Notes under the pieces: model-generated
The model's database searches: none
What the model was told of the DNA's origin: nothing
The model's input: only the letters and a program-made list of their open reading frames with translations
Source: Catellatospora methionotrophica
Lineage (GTDB): Bacteria; Actinomycetota; Actinomycetes; Mycobacteriales; Micromonosporaceae
Assembly (NCBI RefSeq): GCF_011297335.1
Contig: NZ_JAAOTJ010000001.1
Location: forward strand, 620,001 to 684,000
Length of the DNA stretch: 64,000 nucleotides
Direction of reading: 5' to 3'
In this document: in pieces, positions 1 to 64,000 of the stretch
Layout of the letters: every line of letters begins with the position of its first letter
How positions within the stretch are numbered: the first letter of the stretch is position 1
Program-made: the position numbers and the translations under genes

Positions 1-52
1 CCACTGCCAGGGCGGCGGCGGCGAGGACGGTCGTGAGGCGGTTCCTGGACAT
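1..52 (-). CDS. Partial secreted protein (N-terminal signal peptide only)
   Basis: Only the first 17 codons lie inside the window; the gene continues past the left edge. Reading leftward from the ATG ending at 52 gives MSRNRLTTVLAAAALAV, which is a basic n-region followed by a hydrophobic h-region typical of a Sec or lipoprotein signal. A GGAGG ribosome site sits 6 bases before the ATG, which fixes the start. The gene is divergent from the ArsR-like gene at 200, so the regulator may control it. The mature protein is not visible and no function can be given. Confidence 0.6.
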   Translation of the reverse strand, partial: MSRNRLTTVLAAAALAV

Positions 53-117
53 GATGATCCTCCGATTGAGGGGTCCGGGTGGCATTCAAAGATGGCGATG
101 CGATAATCTCTACGTTC

Positions 118-147
118 AAAATAATCTGAGCAACTAAACAATGTCAA
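118..147 (-). promoter_or_regulatory. Promoter for the leftward secreted-protein gene
   Basis: On the minus strand a consensus -35 TTGACA (142-147) is followed after 18 bases by TATTTT (118-123). The spot is unusually AT-rich for this genome. CTACGTTC (110-117) and GAACCGTAG (164-172) form an imperfect inverted repeat flanking it, and a TATAGT -10-like hexamer (157-162) could serve the rightward regulator gene. The inverted repeat is a candidate operator for that regulator; this is inference. Confidence 0.5.
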
Positions 148-199
148 GCGTTGGTGTATAGTCGAACCGTAGACATGAGATGAACGGGAGGTCTGAGCC

Positions 200-775
200 G
201 TGACTGAGCTAGTACCGCGGCGGGTCATCGACGATGTGGCGACGTTGAAGGCGCTCGCTGATCCGATCCGCATGGCGATCCTGGAGCTGGCGATGGCCGA
301 GCCAGCGCGCACCTGGACGGCCAAGGAGTTCGCCGGCATCGTCGGCATCTCCCCCACCAAGATCTATTACCACCTCAACCAGCTGGAGCAGCACGGTCTC
401 ATCCAGATCAGGGACACCCGGGTGGTCAACGGCATCATCGAGAAGCAGTACGGCACGGGCCAGCTCGACCTGACCTTCAGCCGACGCACCGAGGACGGCG
501 GCGAGAGCCTGCGTGCCGCGGTGTGCACCCAGTTCGACATCACCCGCGACGAGATCGACCGCGGCCTGGCCGCGTCCACGATGTCCATCGAGGCCGACGC
601 CGACGAGACCGAACGACTCCTGGTCAGCCGCTCGGTGGCCAGCATCGAGCAGAGTCAGATCGCGGAGTTCCGCGCGGAGCTGCTCAACCTGGTCCGCAAG
701 TTCGAGAAGAGCGCCGGTTCGGGCAGCCACCCGTTCGGCATGCTGGTCGCCCTGCATCCGACCCGGAGCGAGTGA
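200..775 (+). CDS. ArsR-type winged-helix transcriptional regulator
   Basis: A 191-residue regulator. Residues about 13-85 form a winged helix of the ArsR/HTH_20 type: an LKALADPIRMAILELAM helix, then a recognition region with KIYYHLNQLEQHGLI and a beta wing. The C-terminal half is helical and probably dimerises or senses a ligand. There is no metal-binding Cys cluster, so metal sensing is unlikely. A GGGAGG site precedes the GTG start. It is divergent from a secreted-protein gene whose promoter carries an imperfect inverted repeat, which suggests local control of that gene. The signal it responds to cannot be read from sequence. Confidence 0.8.
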   Translation: MTELVPRRVIDDVATLKALADPIRMAILELAMAEPARTWTAKEFAGIVGISPTKIYYHLNQLEQHGLIQIRDTRVVNGIIEKQYGTGQLDLTFSRRTEDGGESLRAAVCTQFDITRDEIDRGLAASTMSIEADADETERLLVSRSVASIEQSQIAEFRAELLNLVRKFEKSAGSGSHPFGMLVALHPTRSE

Positions 776-941
776 CCACAGCTCTCCCCGGCCGGCCGGC
801 CGTCCCCGCGGTCGCCCGCCCGAGCGCCGGTGCGGGAACAAACTCGCCCGGCAGCGCCTGATCCCGCGACGCCGACACGACCCCGCCCCTGACCGGCGGG
901 GCCGTCGGCGTGCCCGGCGACGTCAGGTCGGGGCGGTCGCG

Positions 942-1256
942 TCAGGTCGCGGGGCGGTCGGCGGCCGGGAAGTCCCAGCGCAGCGCGGCGCACGAGGTCT
1001 GGTAACGCCGCTCGCGGCGGCCCTGCGCAGTGCGGCGCACCACCACCCCCACCAGGTCCTCGGTACGCAGGATCTTCAGGTGGTAGTGCATCAGCGTCAG
1101 CGCGACACCGGTGCGTTCGGCCAGGTCACGCACGGAGAACGTCTCCTGTGGATGGTCGAACAGGATCGTCAGCACGGCCAGGCGCACGGTGTCGCTGACC
1201 GCACGCAGCTCGCTCACACCGGCGATCCTGCGCAGGCTTGGCGCGGGGTCGGACAT
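942..1256 (-). CDS. Small ArsR-type helix-turn-helix regulator at the end of the thiopeptide cluster
   Basis: A 104-residue protein that is almost entirely a winged-helix domain: LRAVSDTVRLAVLTILFD, then RDLAERTGVALTLMHYHLKIL as the helix-turn-helix, then a basic wing. It lies on the same strand as the biosynthetic operon, 141 bases beyond its last stop and beyond a strong hairpin (1367-1393), so it is probably a separate transcription unit. A role in controlling the thiopeptide cluster is plausible from position only. Its nearest rightward neighbour is the other ArsR-like gene, with which it is convergent. Confidence 0.75.
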   Translation of the reverse strand: MSDPAPSLRRIAGVSELRAVSDTVRLAVLTILFDHPQETFSVRDLAERTGVALTLMHYHLKILRTEDLVGVVVRRTAQGRRERRYQTSCAALRWDFPAADRPAT

Positions 1257-1366
1257 GACGTTCCCCTCCCGTCAGAGGTGCGGCGCGCGCTCAGATGTGC
1301 CACACTGTGTTCAGCGATGCCCTCGGTCCTCCCTGACGGTCGGGGGCTTTTTCGCGTCCGGCCTGG

Positions 1367-1393
1367 CCACGGGCCCGGAAGCCGGGCCCGTGG
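1367..1393. terminator. Hairpin after the thiopeptide operon
   Basis: A perfect 12-bp inverted repeat (1367-1378 and 1382-1393) with a 3-base loop begins five bases beyond the stop of the last biosynthetic gene on the minus strand. It lacks a clear U-run, as is common for actinobacterial terminators. A second weaker GC hairpin followed by a T-run (about 1320-1352) reads on the plus strand. Confidence 0.55.
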
Positions 1394-1397
1394 CGGT

Positions 1398-3167
1398 TCA
1401 GCCGTCCGGCGAGCGCCGCTGCCGTCCGACCGGCATCAGGTAGATCGCCACGTTGTCGATGCCGTCGAGCCCGAACACCTCGTGCGCGACGTCGTCGTAG
1501 AAGCCGCCGATCATGCCCAGCGACAGCCCCGTCGCCGCCGCGACCAGTGACAGGTTCTGGGCGAGATGCCCCGCTTCGGCGGTGGCGAAACGCAGCGCGC
1601 GCATGCCGTAGCGCGGCCGCAGCCGCCCCAGTTCGACGTAGAGGGCGAGCATCGCCGGCATGGCCGAGATGTCGATCCCCTCGTACGCCGAGGTGTTGTC
1701 CGGCTGGAACCAGGTCGAGGTCGCCAGCAGGTCTACATCGGAGGGCGTCCCGCCCATCCACCACAGTGTCCGGTCGGCCGGGTCGACGTGGTAGCAGCCG
1801 GGGTCCACCCCGGCGACGTCGCGTACGACCAGCCGGAGCTTCGCCACGTAGCGGGCGCCCGCACTCGGGTAGGGCCGGTGCCCGAACCGGTAGGGCGTGC
1901 CGTCGGGCAGCACGATCTGCTCGTGGTGCGAGATCGCGTGGGCGCTCCACAGCAGCGTTCCCAGCTCCTCGGCCACCAGCGGGCCGGTGACCGCGCCCCG
2001 TGCGGAGCGGCGGGTGCGCAGCACGTCGGCCAGCGGCAGCCGTGGCGCGTCGTGGGCGGGCAGCACCACCGGCGGGCGCATCGCGCGCATCCGGAACGCG
2101 GGCGGGCCCTCGACCTCACGTGGCGCGTGGTCGCTCGCGCCGCCCAGCAGGAACTTGCTGGCCTCGTGGTAGCGGCGGTCGGCGGCCTGTGCCCCGTCGG
2201 TGAAGAACGGGGCCAGGCCCTCGGGAGCCAGTGCCGTGCCGGCGACCAGCCAGCACACCGAGCGCTCCTCGTCGGGGGTGATACCGAGGCGGTTGAACAG
2301 CATGTGCAGCTGCGAGGCCCATACGCCCAGCCAGCGGCCGGGGGTCGCGGCGGGCTCCAGCGCGGCCAGGCGCTCGTTGGCCTCCCGGACCACGGCGGCC
2401 CAGGCGGTGACCGGTGAGCGGCGGCCGTCGGGGTCGGCGGTGATCGCCGCGGCGGTGCGGGCCCAGCGCTGGTTGAGCGTCCCGGCTTGTTTGGCCAGCA
2501 CCTTGGACGTGCGCTCCTGCATGAGCGCGGTCGGCAGCATGGCGACCTCGGTGTTGAACCGCCAGGCCCCGGCGTGGATGCGCAGCCAACGGGCGCTGCC
2601 GAGCCGGTCCAGGCCCAGCGCCATCGCGGTGGCGATGGTCAGCTCGGTCGCCGCGGCCAGCCGCGCCCGGGGGTCGGCGGTGGCGGCGACGATCCGGGTG
2701 GCGACGTCAGAGCTGCGGCAGAAAACCTCCTCGGCGATCGGCAGCGCGTCGGCTCCGCCGTAGCGGGGCGTCTCGGCGACGTACGCGATCTCGCGCACCT
2801 CGCCGTGCTCGTGCCAGCCCGCCTTCGACTGCGCGGCGGGGCCGCCCAGCGCCTGGTAGTAGGTGCTGCCGTCGAGCGCCGCCGGGGTGAACGGGGCCTC
2901 GGCCAGCAGGCGGCCCAGTTCCTCGCGCAGCCACTGCGCGGTCGCCGGGTCCGCGCCGCGCAGGCGCAGCCGCAGGTGCGGACCGCCCTCCCAGTAACGG
3001 ATGTAGAACCAGTCGTCGATGCGCTGCTCGCGGCGCAGCCGGTCGAGCAGGGTGGCGACGGTGCGGCACAGGAAGTCGTCGAGGTCACCGGCGGGCCAGT
3101 AGGCGAAGCAGTGCAGGCTGAGCCATACCCGGGCGTCGCTGTGCCGGTCAAGGGTGGCGGCGGTCAT
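1398..3167 (-). CDS. LazF-like fusion: glutamate-elimination domain plus azoline dehydrogenase
   Basis: A 589-residue fusion. Residues about 1-310 match the thiopeptide-type bacteriocin biosynthesis domain (split LanB elimination domain), opening with VWLSLHCFAYWPAGDLDDF and WFYIRYWEGGPHLRLRLRG. It would remove tRNA-donated glutamate from Ser/Thr to leave dehydroamino acids. Residues about 330-589 are a SagB-type FMN nitroreductase (RTRRSARG, RPYPSAGARY, then an RFATAEAGHLAQNLSLVAAATGL helix), which oxidises azolines to azoles. The same fusion is known for lactazole LazF. The ATG overlaps the upstream stop (ATGA), indicating translational coupling. It is the last gene of the operon. Confidence 0.88.
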   Translation of the reverse strand: MTAATLDRHSDARVWLSLHCFAYWPAGDLDDFLCRTVATLLDRLRREQRIDDWFYIRYWEGGPHLRLRLRGADPATAQWLREELGRLLAEAPFTPAALDGSTYYQALGGPAAQSKAGWHEHGEVREIAYVAETPRYGGADALPIAEEVFCRSSDVATRIVAATADPRARLAAATELTIATAMALGLDRLGSARWLRIHAGAWRFNTEVAMLPTALMQERTSKVLAKQAGTLNQRWARTAAAITADPDGRRSPVTAWAAVVREANERLAALEPAATPGRWLGVWASQLHMLFNRLGITPDEERSVCWLVAGTALAPEGLAPFFTDGAQAADRRYHEASKFLLGGASDHAPREVEGPPAFRMRAMRPPVVLPAHDAPRLPLADVLRTRRSARGAVTGPLVAEELGTLLWSAHAISHHEQIVLPDGTPYRFGHRPYPSAGARYVAKLRLVVRDVAGVDPGCYHVDPADRTLWWMGGTPSDVDLLATSTWFQPDNTSAYEGIDISAMPAMLALYVELGRLRPRYGMRALRFATAEAGHLAQNLSLVAAATGLSLGMIGGFYDDVAHEVFGLDGIDNVAIYLMPVGRQRRSPDG

Positions 3168-4312
3168 GGCAGCACCTCCGGCGGGGTCAGGTCGTAGGCG
3201 AAGTCGCGGGGGCGCGACCGGCCGATGAGCAGCAGGTAGAGGAAGTCTTCGGGGGCGGGGGCGGCGACGGCCGCCTCCAGGTGCGCCTCGTGCACGCTGC
3301 GGGCGGGCCGGCAGAACAGCCCGGCAGCGGCGGCGGCCGACCCGAGGTGCTGGCCGGTCGCGCCCGCGGCCAGCAGCAGCCGCCGGTACGCGGCCGCGCC
3401 TGCGGCGCGCACTGCCGTCGCGACGTCGGCGGTGATCACCCAGCCGATGTTCATGCCCGCGACGTCGAGCTTGTCGCGCGGGTAGCTGAACGCCTCCTGC
3501 ACCGGGTCCATGGTGACGTCGGCGTCGACGAGGTGAGTCGTGCCGCTGTCCACGGTGTGCAGTCCGTCGGCCAGGCCGGTGATACGGCACGCCACGGCCC
3601 GGTGACGCAGACCCGGCCAGGCGGCCGGGGAGCCGGTCGGGGGCCGGTGCGCCGCCTGGGACAGCGCCGCGAGGGTGCCCTCGGGCAGCGGGGCCGGATC
3701 GGCGCTGAGCCCGCGCGGGCCGAGCCCGGAGGTACGCCGCGCGCCCAGCCGCGATCGTGCCGCCTGCGCGTGGCCGGGCGGGGCGGGATCGGCGGCGCGC
3801 AGCGTCACGGTCAGCTCGCCGTCGTCGAGGTCCGTGGTCGCGTGCCAGCCGTGCGCCTGCGCGCTCTCGGCCAGCGCACCGGCCACGTGCCCGGCTTCCA
3901 GCCAGGTCAGCGCGTCGGCGAGGGCGGCGTACCCGGCGGGCAGCCGCTCGGGGTGCACGGTCAGCTCCAGCGTCACGGCGGTGCCCGCGCCGGCCGGGGC
4001 GTCGGCGTGACCGGCGAGCCGGTCCCGCACGGGGTCGACCAGCCAACGGCGGTGCCCCTCCACGACGGACACGTCGACGAGCCAGGCGGCGCGCGGCGAC
4101 GGGTAGGCGCGGTGCTCGTTGTAGGAGTTCCACGGCTCCCAGCGGCGGGGTGCCAGGGCCAGGCGCAGGATCGCGGCGGGCAGCGCGTACCGCTCGGGCA
4201 GCGCGGCCAGCGCGATGCCGGCACGGTCCGGCCAGGTGCGCGGGGGCATCGCGCCCGACCGTACGGACTTGCCGTGCGTCTGGTCCCACACGCGGGACAG
4301 GGTGGCGTCCAT
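3164..4312 (-). CDS. Divergent SagB/nitroreductase-like protein, extra enzyme in the cluster
   Basis: A 382-residue protein between the YcaO and LazF-like genes. Its N-terminal half carries WNSYNEHRAYPSPRAAWLVDV, a weak version of the SagB entry segment. Its C-terminal half has YRRLLLAAGATGQHLGSAAA, which aligns with the SagB flavin-site helix (canonical LLEAGHLAQNL), then FLYLLLIGR. It looks like two nitroreductase-like halves with weakened signature residues, so it may be an azoline or side-chain oxidoreductase, or a non-catalytic partner. I recall no equivalent in the minimal lactazole set. The start is an ATG 8 bases beyond the YcaO stop; the LazF-like gene overlaps its end by four bases. 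Confidence 0.65.
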   Translation of the reverse strand: MDATLSRVWDQTHGKSVRSGAMPPRTWPDRAGIALAALPERYALPAAILRLALAPRRWEPWNSYNEHRAYPSPRAAWLVDVSVVEGHRRWLVDPVRDRLAGHADAPAGAGTAVTLELTVHPERLPAGYAALADALTWLEAGHVAGALAESAQAHGWHATTDLDDGELTVTLRAADPAPPGHAQAARSRLGARRTSGLGPRGLSADPAPLPEGTLAALSQAAHRPPTGSPAAWPGLRHRAVACRITGLADGLHTVDSGTTHLVDADVTMDPVQEAFSYPRDKLDVAGMNIGWVITADVATAVRAAGAAAYRRLLLAAGATGQHLGSAAAAAGLFCRPARSVHEAHLEAAVAAPAPEDFLYLLLIGRSRPRDFAYDLTPPEVLP

Positions 4313-4320
4313 GGTGGTCC

Positions 4321-6216
4321 TCACGGGAACGGGTGGGGGTGGCGGGCGAGGTCGTCGTAGCGCAGGGGCGCCGCGGCCCGGCCGAGCCGGAACGGCACCT
4401 CCAGCAGCCGGGACAGGTCCCGGGTGCGGTGGTTGACGTGCCCGAACGTCATCGGCAGGCTGCCCGGCACGATCACCTTCGCCGCGTGCAGGCCGAGCCG
4501 GTCGCGCAGGCGCGGATCGGTCTGGTCCACGGCGACGACCTCCAGCCCGGCCCGGTCGAGCCGGGCGAGGGTGTCGGTGAGCAGCCGGGTCAGGTCGGCG
4601 GCGGGTGCGGGCTGCCCCGGCCAGACCTCGCGCCAGTCGTCGCCGCCGTCGGGGTCGTCGTCGCCGAGCAGGAAGTCGTAGCGCTCGCGCGCCTCGGGCA
4701 GGGTGTTCAGGGCGACATGGTCGTCGAGGGTGAGCACCAGCGCCGGGTCGTCGAGCATCGGCAGCAGCCGGGCCCGGTCCAGGTAGTGCGGCTTGGCCCG
4801 GACCACGTCGGGGGTGACGATCGCGTCGACGACGGCCTCGGCGGCCGCCGAGCGCATCGCGGCCCGGGGGTCGGGGTGCGCGCCGGCCGCGAACAGCGCC
4901 TGCGGCGCGCCGGAGGCCGGGTCGCGGTGCAGCACCAGGGCCAGCACCGTCGGCACGCCGAAGTCGTTGGTCGCGTCGAAGAACATCAGCCGGTAGCCCG
5001 CCGCCTCCAGGCGGTCGGCCAGGTGCGGCAGCACCGGGTCGTCGGCGGGGACCGCGACCCGCCGCAGCGGGGTGCGGGCGTACCAGGCCATCAGGAACGC
5101 GTCGCGTTCGGCGACCTCGTAGAGCCCGTAGAGGACCGCTTCGGTGAGGCTGTTGCCCAGCCCGCAGCCGTTGGAGCTCTCGTAGAGGAAGCGCGGTCCC
5201 GCACTGGCGTGCAGGCCCCAGTAGGCCACGTGCTCGGGCACGGTCGCGAGCCGGTCGCGGGTCAGCGACCAGCCGTGCACCCAGCCGGTACGCAGCTCCG
5301 GCGTGTACGCCTCGAGCTTGAACTCGGGATGGGCGAGGTACGCCGGATCGTGCAGCCCGAGCCGGGCCGGGTCGATCGTGGTCGCCGGGTCGAGTTCGGC
5401 ATACGACGCCGTGATCGCGGTACGCCGCCCGTGCGGGCGCATGCCGGTGTAGCGCTCGGCGGCCTCGAACAGCCCGACGCGCTCGGCGTCGGCGAAGGTG
5501 CGCGCCCGGCCGTACCCGGACTCCCGGATCGCACTGTCGCCCGACAGCTCCGCGGTGACCAGCGGCAGCGGCATGTTCTCGGTGCGGCGCAGGTGCGCCA
5601 CGGGCCCGTGGCGCCAGTCGAACAGCTCGGCCCGCAGCCCCTCCCGGGTGGTGCGCTCGTTGGCGGCACGGAACGCGTACGGGTCGGCGGCCGGGCTCGG
5701 CGGCAGCGTGATCCGCGCGTCCTGCGCGGTGTCGTCGGGCAGCGGCGCGCAGACCGCGCAGCCCTGCCGCGCCGGGCGCACCCGGTGCGTGGACACGGTG
5801 AGCCGGTCGGCGCGCAGCGCCAGCACCATGCCCTCGTGCCCGGCCGGGTCGGCCAGCGCCCCGGCGAGCAGCGCCGCGAGCGGGGCGAGCAGGGTCGGCG
5901 GCAGCAGCCCGCCGTACGCCAGGCCGGGGGTGCGCTGCGGCACCGTCGGCCCGAAGACGCTGAGCCGGGCGCTCTCGGCACACCCGAGGCAGACCGGCGC
6001 GTCTCGGTGCAGCACCGGTCCGATGAGGACCAGCCCACCGTCGAGCCGCACCGGCAGCACGGGCCGGTCCCCCGCGTACGCCGCCCGGCTGAGCTGCTCG
6101 GTCTGCTCCCGTGTCCAGTCCTGCAGCACCACGACCGCAGGCTGACCGACGCCGACCTGGTCGGGGTCGATGACCGGCAGGTCGAGGGCGCGCAGGGCGG
6201 TGGCGAGGGTGCTCAT
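4321..6216 (-). CDS. YcaO cyclodehydratase (LazE-like) for azoline formation
   Basis: A 631-residue YcaO protein that would use ATP to cyclise Ser/Cys residues of the precursor into azolines, working with the RRE protein encoded just upstream. The N-terminal region holds two Cys pairs (C76/C79 and C153/C156) likely to bind zinc. The YcaO domain spans roughly residues 200-630, with the Glu-rich ATP-site helices LFEAAERY and YEVAERDAF and the SSNGCGLG segment. It ends in PHPFP, the PxPxP C-terminus typical of azole-forming YcaO enzymes. The first AUG of the coupled ATGA overlap with the upstream gene was taken as start. Confidence 0.92.
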   Translation of the reverse strand: MSTLATALRALDLPVIDPDQVGVGQPAVVVLQDWTREQTEQLSRAAYAGDRPVLPVRLDGGLVLIGPVLHRDAPVCLGCAESARLSVFGPTVPQRTPGLAYGGLLPPTLLAPLAALLAGALADPAGHEGMVLALRADRLTVSTHRVRPARQGCAVCAPLPDDTAQDARITLPPSPAADPYAFRAANERTTREGLRAELFDWRHGPVAHLRRTENMPLPLVTAELSGDSAIRESGYGRARTFADAERVGLFEAAERYTGMRPHGRRTAITASYAELDPATTIDPARLGLHDPAYLAHPEFKLEAYTPELRTGWVHGWSLTRDRLATVPEHVAYWGLHASAGPRFLYESSNGCGLGNSLTEAVLYGLYEVAERDAFLMAWYARTPLRRVAVPADDPVLPHLADRLEAAGYRLMFFDATNDFGVPTVLALVLHRDPASGAPQALFAAGAHPDPRAAMRSAAAEAVVDAIVTPDVVRAKPHYLDRARLLPMLDDPALVLTLDDHVALNTLPEARERYDFLLGDDDPDGGDDWREVWPGQPAPAADLTRLLTDTLARLDRAGLEVVAVDQTDPRLRDRLGLHAAKVIVPGSLPMTFGHVNHRTRDLSRLLEVPFRLGRAAAPLRYDDLARHPHPFP

Positions 6217-7991
6217 GACGCCCACCGCACGACCGTGAAACCGACCGCCGACAGGGCCTGGCGCAGCTGCGCGGCCTGCTCGGTCATGCCGTCCTCGGCA
6301 CTGCTGAGCGTGCCGAGCCGCCACACGGTGGCCCGTGCCACCGGCGGCAGCGCCGCCAGCGCGGCCTGCAGCCGGTCCTCGCCCTGGTCGACTCCGGCGG
6401 GCCAGTGCCAGCCGTCCGACCACGGGGTGACGTCCTCACCGGCGGGCCGCCAGGCGGGCGCGGCCCCGGACAGGGTCACCGGGCCGCCGGGCAGATCCCG
6501 TCCCGCTTCCCGTGCCTGGGCGGCACCGACGGCGGCCAGCGCCGCGAACGCGACGGCGTCGGCGGTCCGCGCCTCGACGGCCCAGGCGACGACTTCGCCG
6601 CCGCAGGCGATCTGCGCGTGCACGGCATCGGGCGCGAGCCGTCGTACGTGGACCCAGGCGGGCTGGCCGAAGCGCAGCGTCAGCGCCTTCCACCAGCGGC
6701 GGGCCGCCGGTGAGCCGGTCCACTCGTCATCGGCGACCGGGGTCGTGGCCAGTTCCTCGATGGCGGCGTCGGCCAGGCGGCGCAGGGCCGTGCCGTGGGC
6801 GTGCCGGTCGTGCACACCGACCGCGAAGTGCCCGGCGTCGCCACCGGCGAGCACGGTCTCGGCCTGGCGCAGCACGGCGTCCAGCCGGGCGGCGTCGGTG
6901 CTGGCGCCCATGCCGACCACGCCGTCGGCGGCGGCCAGGGCGGCGGGCACCTGCGGCAGGCTGCCCGCGACCGGTTCGGCCAGCGGGCCGAGTTCGGCGT
7001 CGACCAGCGCCTCGATGCGGCGCAGCGCCTCGTCGGCGGTGTCCGGCGGCGCGGCGGCGGGGGCGGCGGCGGCCAGGAACGGGTGGTAGGTCAGCGACAG
7101 CGGGTCCAGCCGGGCCACCAGCACCGCCGGGTGCTCCAGCCGGGCCGGTGCGGGCTGCTGGTCTTCGTCGTGCAGCTCGGCGGCCTCCACGGCGGGATCG
7201 GCCAGCCCGGCGACCGCGCACACCAGCCGGTGCGCCGCGGCGGAGCCGACCAGCGCCGACAGCGCGTACGGGGCGGCGCTCGGGTCGGCGGTCCCGGCCA
7301 GCCGTCGGGTCACCTCGCGGGCCGACCAGAGCACCGAGTCGGCTGCGGACACCGGCACCACCATGCCGACCTCGCCACGGCAGCGCGCGGCCACCGCGAT
7401 CCCGGCGTCGGTGGACAGCACCAGGTCGGTGACGCCCTGCGCAGCGGGCGGCAGCGCGCCGGACACGACGTCGACGCCGATCCCGGCCAACGCGCGGGCT
7501 GCGGCCTCGGCGACCGGACCGGCTCCGGTCAGCCGCACCGGGGTGGTGCGCAGCCGCCGCCAGGCGTCGGCCGGGTCGGCCGCCACGGAACTCAGCCAGG
7601 CGCACACGTCGGCGGGCGGGGCCGCCGGGTCGGTGCCGTCGACCCAGCCCACGGGCAGGTCGACCAGCATGTCGTGCTCGCGCAGCTGCTCCAGCAGCAC
7701 GGTCACCGCGCGGACCACCTCGGGCCGGCCGGTGGGCGCGACGACCTGCTCGGTGGGCAGCCCCTCGATCAGCCGGGCCGACAGGATCTGCCACAGCTTC
7801 CACAGGCCGCTGCCGCCCTTGACGGTGAAGCTCGACGACCAGCCGCGGACGTGGACGCCCTGGGCGGTCGGCGTGGCGTGCACGATCGGGCGCAGCCGGA
7901 CCAGCGTGCGCGGGGCCTGCGGCGCGGGCTCCGGCGTCACCTGTGCGGGGGTGCGCTGCGTGGGCACGCCGCGCGTGGCGAGCGCGGTCAC
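6213..7991 (-). CDS. RRE-containing cyclodehydratase partner (LazD-like, ocin-ThiF-like)
   Basis: A 592-residue protein. Residues about 30-110 look like a RiPP recognition element: a three-stranded wing and helices with VRLRPIVHATPTAQG, SSSFTVKGGSGLWKLW and a helix ending in REHDMLVDL. This part would bind the precursor leader and present it to the YcaO enzyme. The remainder resembles an inactive E1/ThiF-like scaffold without a clear nucleotide-binding GxGxxG. Stops and starts overlap by four bases on both sides. The combination of separate RRE protein and YcaO matches lactazole LazD and LazE. Confidence 0.82.
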   Translation of the reverse strand: MTALATRGVPTQRTPAQVTPEPAPQAPRTLVRLRPIVHATPTAQGVHVRGWSSSFTVKGGSGLWKLWQILSARLIEGLPTEQVVAPTGRPEVVRAVTVLLEQLREHDMLVDLPVGWVDGTDPAAPPADVCAWLSSVAADPADAWRRLRTTPVRLTGAGPVAEAAARALAGIGVDVVSGALPPAAQGVTDLVLSTDAGIAVAARCRGEVGMVVPVSAADSVLWSAREVTRRLAGTADPSAAPYALSALVGSAAAHRLVCAVAGLADPAVEAAELHDEDQQPAPARLEHPAVLVARLDPLSLTYHPFLAAAAPAAAPPDTADEALRRIEALVDAELGPLAEPVAGSLPQVPAALAAADGVVGMGASTDAARLDAVLRQAETVLAGGDAGHFAVGVHDRHAHGTALRRLADAAIEELATTPVADDEWTGSPAARRWWKALTLRFGQPAWVHVRRLAPDAVHAQIACGGEVVAWAVEARTADAVAFAALAAVGAAQAREAGRDLPGGPVTLSGAAPAWRPAGEDVTPWSDGWHWPAGVDQGEDRLQAALAALPPVARATVWRLGTLSSAEDGMTEQAAQLRQALSAVGFTVVRWAS

Positions 7992-9166
7992 GACGCCACC
8001 TCGCTCAGCACCCGCTGCGGCACGGTCGTGCCGGGCTCATTACCTGCCCGCTGTGCGGCGAGGTAGCGGTCCAGCCGCTCCCGCCAGGTGATGCCGGTGA
8101 TCCGCTCGGCGGCCTGGCTGACCAGGTACGCGGCCAGGTAGCGCTCGGCGGGCTCCACGTCGCAGACGCTGAGCAGCTGGTACAGGATGTTGGTGGCGAA
8201 GCGGTACGTCACGAACTCCCGGGCGAAGGGCACCTTGTCGAAGTCCACCTTGCGCAGCTGCTCGTGGTACGCGCTGAACTCGGTGCGGCGCGTCGGGTCC
8301 CACTGGCGCATGGTGCGCTCGTCGCCGACCTGGCGTGCCCGGTCGGTGTAGGCCGCGCCCGGCACCAGCGGCAGCTCGTCGCGGTCGAAGGCGGGTTCGG
8401 CGACGGCGCGGGCGGCCTGGGTCCAGTCCAGCCACGACGCCTCCACCGGCGACTGCGCGCGGCCGTCGGCGACCCGGGTGACCAGGTCGGTGACCACGTC
8501 GGCGTGCCGGTCCCAGTGCCGGGCGTACGCCTGGCGCAGTGTGCCGTCCGGGTCGTGGAACAACAGGAAGTCCTCCAGGTGCGACAGGAACGACTGGTGC
8601 CCGGCGCCGAGTCCGAGCGGGTAGCGCCCGGCGTGCGCGGCCATCGACACCAGCAGCAGCCACACCCGCGCCCCGGCGACGTCGCCGCGCTGGCCCAGGT
8701 GCGCCAGCGACGCCGACACCGCGGGCACGCCCAGGCGCAGCAGCTCGTCGCGGCAGCGCACCGCGGCGGGCCCGCCGAGCAGCGACTCCAGCGCCGTGGT
8801 CTGCGGCAGCACGATGCTGACCGTGTTGTCCGGCCAGATCGGGGTGTACGGCGGCGGGATCAGTTCGACCCGGCCGGCTATCGCGGCCCGGTGCAGCAGC
8901 TCGGCGTCGCTGGTCACGGCCCGCGAGCCCCGGGAGACCAGGTGCGTGCGCAGCCGGTCGGCGACCAGCGCGGCCGCGTCGGCGACGGCGCCGGGCTCGC
9001 CGCGCAGGCAGATCCGCACGTGCGGGCCGTGCAGCCAGTGCCGTTCCAGGTGCGCGGCGACACCGGAGGTCTCCGCCAGCGCGGGCAGCACCGCGTCGCG
9101 CAGCAGCGGCGCCTTGACCGCGTCGTAGTAGTGGCAGATGACGTCCAGGCCATCGTGCGTGGTCAT
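7988..9166 (-). CDS. Pyridine synthase (LazC-like), thiopeptide macrocyclisation enzyme
   Basis: A 392-residue member of the thiopeptide-type bacteriocin biosynthesis family, with no LanB N-terminal domain and no fused dehydrogenase. It opens with ICHYYDAVKAPLLRDAVLPAL and GPHVRICLRG. In thiopeptide pathways the stand-alone copy catalyses the formal [4+2] cycloaddition between two dehydroalanines, forms the central pyridine and releases the leader. Its position between the LanB-like gene and the RRE gene equals lazC. The ATGA overlap with the upstream gene fixes the start. The family contains both elimination and cycloaddition enzymes, so the assignment leans on gene order and domain context. 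Confidence 0.82.
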   Translation of the reverse strand: MTTHDGLDVICHYYDAVKAPLLRDAVLPALAETSGVAAHLERHWLHGPHVRICLRGEPGAVADAAALVADRLRTHLVSRGSRAVTSDAELLHRAAIAGRVELIPPPYTPIWPDNTVSIVLPQTTALESLLGGPAAVRCRDELLRLGVPAVSASLAHLGQRGDVAGARVWLLLVSMAAHAGRYPLGLGAGHQSFLSHLEDFLLFHDPDGTLRQAYARHWDRHADVVTDLVTRVADGRAQSPVEASWLDWTQAARAVAEPAFDRDELPLVPGAAYTDRARQVGDERTMRQWDPTRRTEFSAYHEQLRKVDFDKVPFAREFVTYRFATNILYQLLSVCDVEPAERYLAAYLVSQAAERITGITWRERLDRYLAAQRAGNEPGTTVPQRVLSEVAS

Positions 9167-11802
9167 CGTGTACTTCCCTTCCGGTAGACCTCGGTGACGA
9201 GCTCGACGACCCGTCCGTCGGGGTTGCCCACGCCGGGCACGGGCAGCGCCTCCTCGACGCGGACGCCACGGTCGTGCCGTACCAGCAGCTTCGGCAGGTT
9301 GCGCAGGTGCAGCGCGTTGCCGAAGTCGACGTACTGCGGTTTGTGCTGGCCCATGTAGCGCTGGAAGTCGTCGGCGCTCTTCATGTCGCCGCCCTCCGGG
9401 CCGAGGAACAGCTCGGCGGGCAGCCCGTGCCGGGCCAGCCAGGCGGCGGCGGCCTCGGCGGGCACGTCGCCCTCGGCGGCCATCGCCGCCTTGAACGCCT
9501 CGACGTCGTCGGCAGGCACCCGCCACGACCGGCGCGCCAGGACGATGTCGCGGTGGCGCAGCCGGGGCCGGACCCGCACGTCGCCGACCTTGTGCGTGGG
9601 GGCCAGGTGGTTCAGCGACGCCAGGCCGCTGGACAGGTCCAGGTACAGCGGCACGAACCGGTCCGGCAGGATGAACGGCACCAGGAAACCCAGGTAGAGC
9701 ACGTCGAGGGTGTCACCGCTGGGCGCGTGGCGCAGGCGCACCTGGTCGGTGGCCGGGTCGTGGCAGATCTCCAGCTGGTCCACGGCGATCGAGCACCAGG
9801 CCGGGTCCTCGGCGATCTCGTCGTCGGCGACCAGCGGGTGCAGGTTGGCGTTGAAGCCGCTGACGGGCCGCCACTGGGCCACCCGCGCGCCGGGCCCGAA
9901 CCCGCGTTGCACCTGGGCGGCGACCTTGGCCCGCGCCTGCGGGGCGATCAGGTCGAGGAACCGGCTGGTGAACCTGCCCCAACCGCCGTAGATGTGGTTG
10001 AGCACCAGTTCGGTGCGCCCGGCCGCGGCGACCGGCTGCACGAAGAAGCTGTACGACGCGGGCCGTGCCCGCACCCAGCCCGGCAGCGCCTCGGCGGCCG
10101 CGCGGACGGCTTCGTCACTGAGGATCCGCTCGGCCGGATCCCCGGCGTTGTCGGCGTCGATGATCCGCATGACCGCGGCCCGCGCCTGCCCCAGCTCGAT
10201 CAGCTGCGGCGAGACGAGCTCGGCGAACCGCGGGTTGTCGCTGACCGTGCCACCGAGCGACAGCAGCCCGCCGGCCTGCCAGATCAGCCCCATCTCGTGG
10301 GCGAACCCGGCCAGGTCGGCACAGCGTCCGCCCGGCCCGTACAGCTGCACGAAACGGTCCCGGCTGAGCCGCCGGAAGACCAGGTACTGGTCGAACAGCT
10401 CGACGACCGGGCCGATCGCGGCTAGCCCCTCGGCGGCGTCACGGCCGTGCGCCGCACCCAGCCGCAGCGTGGTACGCAGGTTGACGTCCTCGGCCAGCAC
10501 CGGCGACTCCAGCCACTCGGCCCCGGACGCGGCGAACGCGGCGAGCCACGTCTCGCGCAGCGACGCCAGCGCCCCGACCCGCTCGGCCACCGGCAGCTCC
10601 GGGAACGCGGCCGTACGCGCGTCGATGTCACGCAGCAGCGCGGCGAGTTCGGTCTGGCCGTGCCCGTCGAGCCAGGCGGCGACGGTGGCCACCGCGTCGA
10701 CGTCCTGCGGGTCGGCGGGGTGGATCGCGACCAGCAGCCCGCCGTCGATGATCTGCCGCAGGTAGCGGCGGCCGACCTCGGCGGCGCGGGCACGGTCGCC
10801 CGGGAGCCGGTCGGCGATGGCCGCGACCAGCTCGGCGGGTGTCACCCCGGCCGGGCCCGCCGCGCGGACCAGGCTGAGCACCAGCGCGACCGGTGCGCCG
10901 TAGGCGAGGCTGACGTCCTCCTCCCGGGCGGCGACGATCCGGTCGCCGTAGCCCAGCGGGGTGTCGCGGCGGTAGTTGACCTTCCCGTCCACCACCCGGA
11001 TGTTGGGCGCCAGCCGGTAGGGCACCTGGTCGCGCAGCCGGGCCAGGGCCGCGGTGACGACCCTGACCAGCAGCGTGCGGTTGGCGCGGGCGACCGCGAC
11101 CGGTTCACCGGACAGCTGCTCGGGCTCGCCGGGACCGGCCCACTCGCCCCAGGCGACATAGGTGAACCAGGACAGCGGGCTGGTCTTGGAGTTGACGCGC
11201 AGCGCGTACCGCAGGGCGTTGTGCTCGCCCTTGCGGGCCCGCGAGTCGGGGTTGGCGCCGCCCGCGGCCGCGCGGTCGATGCCGCGCAGCAGGTCGGCGC
11301 CGGTGAGGGTGACCGCCTTACGCAGCGGGTCCGCGGCGCAGGTCGCCGCGAGCGCGGCCCGCTCGGCGGCCAGCGCCGAGGGGGCCGCGGCGGTCAGCGC
11401 CGCGCGGATCGCGGTCACCTCCGCCATCGCGTCCAGCCATTCCCGCAGCAGCGGGACCCGGTCCGGCAGGTCGCCGAGCACGTCGAGGATCGCCGGCCGG
11501 GGCAGGCGTCCGTTGTGGACGTCCCGCCGCAGGGGCAGCACGACCTTGCGGTGGTAGTCCGCGTCGTGCCCTGCGGCGCTGGCGTAGAGGGCGTCGGCCA
11601 GGTCACCGGCCGTCTCGGTCAGCCGGACGCGCAGCCGTACGAGCCGGGCCAGGCAGTCGCGGAACTCCGCACCGCCCTCGGGCACGGCGGGATAGGGCAG
11701 CGCGGCCAGCCGCACGAGGGCGTACGGCGCCAGCTCGACGGCCTTCCGGTCGTCGGGCCGCCCGGTCCGGGCGGTGGCGTCGGCGATGGCGAGCTCGGTC
11801 AT
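9163..11802 (-). CDS. LanB-like tRNA-dependent glutamylating dehydratase (LazB-like)
   Basis: An 879-residue lantibiotic dehydratase N-terminal domain protein. It would transfer glutamate from glutamyl-tRNA to Ser/Thr of the precursor; the separate LazF-like protein would then eliminate it. Recognisable parts are the start AVELAPYALVRLAALPYP, a central KTSPLSWFTYVAWGEW segment, and the C-terminal block with HLAPTHKVGDVRVRPRLRHRDIVLARRSW. The length and lack of an elimination domain fit the split thiopeptide type. The first of the modification genes, it overlaps the ABC permease stop by four bases, so exporter and enzymes share a transcript. Confidence 0.9.
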   Translation of the reverse strand: MTELAIADATARTGRPDDRKAVELAPYALVRLAALPYPAVPEGGAEFRDCLARLVRLRVRLTETAGDLADALYASAAGHDADYHRKVVLPLRRDVHNGRLPRPAILDVLGDLPDRVPLLREWLDAMAEVTAIRAALTAAAPSALAAERAALAATCAADPLRKAVTLTGADLLRGIDRAAAGGANPDSRARKGEHNALRYALRVNSKTSPLSWFTYVAWGEWAGPGEPEQLSGEPVAVARANRTLLVRVVTAALARLRDQVPYRLAPNIRVVDGKVNYRRDTPLGYGDRIVAAREEDVSLAYGAPVALVLSLVRAAGPAGVTPAELVAAIADRLPGDRARAAEVGRRYLRQIIDGGLLVAIHPADPQDVDAVATVAAWLDGHGQTELAALLRDIDARTAAFPELPVAERVGALASLRETWLAAFAASGAEWLESPVLAEDVNLRTTLRLGAAHGRDAAEGLAAIGPVVELFDQYLVFRRLSRDRFVQLYGPGGRCADLAGFAHEMGLIWQAGGLLSLGGTVSDNPRFAELVSPQLIELGQARAAVMRIIDADNAGDPAERILSDEAVRAAAEALPGWVRARPASYSFFVQPVAAAGRTELVLNHIYGGWGRFTSRFLDLIAPQARAKVAAQVQRGFGPGARVAQWRPVSGFNANLHPLVADDEIAEDPAWCSIAVDQLEICHDPATDQVRLRHAPSGDTLDVLYLGFLVPFILPDRFVPLYLDLSSGLASLNHLAPTHKVGDVRVRPRLRHRDIVLARRSWRVPADDVEAFKAAMAAEGDVPAEAAAAWLARHGLPAELFLGPEGGDMKSADDFQRYMGQHKPQYVDFGNALHLRNLPKLLVRHDRGVRVEEALPVPGVGNPDGRVVELVTEVYRKGSTR

Positions 11803-12554
11803 CCGTACCGCACCCCCTCGTCGCGCCGGAACGCCGTACGGGCGAGCCACGCGAAGAGCAGGGTCCACGCGGCGAGCACGCCGATGGTCCACAGAGGTGC
11901 GGCGATCCGGTCGGCCCGGCCGATGATGGCCAGCACCAGGTGCTGGTACTCATGGGTGGGCAGGTAGACCACGACGTCGCGGATCGCCGCCGGCAGCTGG
12001 CTGACCGGCACGAACAGCCCGCCGAGGAACGCCAGCAGCATGAACAGGATGTTGGCCACGGTCATCGCGCCCTGCGGCGGGAAGCGGTAGCCGATGGCCA
12101 TGCCGAGCAGGCCGAACGGGATCGCGCCGAGCAGCACCGCGCCGAGCCAGACCGGCCACTGCGCGAGCGGCAGTTTGAGGTCGGTGGTGAACACGGCGAG
12201 CGTCAGCAGGGGAATCCAGCTGACCAGGTTGAACCCGAGCACGTACAGCAGCCGCCCGGCGAAGCGGGACAGCGCCGGCAGGGGCAGCAGTCGCAGGCGC
12301 TGCTCCCAGGGGTTCTCGCGATCCGCGGCGACGCCGGCCGACAGGCTGACGATGGTCACGTTGAGCGTGGTGAACAGCAGGAACGGCGTGATGACGTACT
12401 CGCTGCCCAGGCCGATCTTGGCCAGGCTGGCGGCGTTGGTGTAGCCGAACAGCCCGAAGAAGACCAGCGGGAACAGCAGCGCGGGCACCCAGTAGACCGG
12501 CATCCGGCTGGTGTCGCGCAGGTGCGCGCGGGCGTGCAGGAGAACGTGGCGCAT
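11799..12554 (-). CDS. ABC-2 type exporter permease of the thiopeptide cluster
   Basis: A 251-residue integral membrane protein with about six predicted membrane segments (for example WVPALLFPLVFFGLFGY, YVITPFLLFTTLNVTIVSL and MTVANILFMLLAFLGGLFVPV) and the ENPWEQRL cytoplasmic stretch seen in ABC-2 permeases. It pairs with the ATPase encoded one base upstream and overlaps the LanB-like gene. By context it exports the mature thiopeptide and may give self-protection. The substrate is inferred from the operon only. Confidence 0.87.
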   Translation of the reverse strand: MRHVLLHARAHLRDTSRMPVYWVPALLFPLVFFGLFGYTNAASLAKIGLGSEYVITPFLLFTTLNVTIVSLSAGVAADRENPWEQRLRLLPLPALSRFAGRLLYVLGFNLVSWIPLLTLAVFTTDLKLPLAQWPVWLGAVLLGAIPFGLLGMAIGYRFPPQGAMTVANILFMLLAFLGGLFVPVSQLPAAIRDVVVYLPTHEYQHLVLAIIGRADRIAAPLWTIGVLAAWTLLFAWLARTAFRRDEGVRYG

Positions 12555-12555
12555 G

Positions 12556-13494
12556 TCAGGACACCCTCTCGGCGAGCTGCGGGACCGCGGGGCTGACCGG
12601 GATGACGGAGTCGCCGTCACCGGCGGTGATCGCCCGGATCGCCTCCTCCAGGCCGACGCGCTCGACGCGGATGCCACGGAACGGCACCCGGTCCAGCACG
12701 AGGGCGCGTACGGTCGCGTCAGGATCGGCGGTGTAGATCCTGGTGCGGTTGCCGAGCTGCTCGACGCGCTCGGCGGGGATGGTGGTGAAGGTCAGCGGCG
12801 ACGTCCCGTCGGGGACCTCGATGTCGACCAGGTGCAGGCCGACCTCGACGATGACGTCGTCGAGGGAACCGTCGCGGGCGACCTTGCCGCCGGCGATGAC
12901 GACGATGCGCCCGGCCAGGTGCTCGGCCTCGGCCATGTCGTGCGTGGTGAGCAGGACGCCTCGGCCGCCGGCCGACACCTCGGCGATGGCGGCCCACAGC
13001 CGGTCGCGGCTGTCGGCGTCGAGCCCGCTGGTGGGCTCGTCGAGGAAGAGCAGCTCCGGGTTGCCGATGAGGGCGGCGCCCAGGGCGACGCGGCGGCGCT
13101 GGCCGCCGGACAGCGTGCCGTTGCGCTTGTGGAGGAACTCCCCCAGGTCGAGCCGCTGCACGACCTCGTCGCGGGTCAGCGGCTTGGGGTAGTGCGCGGC
13201 GAGCAGGTCGAGGGTCTCGGCGACGGTGAGCCGCCACGGCAGCGCGGTGCGCTGGGGGGTGATGCCGATACGGGCCTTCACGGCGAGGTCGCCCGGGTCT
13301 CCCCCGAGCACCTCGACGCGGCCGCCGGTGGGGCGGCGCAGGCCGGACAGAAGTTCGATCATGGTGGACTTGCCGGCTCCGTTGGGGCCGAGCACGGCGG
13401 TCACTCCTCGCGACACCGTGAGCGACACGGCGTCGAGCGCGACCACTTTGCCGTATGTCTTGGTGACGTGTTCCAGTCGGGCTATGACTTCCAC
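12556..13494 (-). CDS. ABC exporter ATP-binding protein of the thiopeptide cluster
   Basis: A 312-residue ATPase of the drug-export (DRA/CcmA-like) class. It shows Walker A GPNGAGKST, Q-loop ITPQ, signature LSGGQRRR, Walker B LLFLDEPTSGLD and switch His in TTHDM. The last 90 residues form the accessory C-terminal domain common to ABC-2 exporters. It is the first gene after the precursor pair and the attenuator-like hairpin at 13516-13543, and only one base separates it from the permease. Likely to energise export of the cluster product. Confidence 0.92.
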   Translation of the reverse strand: MEVIARLEHVTKTYGKVVALDAVSLTVSRGVTAVLGPNGAGKSTMIELLSGLRRPTGGRVEVLGGDPGDLAVKARIGITPQRTALPWRLTVAETLDLLAAHYPKPLTRDEVVQRLDLGEFLHKRNGTLSGGQRRRVALGAALIGNPELLFLDEPTSGLDADSRDRLWAAIAEVSAGGRGVLLTTHDMAEAEHLAGRIVVIAGGKVARDGSLDDVIVEVGLHLVDIEVPDGTSPLTFTTIPAERVEQLGNRTRIYTADPDATVRALVLDRVPFRGIRVERVGLEEAIRAITAGDGDSVIPVSPAVPQLAERVS

Positions 13495-13515
13495 GGGTTC
13501 TCCCGGTGATGGAAA

Positions 13516-13543
13516 GAGGGGGCACGATGACTCGTGCCCCCTC
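13516..13543 (-). terminator. Attenuator-like hairpin between precursor genes and exporter/enzyme genes
   Basis: Perfect 12-bp stem (13516-13527 with 13532-13543) and 4-base loop, followed on the minus strand by CTTTCC. It lies about 90 bases past the second precursor stop and just before the ATPase start at 13494. Partial termination here would give more precursor than enzyme mRNA, a common arrangement in RiPP operons. The ATPase ribosome site lies just downstream of the stem. Confidence 0.6.
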
Positions 13544-13632
13544 GGATCGGTGCTGCGGGGTGGTTCAGACCCCGGTTTGCCCGGAGTGCCGGCAGTCCCT
13601 GACGCTGCCGTTCCGGTTCCGCTGGTAGCGGC

Positions 13633-13821
13633 TCAGGCGGCCACCTCCGGGTTGTCCCCACAGGAGGAGCAGCACGAGGAGCTGCCGCAGCACGACGACG
13701 CGCTGCTGCTGGAGCTGCCCGAGGAGGCACCGGTCTCCGGCAGGGCGGCCGAGTCGCGGATCGAGGTCACGGACAGGTCGTCCAGCTCGAGCTCGTCGAC
13801 GTTGAAGTCTTCGTTCGACAT
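13633..13821 (-). CDS. Thiopeptide precursor 1, lactazole-like leader with long Ser/Cys-rich core
   Basis: A 62-residue precursor. The acidic leader (residues 1-32) carries LSVTSIRDSAALPETGA, nearly identical to the leader end of lactazole LazA as I remember it. Cleavage after Ala32 would leave a 30-residue core starting SSGSSSSSASSCCG, with 14 Ser and 5 Cys in total and an unmodifiable tail GDNPEVAA. A Cys follows Ser directly at core positions 11-12, 17-18 and 21-22, so several second-dehydroalanine choices exist. A GAGGTG ribosome site sits 7 bases before the ATG. It lies downstream of precursor 2 on the same transcript. Confidence 0.88.
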   Translation of the reverse strand: MSNEDFNVDELELDDLSVTSIRDSAALPETGASSGSSSSSASSCCGSSSCCSSCGDNPEVAA

Positions 13822-13862
13822 TTGTATTCACCTCATTTCGATGGTCGGACGGTCGTGGACAC

Positions 13863-13891
13863 CCCGCCGCTGGAGAGGAGGAGGCGGCGGG
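13863..13891 (-). other. Small GC hairpin between the two precursor genes
   Basis: An 8-bp inverted repeat (13863-13870 and 13884-13891) with a 13-base purine/pyrimidine-biased loop lies 10 bases past the stop of precursor 2. It may protect the 3' end of the short precursor mRNA or weaken read-through to precursor 1. No U-run follows. Confidence 0.35.
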
Positions 13892-13900
13892 AAGCTCAGA

Positions 13901-14086
13901 TCACGTGACGTAGCAGCAGGAGCAGGACGCGTTGCCGCTCGTGTTGATCCACGAGGCCCCGGTCTCCGGGAGCGCCATGGAGTCCCGCATCGCCGTGACC
14001 GTCAGCGGTCCCAGGTCGAGGTCATCCATGTCGAACGCGATGTCGTACTCGGGGATCAGATCCCAGGTGGTCGATGTGTCGGCCAT
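13901..14086 (-). CDS. Thiopeptide precursor 2, lactazole-like (core SWINTSGNASCSCCYVT)
   Basis: A 61-residue precursor. The leader ends LTVTAMRDSMALPETGA and the predicted 17-residue core begins Ser-Trp, as in lactazole. Numbering the core from Ser1 puts Ser12-Cys13 where lactazole has the Ser12-Cys13 pair that, with Ser1, builds the pyridine, so the same ring size is expected. Cys11, Cys13 and Cys14 can become thiazoles. Ser6, Ser10, Thr5 and Thr17 may be dehydrated, cyclised or left. An AGGAGG site 6 bases before this ATG chooses it over an in-frame ATG at 14158 without a good site. It is the first gene behind the cluster promoter. Confidence 0.9.
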   Translation of the reverse strand: MADTSTTWDLIPEYDIAFDMDDLDLGPLTVTAMRDSMALPETGASWINTSGNASCSCCYVT

Positions 14087-14176
14087 TGTGTGCACCTCCT
14101 TCGGCGCTTCGCCCGGACCGTGGCCCGGCTCGTCGCTGTAGCTGTGTTTCACGTTCATGTTCTTAACTACGCTTGA

Positions 14177-14205
14177 GATTATTCAAACGTGCTCGGGAAG
14201 TCAAG
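14177..14205 (-). promoter_or_regulatory. Main promoter of the thiopeptide operon
   Basis: On the minus strand TTGACT (14200-14205), a 17-base spacer and TAATCT (14177-14182) fit a vegetative promoter. The expected transcription start near 14170 leaves an untranslated leader of about 85 bases before precursor 2. No other equally good promoter is seen before the enzyme genes. Confidence 0.65.
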
Positions 14206-14326
14206 CGCCTCGACCGTCGCTTGTGGAAAAAGTTCGCGCCAACCCCCGGCCCAGCCCCCTTTAGCGCCTGTGACCTGCGGCGGGCGATGCGAAGTGGAGC
14301 TTCCGCACGGCTGATACCGTTCCTGG

Positions 14327-15403
14327 ATGATCACGACGGTGCTGGGCGCCTACTACCACGGCGGTGACGAGCACACCGAAGCGATGGACGCACTGCCCAC
14401 CGGCCTGCTGACCCATGTCTTCTACGCGTTCGCCACGATCGAGGACGGACGCCTGGTGCTGCCCGAGCACGCGCCCGCGCACCTCGCGGCCCTCGCCGCG
14501 CGCAAGCGGGCCGACCCCGGCCTGCGGATCGTGCTGTCGGTCGGCGGCTGGGGCGCGGGCGGCTTCTCCGACGCGGCCCGCACGGCCCGGTCGCGGGCGG
14601 CGTTCACCGAGCAGTGCCTGGCACTGGCCGACGGCTTCGACGGCATCGACCTCGACTGGGAGTTCCCCGTCGCGGGCGGGCCCGCCGAACTGGTCCACCG
14701 GCCCGAAGACCGGCACCACGCCACGCTGCTGGCCCGGCAGCTGCGGCAGGGCCTAGGACCGTCCCGGCTGCTGGTCGCCGCACTGCCCGCGGGCCGGTTG
14801 CAGTCGGCGGGCCCGTACGACCCCGCCGACAGCTACGACCTCGCGGCGTTCGCCGACGTGCTGGACTTCGCCAACCTGATGACCTACGACTTCGGCACCG
14901 GCTTCTCCCCCATCGCCACCTTCAACGCGCCGCTGGACGAGGTGGCACAGGATCCGATGGAGGAGAGTCTGCGCCGGTGGAACAACGTCACCGGCGCGGT
15001 CGACTACTACGAGCACCACGGCGTACCCCGGGACAAACTCGTGCTGGGCGTGCCGTTCTACGGCCGCGGCTTCCAGGTCGCGTCCGCCGGTGACCAGGCC
15101 GGGCTGTACCAACCGCAGGTCGGCACGACCGACGTCAGCGACTGGCGTGACATTCAACGTGACCTGCTGTCCGACCCGGCCTGGCAGCGCCACCGCCACC
15201 CGGTGGCCCGCTCGCCCTGGCTCTACCACCCCGGCACCCGGACGTTCGTGAGCTACGAGGACGCCGCGTCCATCGAGGAGCGGGCCGCCTTCGCGGCGCA
15301 ACGCGGTCTGCGCGGCGCTTTCACCTGGCATCTCGCCGGAGACGACGACGAACACACCCTCCTCACCGCGATGACCCGCCCGTTCCGCCCCGACGCCGCC
15401 TAA
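14327..15403 (+). CDS. GH18 chitinase-like glycoside hydrolase without a signal peptide
   Basis: A 358-residue family 18 hydrolase acting on beta-1,4-N-acetylglucosamine polymers or related glycans. The SxGG motif is at 71-74 (SVGG) and the catalytic DxxDxDxE is DGIDLDWE at 105-112, with Glu112 as acid. Further GH18 markers are NLMTYDF and the C-terminal GAFTWHLAGDD. No secretion signal, carbohydrate-binding domain or membrane segment is present: the protein starts directly with the first barrel strand. It therefore either acts inside the cell or uses an unrecognised export route. It is divergent from the thiopeptide promoter. Confidence 0.88.
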   Translation: MITTVLGAYYHGGDEHTEAMDALPTGLLTHVFYAFATIEDGRLVLPEHAPAHLAALAARKRADPGLRIVLSVGGWGAGGFSDAARTARSRAAFTEQCLALADGFDGIDLDWEFPVAGGPAELVHRPEDRHHATLLARQLRQGLGPSRLLVAALPAGRLQSAGPYDPADSYDLAAFADVLDFANLMTYDFGTGFSPIATFNAPLDEVAQDPMEESLRRWNNVTGAVDYYEHHGVPRDKLVLGVPFYGRGFQVASAGDQAGLYQPQVGTTDVSDWRDIQRDLLSDPAWQRHRHPVARSPWLYHPGTRTFVSYEDAASIEERAAFAAQRGLRGAFTWHLAGDDDEHTLLTAMTRPFRPDAA

Positions 15404-15415
15404 CGGCGTCCCACC

Positions 15416-15512
15416 CGCCCTCCTGACCGCCACGCCCTCCTGACCGCCACGCCCTCCAGGCCCCCCGCCCGCCGAGCCGCCAGGCCGCCCGCCCTCCAGG
15501 CCGCCCGCCCTC
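15416..15512 (+). repeat. Degenerate short tandem repeats
   Basis: The stretch after the GH18 stop has two near-identical copies of a CCTCCTGACCGCCAC-type unit (15416-15450) and two exact 16-base copies of CAGGCCGCCCGCCCTC (15481-15496 and 15497-15512). No open frame or regulatory role is evident; probably slippage-derived low-complexity DNA. Confidence 0.6.
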
Positions 15513-15514
15513 CA

Positions 15515-15583
15515 TGCCGCAACTCTTTAAGACTTGCGGCCTCAGGGCGGGGCGGAGGCCGCAAGTCTTAAAGAGTTGCGGCA
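15515..15583. repeat. 29-bp perfect inverted repeat (REP-like hairpin)
   Basis: Positions 15515-15543 and 15555-15583 are exact reverse complements, leaving an 11-base G-rich loop. The inner part is AT-rich (CTTTAAG), unlike the surroundings. It sits between GH18 and murJ on the same strand. It may terminate transcription, but the length and perfection suggest an interspersed palindromic repeat that could recur elsewhere in the genome. Confidence 0.75.
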
Positions 15584-15659
15584 GGTGGGGGGTGGGGTGG
15601 TCGGGTGGGGGCGATGGTGTGGGGCAGCGGGGCGCGGGTGGTTGCGCTAGGAAGGGCGG

Positions 15660-17252
15660 GTGGTTGATGGGTCTTCGGTGGGGCGGGCGGGTAGGAGTAT
15701 GGCGGTCGCGACGCTGGTGTCGCGGGCGGCCGGCTTTCTGCGAATCGTGGTGCTGACCGCCGCCCTGGGCCTGGGCACCCGCCTGCTCGACGGCTACAAC
15801 GTGGCTAACACGCTGCCCAACGCGGTTTTCGAGCTCATGGTCGGCGGGCTGCTGGCCAGTGTGCTGATTCCTCTGCTGAGCAGGGCCGCGCTGACCGAAC
15901 CCGACCAGGGCGTCGCGTACACCCAGCGGCTGCTGTCGCTCGTCGTCTACGGCCTGGGCGCGATCACCCTGGTCGCCCTGGCCGTCGCGCCGTGGCTCGT
16001 CGACGTCTACGCCCCCGGCTTCACCGCCGGCCAGCGCGCGGCGGCCATCGTGTTCAGCCGCTTCTTCCTGCCGCAGATCCTGTTCTACGGCCTGAGCGCC
16101 TGCGCGGGCGCGGTGCTCAACATCCGTGGGCGGTTCGCGGCTCCGATGTGGGCACCGTTGTGCAACAGCGCCGTGGTGATCGCCGTCGGGCTGACCTATC
16201 TCGCCGTGGCGGGCACGACCAGCCTCGCGTCGCTGACCCGTGGACAGTTGCTCCTGCTGGCGCTCGGCACGAGCGCGGGTGTCGTCGCGCAGGCGGCGCT
16301 GGTGGTGTGGGCGCTGGCCCGCAGCGGTTTCCCCCTGCGGCTGCGGCTCGGCCTGCGGGGTGTCGGCGTACGCCGGATCGCGCGGCTCGGCGCGTGGGTG
16401 CTGCTGTCCGTCGTGGCCGCCCAGCTGCTGCTCGCCGTGGCCACCCGGACCGCGTCACTGAGCGGTCCCGGCGGTGTCAGCGCGTACCAGAACGCGTACG
16501 CGGTCTTCCAGGTCCCGTTCGCCGTGATCGGGCTGTCGGTGATGACCGCGATGCTGCCCCGGCTCAGTCGCAACGCCGCCCGGCGCGACCACGAGCGGGT
16601 CATCGGCGACCTGTCGCTGGCGGTGCGGGCGGCCTCGGTCGTCGTCGCGCCGATCGCGGTGGCCATGCTGGTGCTCGGACCGCAGATCGCCACGCTGCTG
16701 TTCGGCCACGGCCGCAGCGCCACCCAGGCGGTGCAGCTGCTGGGCATGGTGGTGGCGGCGTTCGGCGTCGCCCTGGTCCCGTTCACCGGCTACACGATCC
16801 TGCAGCGGGGCTTCTACGCGTTGCAGGACACCAGGACCCCTGCCCTGGTCACCATGGCCGTCTCGGGTTGCGGCGTGGCCGGGTGCCTGGCCGCGGTGGC
16901 ACTGCTGCCCCCGTCCGGTGTCGTGATCGGCATTCCGCTGGCCTATGCCGCCGCGTACACGGTGGGGCTGCTGGCCACGGCGGTGATCCTGCGGCGGCGG
17001 CTGGGCCGCATCGACGGCCGCCGGCTGGCCCGTACGCACCTGCGCATCCTGGTCGCCGCGGCAGCCGGCGCGGCCGGGGCGTTCGCGACCGTGCGCCTGC
17101 TGGCTCCGATCGCCGGGGCGGGGTGGGGCGGCGCGCTGGCGACCGCGCTCGGGGCGGGACCGGTCGGTGCCGCCGGATATCTCGTGCTGGCCAAACTGCT
17201 GCGCCTGAGCGAACTCCGCCGCATCGTGAACACGGCGACCAGCGGCGCCTGA
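15660..17252 (+). CDS. murJ: MurJ/MviN-family lipid II flippase
   Basis: A 530-residue membrane protein of the MATE-like MOP superfamily, predicted to flip lipid II across the membrane for peptidoglycan assembly. It has about 14 membrane helices; the first is GFLRIVVLTAALGLG with the family-typical ANTLPNAVFELMVGGLLASVLIPLLSR stretch directly after it. Arg residues line the cavity, and a YTILQRGFYALQDTRTP segment is typical. The GTG at 15660 was used; an in-frame ATG at 15699 has its purine run too close. Many actinobacteria hold several paralogues, so it may be an accessory copy. It lacks the long kinase-like C-terminus of mycobacterial MviN. Confidence 0.85.
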   Translation: MVDGSSVGRAGRSMAVATLVSRAAGFLRIVVLTAALGLGTRLLDGYNVANTLPNAVFELMVGGLLASVLIPLLSRAALTEPDQGVAYTQRLLSLVVYGLGAITLVALAVAPWLVDVYAPGFTAGQRAAAIVFSRFFLPQILFYGLSACAGAVLNIRGRFAAPMWAPLCNSAVVIAVGLTYLAVAGTTSLASLTRGQLLLLALGTSAGVVAQAALVVWALARSGFPLRLRLGLRGVGVRRIARLGAWVLLSVVAAQLLLAVATRTASLSGPGGVSAYQNAYAVFQVPFAVIGLSVMTAMLPRLSRNAARRDHERVIGDLSLAVRAASVVVAPIAVAMLVLGPQIATLLFGHGRSATQAVQLLGMVVAAFGVALVPFTGYTILQRGFYALQDTRTPALVTMAVSGCGVAGCLAAVALLPPSGVVIGIPLAYAAAYTVGLLATAVILRRRLGRIDGRRLARTHLRILVAAAAGAAGAFATVRLLAPIAGAGWGGALATALGAGPVGAAGYLVLAKLLRLSELRRIVNTATSGA

Positions 17253-17415
17253 GCGACTTCGGCGGCACGCCGGGTGCCGGGCGGCGCGGACACCGCCGTG
17301 GAGGCGGGCCGCACGGGCTGGGCCGCGCTCTTGACAAGGGCGGACCGGTTGGCCGATTCTCGAGAGAGCGCTCCCTCGAAGATCATAAATATCGCCCACG
17401 CCCGGGGCAGGACTC

Positions 17416-18597
17416 GTGACGACGACAGCTGGACACCCCGACCGTGCCGTGGCGCGGGCCGCCGTGGCGCGGGCGGTGCTGCTCGGACGGGCCGCGGCGA
17501 CCCTCACCGTCGTGGGCGGCGGGCTGCGCCTGAGCGCACAGCCCGCACCGCTGGTCGCCGTGCTGGCGCTCGTCCTGCTGACCACCGCCGTCGCGCTGAT
17601 CGTCCTGTCCCGCCATCCGCACGTCGTCGCCCATCGCCTGCCGGTGCTGGTGGCGGACGCCGCGACCGTCCTGGCCGTACTCGGGCTCGCCGGTGGCGAC
17701 GTGGCGTTCTTCAGCTGTGCCGTGGGAGCCAGCGCGCTGGCCGGAGTGCTCGCCGGGTTCTGGGCGCTGGTCCCGGCCGCGTGCTACGCCGGGCTCGGCT
17801 ACCTGGTGGCCGGACAGGTGCTGGGCGCGGTGCCGGACGCGGCGAGCCTGGCCGGTTTCGTGCTGGCCTTCCCCATCGTCAACGTGCTGGTCGCCGCCGG
17901 GGCGGCCGTGGCGACCGCCGCACTGGCCGCCCACGTCGCGCTGTCGGTCAACCTGGTGGCGTCGGCGCAGCGTACGGCCGCTGCCGCCGAACGCGCCCGG
18001 CTGGCCCGCGAGCTGCACGATTCGGTCAGCAAGACGCTGCGCGGGGTGTCGTTCGCGGCGCTGGCCCTGCCGACGTCGCTGCGGCGGCAGCCCGCGCTGG
18101 CCGAGCAGCTGGCGGCGACGGTGTCGGCCGGGGCCAGCGCGGCGGTGCGCCAGGCGCAGGATGTCCTGGACGGACTCCGTCTCGACGACCCGGATCGGGA
18201 GTTCGGCGTCACGGTGGACCGGATCTGCCGCCGGTGGGCCGCACGTGAAGGCATCCCGGTGCGCAGCGCCGTCGCGGGCGGGGACCTGCCGCTGGAACTG
18301 CGCTACGAGCTGGCGCAGATCCTGCACGAGTCCCTGGAGAACATCGCCCGGCACGCCGGGGCGGGCCTGGTGACCGTGGAGCTGGCGTACACCCGTGGCG
18401 GGGTGCGGTTGCGGGTCGCCGACGACGGAACCGGGTTTCGCGTGCCCGCCGAGTGGAGCGGCTGCCACGGCCTGACCGGGATGGCGGAGCGGGCCGCCGC
18501 GGTGCGCGGCACCCTGCGGGTGGAGTCCGGGCCGGGCGCGGGCACGACCGTCGTCGTGGACGTCGCGCTGACGGCCGCCGCCGGAGCGCCGTCATGA
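17416..18597 (+). CDS. NarL-family sensor histidine kinase
   Basis: A 393-residue membrane kinase. Residues 1-180 contain about five membrane helices with no large extracellular domain. The HisKA_3 dimerisation domain follows, with phosphoacceptor His201 in RELHDSVSKTL. The ATP-binding domain has an N-box-like LHESLENIARHA and the G-box VADDGTGFR. Its stop overlaps the response regulator start (ATGA), so the two form one coupled system. The stimulus is unknown; the membrane-embedded sensor suggests a lipid- or envelope-related cue. The GTG start at 17416 follows a GGGGCAGGA stretch. Confidence 0.9.
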   Translation: MTTTAGHPDRAVARAAVARAVLLGRAAATLTVVGGGLRLSAQPAPLVAVLALVLLTTAVALIVLSRHPHVVAHRLPVLVADAATVLAVLGLAGGDVAFFSCAVGASALAGVLAGFWALVPAACYAGLGYLVAGQVLGAVPDAASLAGFVLAFPIVNVLVAAGAAVATAALAAHVALSVNLVASAQRTAAAAERARLARELHDSVSKTLRGVSFAALALPTSLRRQPALAEQLAATVSAGASAAVRQAQDVLDGLRLDDPDREFGVTVDRICRRWAAREGIPVRSAVAGGDLPLELRYELAQILHESLENIARHAGAGLVTVELAYTRGGVRLRVADDGTGFRVPAEWSGCHGLTGMAERAAAVRGTLRVESGPGAGTTVVVDVALTAAAGAPS

Positions 18598-19253
18598 TCT
18601 CGGTGATGGTCGTGGACGACAATCCCATTGTCCGCGCCGCCCTGTCCGGCTATCTCGGGCTGTGCCCGGGGGTGCGCGTGTCGGCCGAGGCCGCCGACGG
18701 GCGCGAGGCCGTCGCCCTGGCCCGCCGGGACCGGCCCATGGTGACCCTGCTCGACCACCGGATGCCGGTGGCGGACGGGCTGTCGGTGCTCGCGGAGCTG
18801 GTCGCCCACACTCGCGTGCTGGTGCTCACCAGCGACGCCAGTCCGCAGCTCATCGCGGGCATGCTGCGCGGCGGCGCGCGCGGCTACCTGGTTCACGGCG
18901 CGTTCGATCCGCCCGAGCTGCACCGGGCGGTGCTGGCGGTGGTGGCCGGGCAGGGCTGGTTGTCGCCGGTGGCGGCCGCCGTCGCCGCGGCGGCCGTACG
19001 CGAGCAGGCCGAACACGAGCGGACCGGGCGTGAGCTGGCCGAGCGGCGGCGGCTGGCGAGGTCCCGGTTCGGGTTGACGCGCCGCGAGCAGGAGGTGCTG
19101 GCGCAGCTGGCGCTGGGCCTGTCGAACGCCGCGATCGCGCACCGGCTGCTGCTGGCCGAGAAGACCGTCAAGAACCATCTGCAGCAGATCTTCGCCAAGC
19201 TGGGCGTGGCCAGCCGCACCGAGGCGGTCGTCGTGTGGACCGGGCAGCGGTAG
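18594..19253 (+). CDS. NarL/LuxR-family response regulator
   Basis: A 219-residue regulator. The receiver domain (1-120) shows the acidic VVDDN pocket, phosphoacceptor Asp in LLDHRMP and the switch Thr in LTSD. It lacks the usual Lys: YLVHG replaces YLLKG, so phosphorylation chemistry may be altered. The LuxR DNA-binding domain is at about 150-215 (LTRREQEVLAQLALGLSNAAIAHRLLLAEKTVKNHL). It is coupled to the upstream kinase by a four-base overlap and followed after four bases by a membrane-anchored protein gene that may share the transcript. Confidence 0.9.
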   Translation: MISVMVVDDNPIVRAALSGYLGLCPGVRVSAEAADGREAVALARRDRPMVTLLDHRMPVADGLSVLAELVAHTRVLVLTSDASPQLIAGMLRGGARGYLVHGAFDPPELHRAVLAVVAGQGWLSPVAAAVAAAAVREQAEHERTGRELAERRRLARSRFGLTRREQEVLAQLALGLSNAAIAHRLLLAEKTVKNHLQQIFAKLGVASRTEAVVVWTGQR

Positions 19254-19257
19254 CGCG

Positions 19258-19896
19258 GTGTCCTTCGTGTCCGCGCGGGTGCTGGGCTGGACGGCCCTGG
19301 CGCTTGCCGTCGCGGCGACGATCGCCGTCGTACCACCGCTGATCATGCCCGGTCCGCAGCCGGACCGGCCGCCGTCAGCCGCAGGGCCCTCGGGCCTGCC
19401 GACGGGCTCGCCGACACCGGCCGTGACGCCGCGGACCTCGGCGCCCCCTCGTCCGTCCGTGCCGCCGGCGGCGCGTTCCCACGCCGTCCTGCCGCCGAGG
19501 GCCACCGCTCCGGCGGCGTTCAAGCCGGTCACGGTGCATGCCGCCGACCCGGCGAACCTCCGGGTCGGCGCTCGCGTCATCGCGTGTCCGACCTGTGTGG
19601 ACGGCAGCCGGGTCGGTTACATCGGCGGCCCGAACACCCTGGCGGTACGGGTCACGGGTGTGCCACGGGCCGGTGAGTGGACGCTGTCCGTCGTCTACGA
19701 GACCGAGCAGCCGCGTACGCTCAAGATCGCCGTCGACGGCGGCCCGGTCCGTGAGCTGGCGCTGGCCGGGGCGGGGAGCTGGCTGATCCCGGTGCGCACG
19801 TCGCTGCGGCTGCGGCTGCCGAAGGGCGCGTGCTGGATCAGGTTCTTCAACGACACCGGTTCGGCCCCCGACATCAACACGATCACGGTCGGCTGA
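19258..19896 (+). CDS. Membrane-anchored protein with Pro-rich linker and beta-sandwich (CBM35-like) domain
   Basis: A 212-residue protein. Residues 8-30 form one membrane segment or uncleaved signal (LGWTALALAVAATIAVVPPLI). Residues 31-85 are a Pro/Ser/Thr/Ala linker. Residues about 88-212 look like a carbohydrate-binding beta-sandwich of the CBM6/35 kind (VIACPTCVDGSRVGYIGGPNTLAVRV, WTLSVVYETEQPRTLKIAVDGG, FFNDTGSAPDINTITV). It starts four bases after the response regulator stop and may be an envelope partner of that system. No catalytic residues are seen. Confidence 0.7.
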   Translation: MSFVSARVLGWTALALAVAATIAVVPPLIMPGPQPDRPPSAAGPSGLPTGSPTPAVTPRTSAPPRPSVPPAARSHAVLPPRATAPAAFKPVTVHAADPANLRVGARVIACPTCVDGSRVGYIGGPNTLAVRVTGVPRAGEWTLSVVYETEQPRTLKIAVDGGPVRELALAGAGSWLIPVRTSLRLRLPKGACWIRFFNDTGSAPDINTITVG

Positions 19897-19913
19897 CGCG
19901 GTGCCGGGCGTGC

Positions 19914-19947
19914 CCCGGGCGGGCGTCTCGCACGCCGCCCGCCCGGG
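19914..19947. terminator. Bidirectional hairpin between convergent genes
   Basis: A perfect 12-bp stem (19914-19925 and 19936-19947) with a 10-base loop lies between the stops of two convergent genes, the usual place for a two-way terminator. Confidence 0.6.
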
Positions 19948-19953
19948 TGGCCG

Positions 19954-21348
19954 TCAGAACTGCCCGGCGCTGTTGCACTTGGCGGACTGGACGATGCAGT
20001 TCTTCACCCGGTGCCCGAGCGCGTCGTTGTCCCAGACGTTGACGAAGCCGCCGTGCATGGACGAGGCCATGCCCGAGGCCAGGGTGAACCCGTCGGCGCT
20101 GCCGACGGCCGGGTACGCGATGACGAACGAGACCGACGGGATCGCCACCGGGAATCCGCTCGGGCAGGTGCCGTTCGGGGTGAACGCCACGTGCGACTTG
20201 TGGTCGGGGCTGTCCAGGTGTACGCCGTCCCAGCAGTCGGGGAAGACGAGCTGGAACATGAGCGTGCCGCCGGGTGAGCAGATCGGCCAGTTGCCGTCGG
20301 CGCTGCGGCCGATCTCGCCGCCGGTGGTGCCGCCGACGCAGTAGAACTGGTTGACCGCCCCGGCGGGCGTGGGCACCTGGCGGCTCGCGCTGCCCGCGAT
20401 CATCTCGAAGCCCAGCGGGAACGGCACGGTCTGGCTCGGGTCGGCCAGCCGCGAGCCGTAGTACACCACGACGCCCTTGGGCTCGACCGCGACGCCGCGG
20501 TGGTACAGGGTCGGCACCCAGTACGCCGACAGGTCGGCGGGGGCGGGGGTGCAGGTCGTGGTGGTGTTGGCGCGCAGGCTGTCCAGGGTGGACGCGGCGT
20601 TGGTGCTGCGGTTGCCGAAGAAGCTGTGCATGTGCGACGCGCCCGGCAGGCCGGGGAACACGATCGGGTCGTCCTTGTACGAGTGGCTGTAGGTGCAGGT
20701 GGCGTTGAACTCCGGGACCCGTACGGCGTTGGCGGGGGCCGGTGCCATGGTCATCGCCCGGAAGGCGGCCAGTTGCGCGTTCCACCTGACCGGGTCGACG
20801 TTGACCCAGCCGGTGCCGCCGCCGGTGCTACCGGTGCCGAACGACAGCCAGTTCAGGTTGACGAAGTCGGCGCCGCTGCCGGTGTTGACCATGACGGCGT
20901 ACACCTGCTGGACCCCGGCCGGGTGGCTGGTGAGGTTCACCGTCTGGGTGGCCCACGCCTGCCAGCCGCCGGTCGCCGTGATGGTGAACCGGGCCAGCAC
21001 CGGTCCGGTCAGCGACGCCGTACGCAGCTCGACGGCCCCCGAGCCGCCGACGGCGGACGCCACGCGCAGGGACACGGACATCGTGCCCGCGGCGCCCAGG
21101 TCCACGCCGTCGTAGCGCAGCCAGTCGCCCCGGGCCAGGTAGCCCACCGCCGCGCCGCCGCCGGTGTCGACGGTCGGCTCGACGACGGCACCGGACTGCG
21201 CCGCGTACGCCTCGGCCTGCACCATCAGGTCGGCGGCGGCACCCGCCGACGGCGTCAGCGCGACGACGGCCACCGCGAGTACCGTCGCCGCTGCACCGGC
21301 GGTGAGCGACACCGCCCGTACCCGCCCTCTGATCCAGTCCTTTGTCAT
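19954..21348 (-). CDS. Secreted CBM6-DUF1996 protein
   Basis: A 464-residue secreted protein with a signal peptide ending near ASAGA (about residue 37). Residues about 40-170 form a CBM6-type carbohydrate-binding module (MVQAEAYAAQSG at its start, VNLNWLSFG at its end). Residues about 200-464 are the DUF1996 domain with SHMHSFFGN, YWVPTLYHRG, CWDGVHLDSPDHKSHVAF and a GGFVNVWDN end. DUF1996 proteins occur in fungi and actinobacteria and are extracellular; the activity is not established. An imperfect palindrome lies 13 bases before the start and may be its operator. Confidence 0.85.
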   Translation of the reverse strand: MTKDWIRGRVRAVSLTAGAAATVLAVAVVALTPSAGAAADLMVQAEAYAAQSGAVVEPTVDTGGGAAVGYLARGDWLRYDGVDLGAAGTMSVSLRVASAVGGSGAVELRTASLTGPVLARFTITATGGWQAWATQTVNLTSHPAGVQQVYAVMVNTGSGADFVNLNWLSFGTGSTGGGTGWVNVDPVRWNAQLAAFRAMTMAPAPANAVRVPEFNATCTYSHSYKDDPIVFPGLPGASHMHSFFGNRSTNAASTLDSLRANTTTTCTPAPADLSAYWVPTLYHRGVAVEPKGVVVYYGSRLADPSQTVPFPLGFEMIAGSASRQVPTPAGAVNQFYCVGGTTGGEIGRSADGNWPICSPGGTLMFQLVFPDCWDGVHLDSPDHKSHVAFTPNGTCPSGFPVAIPSVSFVIAYPAVGSADGFTLASGMASSMHGGFVNVWDNDALGHRVKNCIVQSAKCNSAGQF

Positions 21349-21360
21349 GTGCGACCTCCC

Positions 21361-21391
21361 ACGTTCGAAAAGAGCGAGATCTTTTCAACGT
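21361..21391. promoter_or_regulatory. Candidate operator palindrome upstream of the CBM6-DUF1996 gene
   Basis: ACGTTCGAAAAGA (21361-21373) and TCTTTTCAACGT (21380-21391) are inverted repeats with a single extra base in the left arm and a 6-base centre. The AT-rich arms stand out in this genome. Location just upstream of a secreted sugar-binding protein suggests a repressor site; no adjacent regulator gene exists. Confidence 0.4.
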
Positions 21392-21489
21392 AGTTACGGC
21401 CGTGAGTCGCGTCCTGAGGCGAAAGCCTCAGGAGCCGCCGGTTCCGGGGCCCGGTTTCGGCCGCCGCGTCGGGCCGGCGGTCCGACGTG

Positions 21490-21846
21490 TCAGTCCCGGA
21501 CGAGTTTCACCAGCAGCTCGGTGTCCTGGTTGTTGCCCACGAACTCCGAGAAGTCACCGGCCGCGAAGGTCCAGCCGCCCTCCGCGATGATCGCGCGCAG
21601 TTTGCCCACGGGCGCCTGGACGGCCGCCGCGGGCATCCCCCACTCGCCGACGACGACCTGCTCGGCCCGCTCGACCAGGGCGTCGAGGGTGTCGTACTCC
21701 TCGGGTTCGTCGTCGACCTCGCACCAGTCGCCTTCGGACGCGACCCGCAGCAGGATCGGCTCGGCCGCCGCCGGGCTGTCGACGTCCTCGGTGATCCAGT
21801 CGTGCTCGCAGTAGGAGAAGCGGAGCCGGATGGTCTGGGCGGTCAT
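21490..21846 (-). CDS. Small hypothetical protein
   Basis: An acidic 118-residue soluble protein ([22 protein letters not shown] at its start, [20 protein letters not shown] at its end) that I do not recognise. It has no signal peptide or membrane helix, a single early Cys and a second in [12 protein letters not shown]. The ATG at 21846 is the start closest to the divergent aminopeptidase promoter; the longer upstream frame runs antisense through that gene and is not credible. It stands alone between the DUF1996 gene and the aminopeptidase. Confidence 0.6.
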
Positions 21847-21985
21847 CGGCGCATCGTACAAACCGCGCCGTCCGCGCCGGGTCGCGGACAGCAGTAAATT
21901 TATAGACTCCGATGTCTTGTGCGGAGTGGACGGTTCTGTTTGGCTACGGCGAGCCGTCGAATCGGCGTCGACCAGAGGAGCCCCC

Positions 21986-23731
21986 ATGAGAGCCAGAACA
22001 GTGACGGCAGGACCTGCCCTAGCTGTCTTCGCCGCAGCGTTGATCACGCTGAGCGCCCAGCCCGCAGCGGCCCAGCCCGTCGCGGCGCTGACCCATGCCC
22101 CGACCAGCACCGCCACCCTGCTCGCCCCGCCCGCCATCGACGTCAACAACGTCAAGGCCCACCTGCAGCAGCTGCAGACCATCGCCAGCGGCAACGGCGG
22201 CAACCGAGCCACCGGCACCGCCGGGCACACCGCCTCGGTGGCGTACGTGCAGCAGAAACTGCAGGCCGCGGGCTTCACCGTGACCCTGCAGACCTGCACC
22301 ACCTGCAACGGCTCGGCGAAGAACGTCATCGCCGACTGGCCGGGCGGCGACACGAACAACACGTACATGTTCGGCGGGCACCTCGACGGCGTCTCGGCCG
22401 GACCCGGCATCAACGACGACGGCTCGGGCACCTCGGCGCTGCTGGAGGTGGCGCTGCAGCTCGCGGCGACCAACCCGGCGATGGCCAAGCACGTGCGGTT
22501 CGGCTGGTGGGCGGGCGAGGAGCAGGGCCTGATCGGCTCGAAGTTCTACGTCAACTCGCTGACCTCGGCGCAGCGCACCGCCATCAAGGCGTACGGGACC
22601 TTCGACATGATCTCCTCCACCAACGGCGGTTACTTCATCACCGGCACCGACGCGATCTCGGTGAAGCTGCGGGAGTACTTCTCGTCGATCAGCGTGCCGA
22701 CCGAGACGTCCACCGAGTGCTGCAGCGACGACGGCTCGTTCCGCAACGCCGGTATCCCGTCCTCGCTCAGCTCCACCGGCGCGAGCTACACCAAGACCAG
22801 CTCCCAGGCCACCAAGTGGGGCGGCACCGCCGGGTCCGCTTTCGACCCCTGCTACCACCGGGCCTGCGACACGTACCCCAGCAACGTCAACACCACGTCG
22901 CTGGGACGCTACGCCAACGCCATCGCGTACGCGGTGTGGAACCTGACGACCGGCACCGCCCCCGCCAACGACTTCTCGGTGTCGCTGAGCCCCACCGCGG
23001 GTTCGGTCAACCCGGGCTCGGCCGTGACGGCGACCGTGAACACCGCCACCGTCTCCGGCAGCGCCCAGTCGGTGAGCCTGTCCGCGTCCGGCGCGCCCAG
23101 CGGCGTCTCGGTCGGCTTCAGCCCCTCCTCGGTGACCTCCGGCGGCTCGTCGACCATGACCGTCTCGACGACCGCGTCCGCCGTGCCCGGCACGTACACG
23201 ATCACGGTGACCGGCACCGGCTCGGTGACCCACAGCGCGACCTACACGCTGACCGTCAACGGCACCGGCGGCTGCACCGGGGCCGGACAGAAGCTGGGCA
23301 ACGCCGGGTTCGAATCCGGGACGACACCGTGGACCGCCTCCTCCGGGGTCATCGCCGCGCACACCGGCACCGGCGCTCCGCGCACCGGCACCCGGTCGGC
23401 CTGGCTGCTCGGCAACGGCTCCACGAGCACCGAGACCCTGTCCCAGACGGTGACGCTGCCGTCGGGGTGCAGCAGCTACACGCTGTCGTTCTACCTGAAG
23501 ATCACCACGGCGGAGACGACGTCCACGATCCAGTACGACAAGCTCACCGTGCAGGCCAACAGCACCACACTGCAGGTGTACTCCAACCTCAACGTCAGCG
23601 GATACACGCTGCGCACGTTCAGCCTGTCGGCCTTCGCGGGCCAGACCGTCACGATCAAGTTCACCGGGGTGGAGGACTCCTCACTGCAGACGTCCTTCGT
23701 CGTCGACGACACGTCACTGACCGTCGCCTGA
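21986..23731 (+). CDS. Secreted M28 zinc aminopeptidase with Ig-like and C-terminal beta domains
   Basis: A 581-residue secreted metallopeptidase. The signal peptide ends near AAAQP (about 30). The M28 domain (50-330) has metal ligands His132 (GGHLDG), Asp144 (INDDGSG) and Glu179, with catalytic Glu178 (AGEEQG); the last His lies in CYHRACD. This resembles the Streptomyces griseus aminopeptidase, which releases N-terminal hydrophobic residues. A beta domain (about 340-430, [17 protein letters not shown]) and a C-terminal jelly-roll (about 440-581, [13 protein letters not shown]) follow and probably bind substrate or the cell surface. A GAGGAG site precedes the ATG. Confidence 0.92.
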
Positions 23732-23740
23732 CCCATTGAA

Positions 23741-23779
23741 CGGGTGCCCGGCCGCCGGTCTGCGGCCGCCGGGCACCCG
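23741..23779. terminator. Terminator hairpin after the aminopeptidase
   Basis: A 12-bp perfect outer stem (23741-23752 and 23768-23779) with an inner GC-rich loop begins 9 bases beyond the aminopeptidase stop and lies between convergent genes. Confidence 0.65.
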
Positions 23780-23839
23780 CGCGCGGTGCGAGCGGTCAAC
23801 CCGTCACGTGATGGGGTCACCACCGCATGCCCGCTGGCG

Positions 23840-24565
23840 TCAGGCTTCGGCGGCGAACGCCGTACGCGCGTCGAGTTCCCTGCCGTGCGCGTATCGAGCG
23901 GCGAAGTCCGCCGCGCCCAGCGCCTCGATCGCGGCGACCCGCACCGCGTCGAGGTCGGCGGCGTCGTCCGGGTCGGGCACCTGGCCCAGCTCCGCGAACG
24001 CGCTGTCGGCCGTGCCGACCATCCGGGCCGCCCGGCCGTGGTCGCCCTCGGCCGAGGCGAGCGCGGCCCCCGCGACGCAGACGTACGGCACGAAGTCGTC
24101 CCAGCCGTGCGCGAAGACCCGCTCTCGGCCGGCCGCGAACAGCGCCCGCGCCTGCTCGACGTTGCCGAGCCCGAGTTCGCAGAACGCGAGGTTGTGATAC
24201 TCGGAGTTGACGGTCTTCGGCTGGTCCAGGGCCTCGTTGAGCGCGATGCTCGCCCGGTACAGCTCGCGGGCCCGCGCGAGGTCGCCCGACATCCGGGCCA
24301 CGGCCGCCAGCACGTGCCGGGGCCGTTCCTCCAGCGCCCGGTCACCGGAGCGCACCGCGACCTCCAGCGCCTCCTGGGCGCGGGCTTCGCCGCCGCGCAG
24401 ATCCCCGCCCCGGATGGCCACCCGGGCCAGTGCGTAGCGGGCCTCCACGACACCGGCCGTGTCCCCGGCCGCCTGCGCCCTGTCGATCTCGGCCAGGCTC
24501 ATCCGCACCACGGCGCCGGTCTCGCCGCGCCGGAAGGCCGCCCGCACCCGTTCGCTGAAACTCAT
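23840..24565 (-). CDS. Tetratricopeptide-repeat protein
   Basis: A 241-residue all-helical protein with roughly five TPR-like units (for example GVVEARYALARVAIRGGDLRGGEARAQEALEVA cut at 20 residues would start GVVEARYALARVAIRGGDLR). It resembles the C-terminal TPR section of actinobacterial LuxR/SARP-type regulators, but no DNA-binding or NTPase domain is present. The ATG at 24565 has a GGAGG about ten bases upstream; a longer in-frame start exists 17 codons earlier. It is presumably a protein-interaction scaffold; partner unknown. Confidence 0.7.
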   Translation of the reverse strand: MSFSERVRAAFRRGETGAVVRMSLAEIDRAQAAGDTAGVVEARYALARVAIRGGDLRGGEARAQEALEVAVRSGDRALEERPRHVLAAVARMSGDLARARELYRASIALNEALDQPKTVNSEYHNLAFCELGLGNVEQARALFAAGRERVFAHGWDDFVPYVCVAGAALASAEGDHGRAARMVGTADSAFAELGQVPDPDDAADLDAVRVAAIEALGAADFAARYAHGRELDARTAFAAEA

Positions 24566-24712
24566 CCTCGCCCCGCCTCCCACCTGCGGCACCGTGTCGC
24601 CGCCGACCGCAGACACGCTATTCAGCGACAGTCGCGCGGCGATTCGCAGGCCGCACCGACGTGGGCCCGTTCACCGCGTGCCGGGCGACCGCCGGGCCGA
24701 GGCGGGACCCGG

Positions 24713-26587
24713 TCACGCCCTCGCGCTCGCGGTGTGCGAGCCGAACACGGCCACCCCGGCACCGCTCCGCTTGGCCTGGTACATCGCCTCGTCCGCCCGG
24801 CGGAGCAGGGTGTCGAACTCGGTGTCGGTGCCGGCCGCGACGCCGACGCTGCCGCGCACCCGCACGCTCCTGCCGTCGAGACTCGCCACGGCGGCCAGCC
24901 CGGACAGGATGCGCTCGGCCGTCGACACGGCGGCCTGCGCGGTGCTGTCACGCAGCAGCACGACGAACTCGTCGCCGCCCAGCCGGGCGACGAGGTCGTC
25001 GGGGCGCACCATCTTCCGCAGCCGCTCGGCGACCACCACCAGCAGCTCGTCGCCGACGTGGTGCCCGAACCGGTCGTTGACCTCCTTGAAGCCGTCGAGG
25101 TCGAGCAGCAGCACCGCGCTGCTCCCCCGGATCCGGTCCTGGGCGGAGAGCTGCTCGTTGAGCAGGGTGCGGTTGGCCAGGCCGGTGAGGCTGTCGTGGG
25201 TCGCCTGGTGCCGCAGCCGCCGCTGCAGGTCCTTGGCCTCGGTGACGTCCCGCAGATTGATCACGACGCCGTGCACCGAGGGGTCGTCCAGCAGGTTCCT
25301 GGAGACCAGTTCGAGGTACTTGACGGTACCGTCGGGCTGGCGTACGCACAGCTCCTCACGGTGCGCGGGGCGGCTGGACAGGTGCGTCGGCCAGCCGTGG
25401 CCGCCATCGCCGGGCAGGTGGGCCCGCAGCACCCCGCATGCGGGCCGGCCCACGGCCTCCTGCGGTGACACGCCCAGCACGCTGTGCAGGGACGGGCTCG
25501 CGTAGACGACGTCACCGGCACGGTCGACGACCAGGGTGACGTCCGAGGTGTTCTGCACCAGCGAGCGGAATCGCCGTTCCTGGGCGCTGAGCGAGGCCAT
25601 GGTCGCGTCGAGCTCGTCGATCAGCCGCTCGTTGTCGGTCGCGGTGACCTTCTGGCGTACGGTCACCAGCGCGGTGATCACCGCCATCCCCACGACGACA
25701 CCCCAGGTCGTGACGTCGAGTCCGTGTCGCCACAGCTGCACGATCAGCAGCACCTGGGCGGCGGCCACGGCCAGGTACGGCAGCGCACCGCCGAGCCGCC
25801 GCGGCGGGGGCACGGGCGCACCGGCGGGGTGCGTGATGCGCTCGACCTGCGGGGTGACCGCCAGCAGCGCCCCGGAGATCAACTTCGTGGTGAACAGCAG
25901 CCGCGCGTCGGGCTGCGGGCCGGTGAGCCCGTCGGTGGCGATGCCGATGGCCAGCAGCAGCAGCGCCGAGGTCCCGGTCGCCCCGGCCGCCGGTCCGAAC
26001 GGCGCGGACCCGCCGAGGACCAGCCGCACCATCGCGAACGCCGACACCACGACCACGCCGCTGGCCAGCAGGGTCAGCACGAGGTCGACCGCGTCGACCG
26101 GCATCGCGCCGCGGGCGTGCGCCAGCGCCCAGGTGAACACGGCCACGCCGCACATCACGGTGGCCGCGTCCAGCGCGACCCGCAGGCGCCGGCGGCCGGG
26201 CACGTCCAGCGGCCAGGTCAGCATGGGCCAGGTGATGGCGGCGACGCCCGCCACCGCGAAGGTCTTGGTGGCCAGCATCGGGCCCATCGCCCCCGGCCAC
26301 AGGCCGAACGCGGCGCACAACTGCACCACCGCACCGGTCACCAGGCACACCCCGCCCGCCGCCGCCCAACCCCAGAACGCGCGGGTACGCGGCTGTAGGT
26401 CGTGGTTTCGGGCCTGACGTAGCGCACCTGTCGTGTACACCGCCCAGAGCACGCACAGTGCGACGTACATCACCAGCCGCGCGTGCGGGCCGAACACCAC
26501 CGCCACCGCGGCGGCCAGGCTGAACGCCGCGGTGCCCAGCAGCACCGCCCATGCGGGCCGGCACGCCGGCTGCTCCACAGCCACCAC
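24713..26587 (-). CDS. Membrane PAS-GGDEF diguanylate cyclase
   Basis: A 624-residue signalling enzyme predicted to make cyclic di-GMP from two GTP. About eight membrane helices fill residues 10-320; a PAS domain (about 340-450) starts RFRSLVQNTSDVTLVVDRAG; the GGDEF domain (about 460-615) has the intact active-site RLGGDEF. An RxxD inhibitory site (RPDD) lies exactly five residues before GGDEF, so product feedback is expected. No EAL domain follows. Residues THDSLTGLANRTLLNEQL mark the start of the cyclase. The GTG at 26587 is the first start available and begins the hydrophobic region. Confidence 0.92.
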   Translation of the reverse strand: MVAVEQPACRPAWAVLLGTAAFSLAAAVAVVFGPHARLVMYVALCVLWAVYTTGALRQARNHDLQPRTRAFWGWAAAGGVCLVTGAVVQLCAAFGLWPGAMGPMLATKTFAVAGVAAITWPMLTWPLDVPGRRRLRVALDAATVMCGVAVFTWALAHARGAMPVDAVDLVLTLLASGVVVVSAFAMVRLVLGGSAPFGPAAGATGTSALLLLAIGIATDGLTGPQPDARLLFTTKLISGALLAVTPQVERITHPAGAPVPPPRRLGGALPYLAVAAAQVLLIVQLWRHGLDVTTWGVVVGMAVITALVTVRQKVTATDNERLIDELDATMASLSAQERRFRSLVQNTSDVTLVVDRAGDVVYASPSLHSVLGVSPQEAVGRPACGVLRAHLPGDGGHGWPTHLSSRPAHREELCVRQPDGTVKYLELVSRNLLDDPSVHGVVINLRDVTEAKDLQRRLRHQATHDSLTGLANRTLLNEQLSAQDRIRGSSAVLLLDLDGFKEVNDRFGHHVGDELLVVVAERLRKMVRPDDLVARLGGDEFVVLLRDSTAQAAVSTAERILSGLAAVASLDGRSVRVRGSVGVAAGTDTEFDTLLRRADEAMYQAKRSGAGVAVFGSHTASARA

Positions 26588-26643
26588 CCTAGTCCCGCGT
26601 CGATCGGGTGGGCGCGGATCCGGCTCGCCGCCGGGCGCGAGAC

Positions 26644-26671
26644 TTGCGGACCGGCTCCGCTGATGTTAAAT
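26644..26671 (+). promoter_or_regulatory. Candidate htpG promoter
   Basis: TTGCGG (26644-26649), a 16-base spacer and TTAAAT (26666-26671) form a moderate vegetative promoter directly before the CIRCE repeat, which would overlap the transcription start. Confidence 0.45.
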
Positions 26672-26676
26672 CTGCG

Positions 26677-26703
26677 TTGGCACTCCGACACGGTGAGTGC
26701 CAG
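26677..26703 (+). promoter_or_regulatory. CIRCE operator (HrcA site) of htpG
   Basis: TTGGCACTC (26677-26685), nine bases, then GAGTGCCAG (26695-26703). This is the classic CIRCE arrangement of 9-9-9 with only one mismatch between arms. HrcA bound here would block the start of htpG transcription at normal temperature. Confidence 0.88.
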
Positions 26704-26721
26704 CGGAGAGGAGCATCGCCG

Positions 26722-28587
26722 GTGAGTCAGGTCGAGACGTTCGAGTTTCAGGCGGAAGCGCAACAGCTGCTCCAGCTGATGATCCACTCCATCTACTCGA
26801 ACAAGGACGTCTTCCTCCGCGAGCTGGTCTCCAACGCCTCCGACGCCCTCGACAAGCTGCGGCTGGAGTCCCTGGTCGACAAGGAGCTCGACGCCGACAC
26901 CAGCGACCTGCACGTCGAGCTGGTGGCCGACCGGGACCAGCACACCCTCACCGTGCGCGACAACGGCATCGGCATGACGCGCGAACAGGTGATCGAGCTG
27001 ATCGGCACGATCGCCCGGTCCGGCACCGCCGAATTCGTCGACCGGTGGCGGCAGGCCAAGCACGACGGCACCGCCGAGCTCATCGGCAAGTTCGGCATCG
27101 GGTTCTACTCCAGCTTCATGGTCGCCGACCGGGTCGTGCTGGTGACCCGCCGCGCGGGCCAGAGCGAGGGCACCCGATGGGAGTCGACCGGCTCGGACAC
27201 GTACCAGCTGTCCACCGTGCCCGACGCCGCCCCCGGCACCGCGGTGACGCTGCACCTCAAGCCGGCCGACGAGGACAACCACCTGTTCGACTACGCCGAC
27301 CCGGCGGTGCTGCGCCGCATCGTCAAGCGTTACTCGGACTTCATCGCCTGGCCGATCCGGATGGCCGCCCCCGAGGCCGCGCAGTCCGAGACCCTGAACT
27401 CGATGAAAGCCCTGTGGTCCCGGTCCGCCGCCGAGATCAAGCCGGAGGAGTACACCGAGTTCTACCGGCACGTCAGCCACGACTGGACCGACCCGCTGGA
27501 GACGATCCACCTGCGCGCCGAGGGGGCGCTGGAGTTCGACGCGCTGCTGTTCCTACCCGCGAGCGCGCCGTACGACCTGCACATGCGCGGCGCCCGGCGC
27601 GGGGTCCAGCTCTACATCAAGCGCGTGTTCATCATGGACGACTGCGAGGCGCTGCTGCCGGAGTACCTGCGCTTCGTCAAGGGCGTCGTGGACTCGGCCG
27701 ACCTGTCGCTCAACGTCTCCCGGGAGATCCTGCAGCAGGACCGGCAGATCCAGACGATCCGCCGCCGCCTGGTCAAGAAGGTCCTCGGCACGCTCAAGGA
27801 CATGCTGGCCAAGGACCCGCAGCGGTATGCGGCGTTCTGGCGCGAGTTCGGCCAGGCGGTCAAGGAGGGGCTGGTCAACGACCCGGACAACCGCGCGGCG
27901 ATCCTCGACGTCGTCCAGCTGGCGTCCACCCACGACCTGGACCAGCCGACCACCCTGCGCGCGTACGTGGAGCGGATGAAGCCCGGCCAGACCGAGATCT
28001 TCCACCTCGTCGGCGAGCAGCGGGGCACCCTGGAGAACTCGCCGCACCTGGAGGCGTTCGCGGCCAACGGCGTCGAGGTGCTGCTGCTGCACGACCCGGT
28101 CGACGCGATGTGGGTCGACATGGTCGGCGACTTCGACGGCAAGCCGTTCACCTCGGCCAGCCGCGGCGAGGTCGACCTCAAGGCCGAGCACGAGCAGCCG
28201 CCCGCCGTGGAGGAGTACGCCGAGCTGCTGAGCTGGATGGGCGGCCGGCTGGCCGACCGGGTCAAGGAGGTGCGGCTGAGCTCGCGGCTGACCACCTCGG
28301 CGGCGTGCCTGGTGACCGACACGCTCGACGCGTCCCCGGCGCTGGAGAAGCTCTACCGGGCGATGGGGCAGGACCTGCCGGCGGCCAAGCGCATCCTGGA
28401 ACTGAACGCGCAGCACCCGCTGGTGGACAAGCTGCGCGCGGCCCACGGCGAGCGCGGCGACGACGACGGGCTGGCCGAGACCGCCGAGTTCCTGCACGCG
28501 ATGGCGGTGCTGGCCGAAGGCGGCGAGCTCGACGACCCGGCCGGGTTCACCCGGCGGCTGGCCGACCGCCTGTCCCGCACCCTGTGA
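26722..28587 (+). CDS. htpG: HtpG, bacterial Hsp90 chaperone
   Basis: A 621-residue cytosolic ATP-dependent chaperone, almost the length of the E. coli protein. The GHKL ATP site is intact: [17 protein letters not shown] and [12 protein letters not shown]. The middle domain ([30 protein letters not shown] read as shorter blocks) and the C-terminal dimerisation domain ([10 protein letters not shown]) are present. The GTG at 26722 follows GGAGAGGAG; the longer frame from 26608 would run across the promoter and CIRCE site, so it is rejected. Heat-stress control through HrcA is indicated by the CIRCE repeat 18 bases upstream. Confidence 0.96.
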
Positions 28588-28592
28588 CCTCG

Positions 28593-28625
28593 GCCGGACG
28601 GCGCACGGCCCGTGCGCCGTCCGGC
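28593..28625. terminator. Bidirectional terminator hairpin after htpG
   Basis: A perfect 15-bp stem (28593-28607 and 28611-28625) with a 3-base loop lies between the convergent htpG and ABC permease genes. Confidence 0.75.
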
Positions 28626-28632
28626 TGCCGCG

Positions 28633-29586
28633 TCACGCGATGTCGCGGCGGCGGTTGAGCACGACACCGATGGCACCGGCCACCAGCGCCCAGCCGGTCA
28701 GCACCAGCACGCCGACCCACCACGACGCGGCCTGCGGATACAGCTTCTCCGGCGAGACCATGACCTGTGACGCGATGGACGGCATGACGACCGCCGACGT
28801 CAGCACCCAGTCGCCGTGGATGAGGTAGGCCCGGATGAGGTTGAACACGCCCATCCCGCCGACGAATCCCCCGAGGTAGACGACCATCGCCGTGACGACC
28901 GCACCGATCTGGCTGTGGATGAGGGTGCCCAGGCCGAAGCCGAGCAGCGCCCACAGCAGGTACGCGACGAGGTTGAAGATGACGGCCCGCTGGACCGGCC
29001 ACTCGCCCAGGGAGTTCGTCAGCCCGAGGTTGTCGAAGAACACCAGCCCGGCGGCCAGCGACACGGCCCGCGACACGAGCCAGAACACGAACCCGAGCCC
29101 GAGCACGGCCAGCAGCTTGCCGAGCACCACGCGGGTGCGCTGAGGCGTGGTCAGGAACGTCGCGGTCGCCGTCTGATACTGGAACTCGTTGGTGATGACG
29201 AGCGCGCCCAGCAGCATCACCAGCAGCAGGCCGAAGAACTGGCCGCTGGTGAAGATGTTGCCGGCCGCGTTGACGGCCTGCAGGTGCAGGTCGTGCAGCT
29301 GGGCGAACTCCGCCCTGGCCGCGGCGACCTCGGCGGCGCCCATGCCGCGGCCCGGCTTGAACACCGCCGCGGTGTCGCGGGCTCGGGCGATGTGCTGGGC
29401 CGCCTCGGACATGTTGATGAACAGCGCGAGACCGGTGAAGACCAGTGACGCGATGCCGAACAGCCACCACGCGTTGGTCGTGGTGATCTTGCGGAGCTCG
29501 CTGCGGACGAGCCGGAGTCCGGGCACGCCGACGTGGGCGATCTCGGGGCGGTGCGCGGCCGGGGGCGCCTGGAGTGTCGCGGTCAT
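28633..29586 (-). CDS. ABC-2 type transporter permease
   Basis: A 317-residue membrane protein with about six helices (WWLFGIASLVFTGLALFI first) and a large extracytoplasmic loop after the first helix, followed by the FQYQTATATFLTTPQRTRVVLGK motif found in actinobacterial ABC-2 permeases. It overlaps the upstream ATPase gene by four bases, so the two make one exporter. The substrate is unknown; such pairs often move lipids, peptides or drugs. Confidence 0.87.
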   Translation of the reverse strand: MTATLQAPPAAHRPEIAHVGVPGLRLVRSELRKITTTNAWWLFGIASLVFTGLALFINMSEAAQHIARARDTAAVFKPGRGMGAAEVAAARAEFAQLHDLHLQAVNAAGNIFTSGQFFGLLLVMLLGALVITNEFQYQTATATFLTTPQRTRVVLGKLLAVLGLGFVFWLVSRAVSLAAGLVFFDNLGLTNSLGEWPVQRAVIFNLVAYLLWALLGFGLGTLIHSQIGAVVTAMVVYLGGFVGGMGVFNLIRAYLIHGDWVLTSAVVMPSIASQVMVSPEKLYPQAASWWVGVLVLTGWALVAGAIGVVLNRRRDIA

Positions 29587-30488
29587 CGAATGGCTGCCTT
29601 TCCGGCCGTCAGCTGGAGGAACACGTTCTCGAGGTCGCGGCGCTCGACGGTCAGCTCATGGATCTCCGCGCCCACCCGCAGCGCGGCCGCGCCGATCGCC
29701 GGCCCGTCCGCCCCCACGATCCGCAGCGCGCCGCCCCCGGCGGGGGTGACGGTGACGGCGTCGCCCAGCTCGGCGACCAGCGCCTCGGGACGGGGCGTGC
29801 GCACCAGCATCTGCGCGCTGCCCGCCGAGTCGATGACCTGGGCCAGCGGGCCCTGCTGGATCAGCCTGCCCGCCGCGATGATCACGACGTCGTCGGCGAG
29901 GAGTTCCATCTCGGACATGAGGTGGCTCGACACCAGCACCGTGCGGCCCTCGTCGGCGAGCGACTTGAGCAGGTCGCGCATCCACCGGATGCCCTCGGGG
30001 TCCAGCCCGTTGGCGGGTTCGTCCAGGATGAGCACGTCCGGGTCGCCGAGCAGCGCGGCGGCGATGCCCAGGCGCTGGCGCATACCCAGGGAGTAGCCCT
30101 TGAACTTGCGGTCCGCGGCCGGGGACAGCCCGACGGTGTCCAGCACGTCGTCGGCCCGGCTGATGGGGATCCCGGCCGCGTCGCACAGGATGCGCAGGTG
30201 GTTGCGGCCGGTGCGGCCCCGGTGCGCGCCGGAGGCCTCCAGCAGCGCGCCGACCTTGCGGATCGGGTCGGCGAGGTCGGCGTAGCGCTGCCCGCCGATG
30301 GTCGTGGTGCCCGCCGTGGGCCGGACCAGGTTGAGCACCATGCGCAGGGTGGTGGTCTTGCCCGCGCCGTTCGGCCCCAGGAAGCCGGTGACCCGGCCGG
30401 GGCTGACGGTGAACGACAGGTCGTCGACCGCGCGCACGTTCTTGTACAGCTTGGTCAGCCCGTTGACAGCGATGCCGTCGTCGGCCAT
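29583..30488 (-). CDS. ABC transporter ATP-binding protein
   Basis: A 301-residue ATPase with Walker A GPNGAGKTT, signature YSLGMRQRL, Walker B VLILDEPANGLD and switch His in SSHLM; the SLGMRQRL form is typical of BcrA-like drug and bacitracin exporters. The last 80 residues are the usual accessory domain. The ATG at 30488 was chosen at the start of the first beta strand; an in-frame upstream ATG (about 30545) would overlap a candidate operator. First gene of a two-gene exporter operon. Confidence 0.88.
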   Translation of the reverse strand: MADDGIAVNGLTKLYKNVRAVDDLSFTVSPGRVTGFLGPNGAGKTTTLRMVLNLVRPTAGTTTIGGQRYADLADPIRKVGALLEASGAHRGRTGRNHLRILCDAAGIPISRADDVLDTVGLSPAADRKFKGYSLGMRQRLGIAAALLGDPDVLILDEPANGLDPEGIRWMRDLLKSLADEGRTVLVSSHLMSEMELLADDVVIIAAGRLIQQGPLAQVIDSAGSAQMLVRTPRPEALVAELGDAVTVTPAGGGALRIVGADGPAIGAAALRVGAEIHELTVERRDLENVFLQLTAGKAAIR

Positions 30489-30521
30489 CGGCCACCCGCC
30501 CTTCGTCCGATACATAGAAGC

Positions 30522-30548
30522 GTGATGCATAGTAGTTCTAGGTATCAC
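30522..30548. promoter_or_regulatory. Candidate operator upstream of the ABC exporter
   Basis: GTGATGC (30522-30528) and GGTATCAC (30541-30548) form an imperfect inverted repeat in an AT-rich patch, with an overlapping direct repeat of ATACATAGAAG / ATGCATAGTAG. This is the style of GntR (YtrA) or PadR sites that often control BcrA-type exporters. No such regulator gene is adjacent. Confidence 0.4.
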
Positions 30549-30556
30549 GGCACGCA

Positions 30557-30593
30557 AGAACCCGGTGGCAGGGAACGCCGGTCACCGGGTTCT
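30557..30593 (-). terminator. Terminator hairpin after the lipoprotein gene
   Basis: An 11-bp stem (30557-30567 and 30583-30593) with a 15-base loop lies 31 bases past the stop of the minus-strand lipoprotein gene and before the exporter operon. Confidence 0.6.
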
Positions 30594-30623
30594 CGCGTCG
30601 GCAGCGTGGCTCGCTGCGCGGGG

Positions 30624-31139
30624 TCAGGCCGAGCAGAGCGCGCTGACGGCGCTGGCCTCAGAGAACGCCGTCCAGCCGTCGCTGATCGTGGCGAAGACCT
30701 TGCCGTCGTAGTCGGTGCCCGGCGCGGCGAGCTTCTTGCTCCACGCGTCCAGCCGGTCCACATCCGCCGTGAGCGCCTCGGCGAGCTTCGTGTCCGTGCT
30801 GGTCTTGAGCGCCGTCGCCAGGTACGCCCGGTAGCCGCCGACCGCCGTCCTCAGCTCGCCCAGCACCTTCTTCATCGCCGGGGCGCCGCCCTGGTAGTTG
30901 CCGTTGGCGAAGCCCGCGTACAGCGCCACCGCCTTGAAGATCTCCATCTGCGGCACCTTGCGCCCCTCGCAGAACACCTCGTCGCGGGCGCTGTCCGGTG
31001 ACGGGCTCGGCGACGGTGCGGCCGAGGTCACCGAAGCGCCGGGCGACGGAAGGGCGGTGGCGTCGGGCGAGGACCCGGCGCACGCGGCAGCGGTGGCGAG
31101 AACGGCGGTGAACAGCAACGGCAGGACGAGGCGGCGCAT
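30624..31139 (-). CDS. Small secreted lipoprotein
   Basis: A 171-residue protein from the ATG at 31139, beginning with MRRLVLPLLFTAVLATAAAC: a hydrophobic signal and a lipobox-like AAAC. A Pro/Ser linker (SPSPSPDS) follows, then a helical domain of about 120 residues with two remaining Cys (FCEGRK and ALCSA) likely to form a disulphide. I do not recognise the domain. A GGAG lies ten bases before the chosen start; an in-frame ATG seven codons earlier is an alternative. It stands as a single gene. Confidence 0.65.
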   Translation of the reverse strand: MRRLVLPLLFTAVLATAAACAGSSPDATALPSPGASVTSAAPSPSPSPDSARDEVFCEGRKVPQMEIFKAVALYAGFANGNYQGGAPAMKKVLGELRTAVGGYRAYLATALKTSTDTKLAEALTADVDRLDAWSKKLAAPGTDYDGKVFATISDGWTAFSEASAVSALCSA

Positions 31140-31367
31140 AGGTGACGTGCTCCATTTCATGATCGGATGAACGCCTCAGCCTTGCCTACCCCGCTGGGCG
31201 GGCGCAGGTCCGTTGCGCCACATTTCGATCACGAACGGGTCGATGACGGCCGCCGCTCGCGGCGCGGCTGCCATCTCCAGCGCGTCATGCTTGAGCGCCG
31301 CACCCTGCTGTCCCGGTGACTTCGGTGCGACCCCACCGACCGGACCGGACACCGTACGGTGTCGGCC

Positions 31368-31898
31368 ATGGCCGAAACTGACGCCCCACCCCCTCCCCGC
31401 AACAGGCGCGGCACCGCCGCAGTCGTCATGGCCGCACTGAGCCTGGTGCTGTCGCTGCTCGCCTGCGGCGCGGCCGGGTACGTCGTGGGCAAGGACGGGT
31501 TCGACCCGCTGCCCCTGCAGTCCGCACCGCAGCCGGCCACCGGGTCACAGGTGGAGGCGGTCGCCCATGTCACCCTGCCGCCCGGCACGGTGCTGCTCAG
31601 CGCCGTGTACAGCAACGGCCTGGAGACCAGGCTCTCGGCGAAGTTCCGGCTGCCCCGCGCCGCCCTGGCCGCCTTCGTCACCGCGGCGCAGTTCAGCGCG
31701 GCCCCGACGCCGGGCCTGCGCGCCATCGACAAGCAGCACGACGTCGGCGGCGGCAACCTCTGGGACCCGGAGACCGCCAAGACCGTCTCCGGTATCGAGG
31801 AGGAGACGCCCACCGGCGACGGCACCTACCGGCGGGTCATGTTCGGCCTTGACGATCCCGACTCCGTCACCGTGTACCTGCACGCCTCCCGCAACTGA
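31368..31898 (+). CDS. Single-pass membrane protein, hypothetical
   Basis: A 176-residue protein with a short basic Pro-rich cytoplasmic tail (PPPPRNRRG), one membrane helix (about residues 13-38, AVVMAALSLVLSLLACGAAG) and an external domain of about 130 residues with no Cys. The pattern of a DUF4190-like anchor plus small outer domain is common in actinobacteria, but I cannot name the domain. A GTG three codons upstream is an equal start candidate; neither has a clear ribosome site. It is convergent with the next gene across a strong hairpin. Confidence 0.6.
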   Translation: MAETDAPPPPRNRRGTAAVVMAALSLVLSLLACGAAGYVVGKDGFDPLPLQSAPQPATGSQVEAVAHVTLPPGTVLLSAVYSNGLETRLSAKFRLPRAALAAFVTAAQFSAAPTPGLRAIDKQHDVGGGNLWDPETAKTVSGIEEETPTGDGTYRRVMFGLDDPDSVTVYLHASRN

Positions 31899-31908
31899 AG
31901 CACCGGCA

Positions 31909-31940
31909 GGTGGCGGCGCCCGGACCGGGCTGCCGCCACC
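31909..31940. terminator. Bidirectional hairpin between convergent genes
   Basis: Two stacked perfect stems (9 bp, 31909-31917 with 31932-31940, and 6 bp, 31918-31923 with 31925-31930) with a single bulged base form a long GC hairpin 11 bases past one stop and 11 bases before the other. Confidence 0.7.
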
Positions 31941-31950
31941 GCTCACCGGA

Positions 31951-32412
31951 TCAGCCGCAGGACGTCGACCACTTGAAGCCGGCGATCTCGTTGTCGATGC
32001 GCGTCTGGTAGCCGCCGAGCCCCGCGCCGTGGTTGAACCACCAGTTGTACAGGTTGTCCCAGTACTCGCCGGGACCGATGCAGGCCCACGCGCCGGTGTA
32101 ACCGGTGTGGTAGTACAGCCGGGCGTAGTTGCCGTGCGTGGACTCGTTGACCAGCGACGAAGCCCGGTTGCGCATGCCGCCCGGGGTCTCCTCGAAGACG
32201 CAGTCGTCGCTCCAGTTGGAGTCGGAGTTGAACCAGGCGCAGCTCACGCTGTAGTTGTAGGCGTAGGCCCCGTCCCAGGCCCACAGGCAGCCCTTCAGGT
32301 CGGCCGACGTGCACCACGGGTGCCCGCTGCCCGCCTGCGCGGCCGCCGGGTTCAGCATGAGTGCCACGACCATGACGCCGGTCGCGAGCAGCCCTCGGTA
32401 CATCTTGCGCAT
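31951..32412 (-). CDS. Secreted protein of the I36 peptidase-inhibitor-like family (copy A)
   Basis: A 153-residue secreted protein. The signal peptide ends near AAAQAG (about 28). The mature part has four or five Cys and the I36-like segment NRASSLVNES then YARLYYHTGYTGAWACIGPGEYW, resembling the Streptomyces metalloproteinase inhibitor fold. It ends FKWSTSCG. An AAGGAGA ribosome site supports the ATG at 32412. A close paralogue lies directly upstream on the same strand and ends in the same octapeptide. Inhibitor activity is inference; many family members have other or unknown roles. Confidence 0.78.
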   Translation of the reverse strand: MRKMYRGLLATGVMVVALMLNPAAAQAGSGHPWCTSADLKGCLWAWDGAYAYNYSVSCAWFNSDSNWSDDCVFEETPGGMRNRASSLVNESTHGNYARLYYHTGYTGAWACIGPGEYWDNLYNWWFNHGAGLGGYQTRIDNEIAGFKWSTSCG

Positions 32413-32495
32413 GTTGCTCTCCTTGATGTGTCGCCGAGCCCGGTGAATGAGGGGTGGTGGCGTCCACCCACGACGCCACCACCAGCACGGTCGGA

Positions 32496-32945
32496 TCAGC
32501 CGCAGGACGTCGACCACTTGAAGCCGGCGATCTCGTTGTCGATCACGTAGTTGTAGCCGTCGCGCCCGGAGCCGCGGTTGAACCGCTTCACGGACAGGTC
32601 GTTCCAGTACTCGCCGGGGCCGACACACGCCCACGCGCCGGTGTAGCTGGGGTGGAAGTACAACCTCGCGTAGTTGCCGTGCGAGGACTGGTTCTCCAGC
32701 GACGAGGCCTGGTTGCGGAACCCGCCGCTCAGGCCCTCGGGGCAGTCGTCGCCCCAGTTGCCGTCGGAGTTGAACCAGGAGCACTGGTAGCCCTCGTTGT
32801 TGTACCAGGTCCAGGCGTACAGGCAGCCCGTGCCGTCCGACGACGGGCAGACCGGGGTCCCGGTGGCCTGGGCGGCCACGGGGCTGGCCAGGAGTGCCGC
32901 GACCATGGCCCCGGTCGCGAGCAGCCCCTTGTGGAGCAGACGCAT
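32496..32945 (-). CDS. Secreted protein of the I36 peptidase-inhibitor-like family (copy B)
   Basis: A 149-residue paralogue of the downstream gene, with signal peptide MRLLHKGLLATGAMVAALL and a cleavage site near AAQATG. Shared features are the FNSDGNWGDDC and FRNQASSLENQSSHGNYARL blocks and the end DNEIAGFKWSTSCG. The two copies differ most in the region before the last 20 residues (VKRFNRGSGRDGYNYV versus YNWWFNHGAGLGGYQT), so they may bind different targets. Tandem duplication is clear. A GGGAG site precedes the ATG. Confidence 0.78.
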   Translation of the reverse strand: MRLLHKGLLATGAMVAALLASPVAAQATGTPVCPSSDGTGCLYAWTWYNNEGYQCSWFNSDGNWGDDCPEGLSGGFRNQASSLENQSSHGNYARLYFHPSYTGAWACVGPGEYWNDLSVKRFNRGSGRDGYNYVIDNEIAGFKWSTSCG

Positions 32946-33023
32946 GCTGTTCTCCCTCGTGTGTGGTGCACCGCGGTCCGTTCGCCGCGGAATCCAGGTG
33001 CCGCCCGCCGCCGGCGGTTCAGG

Positions 33024-33911
33024 TCAGCCGGCTCGGACGATCTCGCGGGCCCGGGGCAGCGCCGCCGTCGCCAGCCGCGCCCTGGTGTCCACCGCGGACT
33101 GCTGCTCGCGCGTGACGACCTCGGCGTAGTGCCGGTCGAGCGAGGCGACGGACGCCGCCATGCCGGAGTCGACGGCGCAGGTCGCCTCGGCCACGGCGAT
33201 CTCGACCTCGCGGGCGAACGCGCCGGGCGTGGTGCTGTCGGGGACCGCGGCCCGCGCGTCGTCCGGTGTCGCGTACGCGAATCCGCGACCGCGCATGCAG
33301 GCGCTCCAGGCGTGCAGGGCGACGGTGTACGCCGGGTCGGCCGTCACCAGGCCGACGCGCGCCCCGCCGAGCCCGTCGGTGACCCGTTTGGCCTGGTACC
33401 AGGCCCGCACATCGCCGTATAGGCGCTGCTCGGCCAGCGATACGCAACTGGTGTCGCTGCGCTTGACCTCCATGCCGTTGGGCAACGTGGCGACCAGGTC
33501 GCCGGAGCCGCCCGGCTTGCCGTTGAGCGCCATCAGGAACGCCGAACGCCGCGCCGGTGACAGCCCGCGCAGGTAGCCGCTGTACGGGTCGCCCGGTTGC
33601 GGCTCGTCGAAGCGGCGCTGGAGTTCGCTGCCGAAGCCGTGCCGCCGGGCCCAGTCGACGTCGTCCAGGACGTACGGGAAGTCGCGCAGTTCGGGCACCG
33701 GGTTGCGCGGTTGGGGCCAGTACGAGAAACCGCGGTCGTCCAGGCACTGACCGATCAGGATCTGCTCGGCGGCGTGCAGCAACTCGGCCTGGTCGCCCGG
33801 CACTACGCTCTGCGGGCGGGGTGCGGCCGCGCCCTGCGAGGTGACCGCGACGATGCCCCCGAGGGCGACCACTGCGGCGGCTGACGCGATCCATCGCCAC
33901 GACTTCGACAT
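33024..33911 (-). CDS. Secreted or membrane-anchored hypothetical protein
   Basis: A 295-residue protein with one N-terminal membrane segment or signal (WIASAAAVVALGGIVAVTS). The outer part is helical and contains four Cys in spaced motifs (IGQCLDDRGFSYWP, DTSCVSL, WSACMRGRGFAY, ATCAVD). The repeated C-x5-6-G-F-x-Y pattern suggests two related halves with paired disulphides. It resembles a class of actinobacterial extracytoplasmic proteins of unknown function. GGGGAG five bases before the ATG at 33911 fixes the start. Confidence 0.65.
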   Translation of the reverse strand: MSKSWRWIASAAAVVALGGIVAVTSQGAAAPRPQSVVPGDQAELLHAAEQILIGQCLDDRGFSYWPQPRNPVPELRDFPYVLDDVDWARRHGFGSELQRRFDEPQPGDPYSGYLRGLSPARRSAFLMALNGKPGGSGDLVATLPNGMEVKRSDTSCVSLAEQRLYGDVRAWYQAKRVTDGLGGARVGLVTADPAYTVALHAWSACMRGRGFAYATPDDARAAVPDSTTPGAFAREVEIAVAEATCAVDSGMAASVASLDRHYAEVVTREQQSAVDTRARLATAALPRAREIVRAG

Positions 33912-34019
33912 CACTACTCCCCGTGCCCCGTGTTCGCCGGCCCCGGTGGGGCGGCTGGCACGGACAGCGTGCCGCCGTGACACGGTGCACCGGGGCTTCG
34001 CCGACCCCTTCCGGATCGC

Positions 34020-36320
34020 TCAGGCGTCGGCGGTGGTGACCGGTGTCTGGCGAGTCCGGAAACCGGACCGGACTGGACCGGACTCCGGCGACCCGGCGGG
34101 AGCGGCGATGGGCAGCCGGCAGCGCACCACGGTGCCGTGCGGTGTGGCGGCGGCGAAGACGGCCCGGCCGCCGAGTTCGAGGCAGCGCTCGCGGATGCTC
34201 GTCACACCCACGCCAGGCCGGTAGTCCGGGGCCATGCCGCGCCCGTCGTCGGTGACCTCGATGTGCAGGTCACCGTCGCGCCACACCCGCACCGCGCAGT
34301 TGTCGGCGGCGGCGTGCCGGACGACGTTGGTGAGCGCCTCGGACACGATCCGGTAGGCGGCGACCTCCACCGCCGCCGGGATCGCGTCGGTCCCGATCGC
34401 GCAGTCGAGGCGGGTACGCACGCCGCCGCCGAGCCGGTCGACGAGTTCGCGCAGGGCGGCGGGCAGCCCGAGGTGGTCCAGCACGGTGGGGCGCAGACCG
34501 TCGATGATCTGCCGGATGTCGCCGACGGCGGCGCGGTGGATGTCGGCGAGGTCGGCGAGGATGCGCTCGGCGGCGGCCGGGTCGGTGCCGATGAGTGAGC
34601 GGCTCAGTTCCAGGCGCATCGAGGCGGACGCGAGCGTCGGGCCGAGTCCGTCGTGGATCTCCCGGCGCAGGCGGCGGCGCTCCTCTTCCAGAACGGTCAC
34701 GGTGCCCTCCAGCGCCCGCTGGAGGCGGGCTGCCAGCAGCAGGCTGTAGGCGGTCGCACCGGCCTGGCGGGCGAGGCCGCTGAGCAGTCTGCGGTCGGCG
34801 GACCCGAAGGGCTCCCGGTCGGGCCCCGGGTCGAGCACGAGGCGGCCGATGGGTTCGCCGTCGTGGACGAGGTCGAGCCGGGTGGCGGTGGGCCCGGCCA
34901 CGCCGTGGCTGCTGGAGGGCAGCGCGAGTCCGGGCACCTCGATGGCGGCGTGGGTCAGGCGCAGGGCGTGCACCAGGGTCGCGACGAGCTGGTGCAGTGC
35001 CGTCTCGGCGGAGTGCGCCGACTCCAGCCGCTGCCCGAGCTGGCGCAGCACCTCGTACGGGTCCTCGCGCTGGCCGTAGACGAGGCGGCTGACGACGCGG
35101 CGCAGCCCGGACCGCGCGGCGGTGAAGGACAGCGCGACGACCACGACCAGCAGCACGGGCACCGGTTCGAGCCGGGTGTCGAAGGCGTGGCCGAGCAGGG
35201 CGGCGGCACCGAGGTACGCGCCGATGAGGGTGACCGTGACCAGCCCGTGGACCAGCGAGCGGCGCAGGATGAGCTGGATGTCCCAGAGCCGGTAGCGCAG
35301 CACGGCGGCGGCGAGCAGCAGCAGGGCGGGCAGCCAGACGATGGTCAGGTACTCCCACGGGATCGCGGGGTGCCCGAGCAGCTGTTCGGGGATCTTGCCG
35401 AACAGGAGGTAGCCCCCGGCGAGGATGCCGAGGCCGTAGCTGACCAGGCGCATCCGCTGCCGGGCCTGCGCGTCCGGGGCGAGCAGGTAGCTGGTGACGA
35501 CGGCGGCGAGCACGAGGACGGGGAACAGCGCGGCGGCGGGCACGGATACGCCGATGAGGGTCCAGGTGTGGCGCAGCCCCTGCTCGGTGGGCAGCCGCAC
35601 GGCCAGGACGACGCCGTACGCGGCGAAGGGCAACGCGTAGCCGAGGGCGAACAGCCACGGCCTGCGGCGCAGCAGCGGCCAGGTCTGCGGGAACGAGATG
35701 GCGAAGTGGAGCAGGCACGCCCACAGGACGCAGTTGACCATCTCGGCCACGGTGGTGACCCAGAGCCGGCCGGTGGCGATCTCGATGGCCTGGGTGCCGT
35801 ACAGATGCGAGGCGTACCCGGCGAACTGGGTCACCGCGACGAGGTAGAGGGTGATCGCGGCCGGGTCGCGGGGGCGTCTGGCCAGTACGAGCGCGGACAG
35901 CAGGGCCAGGAACACGATGTAGGGCAGGGTCTCGGCGTTGCCGGCGGCGAGCCGCGCGAGCGGGTAGTCGGTGAGGGTGACGGGCACGTCGACGCGGTGC
36001 CCGCCGCGCTCGACGGTGTAGACGACGGTGTCGCCGATGGACGGTGGCCGGTCGGCCAGGGACCCGGCGGCCAGCGGGCGGCCGCCGACGGCCACGACGA
36101 CGTCGCCCGCCCGCAGGGAGGTGCCGGCACCGGCGGCGACGGTCAGCACGATGCCGTCGGTGTGCCAGGCCCGGGAGTCGGTGTTGGTGGAGGTGCCGTC
36201 GGAGGGGTGCCCGGCACGGGCGGCCCACAGCCAGCCGAGGGCCAGCAGTGCGAACAGGACCGCGAGGACCAGGCGCGTGATCCAGGCGCGGCTGGCGGGG
36301 GGCGCGACCACGGCTGTCAT
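34020..36320 (-). CDS. Sensor histidine kinase with N-terminal PDZ domain
   Basis: A 766-residue NarL-family kinase. After one membrane helix (about 14-33) comes a PDZ-like domain (about 51-117, with LRAGDVVVAVGGRPL) outside the membrane, then about eight further helices (120-400), a GAF-like stretch, the HisKA_3 motif RREIHDGLGPTLASASMRLE and an ATP domain with VTDDGRGMAPDYRPGVG. PDZ sensors can bind exposed C-termini of misfolded or processed proteins, so envelope stress is a reasonable guess. The ATG at 36320 has GGAG four bases upstream. It is divergent from the response regulator at 36425, its probable partner. Confidence 0.88.
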   Translation of the reverse strand: MTAVVAPPASRAWITRLVLAVLFALLALGWLWAARAGHPSDGTSTNTDSRAWHTDGIVLTVAAGAGTSLRAGDVVVAVGGRPLAAGSLADRPPSIGDTVVYTVERGGHRVDVPVTLTDYPLARLAAGNAETLPYIVFLALLSALVLARRPRDPAAITLYLVAVTQFAGYASHLYGTQAIEIATGRLWVTTVAEMVNCVLWACLLHFAISFPQTWPLLRRRPWLFALGYALPFAAYGVVLAVRLPTEQGLRHTWTLIGVSVPAAALFPVLVLAAVVTSYLLAPDAQARQRMRLVSYGLGILAGGYLLFGKIPEQLLGHPAIPWEYLTIVWLPALLLLAAAVLRYRLWDIQLILRRSLVHGLVTVTLIGAYLGAAALLGHAFDTRLEPVPVLLVVVVALSFTAARSGLRRVVSRLVYGQREDPYEVLRQLGQRLESAHSAETALHQLVATLVHALRLTHAAIEVPGLALPSSSHGVAGPTATRLDLVHDGEPIGRLVLDPGPDREPFGSADRRLLSGLARQAGATAYSLLLAARLQRALEGTVTVLEEERRRLRREIHDGLGPTLASASMRLELSRSLIGTDPAAAERILADLADIHRAAVGDIRQIIDGLRPTVLDHLGLPAALRELVDRLGGGVRTRLDCAIGTDAIPAAVEVAAYRIVSEALTNVVRHAAADNCAVRVWRDGDLHIEVTDDGRGMAPDYRPGVGVTSIRERCLELGGRAVFAAATPHGTVVRCRLPIAAPAGSPESGPVRSGFRTRQTPVTTADA

Positions 36321-36424
36321 CGGTCTCCATGCAGGTGCTGTCCCGGGACGGCCGACCCATTGACGCCGGGACGGCGGTGAACGCATGGTGGTGCAGGTCC
36401 CCCAGTGCCGACCAGGAGGGTACC

Positions 36425-37099
36425 TTGCAGGAGCAGGATCCGGCCGTACCGCCCCTGGGCGTGCTGGTCGCCGACGACCACCCGATCTTCCTCGCCGGGA
36501 TGCGGCAACTGCTGGAGGTCTACCCGGGACTGACCTGCGTCGCGGCGGTGACGTCGGGGTCCGACGCGGTGCGGCAGGTGGTGGTGCGGCGTCCGGATGT
36601 GGCCGTGCTGGACCTGGACATGCCCGATCTGTCGGGAGTGGAGGTCGTCCGCGCGATCGCGGAGCAGGCGCCCGACGTCGGGGTGCTGATGCTGACGATG
36701 CACGGCGACGACGAGTCGGTGTTCGCGGCGCTGCGCGCCGGTGCCCGCGGCTACCTGCTCAAGGGCGCGACACCGGACGAGGTCGTGGCGGCGATCCGGT
36801 CGGTGGCGTCCGGCGGGGCGGTGTTCGGGCCGAGCATCGCCGCGCGCCTGGTCGAGTACTTCGCGGCGCGCCCGCCCGTGGCTCCGGCCGTGGCGGCGCT
36901 GCCGGAGCTCACCGACCGGGAACGGGAGATCCTGGCCCACCTCGCCGACGGCGAGGCGAACGCGACCATCGCCGCGCGGCTGTTCCTGAGCCCGAAGACG
37001 GTACGCAACCACGTGTCGAACATCTTCACCAAGCTGCACGTCGCCGACCGTCACGCCGCGGCCCGCCGCGCCCGCGAGGCCGGTCTCGGCCGCCCCTGA
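36425..37099 (+). CDS. NarL/LuxR-family response regulator with a TTG start
   Basis: A 224-residue regulator: receiver with VADDHPIF, phosphoacceptor Asp in VLDLDMPDLSG, LTMHG and YLLKGA, then a LuxR DNA-binding domain (LTDREREILAHLADGEANATIAARL). An AGGAGGG site lies 5 bases before the TTG at 36425, and the coding pattern begins there. The upstream ATG at 36329 would place 32 extra residues over the kinase promoter and is less likely. Divergent pairing with the PDZ kinase, 105 bases away, suggests joint autoregulation from the shared intergenic region. Confidence 0.9.
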   Translation: MQEQDPAVPPLGVLVADDHPIFLAGMRQLLEVYPGLTCVAAVTSGSDAVRQVVVRRPDVAVLDLDMPDLSGVEVVRAIAEQAPDVGVLMLTMHGDDESVFAALRAGARGYLLKGATPDEVVAAIRSVASGGAVFGPSIAARLVEYFAARPPVAPAVAALPELTDREREILAHLADGEANATIAARLFLSPKTVRNHVSNIFTKLHVADRHAAARRAREAGLGRP

Positions 37100-37190
37100 C
37101 AGATGCGCCCCGCACACCGGTGCGCCTTCGCCCGGCAAGCCGTCTCCGGCCTGGCACGTACCGTGGTGGCCTGACCCTGGACCAGCGCCG

Positions 37191-37745
37191 ATGACCACGC
37201 GCCGCCCGGCCAACCGCGGGCCGGGCGCGGCCGTGGAGAACCGTCTCGCCCTGGTCGCCGCGGCTGCCGAGGTGTTCGCGGAGCAGGGCATCGACGCGCC
37301 GCTCAACGCCGTGGCCAAGCGCGCCGGGGTCGGGCAGGGGGTGCTGTACCGGCACTTCCCCGACCGGGTGAGTCTGGCGCTGGCGGCGTTCGGCACGAAC
37401 GTCGCCGAGATCGAGGCGCTGGCGGCCGAGCCCGGCTGCGGCGTCGACGACCTGTGCGCCGCGCTGACCCGGCAGATGATCGACTCGGTGGCGTTCGTCG
37501 ACCTGGTGACCAGCGCCGACCGCGATCCCCGGCTGGAGGCGATCCACGACCGGGTGCGTACGGCGCTGGTGGGGGCCGTCGACCGGGCCCGTCAGGAGCA
37601 GGTGCTCCGCCCGGCGGTGGACGTCGACGACGTGATGCTGGCCGTGGGCATGATCGCTTCGCTGGTGGCGAAGGTGCCCGAGACCGAGCGGCGGACGACC
37701 GCCGAGGCGGCCTGGTCGCTGCTCGACCGCGGGCTGCGTCCCTGA
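37191..37745 (+). CDS. TetR-family transcriptional regulator
   Basis: A 184-residue TetR-type repressor. The N-terminal helix-turn-helix spans about 15-62 (ALVAAAAEVFAEQGIDAPLN, VAKRAGVGQGVLYRHFPDR). The ligand-binding half is short and ends in a conserved-looking DVDDVMLAVGMIASLVAK helix similar to the TetR_C SbtR-like group. Usually such proteins repress a nearby exporter or enzyme; the next gene is the IS-disrupted pseudogene, so its natural target may be lost or distant. Confidence 0.85.
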   Translation: MTTRRPANRGPGAAVENRLALVAAAAEVFAEQGIDAPLNAVAKRAGVGQGVLYRHFPDRVSLALAAFGTNVAEIEALAAEPGCGVDDLCAALTRQMIDSVAFVDLVTSADRDPRLEAIHDRVRTALVGAVDRARQEQVLRPAVDVDDVMLAVGMIASLVAKVPETERRTTAEAAWSLLDRGLRP

Positions 37746-38070
37746 CCCGATCGCCTTACCTGATCAGGTCGCGCGTCCTCCTTGCGCTGGCGGCTGCTGG
37801 AGCCTGTCCGGCGAGGCGGCGCTGCTCGACGCGGCCGGCAAGCAGGTCACCCGGGACCAGATCGCACCGTGCATGAACGGCGACCGGGAGAAGGACCTCG
37901 CCTGCCTGGCCGAGAAGAACTTCCACTTCACGGTGACGTACCAGCCGGGCAGCCGCTACCAATGTTGTCCGCAGTGCTCCGGCCTTCAGGCCGGGGGTGA
38001 AGCGGACTTGCCCGCGTAGCGGGACAGGAACAGCCGATTCGCCGTCGAGGCGGACCGGCGTCTGCCTGGA

Positions 38071-38487
38071 TCAGGCCGGCCGGTTCTGCTGCTCGATGTA
38101 CTGCCGTAGGACGCTGATCGGTGCCCCACCGACCGACCCTGCGAAGTATGAGCCAGACCAGAGCTTGTTCGCCCGGTAGTAGTGCCGTGCGAGGTCGGGG
38201 AATTCTTGGCGTAGGCGGCGGGAGGAGACGCCTTTGAGGCTGTTGACCAGCCGGGCCACGGCGACCTTGGGTGGGTGGTTGACCAGTAGATGCACGTGGT
38301 TGATGTCGCCGTTGAACTCGATCAGCTCGGCTTCGAAGTCGGCGCAGACGTCGCGCATGATCTGTTCCATCCTGGACAGGTGCCGGGTGGCGAACACCTG
38401 GTGCCTGAACTTGGTCACGAAAACCAAGTGCACATGCATCGCGAACACGCAGTGCCTGCCGGTACGGATGCCTTCGAGATCAGCCAT
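38071..38487 (-). CDS. tnpA: TnpA, Y1 HUH single-strand transposase
   Basis: A 138-residue IS200/IS605 Y1 transposase that cuts and joins single-stranded transposon ends. The metal-binding HUH motif is HVHLLV (near residue 65), and the nucleophilic Tyr lies in the C-terminal helix PISVLRQYIEQQNR. HCVFAMHVHLVFVTKFRHQV at the start is the family-typical first strand. It is full length and divergent from tnpB, with 19 bases between the starts. A TATCAT hexamer 8 bases upstream of the ATG suggests a leaderless or near-leaderless transcript. Confidence 0.95.
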   Translation of the reverse strand: MADLEGIRTGRHCVFAMHVHLVFVTKFRHQVFATRHLSRMEQIMRDVCADFEAELIEFNGDINHVHLLVNHPPKVAVARLVNSLKGVSSRRLRQEFPDLARHYYRANKLWSGSYFAGSVGGAPISVLRQYIEQQNRPA

Positions 38488-38506
38488 AGACCAACATGAT
38501 AGTTTG

Positions 38507-39748
38507 GTGTTCGTGCAGCTGCGTTACAACTTCCGTGTCTACCCGACGCCCGGCCAGCAGATCGAGCTGGCGAAGGCGTTCGGGTGTGCGCGGGTGGTGT
38601 TCAACGACGGGCTGCGGCTGCGTCAGCAGGCCCGCGAGCAGGGCGAGACATACATGACAGACGCGGAGCTGTCACGCCGTGTGATCACCGAGGCCAAGCA
38701 GACCGAGGCGCGGGCGTGGCTCGCACAGGTGTCGGCCGTGGTGTTGCAGCAGGCCCTGGCGGACCTGAACACCGCATACCGTAACTTCTTCTCCTCGGTC
38801 ACCGGCAGGCGCAAGGGTCGCAAGGTCGGGCCGCCGAGGTTCCGATCGCGCAAGGACAACCGGCAGGCCATCCGGTTCACCAAGAACTCCCGGTTCAGGG
38901 TCTGCGACAACGGCCGCCTGCGCCTGCCGAAGATAGGCGACCTGCGGGTGCGCTGGTCAAGAAGCCTGCCGTGCGACCCGTCGTCGGTGACGGTCATCCG
39001 CGACGCGGCGGGCCGGTACTTCGCCTCGTTCGTCGTGACCGCAGGCGCAGACCAGACCCTGCCGCCGGTCGCCTGCGAGGTCGGCATCGATCTGGGCCTG
39101 ACCCACTTCGCCGTCCTGTCCGACGGCACGAAGGTCACCGCGCCGAAGTTCCTACGGCGGGCCGCCCGCAAGCTCAGAAGGCTGCAACAGGCACTGTCCC
39201 GCAAGCAGAAGGGCTCGGCCAATCGCCGCAAGGCCGTGGTGAAGGTCGCGGTCGCTCACGCGCGGGTGGCCGACACCCGGCGGGACTGGCAGCACAAGCT
39301 GTCCACGACGATCATCCGCGACAACCAAGCGGTGTACGTCGAGGACCTGTGCGTTGTCGGTCTCGGCCGGACCCGGCTGGCCAAGAGCGTCCACGACGCG
39401 GGATGGGCCGGCTTCACCGGCATGCTGGAGTACAAGGCCGCCCGGTACGGGCGCACCTTCGCCAGGATCGACCGGTTCGCGCCCACGTCGCGGACCTGTT
39501 CGGCGTGCGGCCGGGTCGACGGACCCAAACCGCTGTCGGTCCGGTCGTGGACCTGCCCGTGTGGGACGGTCCACGACCGCGACGTCAACGCGGCGATCAA
39601 CGTGTTGGCCCGGGGACGCCGGGACAACTCAAACGCCTGTGGAGCGCAGGTAAGACCGGCATCCGTGTCGGCACCGCGCCGGGAAGCAGGAATCCACCCG
39701 GACGCCGCGCGGTCCACGCGCAGCGTGGAGGGAATCTCCGTCCTTTAG
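38507..39748 (+). CDS. tnpB: TnpB RNA-guided nuclease
   Basis: A 413-residue TnpB of the OrfB/IS605 family, the ancestor group of Cas12. The RuvC triad is complete: Asp in GIDLGLTHFAVLSDG, Glu in YVEDLCV and Asp in HDRDVNAAINVL. A zinc ribbon (TCSACGRV ... WTCPCG) separates the last two. The N-terminal part has RYNFRVYPTPGQQ and NDGLRLRQQAREQ. Start is GTG at 38507, or 38513 two codons later. In related elements TnpB with an omega-RNA from the right end cuts the empty donor site and helps the element persist. Confidence 0.93.
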   Translation: MFVQLRYNFRVYPTPGQQIELAKAFGCARVVFNDGLRLRQQAREQGETYMTDAELSRRVITEAKQTEARAWLAQVSAVVLQQALADLNTAYRNFFSSVTGRRKGRKVGPPRFRSRKDNRQAIRFTKNSRFRVCDNGRLRLPKIGDLRVRWSRSLPCDPSSVTVIRDAAGRYFASFVVTAGADQTLPPVACEVGIDLGLTHFAVLSDGTKVTAPKFLRRAARKLRRLQQALSRKQKGSANRRKAVVKVAVAHARVADTRRDWQHKLSTTIIRDNQAVYVEDLCVVGLGRTRLAKSVHDAGWAGFTGMLEYKAARYGRTFARIDRFAPTSRTCSACGRVDGPKPLSVRSWTCPCGTVHDRDVNAAINVLARGRRDNSNACGAQVRPASVSAPRREAGIHPDAARSTRSVEGISVL

Positions 39749-39765
39749 GGCAGAGAGATCGTCAA
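39600..39765 (+). ncRNA. Predicted omega-RNA (reRNA) region at the right end of the element
   Basis: In characterised TnpB elements the guide RNA overlaps the 3' end of tnpB and ends at the transposon right end, with the guide taken from flanking DNA. Here the last 150 bases of tnpB and the right end carry the expected hairpins (39713-39729 and 39736-39755). The 5' limit is only a guess. The guide would be the flank starting at about 39766. Confidence 0.45.
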
Positions 39766-39972
39766 TGGACCTTCCAGTGGCTGGAGTTGGCGGCGTACCT
39801 GCTGCTCGCCGCACTGCTGTCCGGGCTCCTCTTCTGCCGCATCAGGCGCGGCTAGGACGGCACCCGGATCGTGCCGGTCGGTCCCGCCCCGATCGGCACG
39901 ATCCGTCCACCCGGCGCGGCGCCTCGGTCCATCCGATCAGACGGCCACGGTCACCGCGTAGAGTCTGCGCGC

Positions 39973-40692
39973 ATGGCCGACCGCGACGCTGCCACATCGG
40001 ACCTGCGCAGCGCCGTGGAGCGCCTGTATGAGGCCATGGCTGGCCATCCCCGGCCCGGCAGCATCGCCTTCTGCGACCACTGCGTCAGCCCCGAGGAGAA
40101 CGCCCGGCTCCTGCGGGTGCCGTTACGGCAGCTCACCGCCGACGACCTGGGTCGCTACGCCTGGAAGTCCATGGGCACCTGGGGCGACGAGGCAGACTTC
40201 CGGCACTTCCTGCCACGGCTGCTCGACCTGGTCGTGACCGGGCAGCTCGACTACCTGAGCGGCCCCGACAGGCTGATCCATAAGACGACGGTGTCCGGCT
40301 TGTCCGCCGAGGAGAGCGCAGTGGTCAAGCGCCTGCTGGACGCCTGGTGGGCGGTGACCCTGACTCGCTACCCTGCCCCGCACACGGCGTTCACCGTGCT
40401 CGAAGCCCTCTCGGCAGCCGCCGACGATCCCGCGCCGTACCTTGCCGTGTTCGAGCAGGCCACCGGGCAGGCGCACGCCCAGCACCTGGCCGACCTGGTC
40501 GGCGACTGGGCGTACACCTCCGCACGGGACGACGCCTGGTCACGCTCGATCGAACGGTGGATGACGAGTCCCACCCCGGCTCGACTGCTGGAAGCGGCGA
40601 CCCTCGCGGCCGACACGCCCCAGGTGGCGGCTGCCCTGTCCGAGGCGTACGAGCACGCGAGCATGATCTACGAGTGCCACCGGCAAAGGTGA
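39973..40692 (+). CDS. Hypothetical helical protein
   Basis: A 239-residue soluble protein with no signal peptide. It begins MADRDAATSDLRSAVERLYEA and contains FCDHCVSPEENARLL, a possible metal-binding Cys/His pair (C-x2-H-C), then LRQLTADDLGRYAWKSMGTW and FLPRLLDLV. I have seen this arrangement in actinobacterial proteins of unknown function but cannot name a domain. It is convergent with the HEAT-like gene. The ATG at 39973 fits the start of coding bias after the intergenic stretch. Confidence 0.65.
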   Translation: MADRDAATSDLRSAVERLYEAMAGHPRPGSIAFCDHCVSPEENARLLRVPLRQLTADDLGRYAWKSMGTWGDEADFRHFLPRLLDLVVTGQLDYLSGPDRLIHKTTVSGLSAEESAVVKRLLDAWWAVTLTRYPAPHTAFTVLEALSAAADDPAPYLAVFEQATGQAHAQHLADLVGDWAYTSARDDAWSRSIERWMTSPTPARLLEAATLAADTPQVAAALSEAYEHASMIYECHRQR

Positions 40693-40719
40693 CGCCCGGC
40701 GTCGGACGCGGCGCGCGGG

Positions 40720-42276
40720 TCAGGCGAGGCGGGCCTGGAAGCGGATCAGGTCCACGAGCGGCTTGCCCAGGACGGGGACGGCGCTGGCGAGCAGCGTGTC
40801 CAACTCCGGCACCAGCCGCGGATCGACCGGCCGCAACCGGCCGTACCCGGGCCAGGTCCGCACCTCGCGTTCGGCCGTACCACGCAGGTGTTCGTCATTG
40901 TCGTGCAGCAGGCGCAGCGAGACCGCCAGCCGGGTCCACGGGTCGCGGGCCACGCCGATCCGCAGCCCGGCCACGCGCACATGGATCGGATTCTCCGGGC
41001 GCAGCAGGGCTTCCAGCTCGTCCTTGCCGATCTCGGTGGCACGTTCGCTGAGCGCGGCCGCCGCGTGCCGGACCACCGACGGGGACGGGTCGGCCAGCCG
41101 CGCGGCGAGCGCGTCCGCCGGTCCGGTGCCGAGGCGGCGCAGCGCGCGTATCGCGGCGACGCGGCCGCGGGTGGCCGGGTGGGTGAGCCAGGGGGTGATC
41201 AGGGCAGCGTCCGCGGGGGTGCCCGTCTCCCCTAGCCCGGCGACGGCTCCCGGCGGCGGCGGGTCGGTCGCGACGAGTCGGCGGTAGTACGGGGCCGGGT
41301 CGCCGTCGCGGCGGCGGATCGCCGCCTGGGCGATCTCGCGCACCAGCGGGTGCGGGTCGGACAGGGCCGCGTCCGCGTCGAACTCCCCCGCCCTCGACAG
41401 GCGCCGGATCGCTTCCGCACGGATGCTGCCGGTGCGACTGGCCCGCAGCGTACGCAGCGTGGTCAGGTCCGTGTCGGCGTCCATCGCCGCGTCCGCGCAG
41501 ACCCGCCGTACGCCGAGGTCACCGTCGGTGAACGCCGCGGCGAGCAGCTGCGCCACCCCGACACGGCCTTCGGCGACGGCGATGCGGTATGCCGCCCGGC
41601 GCAGTCGCGGCTGCGCCGTGGCCAGCAGAGTCGCCAGAACAGGGTCGGGTAGTCGCGGTATGAGCTGCTCGACCTGCCGCATCAGCCAGCCGCCGTGTTT
41701 GCGGGCGTGCAGGGTGAAGGCTAGGTCCGCGACCAGCAGCAGCCGCGCGGTGTCCAGCTCGACGGCGAGCTGGGAGCCGAACGCGGCACGGGCGGCCTCG
41801 CGCACCTGGTGCGCCCAGTCTGCGCAGCGCAGGGCGAGCACGGCGGTCGCGACGGGATGGTCGTGTCCGGCGAGGCGGACCGCGGCGGCCTCACGCAGCC
41901 GCCCGTCCCGGTGGCAGCCCGCCGCGACGAGGGCGACCAGGTCCGCGGTGTCGTCGCCGACCGCCACCGCGAGCTGCTGGGACCAGCGCGGCACCCACTG
42001 CGACGTCTCGCGTAGCGCGTCGTCGAACCGTGCCCACCAGCCGCCCGACGATGCCGCGAGGGCCCGCAGCGCCGTCGCGCGCAGGTCGTCGTCGCCGCCT
42101 CGGGCGGTGCTGAGGAAGGCGATCGCGAGGCCGTCGGGGTCGGCGTGCGGGTCACCGAACACCTGCGCCAGCCGCGCCGGTGCGGCGGGCGACGGCAGGT
42201 GGTCCGGCTCGGGTGCGGTGACCACGGGTCGTGGTGGCTCCAGCAGCCAGCGTCTGAGTCGTGCGCCGATCGCCAT
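40720..42276 (-). CDS. HEAT-repeat-like helical scaffold protein
   Basis: A 518-residue cytosolic protein of repeated two-helix units (for example DGRLREAAAVRLAGHDHPVA, VREAARAAFGSQLAVEL, RRAAYRIAVAEGRVGVAQLL and VVRHAAAALSERATEIGKDE). The HEAT/armadillo-like solenoid fills almost the whole length. Such proteins are usually binding scaffolds; no catalytic site is seen. GGGGGAA six bases before the ATG at 42276 defines the start. It is convergent with the preceding unknown gene and stands in its own transcription unit. Confidence 0.72.
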   Translation of the reverse strand: MAIGARLRRWLLEPPRPVVTAPEPDHLPSPAAPARLAQVFGDPHADPDGLAIAFLSTARGGDDDLRATALRALAASSGGWWARFDDALRETSQWVPRWSQQLAVAVGDDTADLVALVAAGCHRDGRLREAAAVRLAGHDHPVATAVLALRCADWAHQVREAARAAFGSQLAVELDTARLLLVADLAFTLHARKHGGWLMRQVEQLIPRLPDPVLATLLATAQPRLRRAAYRIAVAEGRVGVAQLLAAAFTDGDLGVRRVCADAAMDADTDLTTLRTLRASRTGSIRAEAIRRLSRAGEFDADAALSDPHPLVREIAQAAIRRRDGDPAPYYRRLVATDPPPPGAVAGLGETGTPADAALITPWLTHPATRGRVAAIRALRRLGTGPADALAARLADPSPSVVRHAAAALSERATEIGKDELEALLRPENPIHVRVAGLRIGVARDPWTRLAVSLRLLHDNDEHLRGTAEREVRTWPGYGRLRPVDPRLVPELDTLLASAVPVLGKPLVDLIRFQARLA

Positions 42277-42381
42277 CGTGTTCCCCCATGGGCGCCGCCG
42301 CGGCCGGTCCACGATGACGTGCGCACATTCTGCGGACCACGCGGCGTGGCGCGCCACCCGGTATTCACCGCCCGTCGTCGG

Positions 42382-44334
42382 CTACTTGTAGTAGCAGGAC
42401 TTGACCGTGCCGAAGATCGGGTCGCCGCCGAACGCGGTCTGGTTGCAGCCGATGCCGCCGGTCGCGGTCTTGTAGAGGAACGCGCCGCTGGCCCCGTACG
42501 CGACCGCCCTGGTGCCGGTGAACGTGCAGGTGCCGGTCTCGCCGACGGCGCAGGACGTCCAGCCGTTGCCGGGTGGCTGCGGCGAGCTGTCGCAGTGCTT
42601 GACGGTGCCGAAGATCGGGTCGCCGCCGAACGCGGTCTGGTTGCAGCCGATGCTGCCGGTCACCGTCTTGTACAGGTAGGAGCTGCCCGCCCCGTACCGG
42701 ACCACGGCCGTGCCCGAGACCGCGCAGGTGCCGTTCTCGGCCACGGCGCAGTAGGTCCAGCCGGAGGCGCTGCCGCTGACCGTGGTCTGGAACTTCAGGC
42801 TCCGGTTCGTCTCGGCCGTCCAGGAGCCACCGCTGTTCTTGTACGCGCTGCCGCCCGACGGATACGGCGCGTTCTCGTTGAACGCCCACCCGTACAGCCC
42901 GGACGTGGTGGTCGAGCGTGCCACGATGCCGTAGCGGGTGCCCGCCGTCACGGAGATGTCGGGGTTGACGGTGACCGCGCGCGGTGACCAGCCGATCGAC
43001 GCGGCGGGCACGGTCACGGTGTAGAGCGGTGACCCGGTGGGCTGGAAGGACGCGCTCGCCAGGTAGATGTCGAAGGTCAGCCCGGCGTTGGGGCTGCCGG
43101 TCTGGAACGTCGTCAGCGACGCGCTGGTCAGCGTGCCGCTGCGGGAGGGCACGAACGTCTGGATGCGCGATACCGGGCCGATGTCGGCCCAGCGGCGGAA
43201 GCCGGTCACCCCGTCGTGCTGGTCGAGATCCGCGATGGGGTCCTGGGCTCCGGCCGCGCCGGTGGTCAGCGGCAGTGTGACCGTGTTCTGGCAGGTCATA
43301 GGGCTGATCGCGGTGCCGGAGAAGGTCAGCGGCGCCCAGTAGAAGTTCGCCAGCGCCTCGTTGGGCGCGGCGTTGTTCCACAGGTCACTGCCGTAGAGGT
43401 AGGCCGTGCCGCTGGTCAGGCTGATCGGCGTGACGAACGACGGCTGGCCGCCGCACGAGTTCGGGCTGATGTTCGTGCCCCCGGACCAGGTGCCCAGCGG
43501 CGAGGTCGCGGTGCGGTAGGAGGTTCCGGTGCCGGAGCAGTAGCCGCAGTTCGGGTCGGAGTACGTCAGGTAGTAGTTGCCGTTGCGTTTGAACAGTGCC
43601 GGGGCCTCGGTGGCGCTCGGCGTCACCCGGACGAAGCTGCCGGTGCCCGACAGGTAGCTGGCGTTGAGCCGCTCGACGACGATGCCGCCGCCGCTGACCC
43701 AGTCCGTGTAGGCCAGGTAGGCCGTGCCGTCGTCGTCGACGAACGTGTCGTGGTCGCCGTTCTTCAGGCCGCTGGCGGGCGGCCCGCTGTTGACCGCCAC
43801 CGCCGGGTCGGCGACCTGGGTGAACGGGCCGGTCGGCTGGGTGCTGGTGAAGACGTGGAACCCGCTGACGTTGTCGTAGCTGTTGATCCACAGCACGTAT
43901 CTGCCGGTGGTGGCGTTGTAGACGACGTGCGGGCGGTAGCAGCCGTAGGTGTTGCCGTTGCAGCGGGTCTGCCAGGTGGCGGTGGTGGCGTCGAACAGCT
44001 GGCCCCGGTCGGTCCAGTGGACCAGGTCGGGTGAGGAGTACACCTTGAACCCGCAGAACGGAGACCCCGCGCCGTTCCAGCGGTAGCCGCAGTCGTAGCT
44101 GGTTCCGTAGAGGTAGTAGGCGCCGCCGAACAGCGCCAGGTCGCCGTCGTGGGCGTCGACCGCGTTGCCGGCCGTGTCGAAGCGGATGACCTGGTTGCCG
44201 GCGGCGTCGAAGTTGGTGATCGTGGTGGTGTGGGCGGCACCGGCCTGCGGGGCGGGCCCGGCGAGCAGCTGGGCGGCGATCAGCAGCGACAGCGCGCCCG
44301 CGCGGGCGAGCCAGGTGCGGTGGCTTCTTGGCAT
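42382..44334 (-). CDS. Secreted GH43-like glycoside hydrolase with two C-terminal Cys modules
   Basis: A 650-residue secreted enzyme. The signal peptide ends near PQAGAA. A five-bladed GH43/62-like propeller (about 35-330) has the catalytic-base region NAVDAHDGDLALFGGAYYLY and SSPDLVHWTDRG; GH43 enzymes cleave arabinose or xylose side chains and polymers. A beta-sandwich (about 350-530) follows. Two copies of a 60-residue Cys module (WTYCAVAENGTCAVSG and WTSCAVGETGTCTFTG starts; FGGDPIFGTVK ends) close the protein. GGAGAG precedes the ATG. It lies 12 bases behind its larger paralogue and shares its operator-controlled promoter. Confidence 0.8.
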   Translation of the reverse strand: MPRSHRTWLARAGALSLLIAAQLLAGPAPQAGAAHTTTITNFDAAGNQVIRFDTAGNAVDAHDGDLALFGGAYYLYGTSYDCGYRWNGAGSPFCGFKVYSSPDLVHWTDRGQLFDATTATWQTRCNGNTYGCYRPHVVYNATTGRYVLWINSYDNVSGFHVFTSTQPTGPFTQVADPAVAVNSGPPASGLKNGDHDTFVDDDGTAYLAYTDWVSGGGIVVERLNASYLSGTGSFVRVTPSATEAPALFKRNGNYYLTYSDPNCGYCSGTGTSYRTATSPLGTWSGGTNISPNSCGGQPSFVTPISLTSGTAYLYGSDLWNNAAPNEALANFYWAPLTFSGTAISPMTCQNTVTLPLTTGAAGAQDPIADLDQHDGVTGFRRWADIGPVSRIQTFVPSRSGTLTSASLTTFQTGSPNAGLTFDIYLASASFQPTGSPLYTVTVPAASIGWSPRAVTVNPDISVTAGTRYGIVARSTTTSGLYGWAFNENAPYPSGGSAYKNSGGSWTAETNRSLKFQTTVSGSASGWTYCAVAENGTCAVSGTAVVRYGAGSSYLYKTVTGSIGCNQTAFGGDPIFGTVKHCDSSPQPPGNGWTSCAVGETGTCTFTGTRAVAYGASGAFLYKTATGGIGCNQTAFGGDPIFGTVKSCYYK

Positions 44335-44346
44335 GCGGCTCTCCAA

Positions 44347-46710
44347 CTAGGGCGCGAGGTAGCAGTTCTTGGCGGTGCCGTACACGGGGTCGAGGCCGAA
44401 GGCCGTGTTCGTGCAGGCGGTTCCGGCGCTGAGGGACCGGTAGGTGAAGCGCCCGGCCGCGCCGTAGGCGACGGTGCGGAATCCGGTGAACGCGCAGGTC
44501 CCGTTCTCGGCGGCGCAGGCCGCGCCGTAGCCGGCGGGTCCGCCGGTCGCCACGTAGCAGGCCCTGGCCCCGTCGCCGGGTGGGGTGCCGCCGAAGCCGG
44601 AAGCCGTGCACGGCACGGGTGCGCTCGCCTGGCGGGTGTGGAAGCTGCCCTGGTTGCCGTACATGACGGTGGTGGGTCCGCTCACCGCGCAGGTTCCGCC
44701 CTCGGCGGCGCACTGCTGCCAGCCGCCCGCGGGTGCTCCCGGACCGGCGAGGTAGCAGGATTTCAGCACGCCGGGCAGCGGGTCACGGCCGAACGCGGCG
44801 ACACCGCAGGCGGTGGCTCCGCTGGCCACCCGGTACGCGAAGGAGCCCGCGGACCCGTAGGCGACGGTGCGGGTGCCCGTGAACGAGCAGGTGCCGCCCT
44901 CGCCGGCGCACGAGGTATAGCCGGACGGGCCGCCCGCCGGTGCCAGGTAGCAGGATTTCAGCACCCCGACGGCGGGGTCGCCGCCGAACGCCACGATTCC
45001 GCACGGTGTGGTGCCCGTGGCGGTCACGTACCGGTAGGCACCGGCCCCGTAGGCGACGGTGCGGGTGCCGGTGAACGCGCATGTGCCGCCCTCGCCCGCG
45101 CAGTACGTGTATCCGGCGGGCAGTCCTTCGGGCACGTACGCCCCGGCGGTGTTCACGTCGGTGGTGAACTTGAGGTCGCGGGCCGTCTCGCCGGTGAAGC
45201 CGCCGCCGCCGTTGGTGCTGTAGCTCTCCGATCCGCCCGGGTAGGGGTTCGCGTCGTTGTACTCGAAGCCGTAGCAGCCCTGCGTGGAGGCGGTGTGCAG
45301 CCGTGCGGTGTAGCTGTGCCCGGCGGTGACGGCGACGTTGGGGTGCACGGCCAGCGCCGAGGGCGCCCAGCCGACGGTGGCCGGGGCGAGCGACGACGAT
45401 TGCAGCAGCGCCCCGGTGGCGGTGTCGACGATGTCGACGGTCAGCGGCAGCGTCGGCTGGTCGCGCTGGAACGTGGTCACCGCGACGCTGGTCAGCAGGC
45501 CGGTGCGGGACGGGGTGAAGCTCTGCTGCCGCCACACGTCGCCGCTGATGTCGCAGTAGTGGCGGAATCCGGCGAACCCGCTGTGCTGGTCCCGGTCCGG
45601 CGACGCGTTGTAGCCGCCCACCGGCGTGCCCGGAAGTGTCACGGCAGCGGTGTCGGCGCAGGTGAAGCTCTGCAGCGTGCCCGCGCCGTCGAAGGCCAGC
45701 GGGCCGAGGTGGAAGTTGGCCAGGGACTGGTTGGGGTTGCTGCCCGCGGGCAGGTTGGCCACCCACCGGTCGGCGACGAAGAGGTGGTCGGTGCCGCCGG
45801 TCCGGGTGATCGGCAGGACGGCCAGGGGCTGGCCGCCGCAGTTGTCGGCGTTGACGATGCGGGAGCGGTTACGCGGCTGGGGCCGGTTGTTGTTGATGTC
45901 GAACCCGTTGGGGTCGTACCAGATCCCGGACCACGGTCCGAGCATCGACGTGGCGGTGACCTCGCCGGTGGATCCGGCGCAGTAGGCGCAGGTCGGGTCG
46001 GACATGAGCACGTGGTAGACGCCGTCGCGCTTGAACGCCGCGAACGCCTCGACGTTGCCGAGCCCGAGGCGGACGTACTGCCCGGTGGTGTTGAGGTAGT
46101 CCGGGGTGAGTCTCTCCACGACCATGTCGGCGGTCAGCCCGGCGCCGACGATCGTGGTGTTGTGGATGACGTACGCGCTGCCGTCGCTGTCGGCGAACAG
46201 GGCCGCGTCGACCGCGCCGCCGACGGCGAGCGCCGGGTTGGCCCGGCGGGTGAACAGGCCGGTCGGCGCCGGGCTGGTGAACACGCCGTAGCTGTTGCCC
46301 AGGCCCATGTCCGCCCACATGACGTAGGTGGCGGTGGACTGGTTGTAGATCACGTGCGGGCGGAAGCAGTACCGGCACTGTCCGGGCGCGACGATGTAGC
46401 CGCGGTCGGTCCAGTGCACCAGGTCGGGCGAGCTGTAGGCCTTGAAGCCGCAGAAGCCGCTGGCGTTGGGACCGGCGTTGTAGGTGTATCCGCAGCTGTA
46501 GCTGGTGCCGTAGAGGTAGTAGAGGTCGCCGACCTGTAGCAGGGATCCGTCGTGCGCGTCGAGGGCGTTGCCGCCGGTGTCGAACCGGCTGAGCTGGTGT
46601 CCGGCGCTGTCGTTGTTGACCAGGGTGACGACGGTGTCGGCGTGCGCCGCACCCGGTATGAGCCAGAGCACGGCCATGACCGCGCAGGCCACTGCCGACA
46701 GTCGCCGCAT
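44347..46710 (-). CDS. Secreted GH43-like glycoside hydrolase with four C-terminal Cys modules
   Basis: A 787-residue paralogue of the next gene, first in the operon. The signal peptide ends near GAAHA (about 24). The propeller domain shows NALDAHDGSLLQVGDLYYLY, SSPDLVHWTDRG and CRYCFRPHVIYN. The beta-sandwich (about 355-545) is followed by four copies of the Cys module, each beginning C-A-x-E-x-G-T-C and ending K-x-C-Y or close to it; copy 3 is the most divergent. The modules probably bind polysaccharide. A perfect LacI-type operator (46755-46770) lies 45 bases upstream, so expression is expected to follow a plant-sugar signal. Confidence 0.82.
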   Translation of the reverse strand: MRRLSAVACAVMAVLWLIPGAAHADTVVTLVNNDSAGHQLSRFDTGGNALDAHDGSLLQVGDLYYLYGTSYSCGYTYNAGPNASGFCGFKAYSSPDLVHWTDRGYIVAPGQCRYCFRPHVIYNQSTATYVMWADMGLGNSYGVFTSPAPTGLFTRRANPALAVGGAVDAALFADSDGSAYVIHNTTIVGAGLTADMVVERLTPDYLNTTGQYVRLGLGNVEAFAAFKRDGVYHVLMSDPTCAYCAGSTGEVTATSMLGPWSGIWYDPNGFDINNNRPQPRNRSRIVNADNCGGQPLAVLPITRTGGTDHLFVADRWVANLPAGSNPNQSLANFHLGPLAFDGAGTLQSFTCADTAAVTLPGTPVGGYNASPDRDQHSGFAGFRHYCDISGDVWRQQSFTPSRTGLLTSVAVTTFQRDQPTLPLTVDIVDTATGALLQSSSLAPATVGWAPSALAVHPNVAVTAGHSYTARLHTASTQGCYGFEYNDANPYPGGSESYSTNGGGGFTGETARDLKFTTDVNTAGAYVPEGLPAGYTYCAGEGGTCAFTGTRTVAYGAGAYRYVTATGTTPCGIVAFGGDPAVGVLKSCYLAPAGGPSGYTSCAGEGGTCSFTGTRTVAYGSAGSFAYRVASGATACGVAAFGRDPLPGVLKSCYLAGPGAPAGGWQQCAAEGGTCAVSGPTTVMYGNQGSFHTRQASAPVPCTASGFGGTPPGDGARACYVATGGPAGYGAACAAENGTCAFTGFRTVAYGAAGRFTYRSLSAGTACTNTAFGLDPVYGTAKNCYLAP

Positions 46711-46754
46711 GGGTACTCCTTCGATGTGGTGGGACGGCCACGAAGAGCACTTTT

Positions 46755-46770
46755 CTTGAAACGTTTCAAG
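46755..46770. promoter_or_regulatory. LacI-type operator of the GH43 operon
   Basis: CTTGAAACGTTTCAAG is a perfect 16-base palindrome with the central CG of LacI/GalR-family sites. It lies about 10 bases downstream of the expected GH43 transcription start, a position suited to repression. Confidence 0.85.
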
Positions 46771-46783
46771 CCTCGATGTTCTC

Positions 46784-46813
46784 AGCCTAAAGTCAGGAAT
46801 GCGAATAGGTCAA
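46784..46813 (-). promoter_or_regulatory. Promoter of the GH43 operon
   Basis: On the minus strand TTGACC (46808-46813), an 18-base spacer and TAGGCT (46784-46789). Start would fall near 46777, just before the operator. Confidence 0.55.
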
Positions 46814-46864
46814 GGCCACGGGGATACGCCGACGGCCGTACAGGCGGATGTCCGAGCGACGTTC

Positions 46865-46893
46865 TTGACAGGCCGACCGCGTCGACCTAGCGT
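46865..46893 (+). promoter_or_regulatory. Promoter of the sugar isomerase gene
   Basis: Consensus TTGACA (46865-46870), 17-base spacer and TAGCGT (46888-46893). Start would fall near 46900, directly before the second operator copy. Confidence 0.6.
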
Positions 46894-46904
46894 CGTGGCT
46901 CAAA

Positions 46905-46920
46905 CTTGAAACATTTCAAT
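46905..46920. promoter_or_regulatory. Second LacI-type operator, before the isomerase gene
   Basis: CTTGAAACATTTCAAT differs from the first copy at two positions (one central base and the last base) and keeps the TTGAAA/TTTCAA arms. It begins a few bases past the predicted transcription start. Confidence 0.8.
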
Positions 46921-46938
46921 GTCGCGTCAGGAGCCAGC

Positions 46939-48372
46939 ATGCTGACCGAGCCGCAGCCGGGCATCACCCGGATCGCTCCCCGCAAGACCCGCGTCGGCCT
47001 CGTCTCGGGCGGCCTCGGCGCGTACTGGCCCCAGTTCCCCGGCCTGCTGCCGCAGCTGCAGGAGTCCGCCCGCCGCGTCGCGCAGCGGCTGTCGCAACTG
47101 GACTGCGAGGTCGTCGACGCCGGGTTCATCTCCGACCCGCACGACGGAGCCGCGGCCGCCGAGACCCTGCGCCGGGCCGACTGCGACCTCGTCATCGGCT
47201 TCCTCACCACCTACATGACCGCCAACATGCTCGTGCCGGTCGCCCAGCGCACCGGTGCCCCCGTGCTGCTGCTCAACCTGCAGCCCACCGAGGCGATGGA
47301 CCACGCCACCTTCGACACCGGCGCGTGGCTGGCCTACTGCGGCGCCTGTCCGCTGCCGGAGATGACCAACACCTTCCGCCGCTGCGGCATCGACGTGCGG
47401 TCGGTGTCGGGCTACCTCGAATCCGACGCCGCCTGGCTGCGCATCGGACGGTGGGTCACCGCGGCGGGCGTGCGCGCGGCGTTCCGGCACGGCCGGCACG
47501 GGCTGCTCGGCCACCTGTACCCCGGCATGATGGACGTGTCGACCGACCCCACGCTGGTCACCGCCCAGCTCGGTGGGCACGTCGAGATCCTGGAGATAGA
47601 CGATCTGCGGGTACGCACCGAGAAGGTGACCGAGGACGAGACCCTGGCCCGGATGGACCTGGCCCGCGAGGTCTTCTCCCTCGACGGCACCGTGGCCGAC
47701 GACGACTTCCGCTGGGCCGCCACGGTCTCGGTGGCCATGGACCGCCTGGTCGAGGACTTCGCGCTGGACTCACTGGCCTACTACCACCGCGGCCTGGACG
47801 GCGAGACCCACGAACGCGTCGGCGCGGGGCTCATCCTCGGCGCGTCGCTGCTCACCGCGCGCGGCATTCCCGCGTGCGGCGAGTTCGAGCTGCGCACGTC
47901 GCTGGCGATGCTACTGATGGACCGCCTCGGCGCGGGCGGCTCGTTCACCGAACTGCAGGCGCTCAACTTCACCGACAACGTCGTCGAGATGGGCCACGAC
48001 GGCCCCGCGCACCTGGCGATCAGCTCCAGCCGGCCGATGCTGCGCGGGCTGGGCGTCTTCCACGGCAAACGCGGCTGGGGCGTGTCGGTCGAGTGCGACG
48101 TCAGCCACGGCCCGGTGACGCTGTGCGGGCTGGCGCAGGACAGGCACGGCCGGTTCTCGCTGGTCGCCTCGCAGGGCCGCGCGGTGCCCGGTCCGCTGCT
48201 GGCCATCGGCAACACGTCCTCGCGCGTCGACTTCGGCCGCGACCCGGGCGAGTGGACCGACGACTGGTCGGCCAGCGGAATCGCCCACCACTGGGCGCTG
48301 GGCACCGGTCACCGCGTCGCCGAACTGCGCGCGGTCGCCGAACTGCTCGGCCTGCCCATCACCGTCGTCTGA
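46939..48372 (+). CDS. L-fucose/L-arabinose isomerase-family sugar isomerase
   Basis: A 477-residue cytosolic enzyme of the L-fucose/L-arabinose isomerase superfamily, which interconverts aldose and ketose pentoses or deoxyhexoses at a manganese site. The substrate-domain start is RVGLVSGGLGAYWPQFPGLL. Likely metal ligands lie in PACGEFELRTSLAMLLMDRL (Glu) and FTDNVVEMGHDGPAH (Asp/Glu, His). AGGAG five bases before the ATG at 46939 sets the start. Shared operators with secreted GH43-like enzymes point to an arabinose-type substrate, but fucose or another sugar cannot be excluded. Confidence 0.82.
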   Translation: MLTEPQPGITRIAPRKTRVGLVSGGLGAYWPQFPGLLPQLQESARRVAQRLSQLDCEVVDAGFISDPHDGAAAAETLRRADCDLVIGFLTTYMTANMLVPVAQRTGAPVLLLNLQPTEAMDHATFDTGAWLAYCGACPLPEMTNTFRRCGIDVRSVSGYLESDAAWLRIGRWVTAAGVRAAFRHGRHGLLGHLYPGMMDVSTDPTLVTAQLGGHVEILEIDDLRVRTEKVTEDETLARMDLAREVFSLDGTVADDDFRWAATVSVAMDRLVEDFALDSLAYYHRGLDGETHERVGAGLILGASLLTARGIPACGEFELRTSLAMLLMDRLGAGGSFTELQALNFTDNVVEMGHDGPAHLAISSSRPMLRGLGVFHGKRGWGVSVECDVSHGPVTLCGLAQDRHGRFSLVASQGRAVPGPLLAIGNTSSRVDFGRDPGEWTDDWSASGIAHHWALGTGHRVAELRAVAELLGLPITVV

Positions 48373-48517
48373 ACCGGCACCGGCGGACCGAGACGGTGCG
48401 CCGATCGGGGGAATACCGGACGCGGGCGGCGTGTGCGCTTGGCGGCGGGCGGTCGTCCGGGCACCCTGTAGCGGTGCTCGGCCGGGAACGTGCCGAGGTC
48501 TCAGCTGGGAGTTGGTC

Positions 48518-48925
48518 ATGGACCTGGTGCAGGAGTACGTGCGGCGGTACCTGGTCGCGCAGCGTGAGGCGGAGCGCAGCCTCGCCGAGGCGATCGAGAA
48601 GCTGGAGGCCAGCGGCCACCGCATCATCGACGGCGGGCAGACCGGCCAGACCACCTGGCAGTACACCGACTGGCACACCGGGGAGATCCTCGCCAGCGGC
48701 GACGACCGCACCAGCGACGACGCGGCCCTGCGCGCGCTGGACCCCGACGAGGCGTTCCTGCACATCGACGACATCGCCCGCCAGTCCGCCGAGCCCGAGA
48801 ACCCGGGCATCCCGCAGAGCCTCGCCACGGCGCTGGAGGACTGGGTCGACCTGCTGACCACGCCCGACGAGGACATCGCCCGGTTCGTGGGCTGGACCCC
48901 GCAGGACGTCGCCGCCGCCAGGTGA
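48518..48925 (+). CDS. Small acidic hypothetical protein
   Basis: A 135-residue soluble protein. The N-terminal 30 residues are an amphipathic helix (DLVQEYVRRYLVAQREAERS). A middle beta part reads HRIIDGGQTGQTTWQYTDWH, and the C-terminus is acidic and helical. I do not recognise a family. GGGAG six bases before the ATG at 48518 supports the start. It precedes the clpP pair by 120 bases on the same strand and may or may not be co-transcribed. Confidence 0.6.
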   Translation: MDLVQEYVRRYLVAQREAERSLAEAIEKLEASGHRIIDGGQTGQTTWQYTDWHTGEILASGDDRTSDDAALRALDPDEAFLHIDDIARQSAEPENPGIPQSLATALEDWVDLLTTPDEDIARFVGWTPQDVAAAR

Positions 48926-49048
48926 GCGCCTGCTGTTCCCGCCGCCGATCTGCCCCTGGCTAAGTCGCTGTCAGCAGATCGCCTTGGTGGGCGGCCCCCT
49001 CGGGCCTGATCGTGGAGGTGAACGACCCGAGGGAACAGGAGCGCACAC

Positions 49049-49645
49049 ATGGGTGTCACCGCCACGCTGGACGACGAACTCCACAAGAGGCTGCTGCACG
49101 AGCGGATCATCGTGCTGGGATCCGACGTCGAGGACGAGAACGCCAACCGGATATGCGCCCAACTGCTGGCGCTGTCGGCCGAGGACCCGCGCCGCGACGT
49201 CGCGCTGTACCTGAACTCACGGGGCGGTTCGGTGCTGGCCGGACTGGCCGTGTACGACATGATGCAGCTCATCCCCAACGATGTGATCACCGTGGCGATG
49301 GGGCTGGCGGGCAGCATGGCCCAGTTCCTGCTGTGCGCCGGGACGCCCGGCAAGCGCTTCGCCCTGCCAAGCGCGCAGATCCTCATGCACCAGGGTTCGG
49401 CGGGGCTGGGCGGCACCGCCGCCGACGTCGAGATCTACGCCGGTCAGCTGGAGCGGCTCAGCACCATGATGAGCCAGCTGACCGCCGAGCACACCGGCCG
49501 GCCGGTGGCCACGATCATCCAGGACGGCCAGCGCGACCGCTGGTTCAGCGCGCAGGAGGCGCTCGACTACGGGATGGTCGACCACATAGTCGCCCACGTC
49601 GACGACATCCGCCCGCGCGTGGTCAAGCAGCGGATGGGGGTCTGA
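49049..49645 (+). CDS. clpP: ClpP-family serine protease subunit (first of a tandem pair)
   Basis: A 198-residue ClpP-like subunit of the ATP-dependent protease core. It keeps LNSRGGSVLAGLAVYDMMQL, a catalytic Ser in GLAGSMAQFLLCAG (canonical GQAASMGA, so the oxyanion neighbourhood is changed), His in ILMHQGSAG and the acidic residue in DRWFSAQEAL. No propeptide is evident. AGGAG lies 7 bases before the ATG. Three bases separate its stop from the second clpP, so a mixed ring is likely. The divergence suggests an accessory pair besides a housekeeping clpP1P2. Confidence 0.88.
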   Translation: MGVTATLDDELHKRLLHERIIVLGSDVEDENANRICAQLLALSAEDPRRDVALYLNSRGGSVLAGLAVYDMMQLIPNDVITVAMGLAGSMAQFLLCAGTPGKRFALPSAQILMHQGSAGLGGTAADVEIYAGQLERLSTMMSQLTAEHTGRPVATIIQDGQRDRWFSAQEALDYGMVDHIVAHVDDIRPRVVKQRMGV

Positions 49646-49648
49646 GCC

Positions 49649-50272
49649 ATGGGCCAGTACACGATTCCCACCGTCGTCGAGCGGACCTCGCGCGGCGAAC
49701 GGGCCTACGACATCTACTCCCGGCTGCTGTCGGAGCGGATCATCTTCCTCGGCACGGAGATCACCGACGACGTCGCCAACGTGATCATCGCGCAGTTGCT
49801 GCACCTGCAGTCCGAGAGCCCCGACCTCGACATCTGGTTCTACATCAACTCACGGGGCGGCTCCTACAGCGCGCTGACCGCGATCTACGACACGATGCAG
49901 TACGTCCGCCCGGACGTGGCGACCCTGTGCGTCGGGCAGGCGTCCTCGGCGGCGGCCGTGCTGCTGGCGGCGGGCACGGCCGGTAAGCGGGCGGTGCTGC
50001 GCCACGCCAAGGTGGTGCTGCACCAGCCGTCCACCGAGGAGGGCTCCTTCGACGTGGCCCAGGGCACCCTGCCGGATCTCGCGGTCCGGGCGCGCGACGT
50101 GTCACGGGTGCGGGCCGAGATGGACGACATCCTCAGCCGCCACACCGGCCACTCCGCGGCGACGATCCGGCAGGACCTCGACCGGCACAAGACGTTCAGC
50201 GCTGGCGAAGCCGTCGCGTACGGCCTCGCCGACCAGGTCATCACCACCGTGAAGGTGCCGCCCAGAGACTAG
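49649..50272 (+). CDS. clpP: ClpP-family serine protease subunit (second of a tandem pair)
   Basis: A 207-residue ClpP-like subunit with a longer N-terminal tail ([20 protein letters not shown]), typical of actinobacterial ClpP2-type subunits. It has [20 protein letters not shown], Ser in [15 protein letters not shown], His in VVLHQPS and Asp in [20 protein letters not shown]. Closer to canonical ClpP than its partner. Its end overlaps by four bases the convergent regulator gene that resembles ClgR. Confidence 0.9.
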
Positions 50273-50649
50273 GCGGCCAGGGCGTAGGCGTCGCCGGCTC
50301 GCCGGGTCGGCGACGCCACGTCGTACCGCCCGACGGGCGTCCGGCGGACCGGCACCACGGTGACCACCCCGTCGGCCGACGAGATGTGGAAGGCGACGGC
50401 GACGAGCAGGTCCGCCAGCTCGATGCCCAGCGCGGCGCACAACGCCGCGAGCACCTCCGACGAGATCTCCTTGAGACCGCGCTCGACCTCGGACAGGTAG
50501 GGCATCGAGATCCGCGCCACCAGCGCCACCTCGGCCAGCGTCCGTCCCTGGTCGAGGCGCAGGCGGCGCAGTGCCTCGCCCAGCGCCGTACGCAACAGCA
50601 CGCGGCGCGCTGGCGCCTGGGCGTGTGCCCGCTCCGCCGGATTCAGCAT
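50269..50649 (-). CDS. XRE-family regulator resembling ClgR
   Basis: A 126-residue helix-turn-helix protein. Residues about 18-80 ([20 protein letters not shown] then [20 protein letters not shown] and [20 protein letters not shown]) match the ClgR pattern, an activator of clp and other proteolysis genes in actinobacteria. The C-terminal tail ends DAYALAA; an Ala-Ala terminus is a known ClpXP degradation signal, and ClgR is itself a Clp substrate. A candidate box (50690-50703) lies upstream of its own start. It is convergent with the clpP pair it probably controls. Confidence 0.82.
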
Positions 50650-50689
50650 GGATCGTTTATAACCCGGCCGGACCCGGCCGGACAGCCTC

Positions 50690-50703
50690 GTTCGCTACCG
50701 GCA
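50690..50703. promoter_or_regulatory. Candidate ClgR box
   Basis: GTTCGC, five bases, then GCA closely follows the published ClgR motif GTTCGC-N5-GCG, with the last base changed. It lies 41-54 bases upstream of the ClgR-like gene, in an upstream-activator position ahead of a TATAAA-like -10. No clear box was found directly ahead of the first clpP. Confidence 0.45.
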
Positions 50704-50715
50704 GAGCGCGGGTGG

Positions 50716-51408
50716 TCAGATCACGGCGAGGAGTTCCTTGGCCAGCGGCCCGGCCGACGCCGGGTTCTGGCCGGTGTGCAGGGTACGGTCGGTGACCAGG
50801 TACGGCTCCCACATCGGGCCGCGCGAGTAGTTGGTCGGCAGGTTCTTCAGCTCGTCCTCCAGCAGCCACTTGGCCTTGTCGGCGAGGCCGACCCCGGCCT
50901 CCTCGTCGTTGGTGAAGCCGGTGAGGCTGTAGTTGGCGAACGGCGTGTCGCCGTGTTCGTCACGGGTGGCCAGAATCGCCGACGGCGCGTGGCAGACGAT
51001 GCCGAAGTGCTTGCCCGACGCGAGCGCCTCCCGCAGCAGCCTGGCCGAGTCGGCGTCGTAGGCGAGGTCCTCCATGGGTCCGTGGCCGCCCGGGTAGAAC
51101 ACGGTCGCGTAGTCGGAGAAACGCGCGTCCTTGACGGCGATCGGGTAGCGGAGCTGCTCGGCCGCCTCGATGACCGCTTCCTCCTGCAGTGCGGCCTGCT
51201 CGCCGCCCGCCATGCTGGGCCGCAGGCTCATCACGTCGACGGTGGGGATCACGCCGCCCGGCGTGGCGACGGTGACCTCGTAACCGGCTTCGGTGAACGC
51301 GGTGTAGGGGGCCACGAACTCCTCGGCCCAGTACCCCGTGGGATGGCGGTGACCGTCTTTCATGGTCCAGTATTGGGCGCCGCTCAGCACCATCAGAATT
51401 TTCGCCAT
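50716..51408 (-). CDS. DJ-1/PfpI-family protein (Hsp31-like)
   Basis: A 230-residue class I amidotransferase-like protein. It has the nucleophile elbow FGIVCHAPSA with catalytic Cys, the Glu-containing YWAEEFVAPYTAF segment and TVFYPGGHGPMEDLAYD. This set fits the Hsp31/glyoxalase III subgroup, which removes methylglyoxal or repairs glycated proteins. The ATG at 51408 follows GGAAGG; the upstream in-frame ATG lacks a site. Its neighbourhood of clpP and ClgR-like genes suits a protein-quality role. Confidence 0.88.
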   Translation of the reverse strand: MAKILMVLSGAQYWTMKDGHRHPTGYWAEEFVAPYTAFTEAGYEVTVATPGGVIPTVDVMSLRPSMAGGEQAALQEEAVIEAAEQLRYPIAVKDARFSDYATVFYPGGHGPMEDLAYDADSARLLREALASGKHFGIVCHAPSAILATRDEHGDTPFANYSLTGFTNDEEAGVGLADKAKWLLEDELKNLPTNYSRGPMWEPYLVTDRTLHTGQNPASAGPLAKELLAVI

Positions 51409-51581
51409 GAGGTTCGCGCCTTCCGGTGAGATGGTGGCTCTACGCCCACGCCGGGCATGCACAAACCATCACGAACACGCCTGGGCCGAGACGTAGGCCA
51501 ACAAAAGCGATCAAAGTTCGAGTATAGGCACCGGCTCCGTCCCGCTGTCGGCGAACACCCGATCACGCGGGCGGCCCGCGG

Positions 51582-51743
51582 TCACCACGCGTACGGGATG
51601 ATCAGCGCGATCAGCTGCAAACCGGCCGCTGCCACCGTGCTGACCCAGTTCCCAGCATCGCGCCGGGGGGCCAGTGCCCCGCCCGTGGGCAGCAGCAGGA
51701 TCCCCCCGGCGAACAGCAGCCTGAACACGGCCTCCGCCCGCAC
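51582..51743 (-). CDS. Possible small two-helix membrane protein or gene remnant
   Basis: From a GTG at 51743 a 53-residue frame encodes two hydrophobic helices (VFRLLFAGGILLLPTGGALA and VSTVAAAGLQLIALIIPYAW) separated by RRDAGNW. It lies after the hemerythrin gene on the same strand with no clear ribosome site. It could be a true small membrane protein or the remnant of an integral-membrane methyltransferase. The evidence is hydrophobicity and strand context only. Confidence 0.3.
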   Translation of the reverse strand: MRAEAVFRLLFAGGILLLPTGGALAPRRDAGNWVSTVAAAGLQLIALIIPYAW

Positions 51744-51774
51744 GTCGGCGTGCTCGGCCCGGGCCCGGCCGGCG

Positions 51775-52299
51775 CTACTGCTGGGCCTGGGGGTCCTGCG
51801 GCTGGGCGGAGGCCACGTACCGCTCCGGGTCCTTGTCGCGGAAGACCAGCCCCCGGCCGTCGGGGTGCTCGCCGTAGAAGGCCAGCCACTGCTCACCGAG
51901 CTTGGCCCGCAGTTCGACGCTGGCATGGCGGCGGAAGTCGGGCAGCCCCTCGTCCTCCTCCTCGCCGAGGTGCTCGGTGTTCTCCCGGCGGGCCTGCCAG
52001 ACCGCGGCCCACCACGGATCGCTGCCGACCTCGTGCCTGCGCGACTCGGCGATGGCATCGCGGATCTTGTTGTGGTCACGGATGGCGTCGAGGCTCTCCT
52101 CCTCGGCGTCCTCGCCGCCGCGCCGCAGCAGATGGGGATAGAGGATGACCTCCTCGGCCTCGGCGTGGATCTCCAGGTGCAGCGCCAGCGGCTCCCACAC
52201 GGCACGCATCTGCCCGGTGTCCGAGGCGTCGTCGAGGCGCGCGAAGCCCCGCCGGAAGGCGGCATGGTCGTCGAGGATCAGCGCGGTGATGTCGTCCAT
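51775..52299 (-). CDS. Hemerythrin HHE-domain protein
   Basis: A 174-residue four-helix protein predicted to bind a di-iron centre. Ligand-like residues are His in ILDDHAAFRRGF, His in LALHLEIHAEAEEVILYPHL (with Glu), His in RDHNKIRDAIAE and His/Glu in RENTEHLGEEEDEGLPDF. It would sense or handle oxygen, nitric oxide or iron. The C-terminal tail is Gln/Pro rich. Start is the ATG at 52299, divergent from the RBBP9-like hydrolase by 112 bases. Confidence 0.88.
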   Translation of the reverse strand: MDDITALILDDHAAFRRGFARLDDASDTGQMRAVWEPLALHLEIHAEAEEVILYPHLLRRGGEDAEEESLDAIRDHNKIRDAIAESRRHEVGSDPWWAAVWQARRENTEHLGEEEDEGLPDFRRHASVELRAKLGEQWLAFYGEHPDGRGLVFRDKDPERYVASAQPQDPQAQQ

Positions 52300-52411
52300 G
52301 CCATCCTTCTACCGCAGAATCCGCCCGGCAAACGCCCGCCACACGCATGCGCCGGAACCCGGACGGCTGTCGCCCCGCCCTGGTCGGGGCCAGGCGGTAT
52401 CGTGCTGCCCC

Positions 52412-52948
52412 ATGCAGCAGAACGCGATCATCTTCCACGGCACGGGCGGGTCGCCGGAGATCCTCTGGTTTCCGTGGCTCGGCACGCGCCTGCGCGAGCG
52501 CGGGTACGCCGTCGACATTCCCCACTACCCCGGCATGAACGCCGAGCCGGTGGCGACGTTGTTGCCGAAGGTGCTGGCCGCCCACCGCTTCGACGAGCAG
52601 ACCGTGCTCGTCGGCCACTCCGGCGGCGCCGCGTTCCTGCTGGCGCTGCTGGAGAACCTCGACGTCACCGTCGCGCAGGCGATCCTCGTGGCGGGGTACG
52701 CGACCAGGCCCAACGACTCCGACGAGCCGGTGCTGCAGGAGACGTACGACTGGGCCGCGATCAGGGCGCATGTCCGCGACATCTACTTCGTCAACGCCAC
52801 CCACGATCCGTACGGGTGCGACGCCGCGCAGGGCCGCGCCATGTTCGAACGTCTCGGCGGCACGCAGATCATCCGCGACGACGGGCACTTCGGGGACTAC
52901 GACCAGCCGTACGACACCTTCCCACTGCTCGACCGGCTCATCGGCTGA
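52412..52948 (+). CDS. RBBP9/YdeN-family alpha/beta hydrolase
   Basis: A 178-residue small serine hydrolase. The oxyanion strand is IIFHGTGGSPEILWFPWLG, the nucleophile elbow VGHSGGAAF, the acid Asp in VNATHDPYGCD and the His in DDGHFGDYD. Length and order fit the RBBP9/YdeN family of small esterases or peptidases. The ATG at 52412 starts the first strand; no secretion signal. The last 11 bases overlap the convergent MFS gene. Substrate unknown. Confidence 0.85.
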   Translation: MQQNAIIFHGTGGSPEILWFPWLGTRLRERGYAVDIPHYPGMNAEPVATLLPKVLAAHRFDEQTVLVGHSGGAAFLLALLENLDVTVAQAILVAGYATRPNDSDEPVLQETYDWAAIRAHVRDIYFVNATHDPYGCDAAQGRAMFERLGGTQIIRDDGHFGDYDQPYDTFPLLDRLIG

Positions 52949-54152
52949 CCGGCTGCACCGGGATCACGGCCGCGGGCGGCGGCACCGGCCGGGCATGCCG
53001 GAGACTGCTGGTGAGCAGCAGCGTCACGACCAGCGACAGCAGTGCCAGCAGCGCGACCGCCCAGTGGGTGGGCAGTACGTCGGCGAGCAGCCCCGCGAGC
53101 GCGGCGAAGACCGCCTGCCCGGTCATCATCCCGTTCTGCTGCAGTCCGAGCGCCTGGCCGCGCGCGTCCGGCGGGCAGCGTTCGACCAGCCACTCCTGCA
53201 GCGGCAGCGAGGCCGCGAACCCGACCGAGGCGGCCAGCGCGAGCAGCATCGCAGGGCCGAGACCCGGGTTCAGCAGGAAGGCCAGGTACGGCAGGGGCAG
53301 CAGCAGCCGTAGTGCGAGCACGCTGCGTCGACGGGTTTCCGGTGACAGGAACCTGCCCACCACCACGTCACCGGCGAGCATGCCCGCGGCGCCCGCGGCG
53401 AACAGGAAACCGGCCCGATCTCCGGCGTACGGCAGGAACAGCGCCTCGCAGCCGACGACGATCCCGCTGGGCAGCCACAGGTTGAGGTACAGCCCACGGC
53501 ATCGCGGGTCGGCCCACAGCTGCCGGTTGACCCGCATGGTCCGCGCCATGGTGGCCCGCTCGCCGGTCCGGGCGGGGCGCTCCCGCAGGCCGAACCACGT
53601 CATCGCCGCAGCCAGCGCCCGCAGCACGGTCGCGATCAGGAACACCTGGTCCGGGGCGAACCATACGAGCAGGAGCCCGCCGGTCCCGAAGCCCGCGATC
53701 TGCATCACGCCGACGCTCGCGTTCATCGTCGACCGGGCCAGCACGTAGCCGCCGGCAGGGAGGATGTCGTTGAGCAGCGACCACCGGGCGCCGCCGGTGA
53801 TCGAGCCGACGTACGCGACCAGCGCGATCACGGCGAACCGCAGCCAGATCGGCAACCCCGGCACGGCCTGCACCGCTGTTCCGGCAGCCGCGACCAGCGC
53901 GGCGAGGGTCAGTGCCCGGCGCGGCGGCAGGCTGTCGGCGGCGGACAGCAGGGTCAGGCTGCCGACCACGCCTGCCAGCGGCGCGCCGAACATGCTCAGC
54001 GCGGTGAGCGCCGCCGAACCGGTCACGGCGTAGGTCAGCGAACCCAGCGCGAGGGCGGAGGTGGTGTGCGCGGCGATGCCCGCGCAGTTGGCCAGGAACA
54101 GGCTGCGGAACTCGCGGACGGCGAACAGTTCCGAATAGGTTCTCACGTCCAT
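52938..54152 (-). CDS. MFS transporter
   Basis: A 404-residue major facilitator with about 12 membrane helices, similar to the MFS_3/enterobactin exporter-like group (first helix FRSLFLANCAGIAAHTTSAL). The loop between helices 2 and 3 is SAADSLPPRRALTLAA, a weak motif A. The N-terminal MDVRTYSELFAVREF is typical of actinobacterial drug exporters. The ATG at 54152 was chosen because it begins this conserved N-terminus. It is divergent from a winged-helix regulator only 54 bases away, its probable repressor. Confidence 0.87.
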   Translation of the reverse strand: MDVRTYSELFAVREFRSLFLANCAGIAAHTTSALALGSLTYAVTGSAALTALSMFGAPLAGVVGSLTLLSAADSLPPRRALTLAALVAAAGTAVQAVPGLPIWLRFAVIALVAYVGSITGGARWSLLNDILPAGGYVLARSTMNASVGVMQIAGFGTGGLLLVWFAPDQVFLIATVLRALAAAMTWFGLRERPARTGERATMARTMRVNRQLWADPRCRGLYLNLWLPSGIVVGCEALFLPYAGDRAGFLFAAGAAGMLAGDVVVGRFLSPETRRRSVLALRLLLPLPYLAFLLNPGLGPAMLLALAASVGFAASLPLQEWLVERCPPDARGQALGLQQNGMMTGQAVFAALAGLLADVLPTHWAVALLALLSLVVTLLLTSSLRHARPVPPPAAVIPVQPVSR

Positions 54153-54206
54153 GATGCTCGGGTGCCGCGTCGCGGGCTCGGTAGAGTTACGGCTGGAGGC
54201 GAAACG

Positions 54207-55214
54207 ATGTCGGTCTGGCACGTGCCGGTGGACCTGCTCGCCCGGAGCCGGTTCGCCCTCTCGCCGATGACCGACACGGTCGCCGCGTGGCGGGCGCTGC
54301 ACCGTCCGCGCGGCCTGTGGCAGCACAGCTGGCGGCGGCCGCATCTGGCCGCGTACCAGCAGATGCTGTCCCGGCGTCCACTGCTGCGGGCTCTGCTGGC
54401 GGCGAGTTTCGGACGCCACTGGATGGCCGACTTCTTCTCCATGGCGCCCGCGACGGCGGCTCCGACGTTCGCCGAGGAACTCGCGGCGCTCGCCGCACGC
54501 CCCGACGAGCAGATCCGCGCCGATCTGCGGGCGACCCGGCCGGGGCCGCTCGACGACGTGCTCGCCGCCGGCGGGCTGACCGACGAGCTCGTGTTCCTGC
54601 TCGACTGGGTCTGGACGCACACCGTCGGTCCCGAGTGGCCCGCCCGGGAGCAGCGGCTGCGGGCCGACGTCGTGGCGCGTACCGCCGTGCTCAGCGCCGA
54701 GGGCTGGGCCGGGGTCCTGCCCGACCTGGCCGGCACGATGCGATGGCTCGGCGAGGGCCGGCTGCTCGTCGACGACCTGCACGAGCCTCCGCTGCCGCTC
54801 GACCGCGCCGAGCAGCTGGTCTTCGTTCCTGCGCACACCGTGCGCGGCTGGGTCCTCTGGGACCAGCCGACCCGTTTCGGCATGGTCTATCCCGTCCGGG
54901 GCGTCCTGGCCGACACCACCTCGCCGGTGCCGGACGGGCTGGACCGGATGATCGGCCCGAACCGGGCGGCGATCCTGCGCCGGCTGGCCACGCCGGTGAG
55001 CACGTCACACCTGGCCGCATTGACCGGTCTGTCCATCGGCTCGGTCGGCGACCATCTGCGCGTGCTGCTCGACGCGGGTGCGGTCGCCAAACGGCGATCC
55101 GGTCGCGAGGTGCTCTACTGGCGCACCCCGCTCGGCTCCGCGATGACCGGCGCGCAGCCGTCGCCGCCCGGCCCGGCCCGCGCCGACGGCGACAGCGACG
55201 TCGTCGGCCCGTAG
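54207..55214 (+). CDS. Winged-helix regulator with DUF5937-like N-terminal domain
   Basis: A 335-residue regulator. The N-terminal two thirds resembles the DUF5937 sensor domain (start MSVWHVPVDLLARSRFALSP, then WRALHRPRGLW). The C-terminal 80 residues are an ArsR-like helix-turn-helix (RAAILRRLATPVSTSHLAAL, TGLSIGSVGDHLRVLLDAGA, REVLYWRT). GGAGG seven bases before the ATG. Divergent from the MFS exporter gene, it most likely controls that exporter and itself from the short shared intergenic region. Confidence 0.83.
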   Translation: MSVWHVPVDLLARSRFALSPMTDTVAAWRALHRPRGLWQHSWRRPHLAAYQQMLSRRPLLRALLAASFGRHWMADFFSMAPATAAPTFAEELAALAARPDEQIRADLRATRPGPLDDVLAAGGLTDELVFLLDWVWTHTVGPEWPAREQRLRADVVARTAVLSAEGWAGVLPDLAGTMRWLGEGRLLVDDLHEPPLPLDRAEQLVFVPAHTVRGWVLWDQPTRFGMVYPVRGVLADTTSPVPDGLDRMIGPNRAAILRRLATPVSTSHLAALTGLSIGSVGDHLRVLLDAGAVAKRRSGREVLYWRTPLGSAMTGAQPSPPGPARADGDSDVVGP

Positions 55215-55444
55215 GGCGTGGCGGAGATCGCGCCTCGGCGAGCACAGTCAAGGCTCCCGACGGCCGAGACCACACGTCGTCGACCGTCGCGGTTCGGCGT
55301 TCATCTCACGTCCCCGGGCCGCGACCCGACAATCCTTTGCGCAACGCCCGGCGGCCGATCGCCGGCCGAGGAAGCGGGACGGCGACGTGACTCGATCCGG
55401 TGACCCTATCGATCGCGCGCCGGTTCTGGTGTACATATCGGAGC

Positions 55445-57511
55445 GTGAACGAGATAGCTGATCTGCGCCGGGAGCTGTCGGGCGCGCTCGAGGCCGCGCG
55501 CCGCTGGGCGTTCGACGACTCGAACCTCGACGTCGACGACGATGTGCTGGACGAGAAGTGGGCCCGGGACACGCTGCTGACCCTGCGTCAGCTCCAGACC
55601 CGCGCCTCCTCCACAATGATCAACATAGCCTTCGTGGGCGGATTCTCGTCCGGCAAGAGCTTCCTGATCGGCGCCCTGCAGAACCGCCTGGAGTACGAAC
55701 AGGTCGTCGACGATTCCCAGGACATCACCGCCGACCAGTACCTGGGCCTGCTGTTCTCGGCACCGCAGCAGACCACGGCCTGCCCGGCGACCGTGGCTCC
55801 CATCGGCGCGGACAGCGGATTCGACGGCTCCGAGCGTGGTTTCCTGCGCGTGCGTTTCACCGACTCCGACGCATGGGAGGACGTGGGCCACTCGCCGCCG
55901 CCGGCCGTGGTCGCGGCGTACACCACGCAGATCCCCGACTACACCATCAACCGCCTGAGCGCGCAGCACCGCTCGCGCAAGGTCGCCGAAGTGGAGATCC
56001 TGCTGGCCGACGCGGACCTGCCCGCGAAGCTGTACGACCTGCCCGGACACGGTTCGCTGGAGCCCGAGCACGATCAGATCTCGGCACGGGCCTGGGCCGA
56101 CGCCGACTGCTTCGTCTTCACCACGCAGGCCACCCAGACCATCGGCCTGGCCGAACACGAGGTGATCAGCCGGCTCTACGAGCACCACCTCAACACGGGC
56201 AAGCGCATCATCTGGGTGGTGACCGGCATCGACCGCGCCAACGTCGCCCGCCTGACCGACAACAAGGTGGCCTGGCAGGAGACGGTCGAGAACAACAACC
56301 GGTACCTGCGGGACAACTTCAAGGCGTCGCAGGGTCAGCTGGACACCTTCTTCGGCCCCGACGGCTTCATCGCCGTGTCCCCCGCCTGGGAGGCGCAGGG
56401 CAACTGGCGCAAGGCCGAGGGTGAGGAGAAGTCCGGCGCCAAGATGGTCGCCGCGAGCCGGATGTGGCGGCTGCGGGAGACCGTCGTCGATCTGATCAAC
56501 AGCGGTACGGGCCGTAAGCACGTCTCCGGGATCAGCCGCGAGGCCCGCTCACTGGTCGCGGTCCGGCACACGCTGCTCGCCGAACTGCTCAACACGGCCC
56601 GCACGCCGCTGGAGCGGCTCGCCGCCGAGCGCGACAGCCTGGATCGGCGACGACGCCAGCTGCAGGATGCCATGTCCACGCTGCGCGAGCAGTTGCAGAC
56701 CTCGCTCATGCCGCACACCCGCAGGCTGGAGCGGCAGTTCCGCGGACTCGACAACTACCTGCACGAGCACCTCGACGATCGGATCCGGGAGACCGATCTG
56801 ACGAAGGAGAAGGGCCAGCACACCATCGACAGCGAGGTCGCGCAGCTGCTGGCGCAGTGGGCCAGGCAGCACGGGCCGGAGGAGGTCTGGACCGAGGAGG
56901 CCGAGCTGTTCACGGCCGAGGTCCTCGACCGGGTGCGGGTGATCCTGGGTGACACGAATCCGTCGGAGCAGTTCCATCCGACGGCGACCCGGGTCAACCT
57001 CACCCAGCTCAGGGTCGCCCCGTCGGAGCGCTACCGCTCGTCGGCGCAGGACGTGCTGGAGCAGGTGTCCAAGGTCGTCGGGCTGGCCACGCCGGTGGTG
57101 TCGGGCATCGCCGTCGCGGCGGGCCTGGTCACCGGCCCCGTGCTGGCCCTGCCCGCGGTGCTCACCCTCGGTGCAGCGGTCGCGTACGGCGCGATCCGCC
57201 GCACCAATGCCCGGGCGACGACCCTGGACATCCTGCGTGATCAGCGGATCAGACAACTCGACGACGTGGCCACGGAGTACCGCGCCATGTACGTGGCCGC
57301 CGCGTCGGCGCGGGCCAACGACGTCATCGCCCGAGCGCTGGAGATCCTCGACGGGCGGCTGACCGAGCTGCTGCGCCAGACGACCCTGGCCGACCGGACG
57401 CTGGCCGAGCCCGACAACGCCCGCCGGCAGCGCCTGGTCGAGACCCTCGAACCGCATTGCGCGGCCGGGCACAAGGTGCTCTCGTTACTGGACAAGCTCG
57501 TCCTGCGGTGA
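55445..57511 (+). CDS. Dynamin-like large GTPase
   Basis: A 688-residue GTPase. The G1 P-loop GGFSSGKS lies at about 65-72, preceded by a helical segment. G3 is DLPGHG and G4 is TGID, inside a GTPase domain reaching about residue 330. Residues 340-530 are coiled-coil rich (RRRRQLQDAMSTLREQLQTS). A hydrophobic hairpin near 540-590 (VSGIAVAAGLVTGPVLALPA and VLTLGAAVAYGAI) could insert in membrane, followed by more helix. It fits bacterial dynamin-like proteins involved in membrane remodelling or phage defence. Start is the GTG at 55445, with a TACATA hexamer 7 bases earlier (possibly leaderless); GTG at 55400 is the alternative. Confidence 0.83.
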   Translation: MNEIADLRRELSGALEAARRWAFDDSNLDVDDDVLDEKWARDTLLTLRQLQTRASSTMINIAFVGGFSSGKSFLIGALQNRLEYEQVVDDSQDITADQYLGLLFSAPQQTTACPATVAPIGADSGFDGSERGFLRVRFTDSDAWEDVGHSPPPAVVAAYTTQIPDYTINRLSAQHRSRKVAEVEILLADADLPAKLYDLPGHGSLEPEHDQISARAWADADCFVFTTQATQTIGLAEHEVISRLYEHHLNTGKRIIWVVTGIDRANVARLTDNKVAWQETVENNNRYLRDNFKASQGQLDTFFGPDGFIAVSPAWEAQGNWRKAEGEEKSGAKMVAASRMWRLRETVVDLINSGTGRKHVSGISREARSLVAVRHTLLAELLNTARTPLERLAAERDSLDRRRRQLQDAMSTLREQLQTSLMPHTRRLERQFRGLDNYLHEHLDDRIRETDLTKEKGQHTIDSEVAQLLAQWARQHGPEEVWTEEAELFTAEVLDRVRVILGDTNPSEQFHPTATRVNLTQLRVAPSERYRSSAQDVLEQVSKVVGLATPVVSGIAVAAGLVTGPVLALPAVLTLGAAVAYGAIRRTNARATTLDILRDQRIRQLDDVATEYRAMYVAAASARANDVIARALEILDGRLTELLRQTTLADRTLAEPDNARRQRLVETLEPHCAAGHKVLSLLDKLVLR

Positions 57512-57513
57512 CG

Positions 57514-57546
57514 AGCCGGCCCGCCTGCGCCGCAGGCGGGCCGGCT
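57514..57546. terminator. Terminator hairpin after the dynamin-like gene
   Basis: Perfect inverted repeat of 16 bases per arm (57514-57529 and 57531-57546) two bases past the stop and between convergent genes; the inner pairs would open to form the loop. Confidence 0.75.
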
Positions 57547-57631
57547 GGCAGTGCGGCTCACGGCAAGGACGGCCCCGCATCGATCGCGCGATTCGGGGCC
57601 GGCCGCCTCGCCCGCGTTCCCGGCCTGCTGT

Positions 57632-58303
57632 TCAGCTGCCCGGGGAGCCGAGGTAGGCGAGCACGGCGGCGACCCGGCGGTGGGTGTTGGGCTGTTCGTC
57701 ATGGCCGAGCTTGGCGAAGATCGCGCTGACGTGCTTCTCGATCGCGGATTCCGACAGCATCAGGGTGCGCGCGATGCCGCTGTTGGCCAGTCCCCGTGCC
57801 ATCTCGTGCAGCACCTGCCGCTCCCGTTCGGACAGCGCGTCCAGGCCGCTGGGCCGGGTGCTGCGGCGGCGGGAGATCAGCGCGTCGACGATGCGGGTGT
57901 CCAGGGCGGTGCGTCCGGCGCACACCTCGCGTAGCGCGCGCATGAGCTCGCCGACGTCGCCTACCCGCTCTTTGAGCAGGTAGGCCAGGCCCTCGGTGCC
58001 GTTGGCGAGCAGGGCCTGGGCGTAGGAACCGTCGGCGTGCTGCGACAGGACCACCACGCCGACGCCGGGATGGCGGGCGCGGATCAGGTGCGCGGCCTCG
58101 ATGCCTTCGGTGGCGTGCGGCATCCGGATGTCGGTGATGACCGCGTCGGGGCGCAGCCGGTCGACGGCCTCGACCAGTTCCGGCGCGGTCGCCACGACCG
58201 CGCAGACGTCGACCTCGCCGCCGTCGACGAGCAGCGCGCGCAGCCCTTCGCGCAGCAGGTAGTGGTCGTCGGCGAGCACGACGCGCAGTGGTGCGGTCGT
58301 CAT
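57632..58303 (-). CDS. NarL/LuxR-family response regulator
   Basis: A 223-residue regulator with LADDHYLLREGL, phosphoacceptor Asp in VITDIRMP, the switch Ser in VVLSQHAD and YLLKERV. The DNA-binding domain (LSERERQVLHEMARGLANSG, LMLSESAIEKHVSAIFAKLG) is LuxR-type. Its ATG overlaps the kinase stop by four bases, so kinase and regulator are translated together. Targets are unknown. Confidence 0.92.
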   Translation of the reverse strand: MTTAPLRVVLADDHYLLREGLRALLVDGGEVDVCAVVATAPELVEAVDRLRPDAVITDIRMPHATEGIEAAHLIRARHPGVGVVVLSQHADGSYAQALLANGTEGLAYLLKERVGDVGELMRALREVCAGRTALDTRIVDALISRRRSTRPSGLDALSERERQVLHEMARGLANSGIARTLMLSESAIEKHVSAIFAKLGHDEQPNTHRRVAAVLAYLGSPGS

Positions 58304-60360
58304 GGCCGCGCCGGGACCAGGGCGGTGAGGGTCGCACCGGCACCGGGTGCCGAGGTCACCTGCAGTGTCCCGCCGACGGCGGCGATCCGGTCGCGCAGGC
58401 CGGTCAGGCCGCTGGCCGCGCCTACCCGGCCGGGGTCGAAGCCGCGGCCGTCGTCGGTGATCCGGACCCGCAGCCAGCCGTCGTCGAGGGCGAGGTCGAT
58501 GAGGATCTGCTGGGCGGAGCCGTGTTTGAGGGTGTTGGCCAGGGCTTCGCAGACCGTGAAGTAGGCGGCGCTCTCGACCGTGGCCGCGAGGCGGCCGTCG
58601 CGCACGCCCGTCCCGCAGGTCACCACCACCGGGATCGGCGATTTCGCGACGCGGCCCTCCACGGCCGCGACCAGGCCCTGGTCGGCCAGTGCCGACTCGT
58701 GGATGCCGGACACCAGTTCGCGCAGGTTCTTCAGGGTCTGCCCGGCGTCGGACTGCAGCGTGGTCAGCGTCTCGTCGAGTTTGGCCATGTCGGACCGGCC
58801 GAGCTGGTTGCGGGCCAGCGCGATGCGGGTCAGCAGCGCGGCCAGGTCCTGCTGGGCGCCGTCGTGCAGGTCGCGTTCGAGTCGGCGGCGGGCGGTCTCC
58901 TCGGCTGTCACCAGCCGCTGGCGGGAGGCGTCGACGGCGGTGAGCTGCTCGTTGAGTTCGTCGGCCAGCCGCGCGTTGGTCAGGGCCAGGCCGATCTGCC
59001 GGGCGAGGGTGTCGAGCTGGAGCCGGGACCGCGCGGTGACCCCGCCGCCGGCGGACGGCCCGCAGCAGATGACGCCGAGGTCGTCTGGACCGTGCTGCAG
59101 CCGTGAGGTGAGGACCGGCTTCTCCCCCGGGCGCACCGCCCGGCCGACGTGCACCGGGTCGGCTGCGGTCAGCTGGAGCAGCACCCACTGCGCGTTCAGG
59201 CCCTCCAGCACCGTACGCGCGATCGACTCGGTGAGCGCGCGGCGGTCCATGGTGTTCTCCAGTGCGTCGCCGAGCCGCCGGAGCAGTTCGTCGCGGGGCA
59301 CGTCGTGGCCGAAGGCGATGCGTCCGGCGCGCCGGACCAGGGTGCGGCGCAGCGGTTCGAGACCGAGCGCGGCCAGCACGGCGACGATGACGGCGACCCG
59401 GAGGTCCTGGCCGCCGACGGTGATGCCGAGCAGGCCCGCGACGGCGACGTACCCGCCGATGATCAGCAGGCAGAGCACGGCGAACGACAGGGTCCGGCGT
59501 ACGGTGCCCAGGGCGTCGAAGATGTTCGGCGCGGCGATGCCGATGCCCATCGCGACCGGAAGCAGGACGTAGCAGGCGACCGACACCGCGTCGCCGAGCA
59601 GCCGCGGCGCCGCACCCGCCTCGGCGACGGCGTTGAACGCGATCCCGAGGACCAGCAGCAGCGCCGCCTGCAGGGGCCAGGCCATCCGGTGGCGCTGTAC
59701 GGCGTCGAGGCGGCGGTAGCGCAGCGCGGTCACCGCGACGCCCAGCAGGGGCCCGACCGCCAGCAGTCCGTCGTTGACGAACCGGGCCGCCGGGCCGAGC
59801 GCGCCCAGCTCCGGCACGTGCCATGGGCTGGCCACCGTCGGCACGGCCAGGCCGTCGGACTCTCCGCTGAACTGGACGATCCAGGCGGGCACGACGTCCG
59901 GCAGGGTGATCAGCAGCAGCAGGGGCAGGGTGAGCGCGACCACGGCCAGGCCGCCGACGAGCAGGCGTTCGGCCTTGAGCAGCGGCACCCCGTCCGGGTA
60001 GCGGACCAGGGTCGCCACCTGCGAGCACACGAACAGCATGCTGACCGTCTGCGCCACGAGGTTGGCCGACACGAACGCGGTGCCGCCGATGCCGCCGCGT
60101 ACGGCGACGAGCAGCTCGACCGACACCGCCAGGAACGTCAACGCGACGCAGCCGAACACCAGCAGCCGCAGCGCGGCGTGGTTGCCGGGCTCGCGGTGCA
60201 GCGCCCATACCCCGACGAGGTAGGTCGCCAGGAACGACACACTCCATTGCGGTCCGACGCTGCCCATGGCGTCGGCCCTGACCAGCCCGGCGGCGAGTGC
60301 CGTCGCGGCGAGCGCACCCCAGCAGGTCAGCAGCAGCCGTACGGCACGGGCGTTCACCAC
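58300..60360 (-). CDS. NarL-family sensor histidine kinase with GAF-like region
   Basis: A 686-residue kinase from the GTG at 60360. Residues 1-330 hold about ten membrane helices. A GAF-like region follows (about 355-480, with a CCGP segment), then the coiled dimerisation helix with phosphoacceptor His in ERDLHDGAQQDLAALLTRIA and the ATP domain ITDDGRGFDPGRVGAASGLT. The many-helix sensor without an extracellular domain suggests a membrane-soluble cue. Other GTG codons at 60357 and 60378 are possible starts, none with a clear ribosome site. Confidence 0.88.
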   Translation of the reverse strand: MVNARAVRLLLTCWGALAATALAAGLVRADAMGSVGPQWSVSFLATYLVGVWALHREPGNHAALRLLVFGCVALTFLAVSVELLVAVRGGIGGTAFVSANLVAQTVSMLFVCSQVATLVRYPDGVPLLKAERLLVGGLAVVALTLPLLLLITLPDVVPAWIVQFSGESDGLAVPTVASPWHVPELGALGPAARFVNDGLLAVGPLLGVAVTALRYRRLDAVQRHRMAWPLQAALLLVLGIAFNAVAEAGAAPRLLGDAVSVACYVLLPVAMGIGIAAPNIFDALGTVRRTLSFAVLCLLIIGGYVAVAGLLGITVGGQDLRVAVIVAVLAALGLEPLRRTLVRRAGRIAFGHDVPRDELLRRLGDALENTMDRRALTESIARTVLEGLNAQWVLLQLTAADPVHVGRAVRPGEKPVLTSRLQHGPDDLGVICCGPSAGGGVTARSRLQLDTLARQIGLALTNARLADELNEQLTAVDASRQRLVTAEETARRRLERDLHDGAQQDLAALLTRIALARNQLGRSDMAKLDETLTTLQSDAGQTLKNLRELVSGIHESALADQGLVAAVEGRVAKSPIPVVVTCGTGVRDGRLAATVESAAYFTVCEALANTLKHGSAQQILIDLALDDGWLRVRITDDGRGFDPGRVGAASGLTGLRDRIAAVGGTLQVTSAPGAGATLTALVPARP

Positions 60361-60509
60361 GTCATGGTGGCACGGCACCGGCGGCCGAAGCGATGCGGCC
60401 GCTGCCCGCGGCGGGTGTGGAAAACCGCACCGGACACTGTGGCGGGCCGCAGCCGATCGGGTGGCCGGCCCCGTTCCGGACCCTGTCGCGGCTGCCTAGT
60501 TTCAGCGGC

Positions 60510-61106
60510 ATGAAACCTGTGATCGGGTCGCCGCTGGACCGGCTGCTGACCGTCTCGCTGCTGCTGTCGCTGGCGCTGACCGCCGTCTCCTCGGTGTGCT
60601 ACGCGCTGAGCGGCTGGAACGACAGCACCGGGGCGGTGCTGCACATCCTCGGCGCGGCCCTGGGCCCACTAATGATCCTGCGCGTGGCGACGTACCTGGA
60701 CGGTGCCCCGCTCCTGGCCACTGTCGCGCTGGCCGTCGGCGTCGTCGGCTCGGCAGGCGTCGTCGGTTACGGCTTCAACACCATCGAGGTCGCGCTCGGC
60801 GGCATCGACCTCGTCGACGCCACCGGTGCGGCGGTCATCATCAAGCCGCTGGGGCTGTGCTGGCCGCTGGGGTTGCTGCTGCTCGGCGTGGGCCTGCTGC
60901 GCACCGGGTCGGTGCCGCGGGCGTACGCGGCAGGGCTGGTCCTGGCGTCGGTGGTGTTCCCCGTCTCCCGGATCGCCAACATCGCCTGGCTGGCCGTGGC
61001 CGTCGACGTCGTGCTGCTCGTCAGCCTGGCTGCCGCCGCGTTCGGCGAGCGTGCGGCCAGCCGGGCTGCCGGCGCCACCCCGCCGGTGACCGCGGTCTCC
61101 GGCTGA
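60510..61106 (+). CDS. Small integral membrane protein, hypothetical
   Basis: A 198-residue protein with about six membrane helices (LLTVSLLLSLALTAVSSVCY first; AVIIKPLGLCWPLGLLLLGV near the middle). No transporter or enzyme signature is recognised. The ATG at 60510 begins the first hydrophobic stretch after a short KPVIGSPLDR tail. It is divergent from the histidine kinase by 149 bases and could be part of what that system controls; this is position-based only. Confidence 0.65.
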   Translation: MKPVIGSPLDRLLTVSLLLSLALTAVSSVCYALSGWNDSTGAVLHILGAALGPLMILRVATYLDGAPLLATVALAVGVVGSAGVVGYGFNTIEVALGGIDLVDATGAAVIIKPLGLCWPLGLLLLGVGLLRTGSVPRAYAAGLVLASVVFPVSRIANIAWLAVAVDVVLLVSLAAAAFGERAASRAAGATPPVTAVSG

Positions 61107-61121
61107 AGCGCCCCGCCGCAA

Positions 61122-61170
61122 GTGCGACAGGTGCCGTGGAGCCGAATCGGCTCCACGGCACCTGTCGCAC
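61122..61170. terminator. Long perfect palindrome, bidirectional terminator
   Basis: Two 24-base arms (61122-61145 and 61147-61170) are exact reverse complements around a single base. It lies 16 bases past one stop and 33 bases before the other of two convergent genes. Confidence 0.75.
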
Positions 61171-61202
61171 CGGGACGGTGTGGCTCGAGGATCAGGGCAG
61201 CG

Positions 61203-61568
61203 TCAGCGGGAGGAGCGGCGACCGAGCAGCCACACGGCGACGACCAGCCCCGCGCCGATGGCCCACGGTGCCGGGTTGGCTCGGATCCGGTCCCGCACGC
61301 TCGTGCCCAGCGCCTCCCACTCCTGGGACGTGCGCGGCAGCTGCTCGGCCACGTCGTGGGCGAGCGCACCGGCCCGCCCGGCGACGGCACCGGCGGCCTC
61401 GACCGTCGCGTCCTTGGCGGAACCCGCCCTGCCGACGAGGTCCTGACCGGTGGCGGCCAAGGTCTGCTTGACCTCCACCGCCTTCTCGGCGATCGTCGCG
61501 CCCGCATCGCCGACGCGGGTGGCGGCATCCTTCGCCGCGGCCTGAAAGTCATTGGTCCTGGCTACCAT
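61203..61568 (-). CDS. Membrane-tethered amphipathic-helix protein
   Basis: A 121-residue protein. Residues 1-90 are a run of amphipathic helices rich in Ala, Val, Asp and Lys (apolipoprotein or YtxH/DUF3618-like), and the C-terminus is one membrane helix with a basic end (WAIGAGLVVAVWLLGRRSSR). Such proteins coat or bend membranes or are stress-induced; the exact role is unknown. A GGGAAGGA ribosome site precedes the ATG. Confidence 0.7.
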   Translation of the reverse strand: MVARTNDFQAAAKDAATRVGDAGATIAEKAVEVKQTLAATGQDLVGRAGSAKDATVEAAGAVAGRAGALAHDVAEQLPRTSQEWEALGTSVRDRIRANPAPWAIGAGLVVAVWLLGRRSSR

Positions 61569-61691
61569 GTCTACAGATCCTTCCCCTGCTGTCCGTGTGC
61601 AGCTCCCCTACCCGATCGCGGCCGCGCCAATCGCGATGGAGGTCACTATCGGCCGGGTGAGCGCGTGCTCGCGTCCGTCCGGGCCGCAATC

Positions 61692-63179
61692 TCATCCGAA
61701 CGTGGTGATCGCACTCGGGTCCGCTACCCGGGCGTCGTGGTACTTCTCCTCGGTCAGGCCTGACGTCTGCTCGGCGCGTTCCGGACTGCCTTCGGCCAGG
61801 CCGCGGTCGATCGCCTGCCGGGATGCCAGCCACATCGCGACACCGCCCGCGAACACCGCGATCTCGGTGGCGGTCAGCGCCCAGATGATGCCGGGCAGCC
61901 CGAACCAGAGGTTGCCGAGCAGCGCGATCGGGACGAACAGCACCCCGTGGCCGACCGACATGACGATCGCGGGCACCGACCGGCCGGCTGCCTGGAACAG
62001 CGAGGTGAGCAGGCCCGCGAAGCCGTTGGCGACCATCGCGACGAGCTGCGCGGTGAGGATCGTGACACCGGTCGCCAGGACCGAGCGGTCCGCGGAGAAC
62101 GCGGCGAACACCTGCTCACGGAACACGAACACGGTCGTCGAGAAGACCAGCACGATGCCGCCGACGGCGACGGCGGAACCGCGCAGCGCCGCGGTGAGAC
62201 GTTCGCGGTCGCCCTTGCCGTAGGAGTACGCCAGCAGCGGCAGGACACCGATCGTCACGCCCATCACCAGGAACTCGGGCACCTGCGCGATGCGGACCGC
62301 GACGCCCATCGCCGCGAGCGCGCCGTCGCCGTAGGCGACCGCCAGATGGTTGAGCACCAGCGTGGTGACGATCAGGAAGGCGGACTGGAGCAGCTCGCCG
62401 ACGCCGACGCCGAAGACGGGCTTGAGCACGGCGGGCGAGAGCGTGAACCAGCGCGGCGCGAGGCGTACGTACTCGCTGTGCCGGGCCAGCCAGGTGGCGA
62501 AATAGCCGACGACGACCAGGTTGGACAGGCCCATGGCCAGGGCCGCGCCGGCGACGCCCCAGTGCATGACGAGGATGAACACGACGTCGAAGGCCACGTT
62601 GGCGACGGTGGACACGATGAGCCCGATCATCACCTGGCGGGCCGCGCCCTCGGCCCGCAGGAGCTGTTCGAGGCAGAAGGCCGCGGCGAGCACGGGCACG
62701 AAGGCGAGCATCACGCCGACGTACGCCGTGGTGGCGGGCACGGCGGCGGCGTCCGCACCGAGTACGGACACGAGCGGGCGCAGCAGGAGCAGTCCAGCGC
62801 CGCCGAACACGGCACCGGCGGCGACCGCGCCCCAGAGCGCGAACGAGGAGACGTGCTTGATCTGACCGGCTTTGGCGGGTTCGTGCTCGGCCGCGCCGAG
62901 CAGCCGCGAGATGAGCGCGCCGCCGCCGACGCCGAACACGCCGCCGACGGCCATGACCAGGCCGAGCAGTGGGGTGCCGAAGGTGATGGCGGCGAGCAGG
63001 GAGGTGTCGTGCAGCGAGCCGATGAACCCGGCGTTGACGACGTTGTAGACGGCACCGACGACCATGGCGGCGGCCATCGGGACGCACAGGTGGACGAGGG
63101 CGCGGAAGATCGGGGCGGCGGACAGGTACCAGCGGTTGGTGCCGACGGCGTCGGCCGTCGCGGGGTGCGTGGTGGTCAT
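61692..63179 (-). CDS. MATE-family multidrug efflux transporter
   Basis: A 495-residue MATE exporter with 12 membrane helices in two related halves. The first half begins FRALVHLCVPMAAAMVVGAV and contains GGALISRLLGA; the second half begins near VLKPVFGVGVGELLQSAFLI and holds NHLAVAYGDGALAAMGVAVR. These drug/sodium or drug/proton antiporters remove cationic compounds. The last 40 residues are a hydrophilic tail. A AAGGAA site precedes the ATG. It follows the MarR-type gene on the same strand, 93 bases apart, and is the presumed target of that repressor. Confidence 0.92.
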   Translation of the reverse strand: MTTTHPATADAVGTNRWYLSAAPIFRALVHLCVPMAAAMVVGAVYNVVNAGFIGSLHDTSLLAAITFGTPLLGLVMAVGGVFGVGGGALISRLLGAAEHEPAKAGQIKHVSSFALWGAVAAGAVFGGAGLLLLRPLVSVLGADAAAVPATTAYVGVMLAFVPVLAAAFCLEQLLRAEGAARQVMIGLIVSTVANVAFDVVFILVMHWGVAGAALAMGLSNLVVVGYFATWLARHSEYVRLAPRWFTLSPAVLKPVFGVGVGELLQSAFLIVTTLVLNHLAVAYGDGALAAMGVAVRIAQVPEFLVMGVTIGVLPLLAYSYGKGDRERLTAALRGSAVAVGGIVLVFSTTVFVFREQVFAAFSADRSVLATGVTILTAQLVAMVANGFAGLLTSLFQAAGRSVPAIVMSVGHGVLFVPIALLGNLWFGLPGIIWALTATEIAVFAGGVAMWLASRQAIDRGLAEGSPERAEQTSGLTEEKYHDARVADPSAITTFG

Positions 63180-63272
63180 GGCGGTTCCTTTTTCGGGCAC
63201 GGTGGAGCGCACGCCGGGCGAGGGCCGGGCGCGGCAGGTGGGTGGGGTGGCGCGGGCGGGCCGCGCGGGTGG

Positions 63273-63710
63273 TTACCGGGTGGGCTGCGGCAGCTCGGCG
63301 GTGACCTTCGTGAGCAGCGCGTGCAGGGTGGCCCGTTCGGTCTGGTCCAGCGGGGCGAGGATGGTGTCGTCGACGGCGGTCATCGCGGCTTCGAAGCCGG
63401 CGATGAGTTCGGCGCCGGTCGGCGTGGCGTAGGCGCGTTTGCTGCGTACGTCGGCGCTGTCGGCGCGGCGTTCGACGAGGCCGCGGCGTTCCAGGCCCTG
63501 CAGGAGGCTGGAGACGCTGGCAGGGCTGGTGCGGGTGATCTCGGCGAGGTCGCGCTGAATCGCGCCGGGGTTCTGGACCAGGTAGCCCAGCGCGAAGCCC
63601 TGTTCCATGGTGATCTCGCGGGACCGGATCCAGTCCTCCCCCGCCTTGCGCTGCGCCCATCCGATCCAGCGGACCAGATCGAGGATGGTGGTGAGCCTGG
63701 GAGCGTCCAT
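63273..63710 (-). CDS. MarR-family transcriptional regulator of the MATE exporter
   Basis: A 145-residue winged-helix repressor. The helix-turn-helix is IQRDLAEITRTSPASVSSLL and the wing DSADVRSKRAYATPTGAEL. Helical ends allow dimerisation. The ATG at 63710 is the start: the promoter places the first transcribed base at or next to this ATG, so the message appears leaderless, and upstream in-frame starts would lie inside the promoter. First gene of a two-gene operon with the MATE exporter; autorepression is strongly suggested by operators inside the promoter. Confidence 0.9.
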   Translation of the reverse strand: MDAPRLTTILDLVRWIGWAQRKAGEDWIRSREITMEQGFALGYLVQNPGAIQRDLAEITRTSPASVSSLLQGLERRGLVERRADSADVRSKRAYATPTGAELIAGFEAAMTAVDDTILAPLDQTERATLHALLTKVTAELPQPTR

Positions 63711-63711
63711 G

Positions 63712-63746
63712 GTTAGAACTCTAATGGTTAGAGCTCTAACTGTCAA
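63712..63746 (-). promoter_or_regulatory. MarR operon promoter with operator inside the spacer
   Basis: On the minus strand TTGACA (63741-63746), a 17-base spacer and TAGAGT (63718-63723). The spacer holds a perfect palindrome GTTAGAGCTCTAAC (63727-63740). A second near-copy, GTTAGAACTCTAAT (63712-63725), covers the -10 and start, and a further half-site GATCTAAC lies just upstream of the -35. Only seven bases separate the -10 from the ATG. Confidence 0.82.
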
Positions 63747-63820
63747 AGATCTAACTGATCTCCGCCGTGCCTGGCGTGCACGTGTATGAACCGTGTATCC
63801 GCCGTTCCTAAGCTGGCCCG

Positions 63821-64000
63821 ATGGAGCACGTCGACATCGCCGTGCGGTGCCTGCTGGGGGTCGTGTTCCTGGCCGCCGCAGCCGGCAAGCTGCGCAGCCG
63901 CGAACGGCGGCGCGAGTTCGCCGACTCGGTGTACGCCGTCGGCCTGCTCGCCCGCTGGGCCGTGACCCCGATCGCGGTGACGGTGCCGGCCGTGGAGCTG
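63821..64000 (+). CDS. Partial MauE/DoxX-like membrane protein (N-terminus)
   Basis: The first 60 codons of a gene that leaves the right edge. The peptide starts MEHVDIAVRCLLGVVFLAAA, then AGKLRSRERRREFADSVYAV and a second hydrophobic stretch, the pattern of the MauE family (four-helix proteins linked to methylamine dehydrogenase maturation or disulphide redox). It is divergent from the MarR gene. The family call rests on the N-terminal third only. Confidence 0.65.
   Translation, partial: MEHVDIAVRCLLGVVFLAAAAGKLRSRERRREFADSVYAVGLLARWAVTPIAVTVPAVEL

What the first reader, a model, noticed from the sequence alone, without database searches (positions are those of the whole stretch)
1398..14205. 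Lactazole-type thiopeptide cluster with two precursors, an exporter and an extra SagB-like enzyme
Seen: two short peptides with a lactazole-like leader end, and five enzymes in the same order as lactazole lazB-F, including the unusual fused elimination/dehydrogenase protein. Known (from memory): lactazole is a minimal thiopeptide system with one precursor and six genes. Here the cluster adds a second very different precursor, an ABC exporter and a divergent nitroreductase-like protein. The products are therefore likely new lactazole relatives.
Basis: partly seen in the sequence, partly recalled or inferred. Interest (0 to 1): 0.9.

Follow-up and report, generated by a model that had tools for sequence, protein, structure and literature searches.

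The report
Two-precursor thiopeptide cluster with ancestral dehydrogenase
This bacterium carries an intact gene set for making two different ring-shaped sulfur-rich peptides of the lactazole type, and a gene that looks like an extra here seems instead to be an old part of the family that lactazole makers lost.

Summary
Window 1398-14086 (minus strand) encodes two thiopeptide precursors, an ABC exporter, LazB-F homologues in lactazole order and one more gene, X, between lazE and lazF. The genome is a Catellatospora; the same layout recurs in other Micromonosporaceae. Three readings change. (1) X is no local addition: on the LazF tree it needs only two changes, best read as losses in Lentzea and in the Streptomyces/Amycolatopsis clade that holds lactazole cores. 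(2) X is a two-domain SagB-like protein related to stand-alone dehydrogenases of other thiopeptide clusters. Its presence matches the cores: 48 of 48 precursors listed from X+ loci carry Ser-Cys-Cys; 0 of 55 entries from X- loci carry adjacent Cys. Two losses are few, so this is a lead, not proof. (3) By homology to lactazole, precursor A2 should give a 32-membered ring; A1 best fits Ser1/Ser17, a 47-membered ring, beyond the 26-35 range stated for known thiopeptides in 2020 (PMC7210931); Ser11 (29-membered) is a live rival. No product has been measured. New variant of a known kind.

The parts
13901..14086 (-). Precursor A2, 61 aa; leader ends ALPETGA, core SWINTSGNASCSCCYVT
   Evidence: core end ASCSCCYVT kept in 8 related loci (L079, L080, L082-L086; L112)
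13633..13821 (-). Precursor A1, 62 aa; leader ends ALPETGA, core SSGSSSSSASSCCGSSSCCSSCGDNPEVAA
   Evidence: 13 further A1-like rows compared
12556..13494 (-). T1, ABC transporter ATPase (best NCBIfam hit the DrrA model, below its cut-off)
   Evidence: conserved in Micromonosporaceae clusters
11799..12554 (-). T2, ABC-2 permease
9163..11802 (-). B, LazB-like tRNA-Glu dependent glutamylation protein (Lant_dehydr_N)
   Evidence: LazB role from PMC7210931
7988..9166 (-). C, LazC-like pyridine synthase
6213..7991 (-). D, LazD-like leader-binding partner of the cyclodehydratase
   Evidence: Position and homology to LazD-position proteins; no Pfam match
4321..6216 (-). E, YcaO cyclodehydratase (SagD type)
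3164..4312 (-). X, two-domain SagB-like nitroreductase-fold protein without the Lys of the Lys-Tyr motif; possible earlier GTG start at 4324
1398..3167 (-). F, LazF-like fusion of glutamate-elimination domain and SagB azoline dehydrogenase
942..1256 (-). ArsR-type regulator just after F, likely part of the unit
   Evidence: Pfam HTH_20; similar gene next to F in L025, L026, L082-L086, L112
200..775 (+). Second HTH_20 regulator, possibly associated
   Evidence: Pfam; similar gene within a few kb of F in L025, L026, L083 and, cut by the locus end, L082 and L085

Best explanation
A lactazole-like thiopeptide pathway with two substrates. D and E turn Cys and some Ser of both cores into azolines, F's SagB domain oxidises them to azoles, B adds glutamate to the remaining Ser, F's elimination domain removes it to give dehydroalanine, C joins two dehydroalanines into a pyridine and releases the leader as its amide, and T1/T2 exports the product (inferred from reconstituted lactazole, PMC7210931, and from homology; none of it shown here; export is inferred from position only). 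A2 most likely closes Ser1 to Ser12 (32-membered ring), A1 Ser1 to Ser17 (47-membered; about 0.6 likely). X is an ancestral two-domain relative of stand-alone thiopeptide dehydrogenases that works with D/E/F on cores that carry Ser-Cys-Cys, most likely helping to oxidise or position the adjacent thiazolines after the pyridine serine (about 0.4 likely).
Against: Only two changes of X on the F tree, so the match to cores is two events, not 65, and the root is a midpoint. X lacks the Lys of the Lys-Tyr motif in every row and has weak family scores. F keeps its motifs where X is present, so X is not needed to complete a broken F. The X of G563, G626, G669 and G328 scores only 75-87 bits against the X profile, not far above tandem dehydrogenases of other clusters (51-58 bits); they are called X by position just before F and by motif. 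Ser11 is also invariant in the A1-like rows. L114 (an X-like tandem protein, 136 bits, elimination domain separate) and L088 (SagB-like protein separate from the elimination domain) have cores without adjacent Cys. C is below the pyridine-synthase equivalog cut-off.
Confidence: 0.7

Rival explanations
1. X is not catalytic: a pseudoenzyme kept as a structural or docking partner, and its match to Ser-Cys-Cys cores is inheritance from two losses, not function.
For: Residue before Tyr128 is Gly, Arg, Tyr or Glu, never Lys, in the X rows; only two changes on the F tree; weak SagB score.
Against: 28 invariant columns in 19 rows, and HRxxP, Tyr128, E-x-GH, R-x-x-G and RPxR kept in all rows, even those at 75-87 bits; both losses go with absence of adjacent Cys.
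Confidence: 0.35
2. A1 closes at Ser11 and gives a 29-membered ring with a long modified tail.
For: Ser11 invariant in 14 A1-like rows; residue 12 is Cys or Thr; known ring sizes are 26 to 35 (PMC7210931; PMC3917276 gives 26, 29 and 35).
Against: His10 in L135 and Thr12 in 4 of 14 rows weaken the azole flanks; lactazole needed Ser10, Ser11 and Ser12 (Ala scan), which the window's A1 repeats as S15-S16-S17-C18 (residue 15 is Ala in 4 of 14 rows); S-C-C at 17-19 is kept 14 of 14, at 11-13 only 10 of 14.
Confidence: 0.3
3. X carries out another redox step, such as reducing a dehydroalanine, rather than acting on azolines.
For: Altered active site; F as the only dehydrogenase is enough for the azoles of lactazole (PMC7210931).
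Against: Fold and alignment neighbours include peptide azoline oxidases (McbC, BmdC, ThcOx, tandem SagB), though general nitroreductases match too; the link is to Cys-Cys in the core.
Confidence: 0.15
4. The product is a linear azole peptide like goadsporin, not a thiopeptide.
For: Some LazF-type loci have A-B-D-E-F without C (L040, L044, L049, L158).
Against: C is present and matches TbtD/PbtD; no C hit was found in those loci.
Confidence: 0.04

Closest known systems
Lactazole (laz) cluster of Streptomyces lactacystinaeus
   Same: LazB-F set and order, LazF fusion, Ser1/Ser12 spacing of A2 (PMC7210931). The laz DNA itself was not in hand; Streptomyces loci with lactazole-like cores and ALPExGA leaders stood in
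   Different: Window has X, an exporter in the operon, a second precursor with a much longer predicted ring, Ser-Cys-Cys cores; outside the lactazole clade
Stand-alone tandem SagB dehydrogenases of other thiopeptide-like loci (L115, L116 here)
   Same: Two nitroreductase-like halves that align over the whole of X
   Different: X is shorter, lacks the Lys of Lys-Tyr, and sits beside a second dehydrogenase in F
Lactazole-like clusters of Saccharothrix and Actinosynnema (L027, L028, L032, L039, L069, L071, L075)
   Same: A-B-C-D-E-X-F with Ser-Cys-Cys cores
   Different: Only 154-397 bases lie between the last precursor leader position and B, so no exporter genes there; different cores with shorter predicted rings
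Tandem nitroreductases 3eo7 and 2ymv (solved structures)
   Different: 3eo7 is only 'putative nitroreductase'; no link to peptide maturation in the listing

Membership tests
Thiopeptide clusters | Precursor of thiopeptide type | tested here: met
   Both above Pfam PF19409 and NCBIfam NF033400 cut-offs
Thiopeptide clusters | Pyridine synthase homologue | tested here: met
   Homology to TbtD/PbtD, E 2.2e-41 and 1.2e-7; below the equivalog cut-off; LazC itself is described as only weakly similar to TclM and TbtD
Thiopeptide clusters | Pyridine in the product | not testable with these tools
   No chemistry available
Lactazole-like group | Elimination domain fused to SagB (LazF) | tested here: met
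   PF14028 142.8 bits and PF00881 46.2 bits in one frame
Lactazole-like group | LazB-C-D-E-F gene order | tested here: met
   X sits between E and F
Lactazole clade in the narrow sense | Enzymes inside the clade that carries lactazole-like cores | tested here: not met
   C tree: 26-row clade 100/98 excludes the window; F tree: 30-row clade 100/100 likewise
SagB azoline dehydrogenase (X) | Family model cut-off | tested here: not met
   TIGR03605 15.1 bits against 78.4; 8 of 19 X rows match it at E up to 1
SagB azoline dehydrogenase (X) | Nitroreductase fold | tested here: met
SagB azoline dehydrogenase (X) | Lys-Tyr motif (recalled from the literature, not from a call) | tested here: not met
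   Tyr128 kept, Lys absent in the X rows
SagB azoline dehydrogenase (X) | FMN binding and oxidase activity | not testable with these tools
   Needs purified protein

The most novel reading that the evidence does not exclude
A two-domain dehydrogenase, ancestral to LazF-type thiopeptide clusters, is dedicated to the adjacent thiazoles that follow the pyridine serine and was lost twice together with that motif, once on the way to lactazole; and A1 is the natural precursor of a 47-membered thiopeptide ring made by the same enzymes as a 32-membered one.
Probability: 0.3. Interest if true: 0.75.

Novelty: new variant of a known kind. Interest (0 to 1): 0.55.

Why it matters
Lactazole-like clusters make up close to half of predicted thiopeptides (251 of 508, as stated in PMC7210931), with one characterised member at that time. 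If the X reading is right, lactazole is a reduced form, and a simple sequence rule (Ser-Cys-Cys in the core) tells which relatives need a second dehydrogenase; that matters for reconstituting them. If A1 closes at Ser17, nature already makes rings of a size reached so far, to my knowledge, only by engineering in vitro (up to 62-membered).

Tried and rejected
Considered and set aside: X as replacement for a broken F (F motifs intact); X as a recent local gain. Sequence search of solved structures with X alone found nothing at E up to 1; the profile found 3eo7, E 7.3e-7. No Rfam match at gathering score in 1-20000. Precursors were not found for L089, L090, Nonomuraea (L134/L042) or L151, all with X. 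Results against the reading: L114 and L088, clusters with a separate SagB-like protein (tandem and X-like in L114, only half matched in L088) and cores without Cys-Cys.

Corrected by hand this makes 25 of 25 clusters with X (window and L075 in, L133 out) and 0 of 40 without (L156, L159 out, L158 in). Absence of X was checked in whole genomes only for 12 of the 15 genomes and for G330, G426, G573 and G657; for the other X- loci it means absence in the locus. The F tree left out partial and doubled rows. In one search L085, L112, L152 and L154 were left out because their A1-like cores repeat listed ones, and the second precursor of L081 because it does not line up.

Literature: of PMC7210931 I read the outline, introduction, section 6, the first part of section 7 and passages; of PMC10634744, PMC12339860 and PMC3917276 passages; all others only as search listings. 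Searches bearing on novelty; no title or abstract start shown there speaks of a second SagB-like protein in lactazole-like clusters or of a natural ring above 35, but long lists were cut (for example 20 of 184), the one '38-membered' hit beside a thiopeptide mention is a macrolide, and the library lacks most subscription papers; the 508-cluster survey was not looked up.

Full report
What is there. On the minus strand of window 1398-14086 lie, in order of transcription, precursors A2 and A1, ABC exporter T1/T2, and B, C, D, E, X, F. Both precursors pass the curated cut-offs for thiopeptide precursors. B, E and F pass theirs; C matches the pyridine-synthase model at E 2.2e-41 but below its equivalog cut-off, and finds solved TbtD and PbtD. 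D has no Pfam match, but stands where LazD stands and aligns with the same protein in the lactazole-like loci. X scores under every cut-off.

Where it is. The nearest named relative is Catellatospora coxensis (F 92% identical); its record and the unnamed same-genus genome G005 give matching X coordinates, so the window is taken as Catellatospora. In C. coxensis the cluster is split over two contigs (L025 and L079). C matched in 20 of 201 related genomes at E up to 0.001, many of them weakly. In Micromonosporaceae the layout A2-A1-T1-T2-B-C-D-E-X-F recurs in Hamadaea (L080/L026) and six genomes of one genus (L082-L086, L112), and with other cores in L081. An ArsR-type regulator follows F in Catellatospora, Hamadaea and those six as in the window.

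Is X extra? Strong X (over 250 bits) occurs in 12 of 200 sampled Micromonosporaceae, and in 3 of 15 genomes behind other loci; the other 12, among them 3 Lentzea, have hits of 47 bits or less or none (one locus, L058, was not held). A draw of 394 genomes of the class gave F at E up to 1e-60 in 12; of 9 of these searched for X, G603 had it strongly and four genomes of one genus had a divergent form just before F. On the F tree of 68 rows, X (29 rows) needs two changes. The root is a midpoint; with it, X is ancestral and lost in the 9 Lentzea rows and in the 30-row Streptomyces/Amycolatopsis clade. An earlier C tree, labelled before all X were known, gave three. In Microtetraspora (L133/L051) and G603 (L155) two C-D-E sets lie side by side, one ending in X, one in F, with one B and one F in the stretches fetched. 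The Pseudonocardiales bin (L135/L136) and Nonomuraea (L134/L042) look similar but are cut by contig ends, and in L135 no E was found between D and X.

X and the cores. In the table, 24 of 24 X+ loci and 48 of 48 of their precursors have adjacent Cys, against 0 of 41 X- loci and 0 of 55 entries; all 48 have Ser-Cys-Cys in their last 40 residues. The dropped and doubled rows are listed under Tried and rejected; corrected, it is 25 of 25 against 0 of 40. The idea was written down; the later Microtetraspora, G563, G626, G669, G603, G426 and G657 results agreed with it (G330 and G573 repeated loci already seen). As it rests on two tree events, it is a strong lead only. L114 and L088 show that a separate SagB-like protein as such does not require Cys-Cys.

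Rings. In lactazole, Ser1 and Ser12 form the pyridine and S1A, S10A, S11A and S12A abolish it (section 7 of PMC7210931). A2 keeps Ser1 and C11-S12-C13, hence 32 atoms. In 14 A1-like rows S17-C18-C19 is invariant with S or C at 16, and the window's S15-S16-S17-C18 repeats lactazole's S10-S11-S12-C13 (four rows have Ala at 15); Ser1/Ser17 gives 32 + 5 x 3 = 47. Ser11 is also invariant, but its flanks vary (His10 in one row, Thr12 in four). The paper states 26 to 35 for known thiopeptides and 14 to 62 reached in vitro.

Function of the products is unknown. Lactazole A itself shows no antibacterial activity (PMC7210931), so antibiotic action should not be assumed.

Verdict. The finding is real and mostly as described; the kind is known; the ancestral second dehydrogenase tied to Ser-Cys-Cys and the predicted 47-membered ring make it a new variant worth testing.

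Noticed in passing
window 15512-15595: Near-perfect long palindrome (hairpin -61.1 kcal/mol, z -8.7) with 80 matches in the same genome, most places matching on both strands, so about 40 places, several at contig ends (40 of 151 candidates scored): a dispersed intergenic repeat family.
   Followed up: partly
L133/L051 (G280), L155 (G603), L135/L136 (G282), L134/L042 (G281): Twin thiopeptide gene sets that seem to share one glutamylation protein and one fused F, one set ending in X and the other in F.
   Followed up: partly
L040, L044, L049, L158: LazF-type clusters without a pyridine synthase hit (goadsporin-like), which branch inside the lactazole side of the F tree.
   Followed up: partly
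L032 1682-1921 and L071 1609-1887: Extra precursor-like peptides with a changed leader end and a short SCSCCSVETRA core.
   Followed up: no
L051, L152-L154: A1-like cores that begin with Thr instead of Ser at position 1, which would make the ring partner a dehydrobutyrine.
   Followed up: no
window 14327-17252: GH18 chitinase-like gene and a MurJ gene beside the cluster; the chitinase is also next to the cluster in L079.
   Followed up: no
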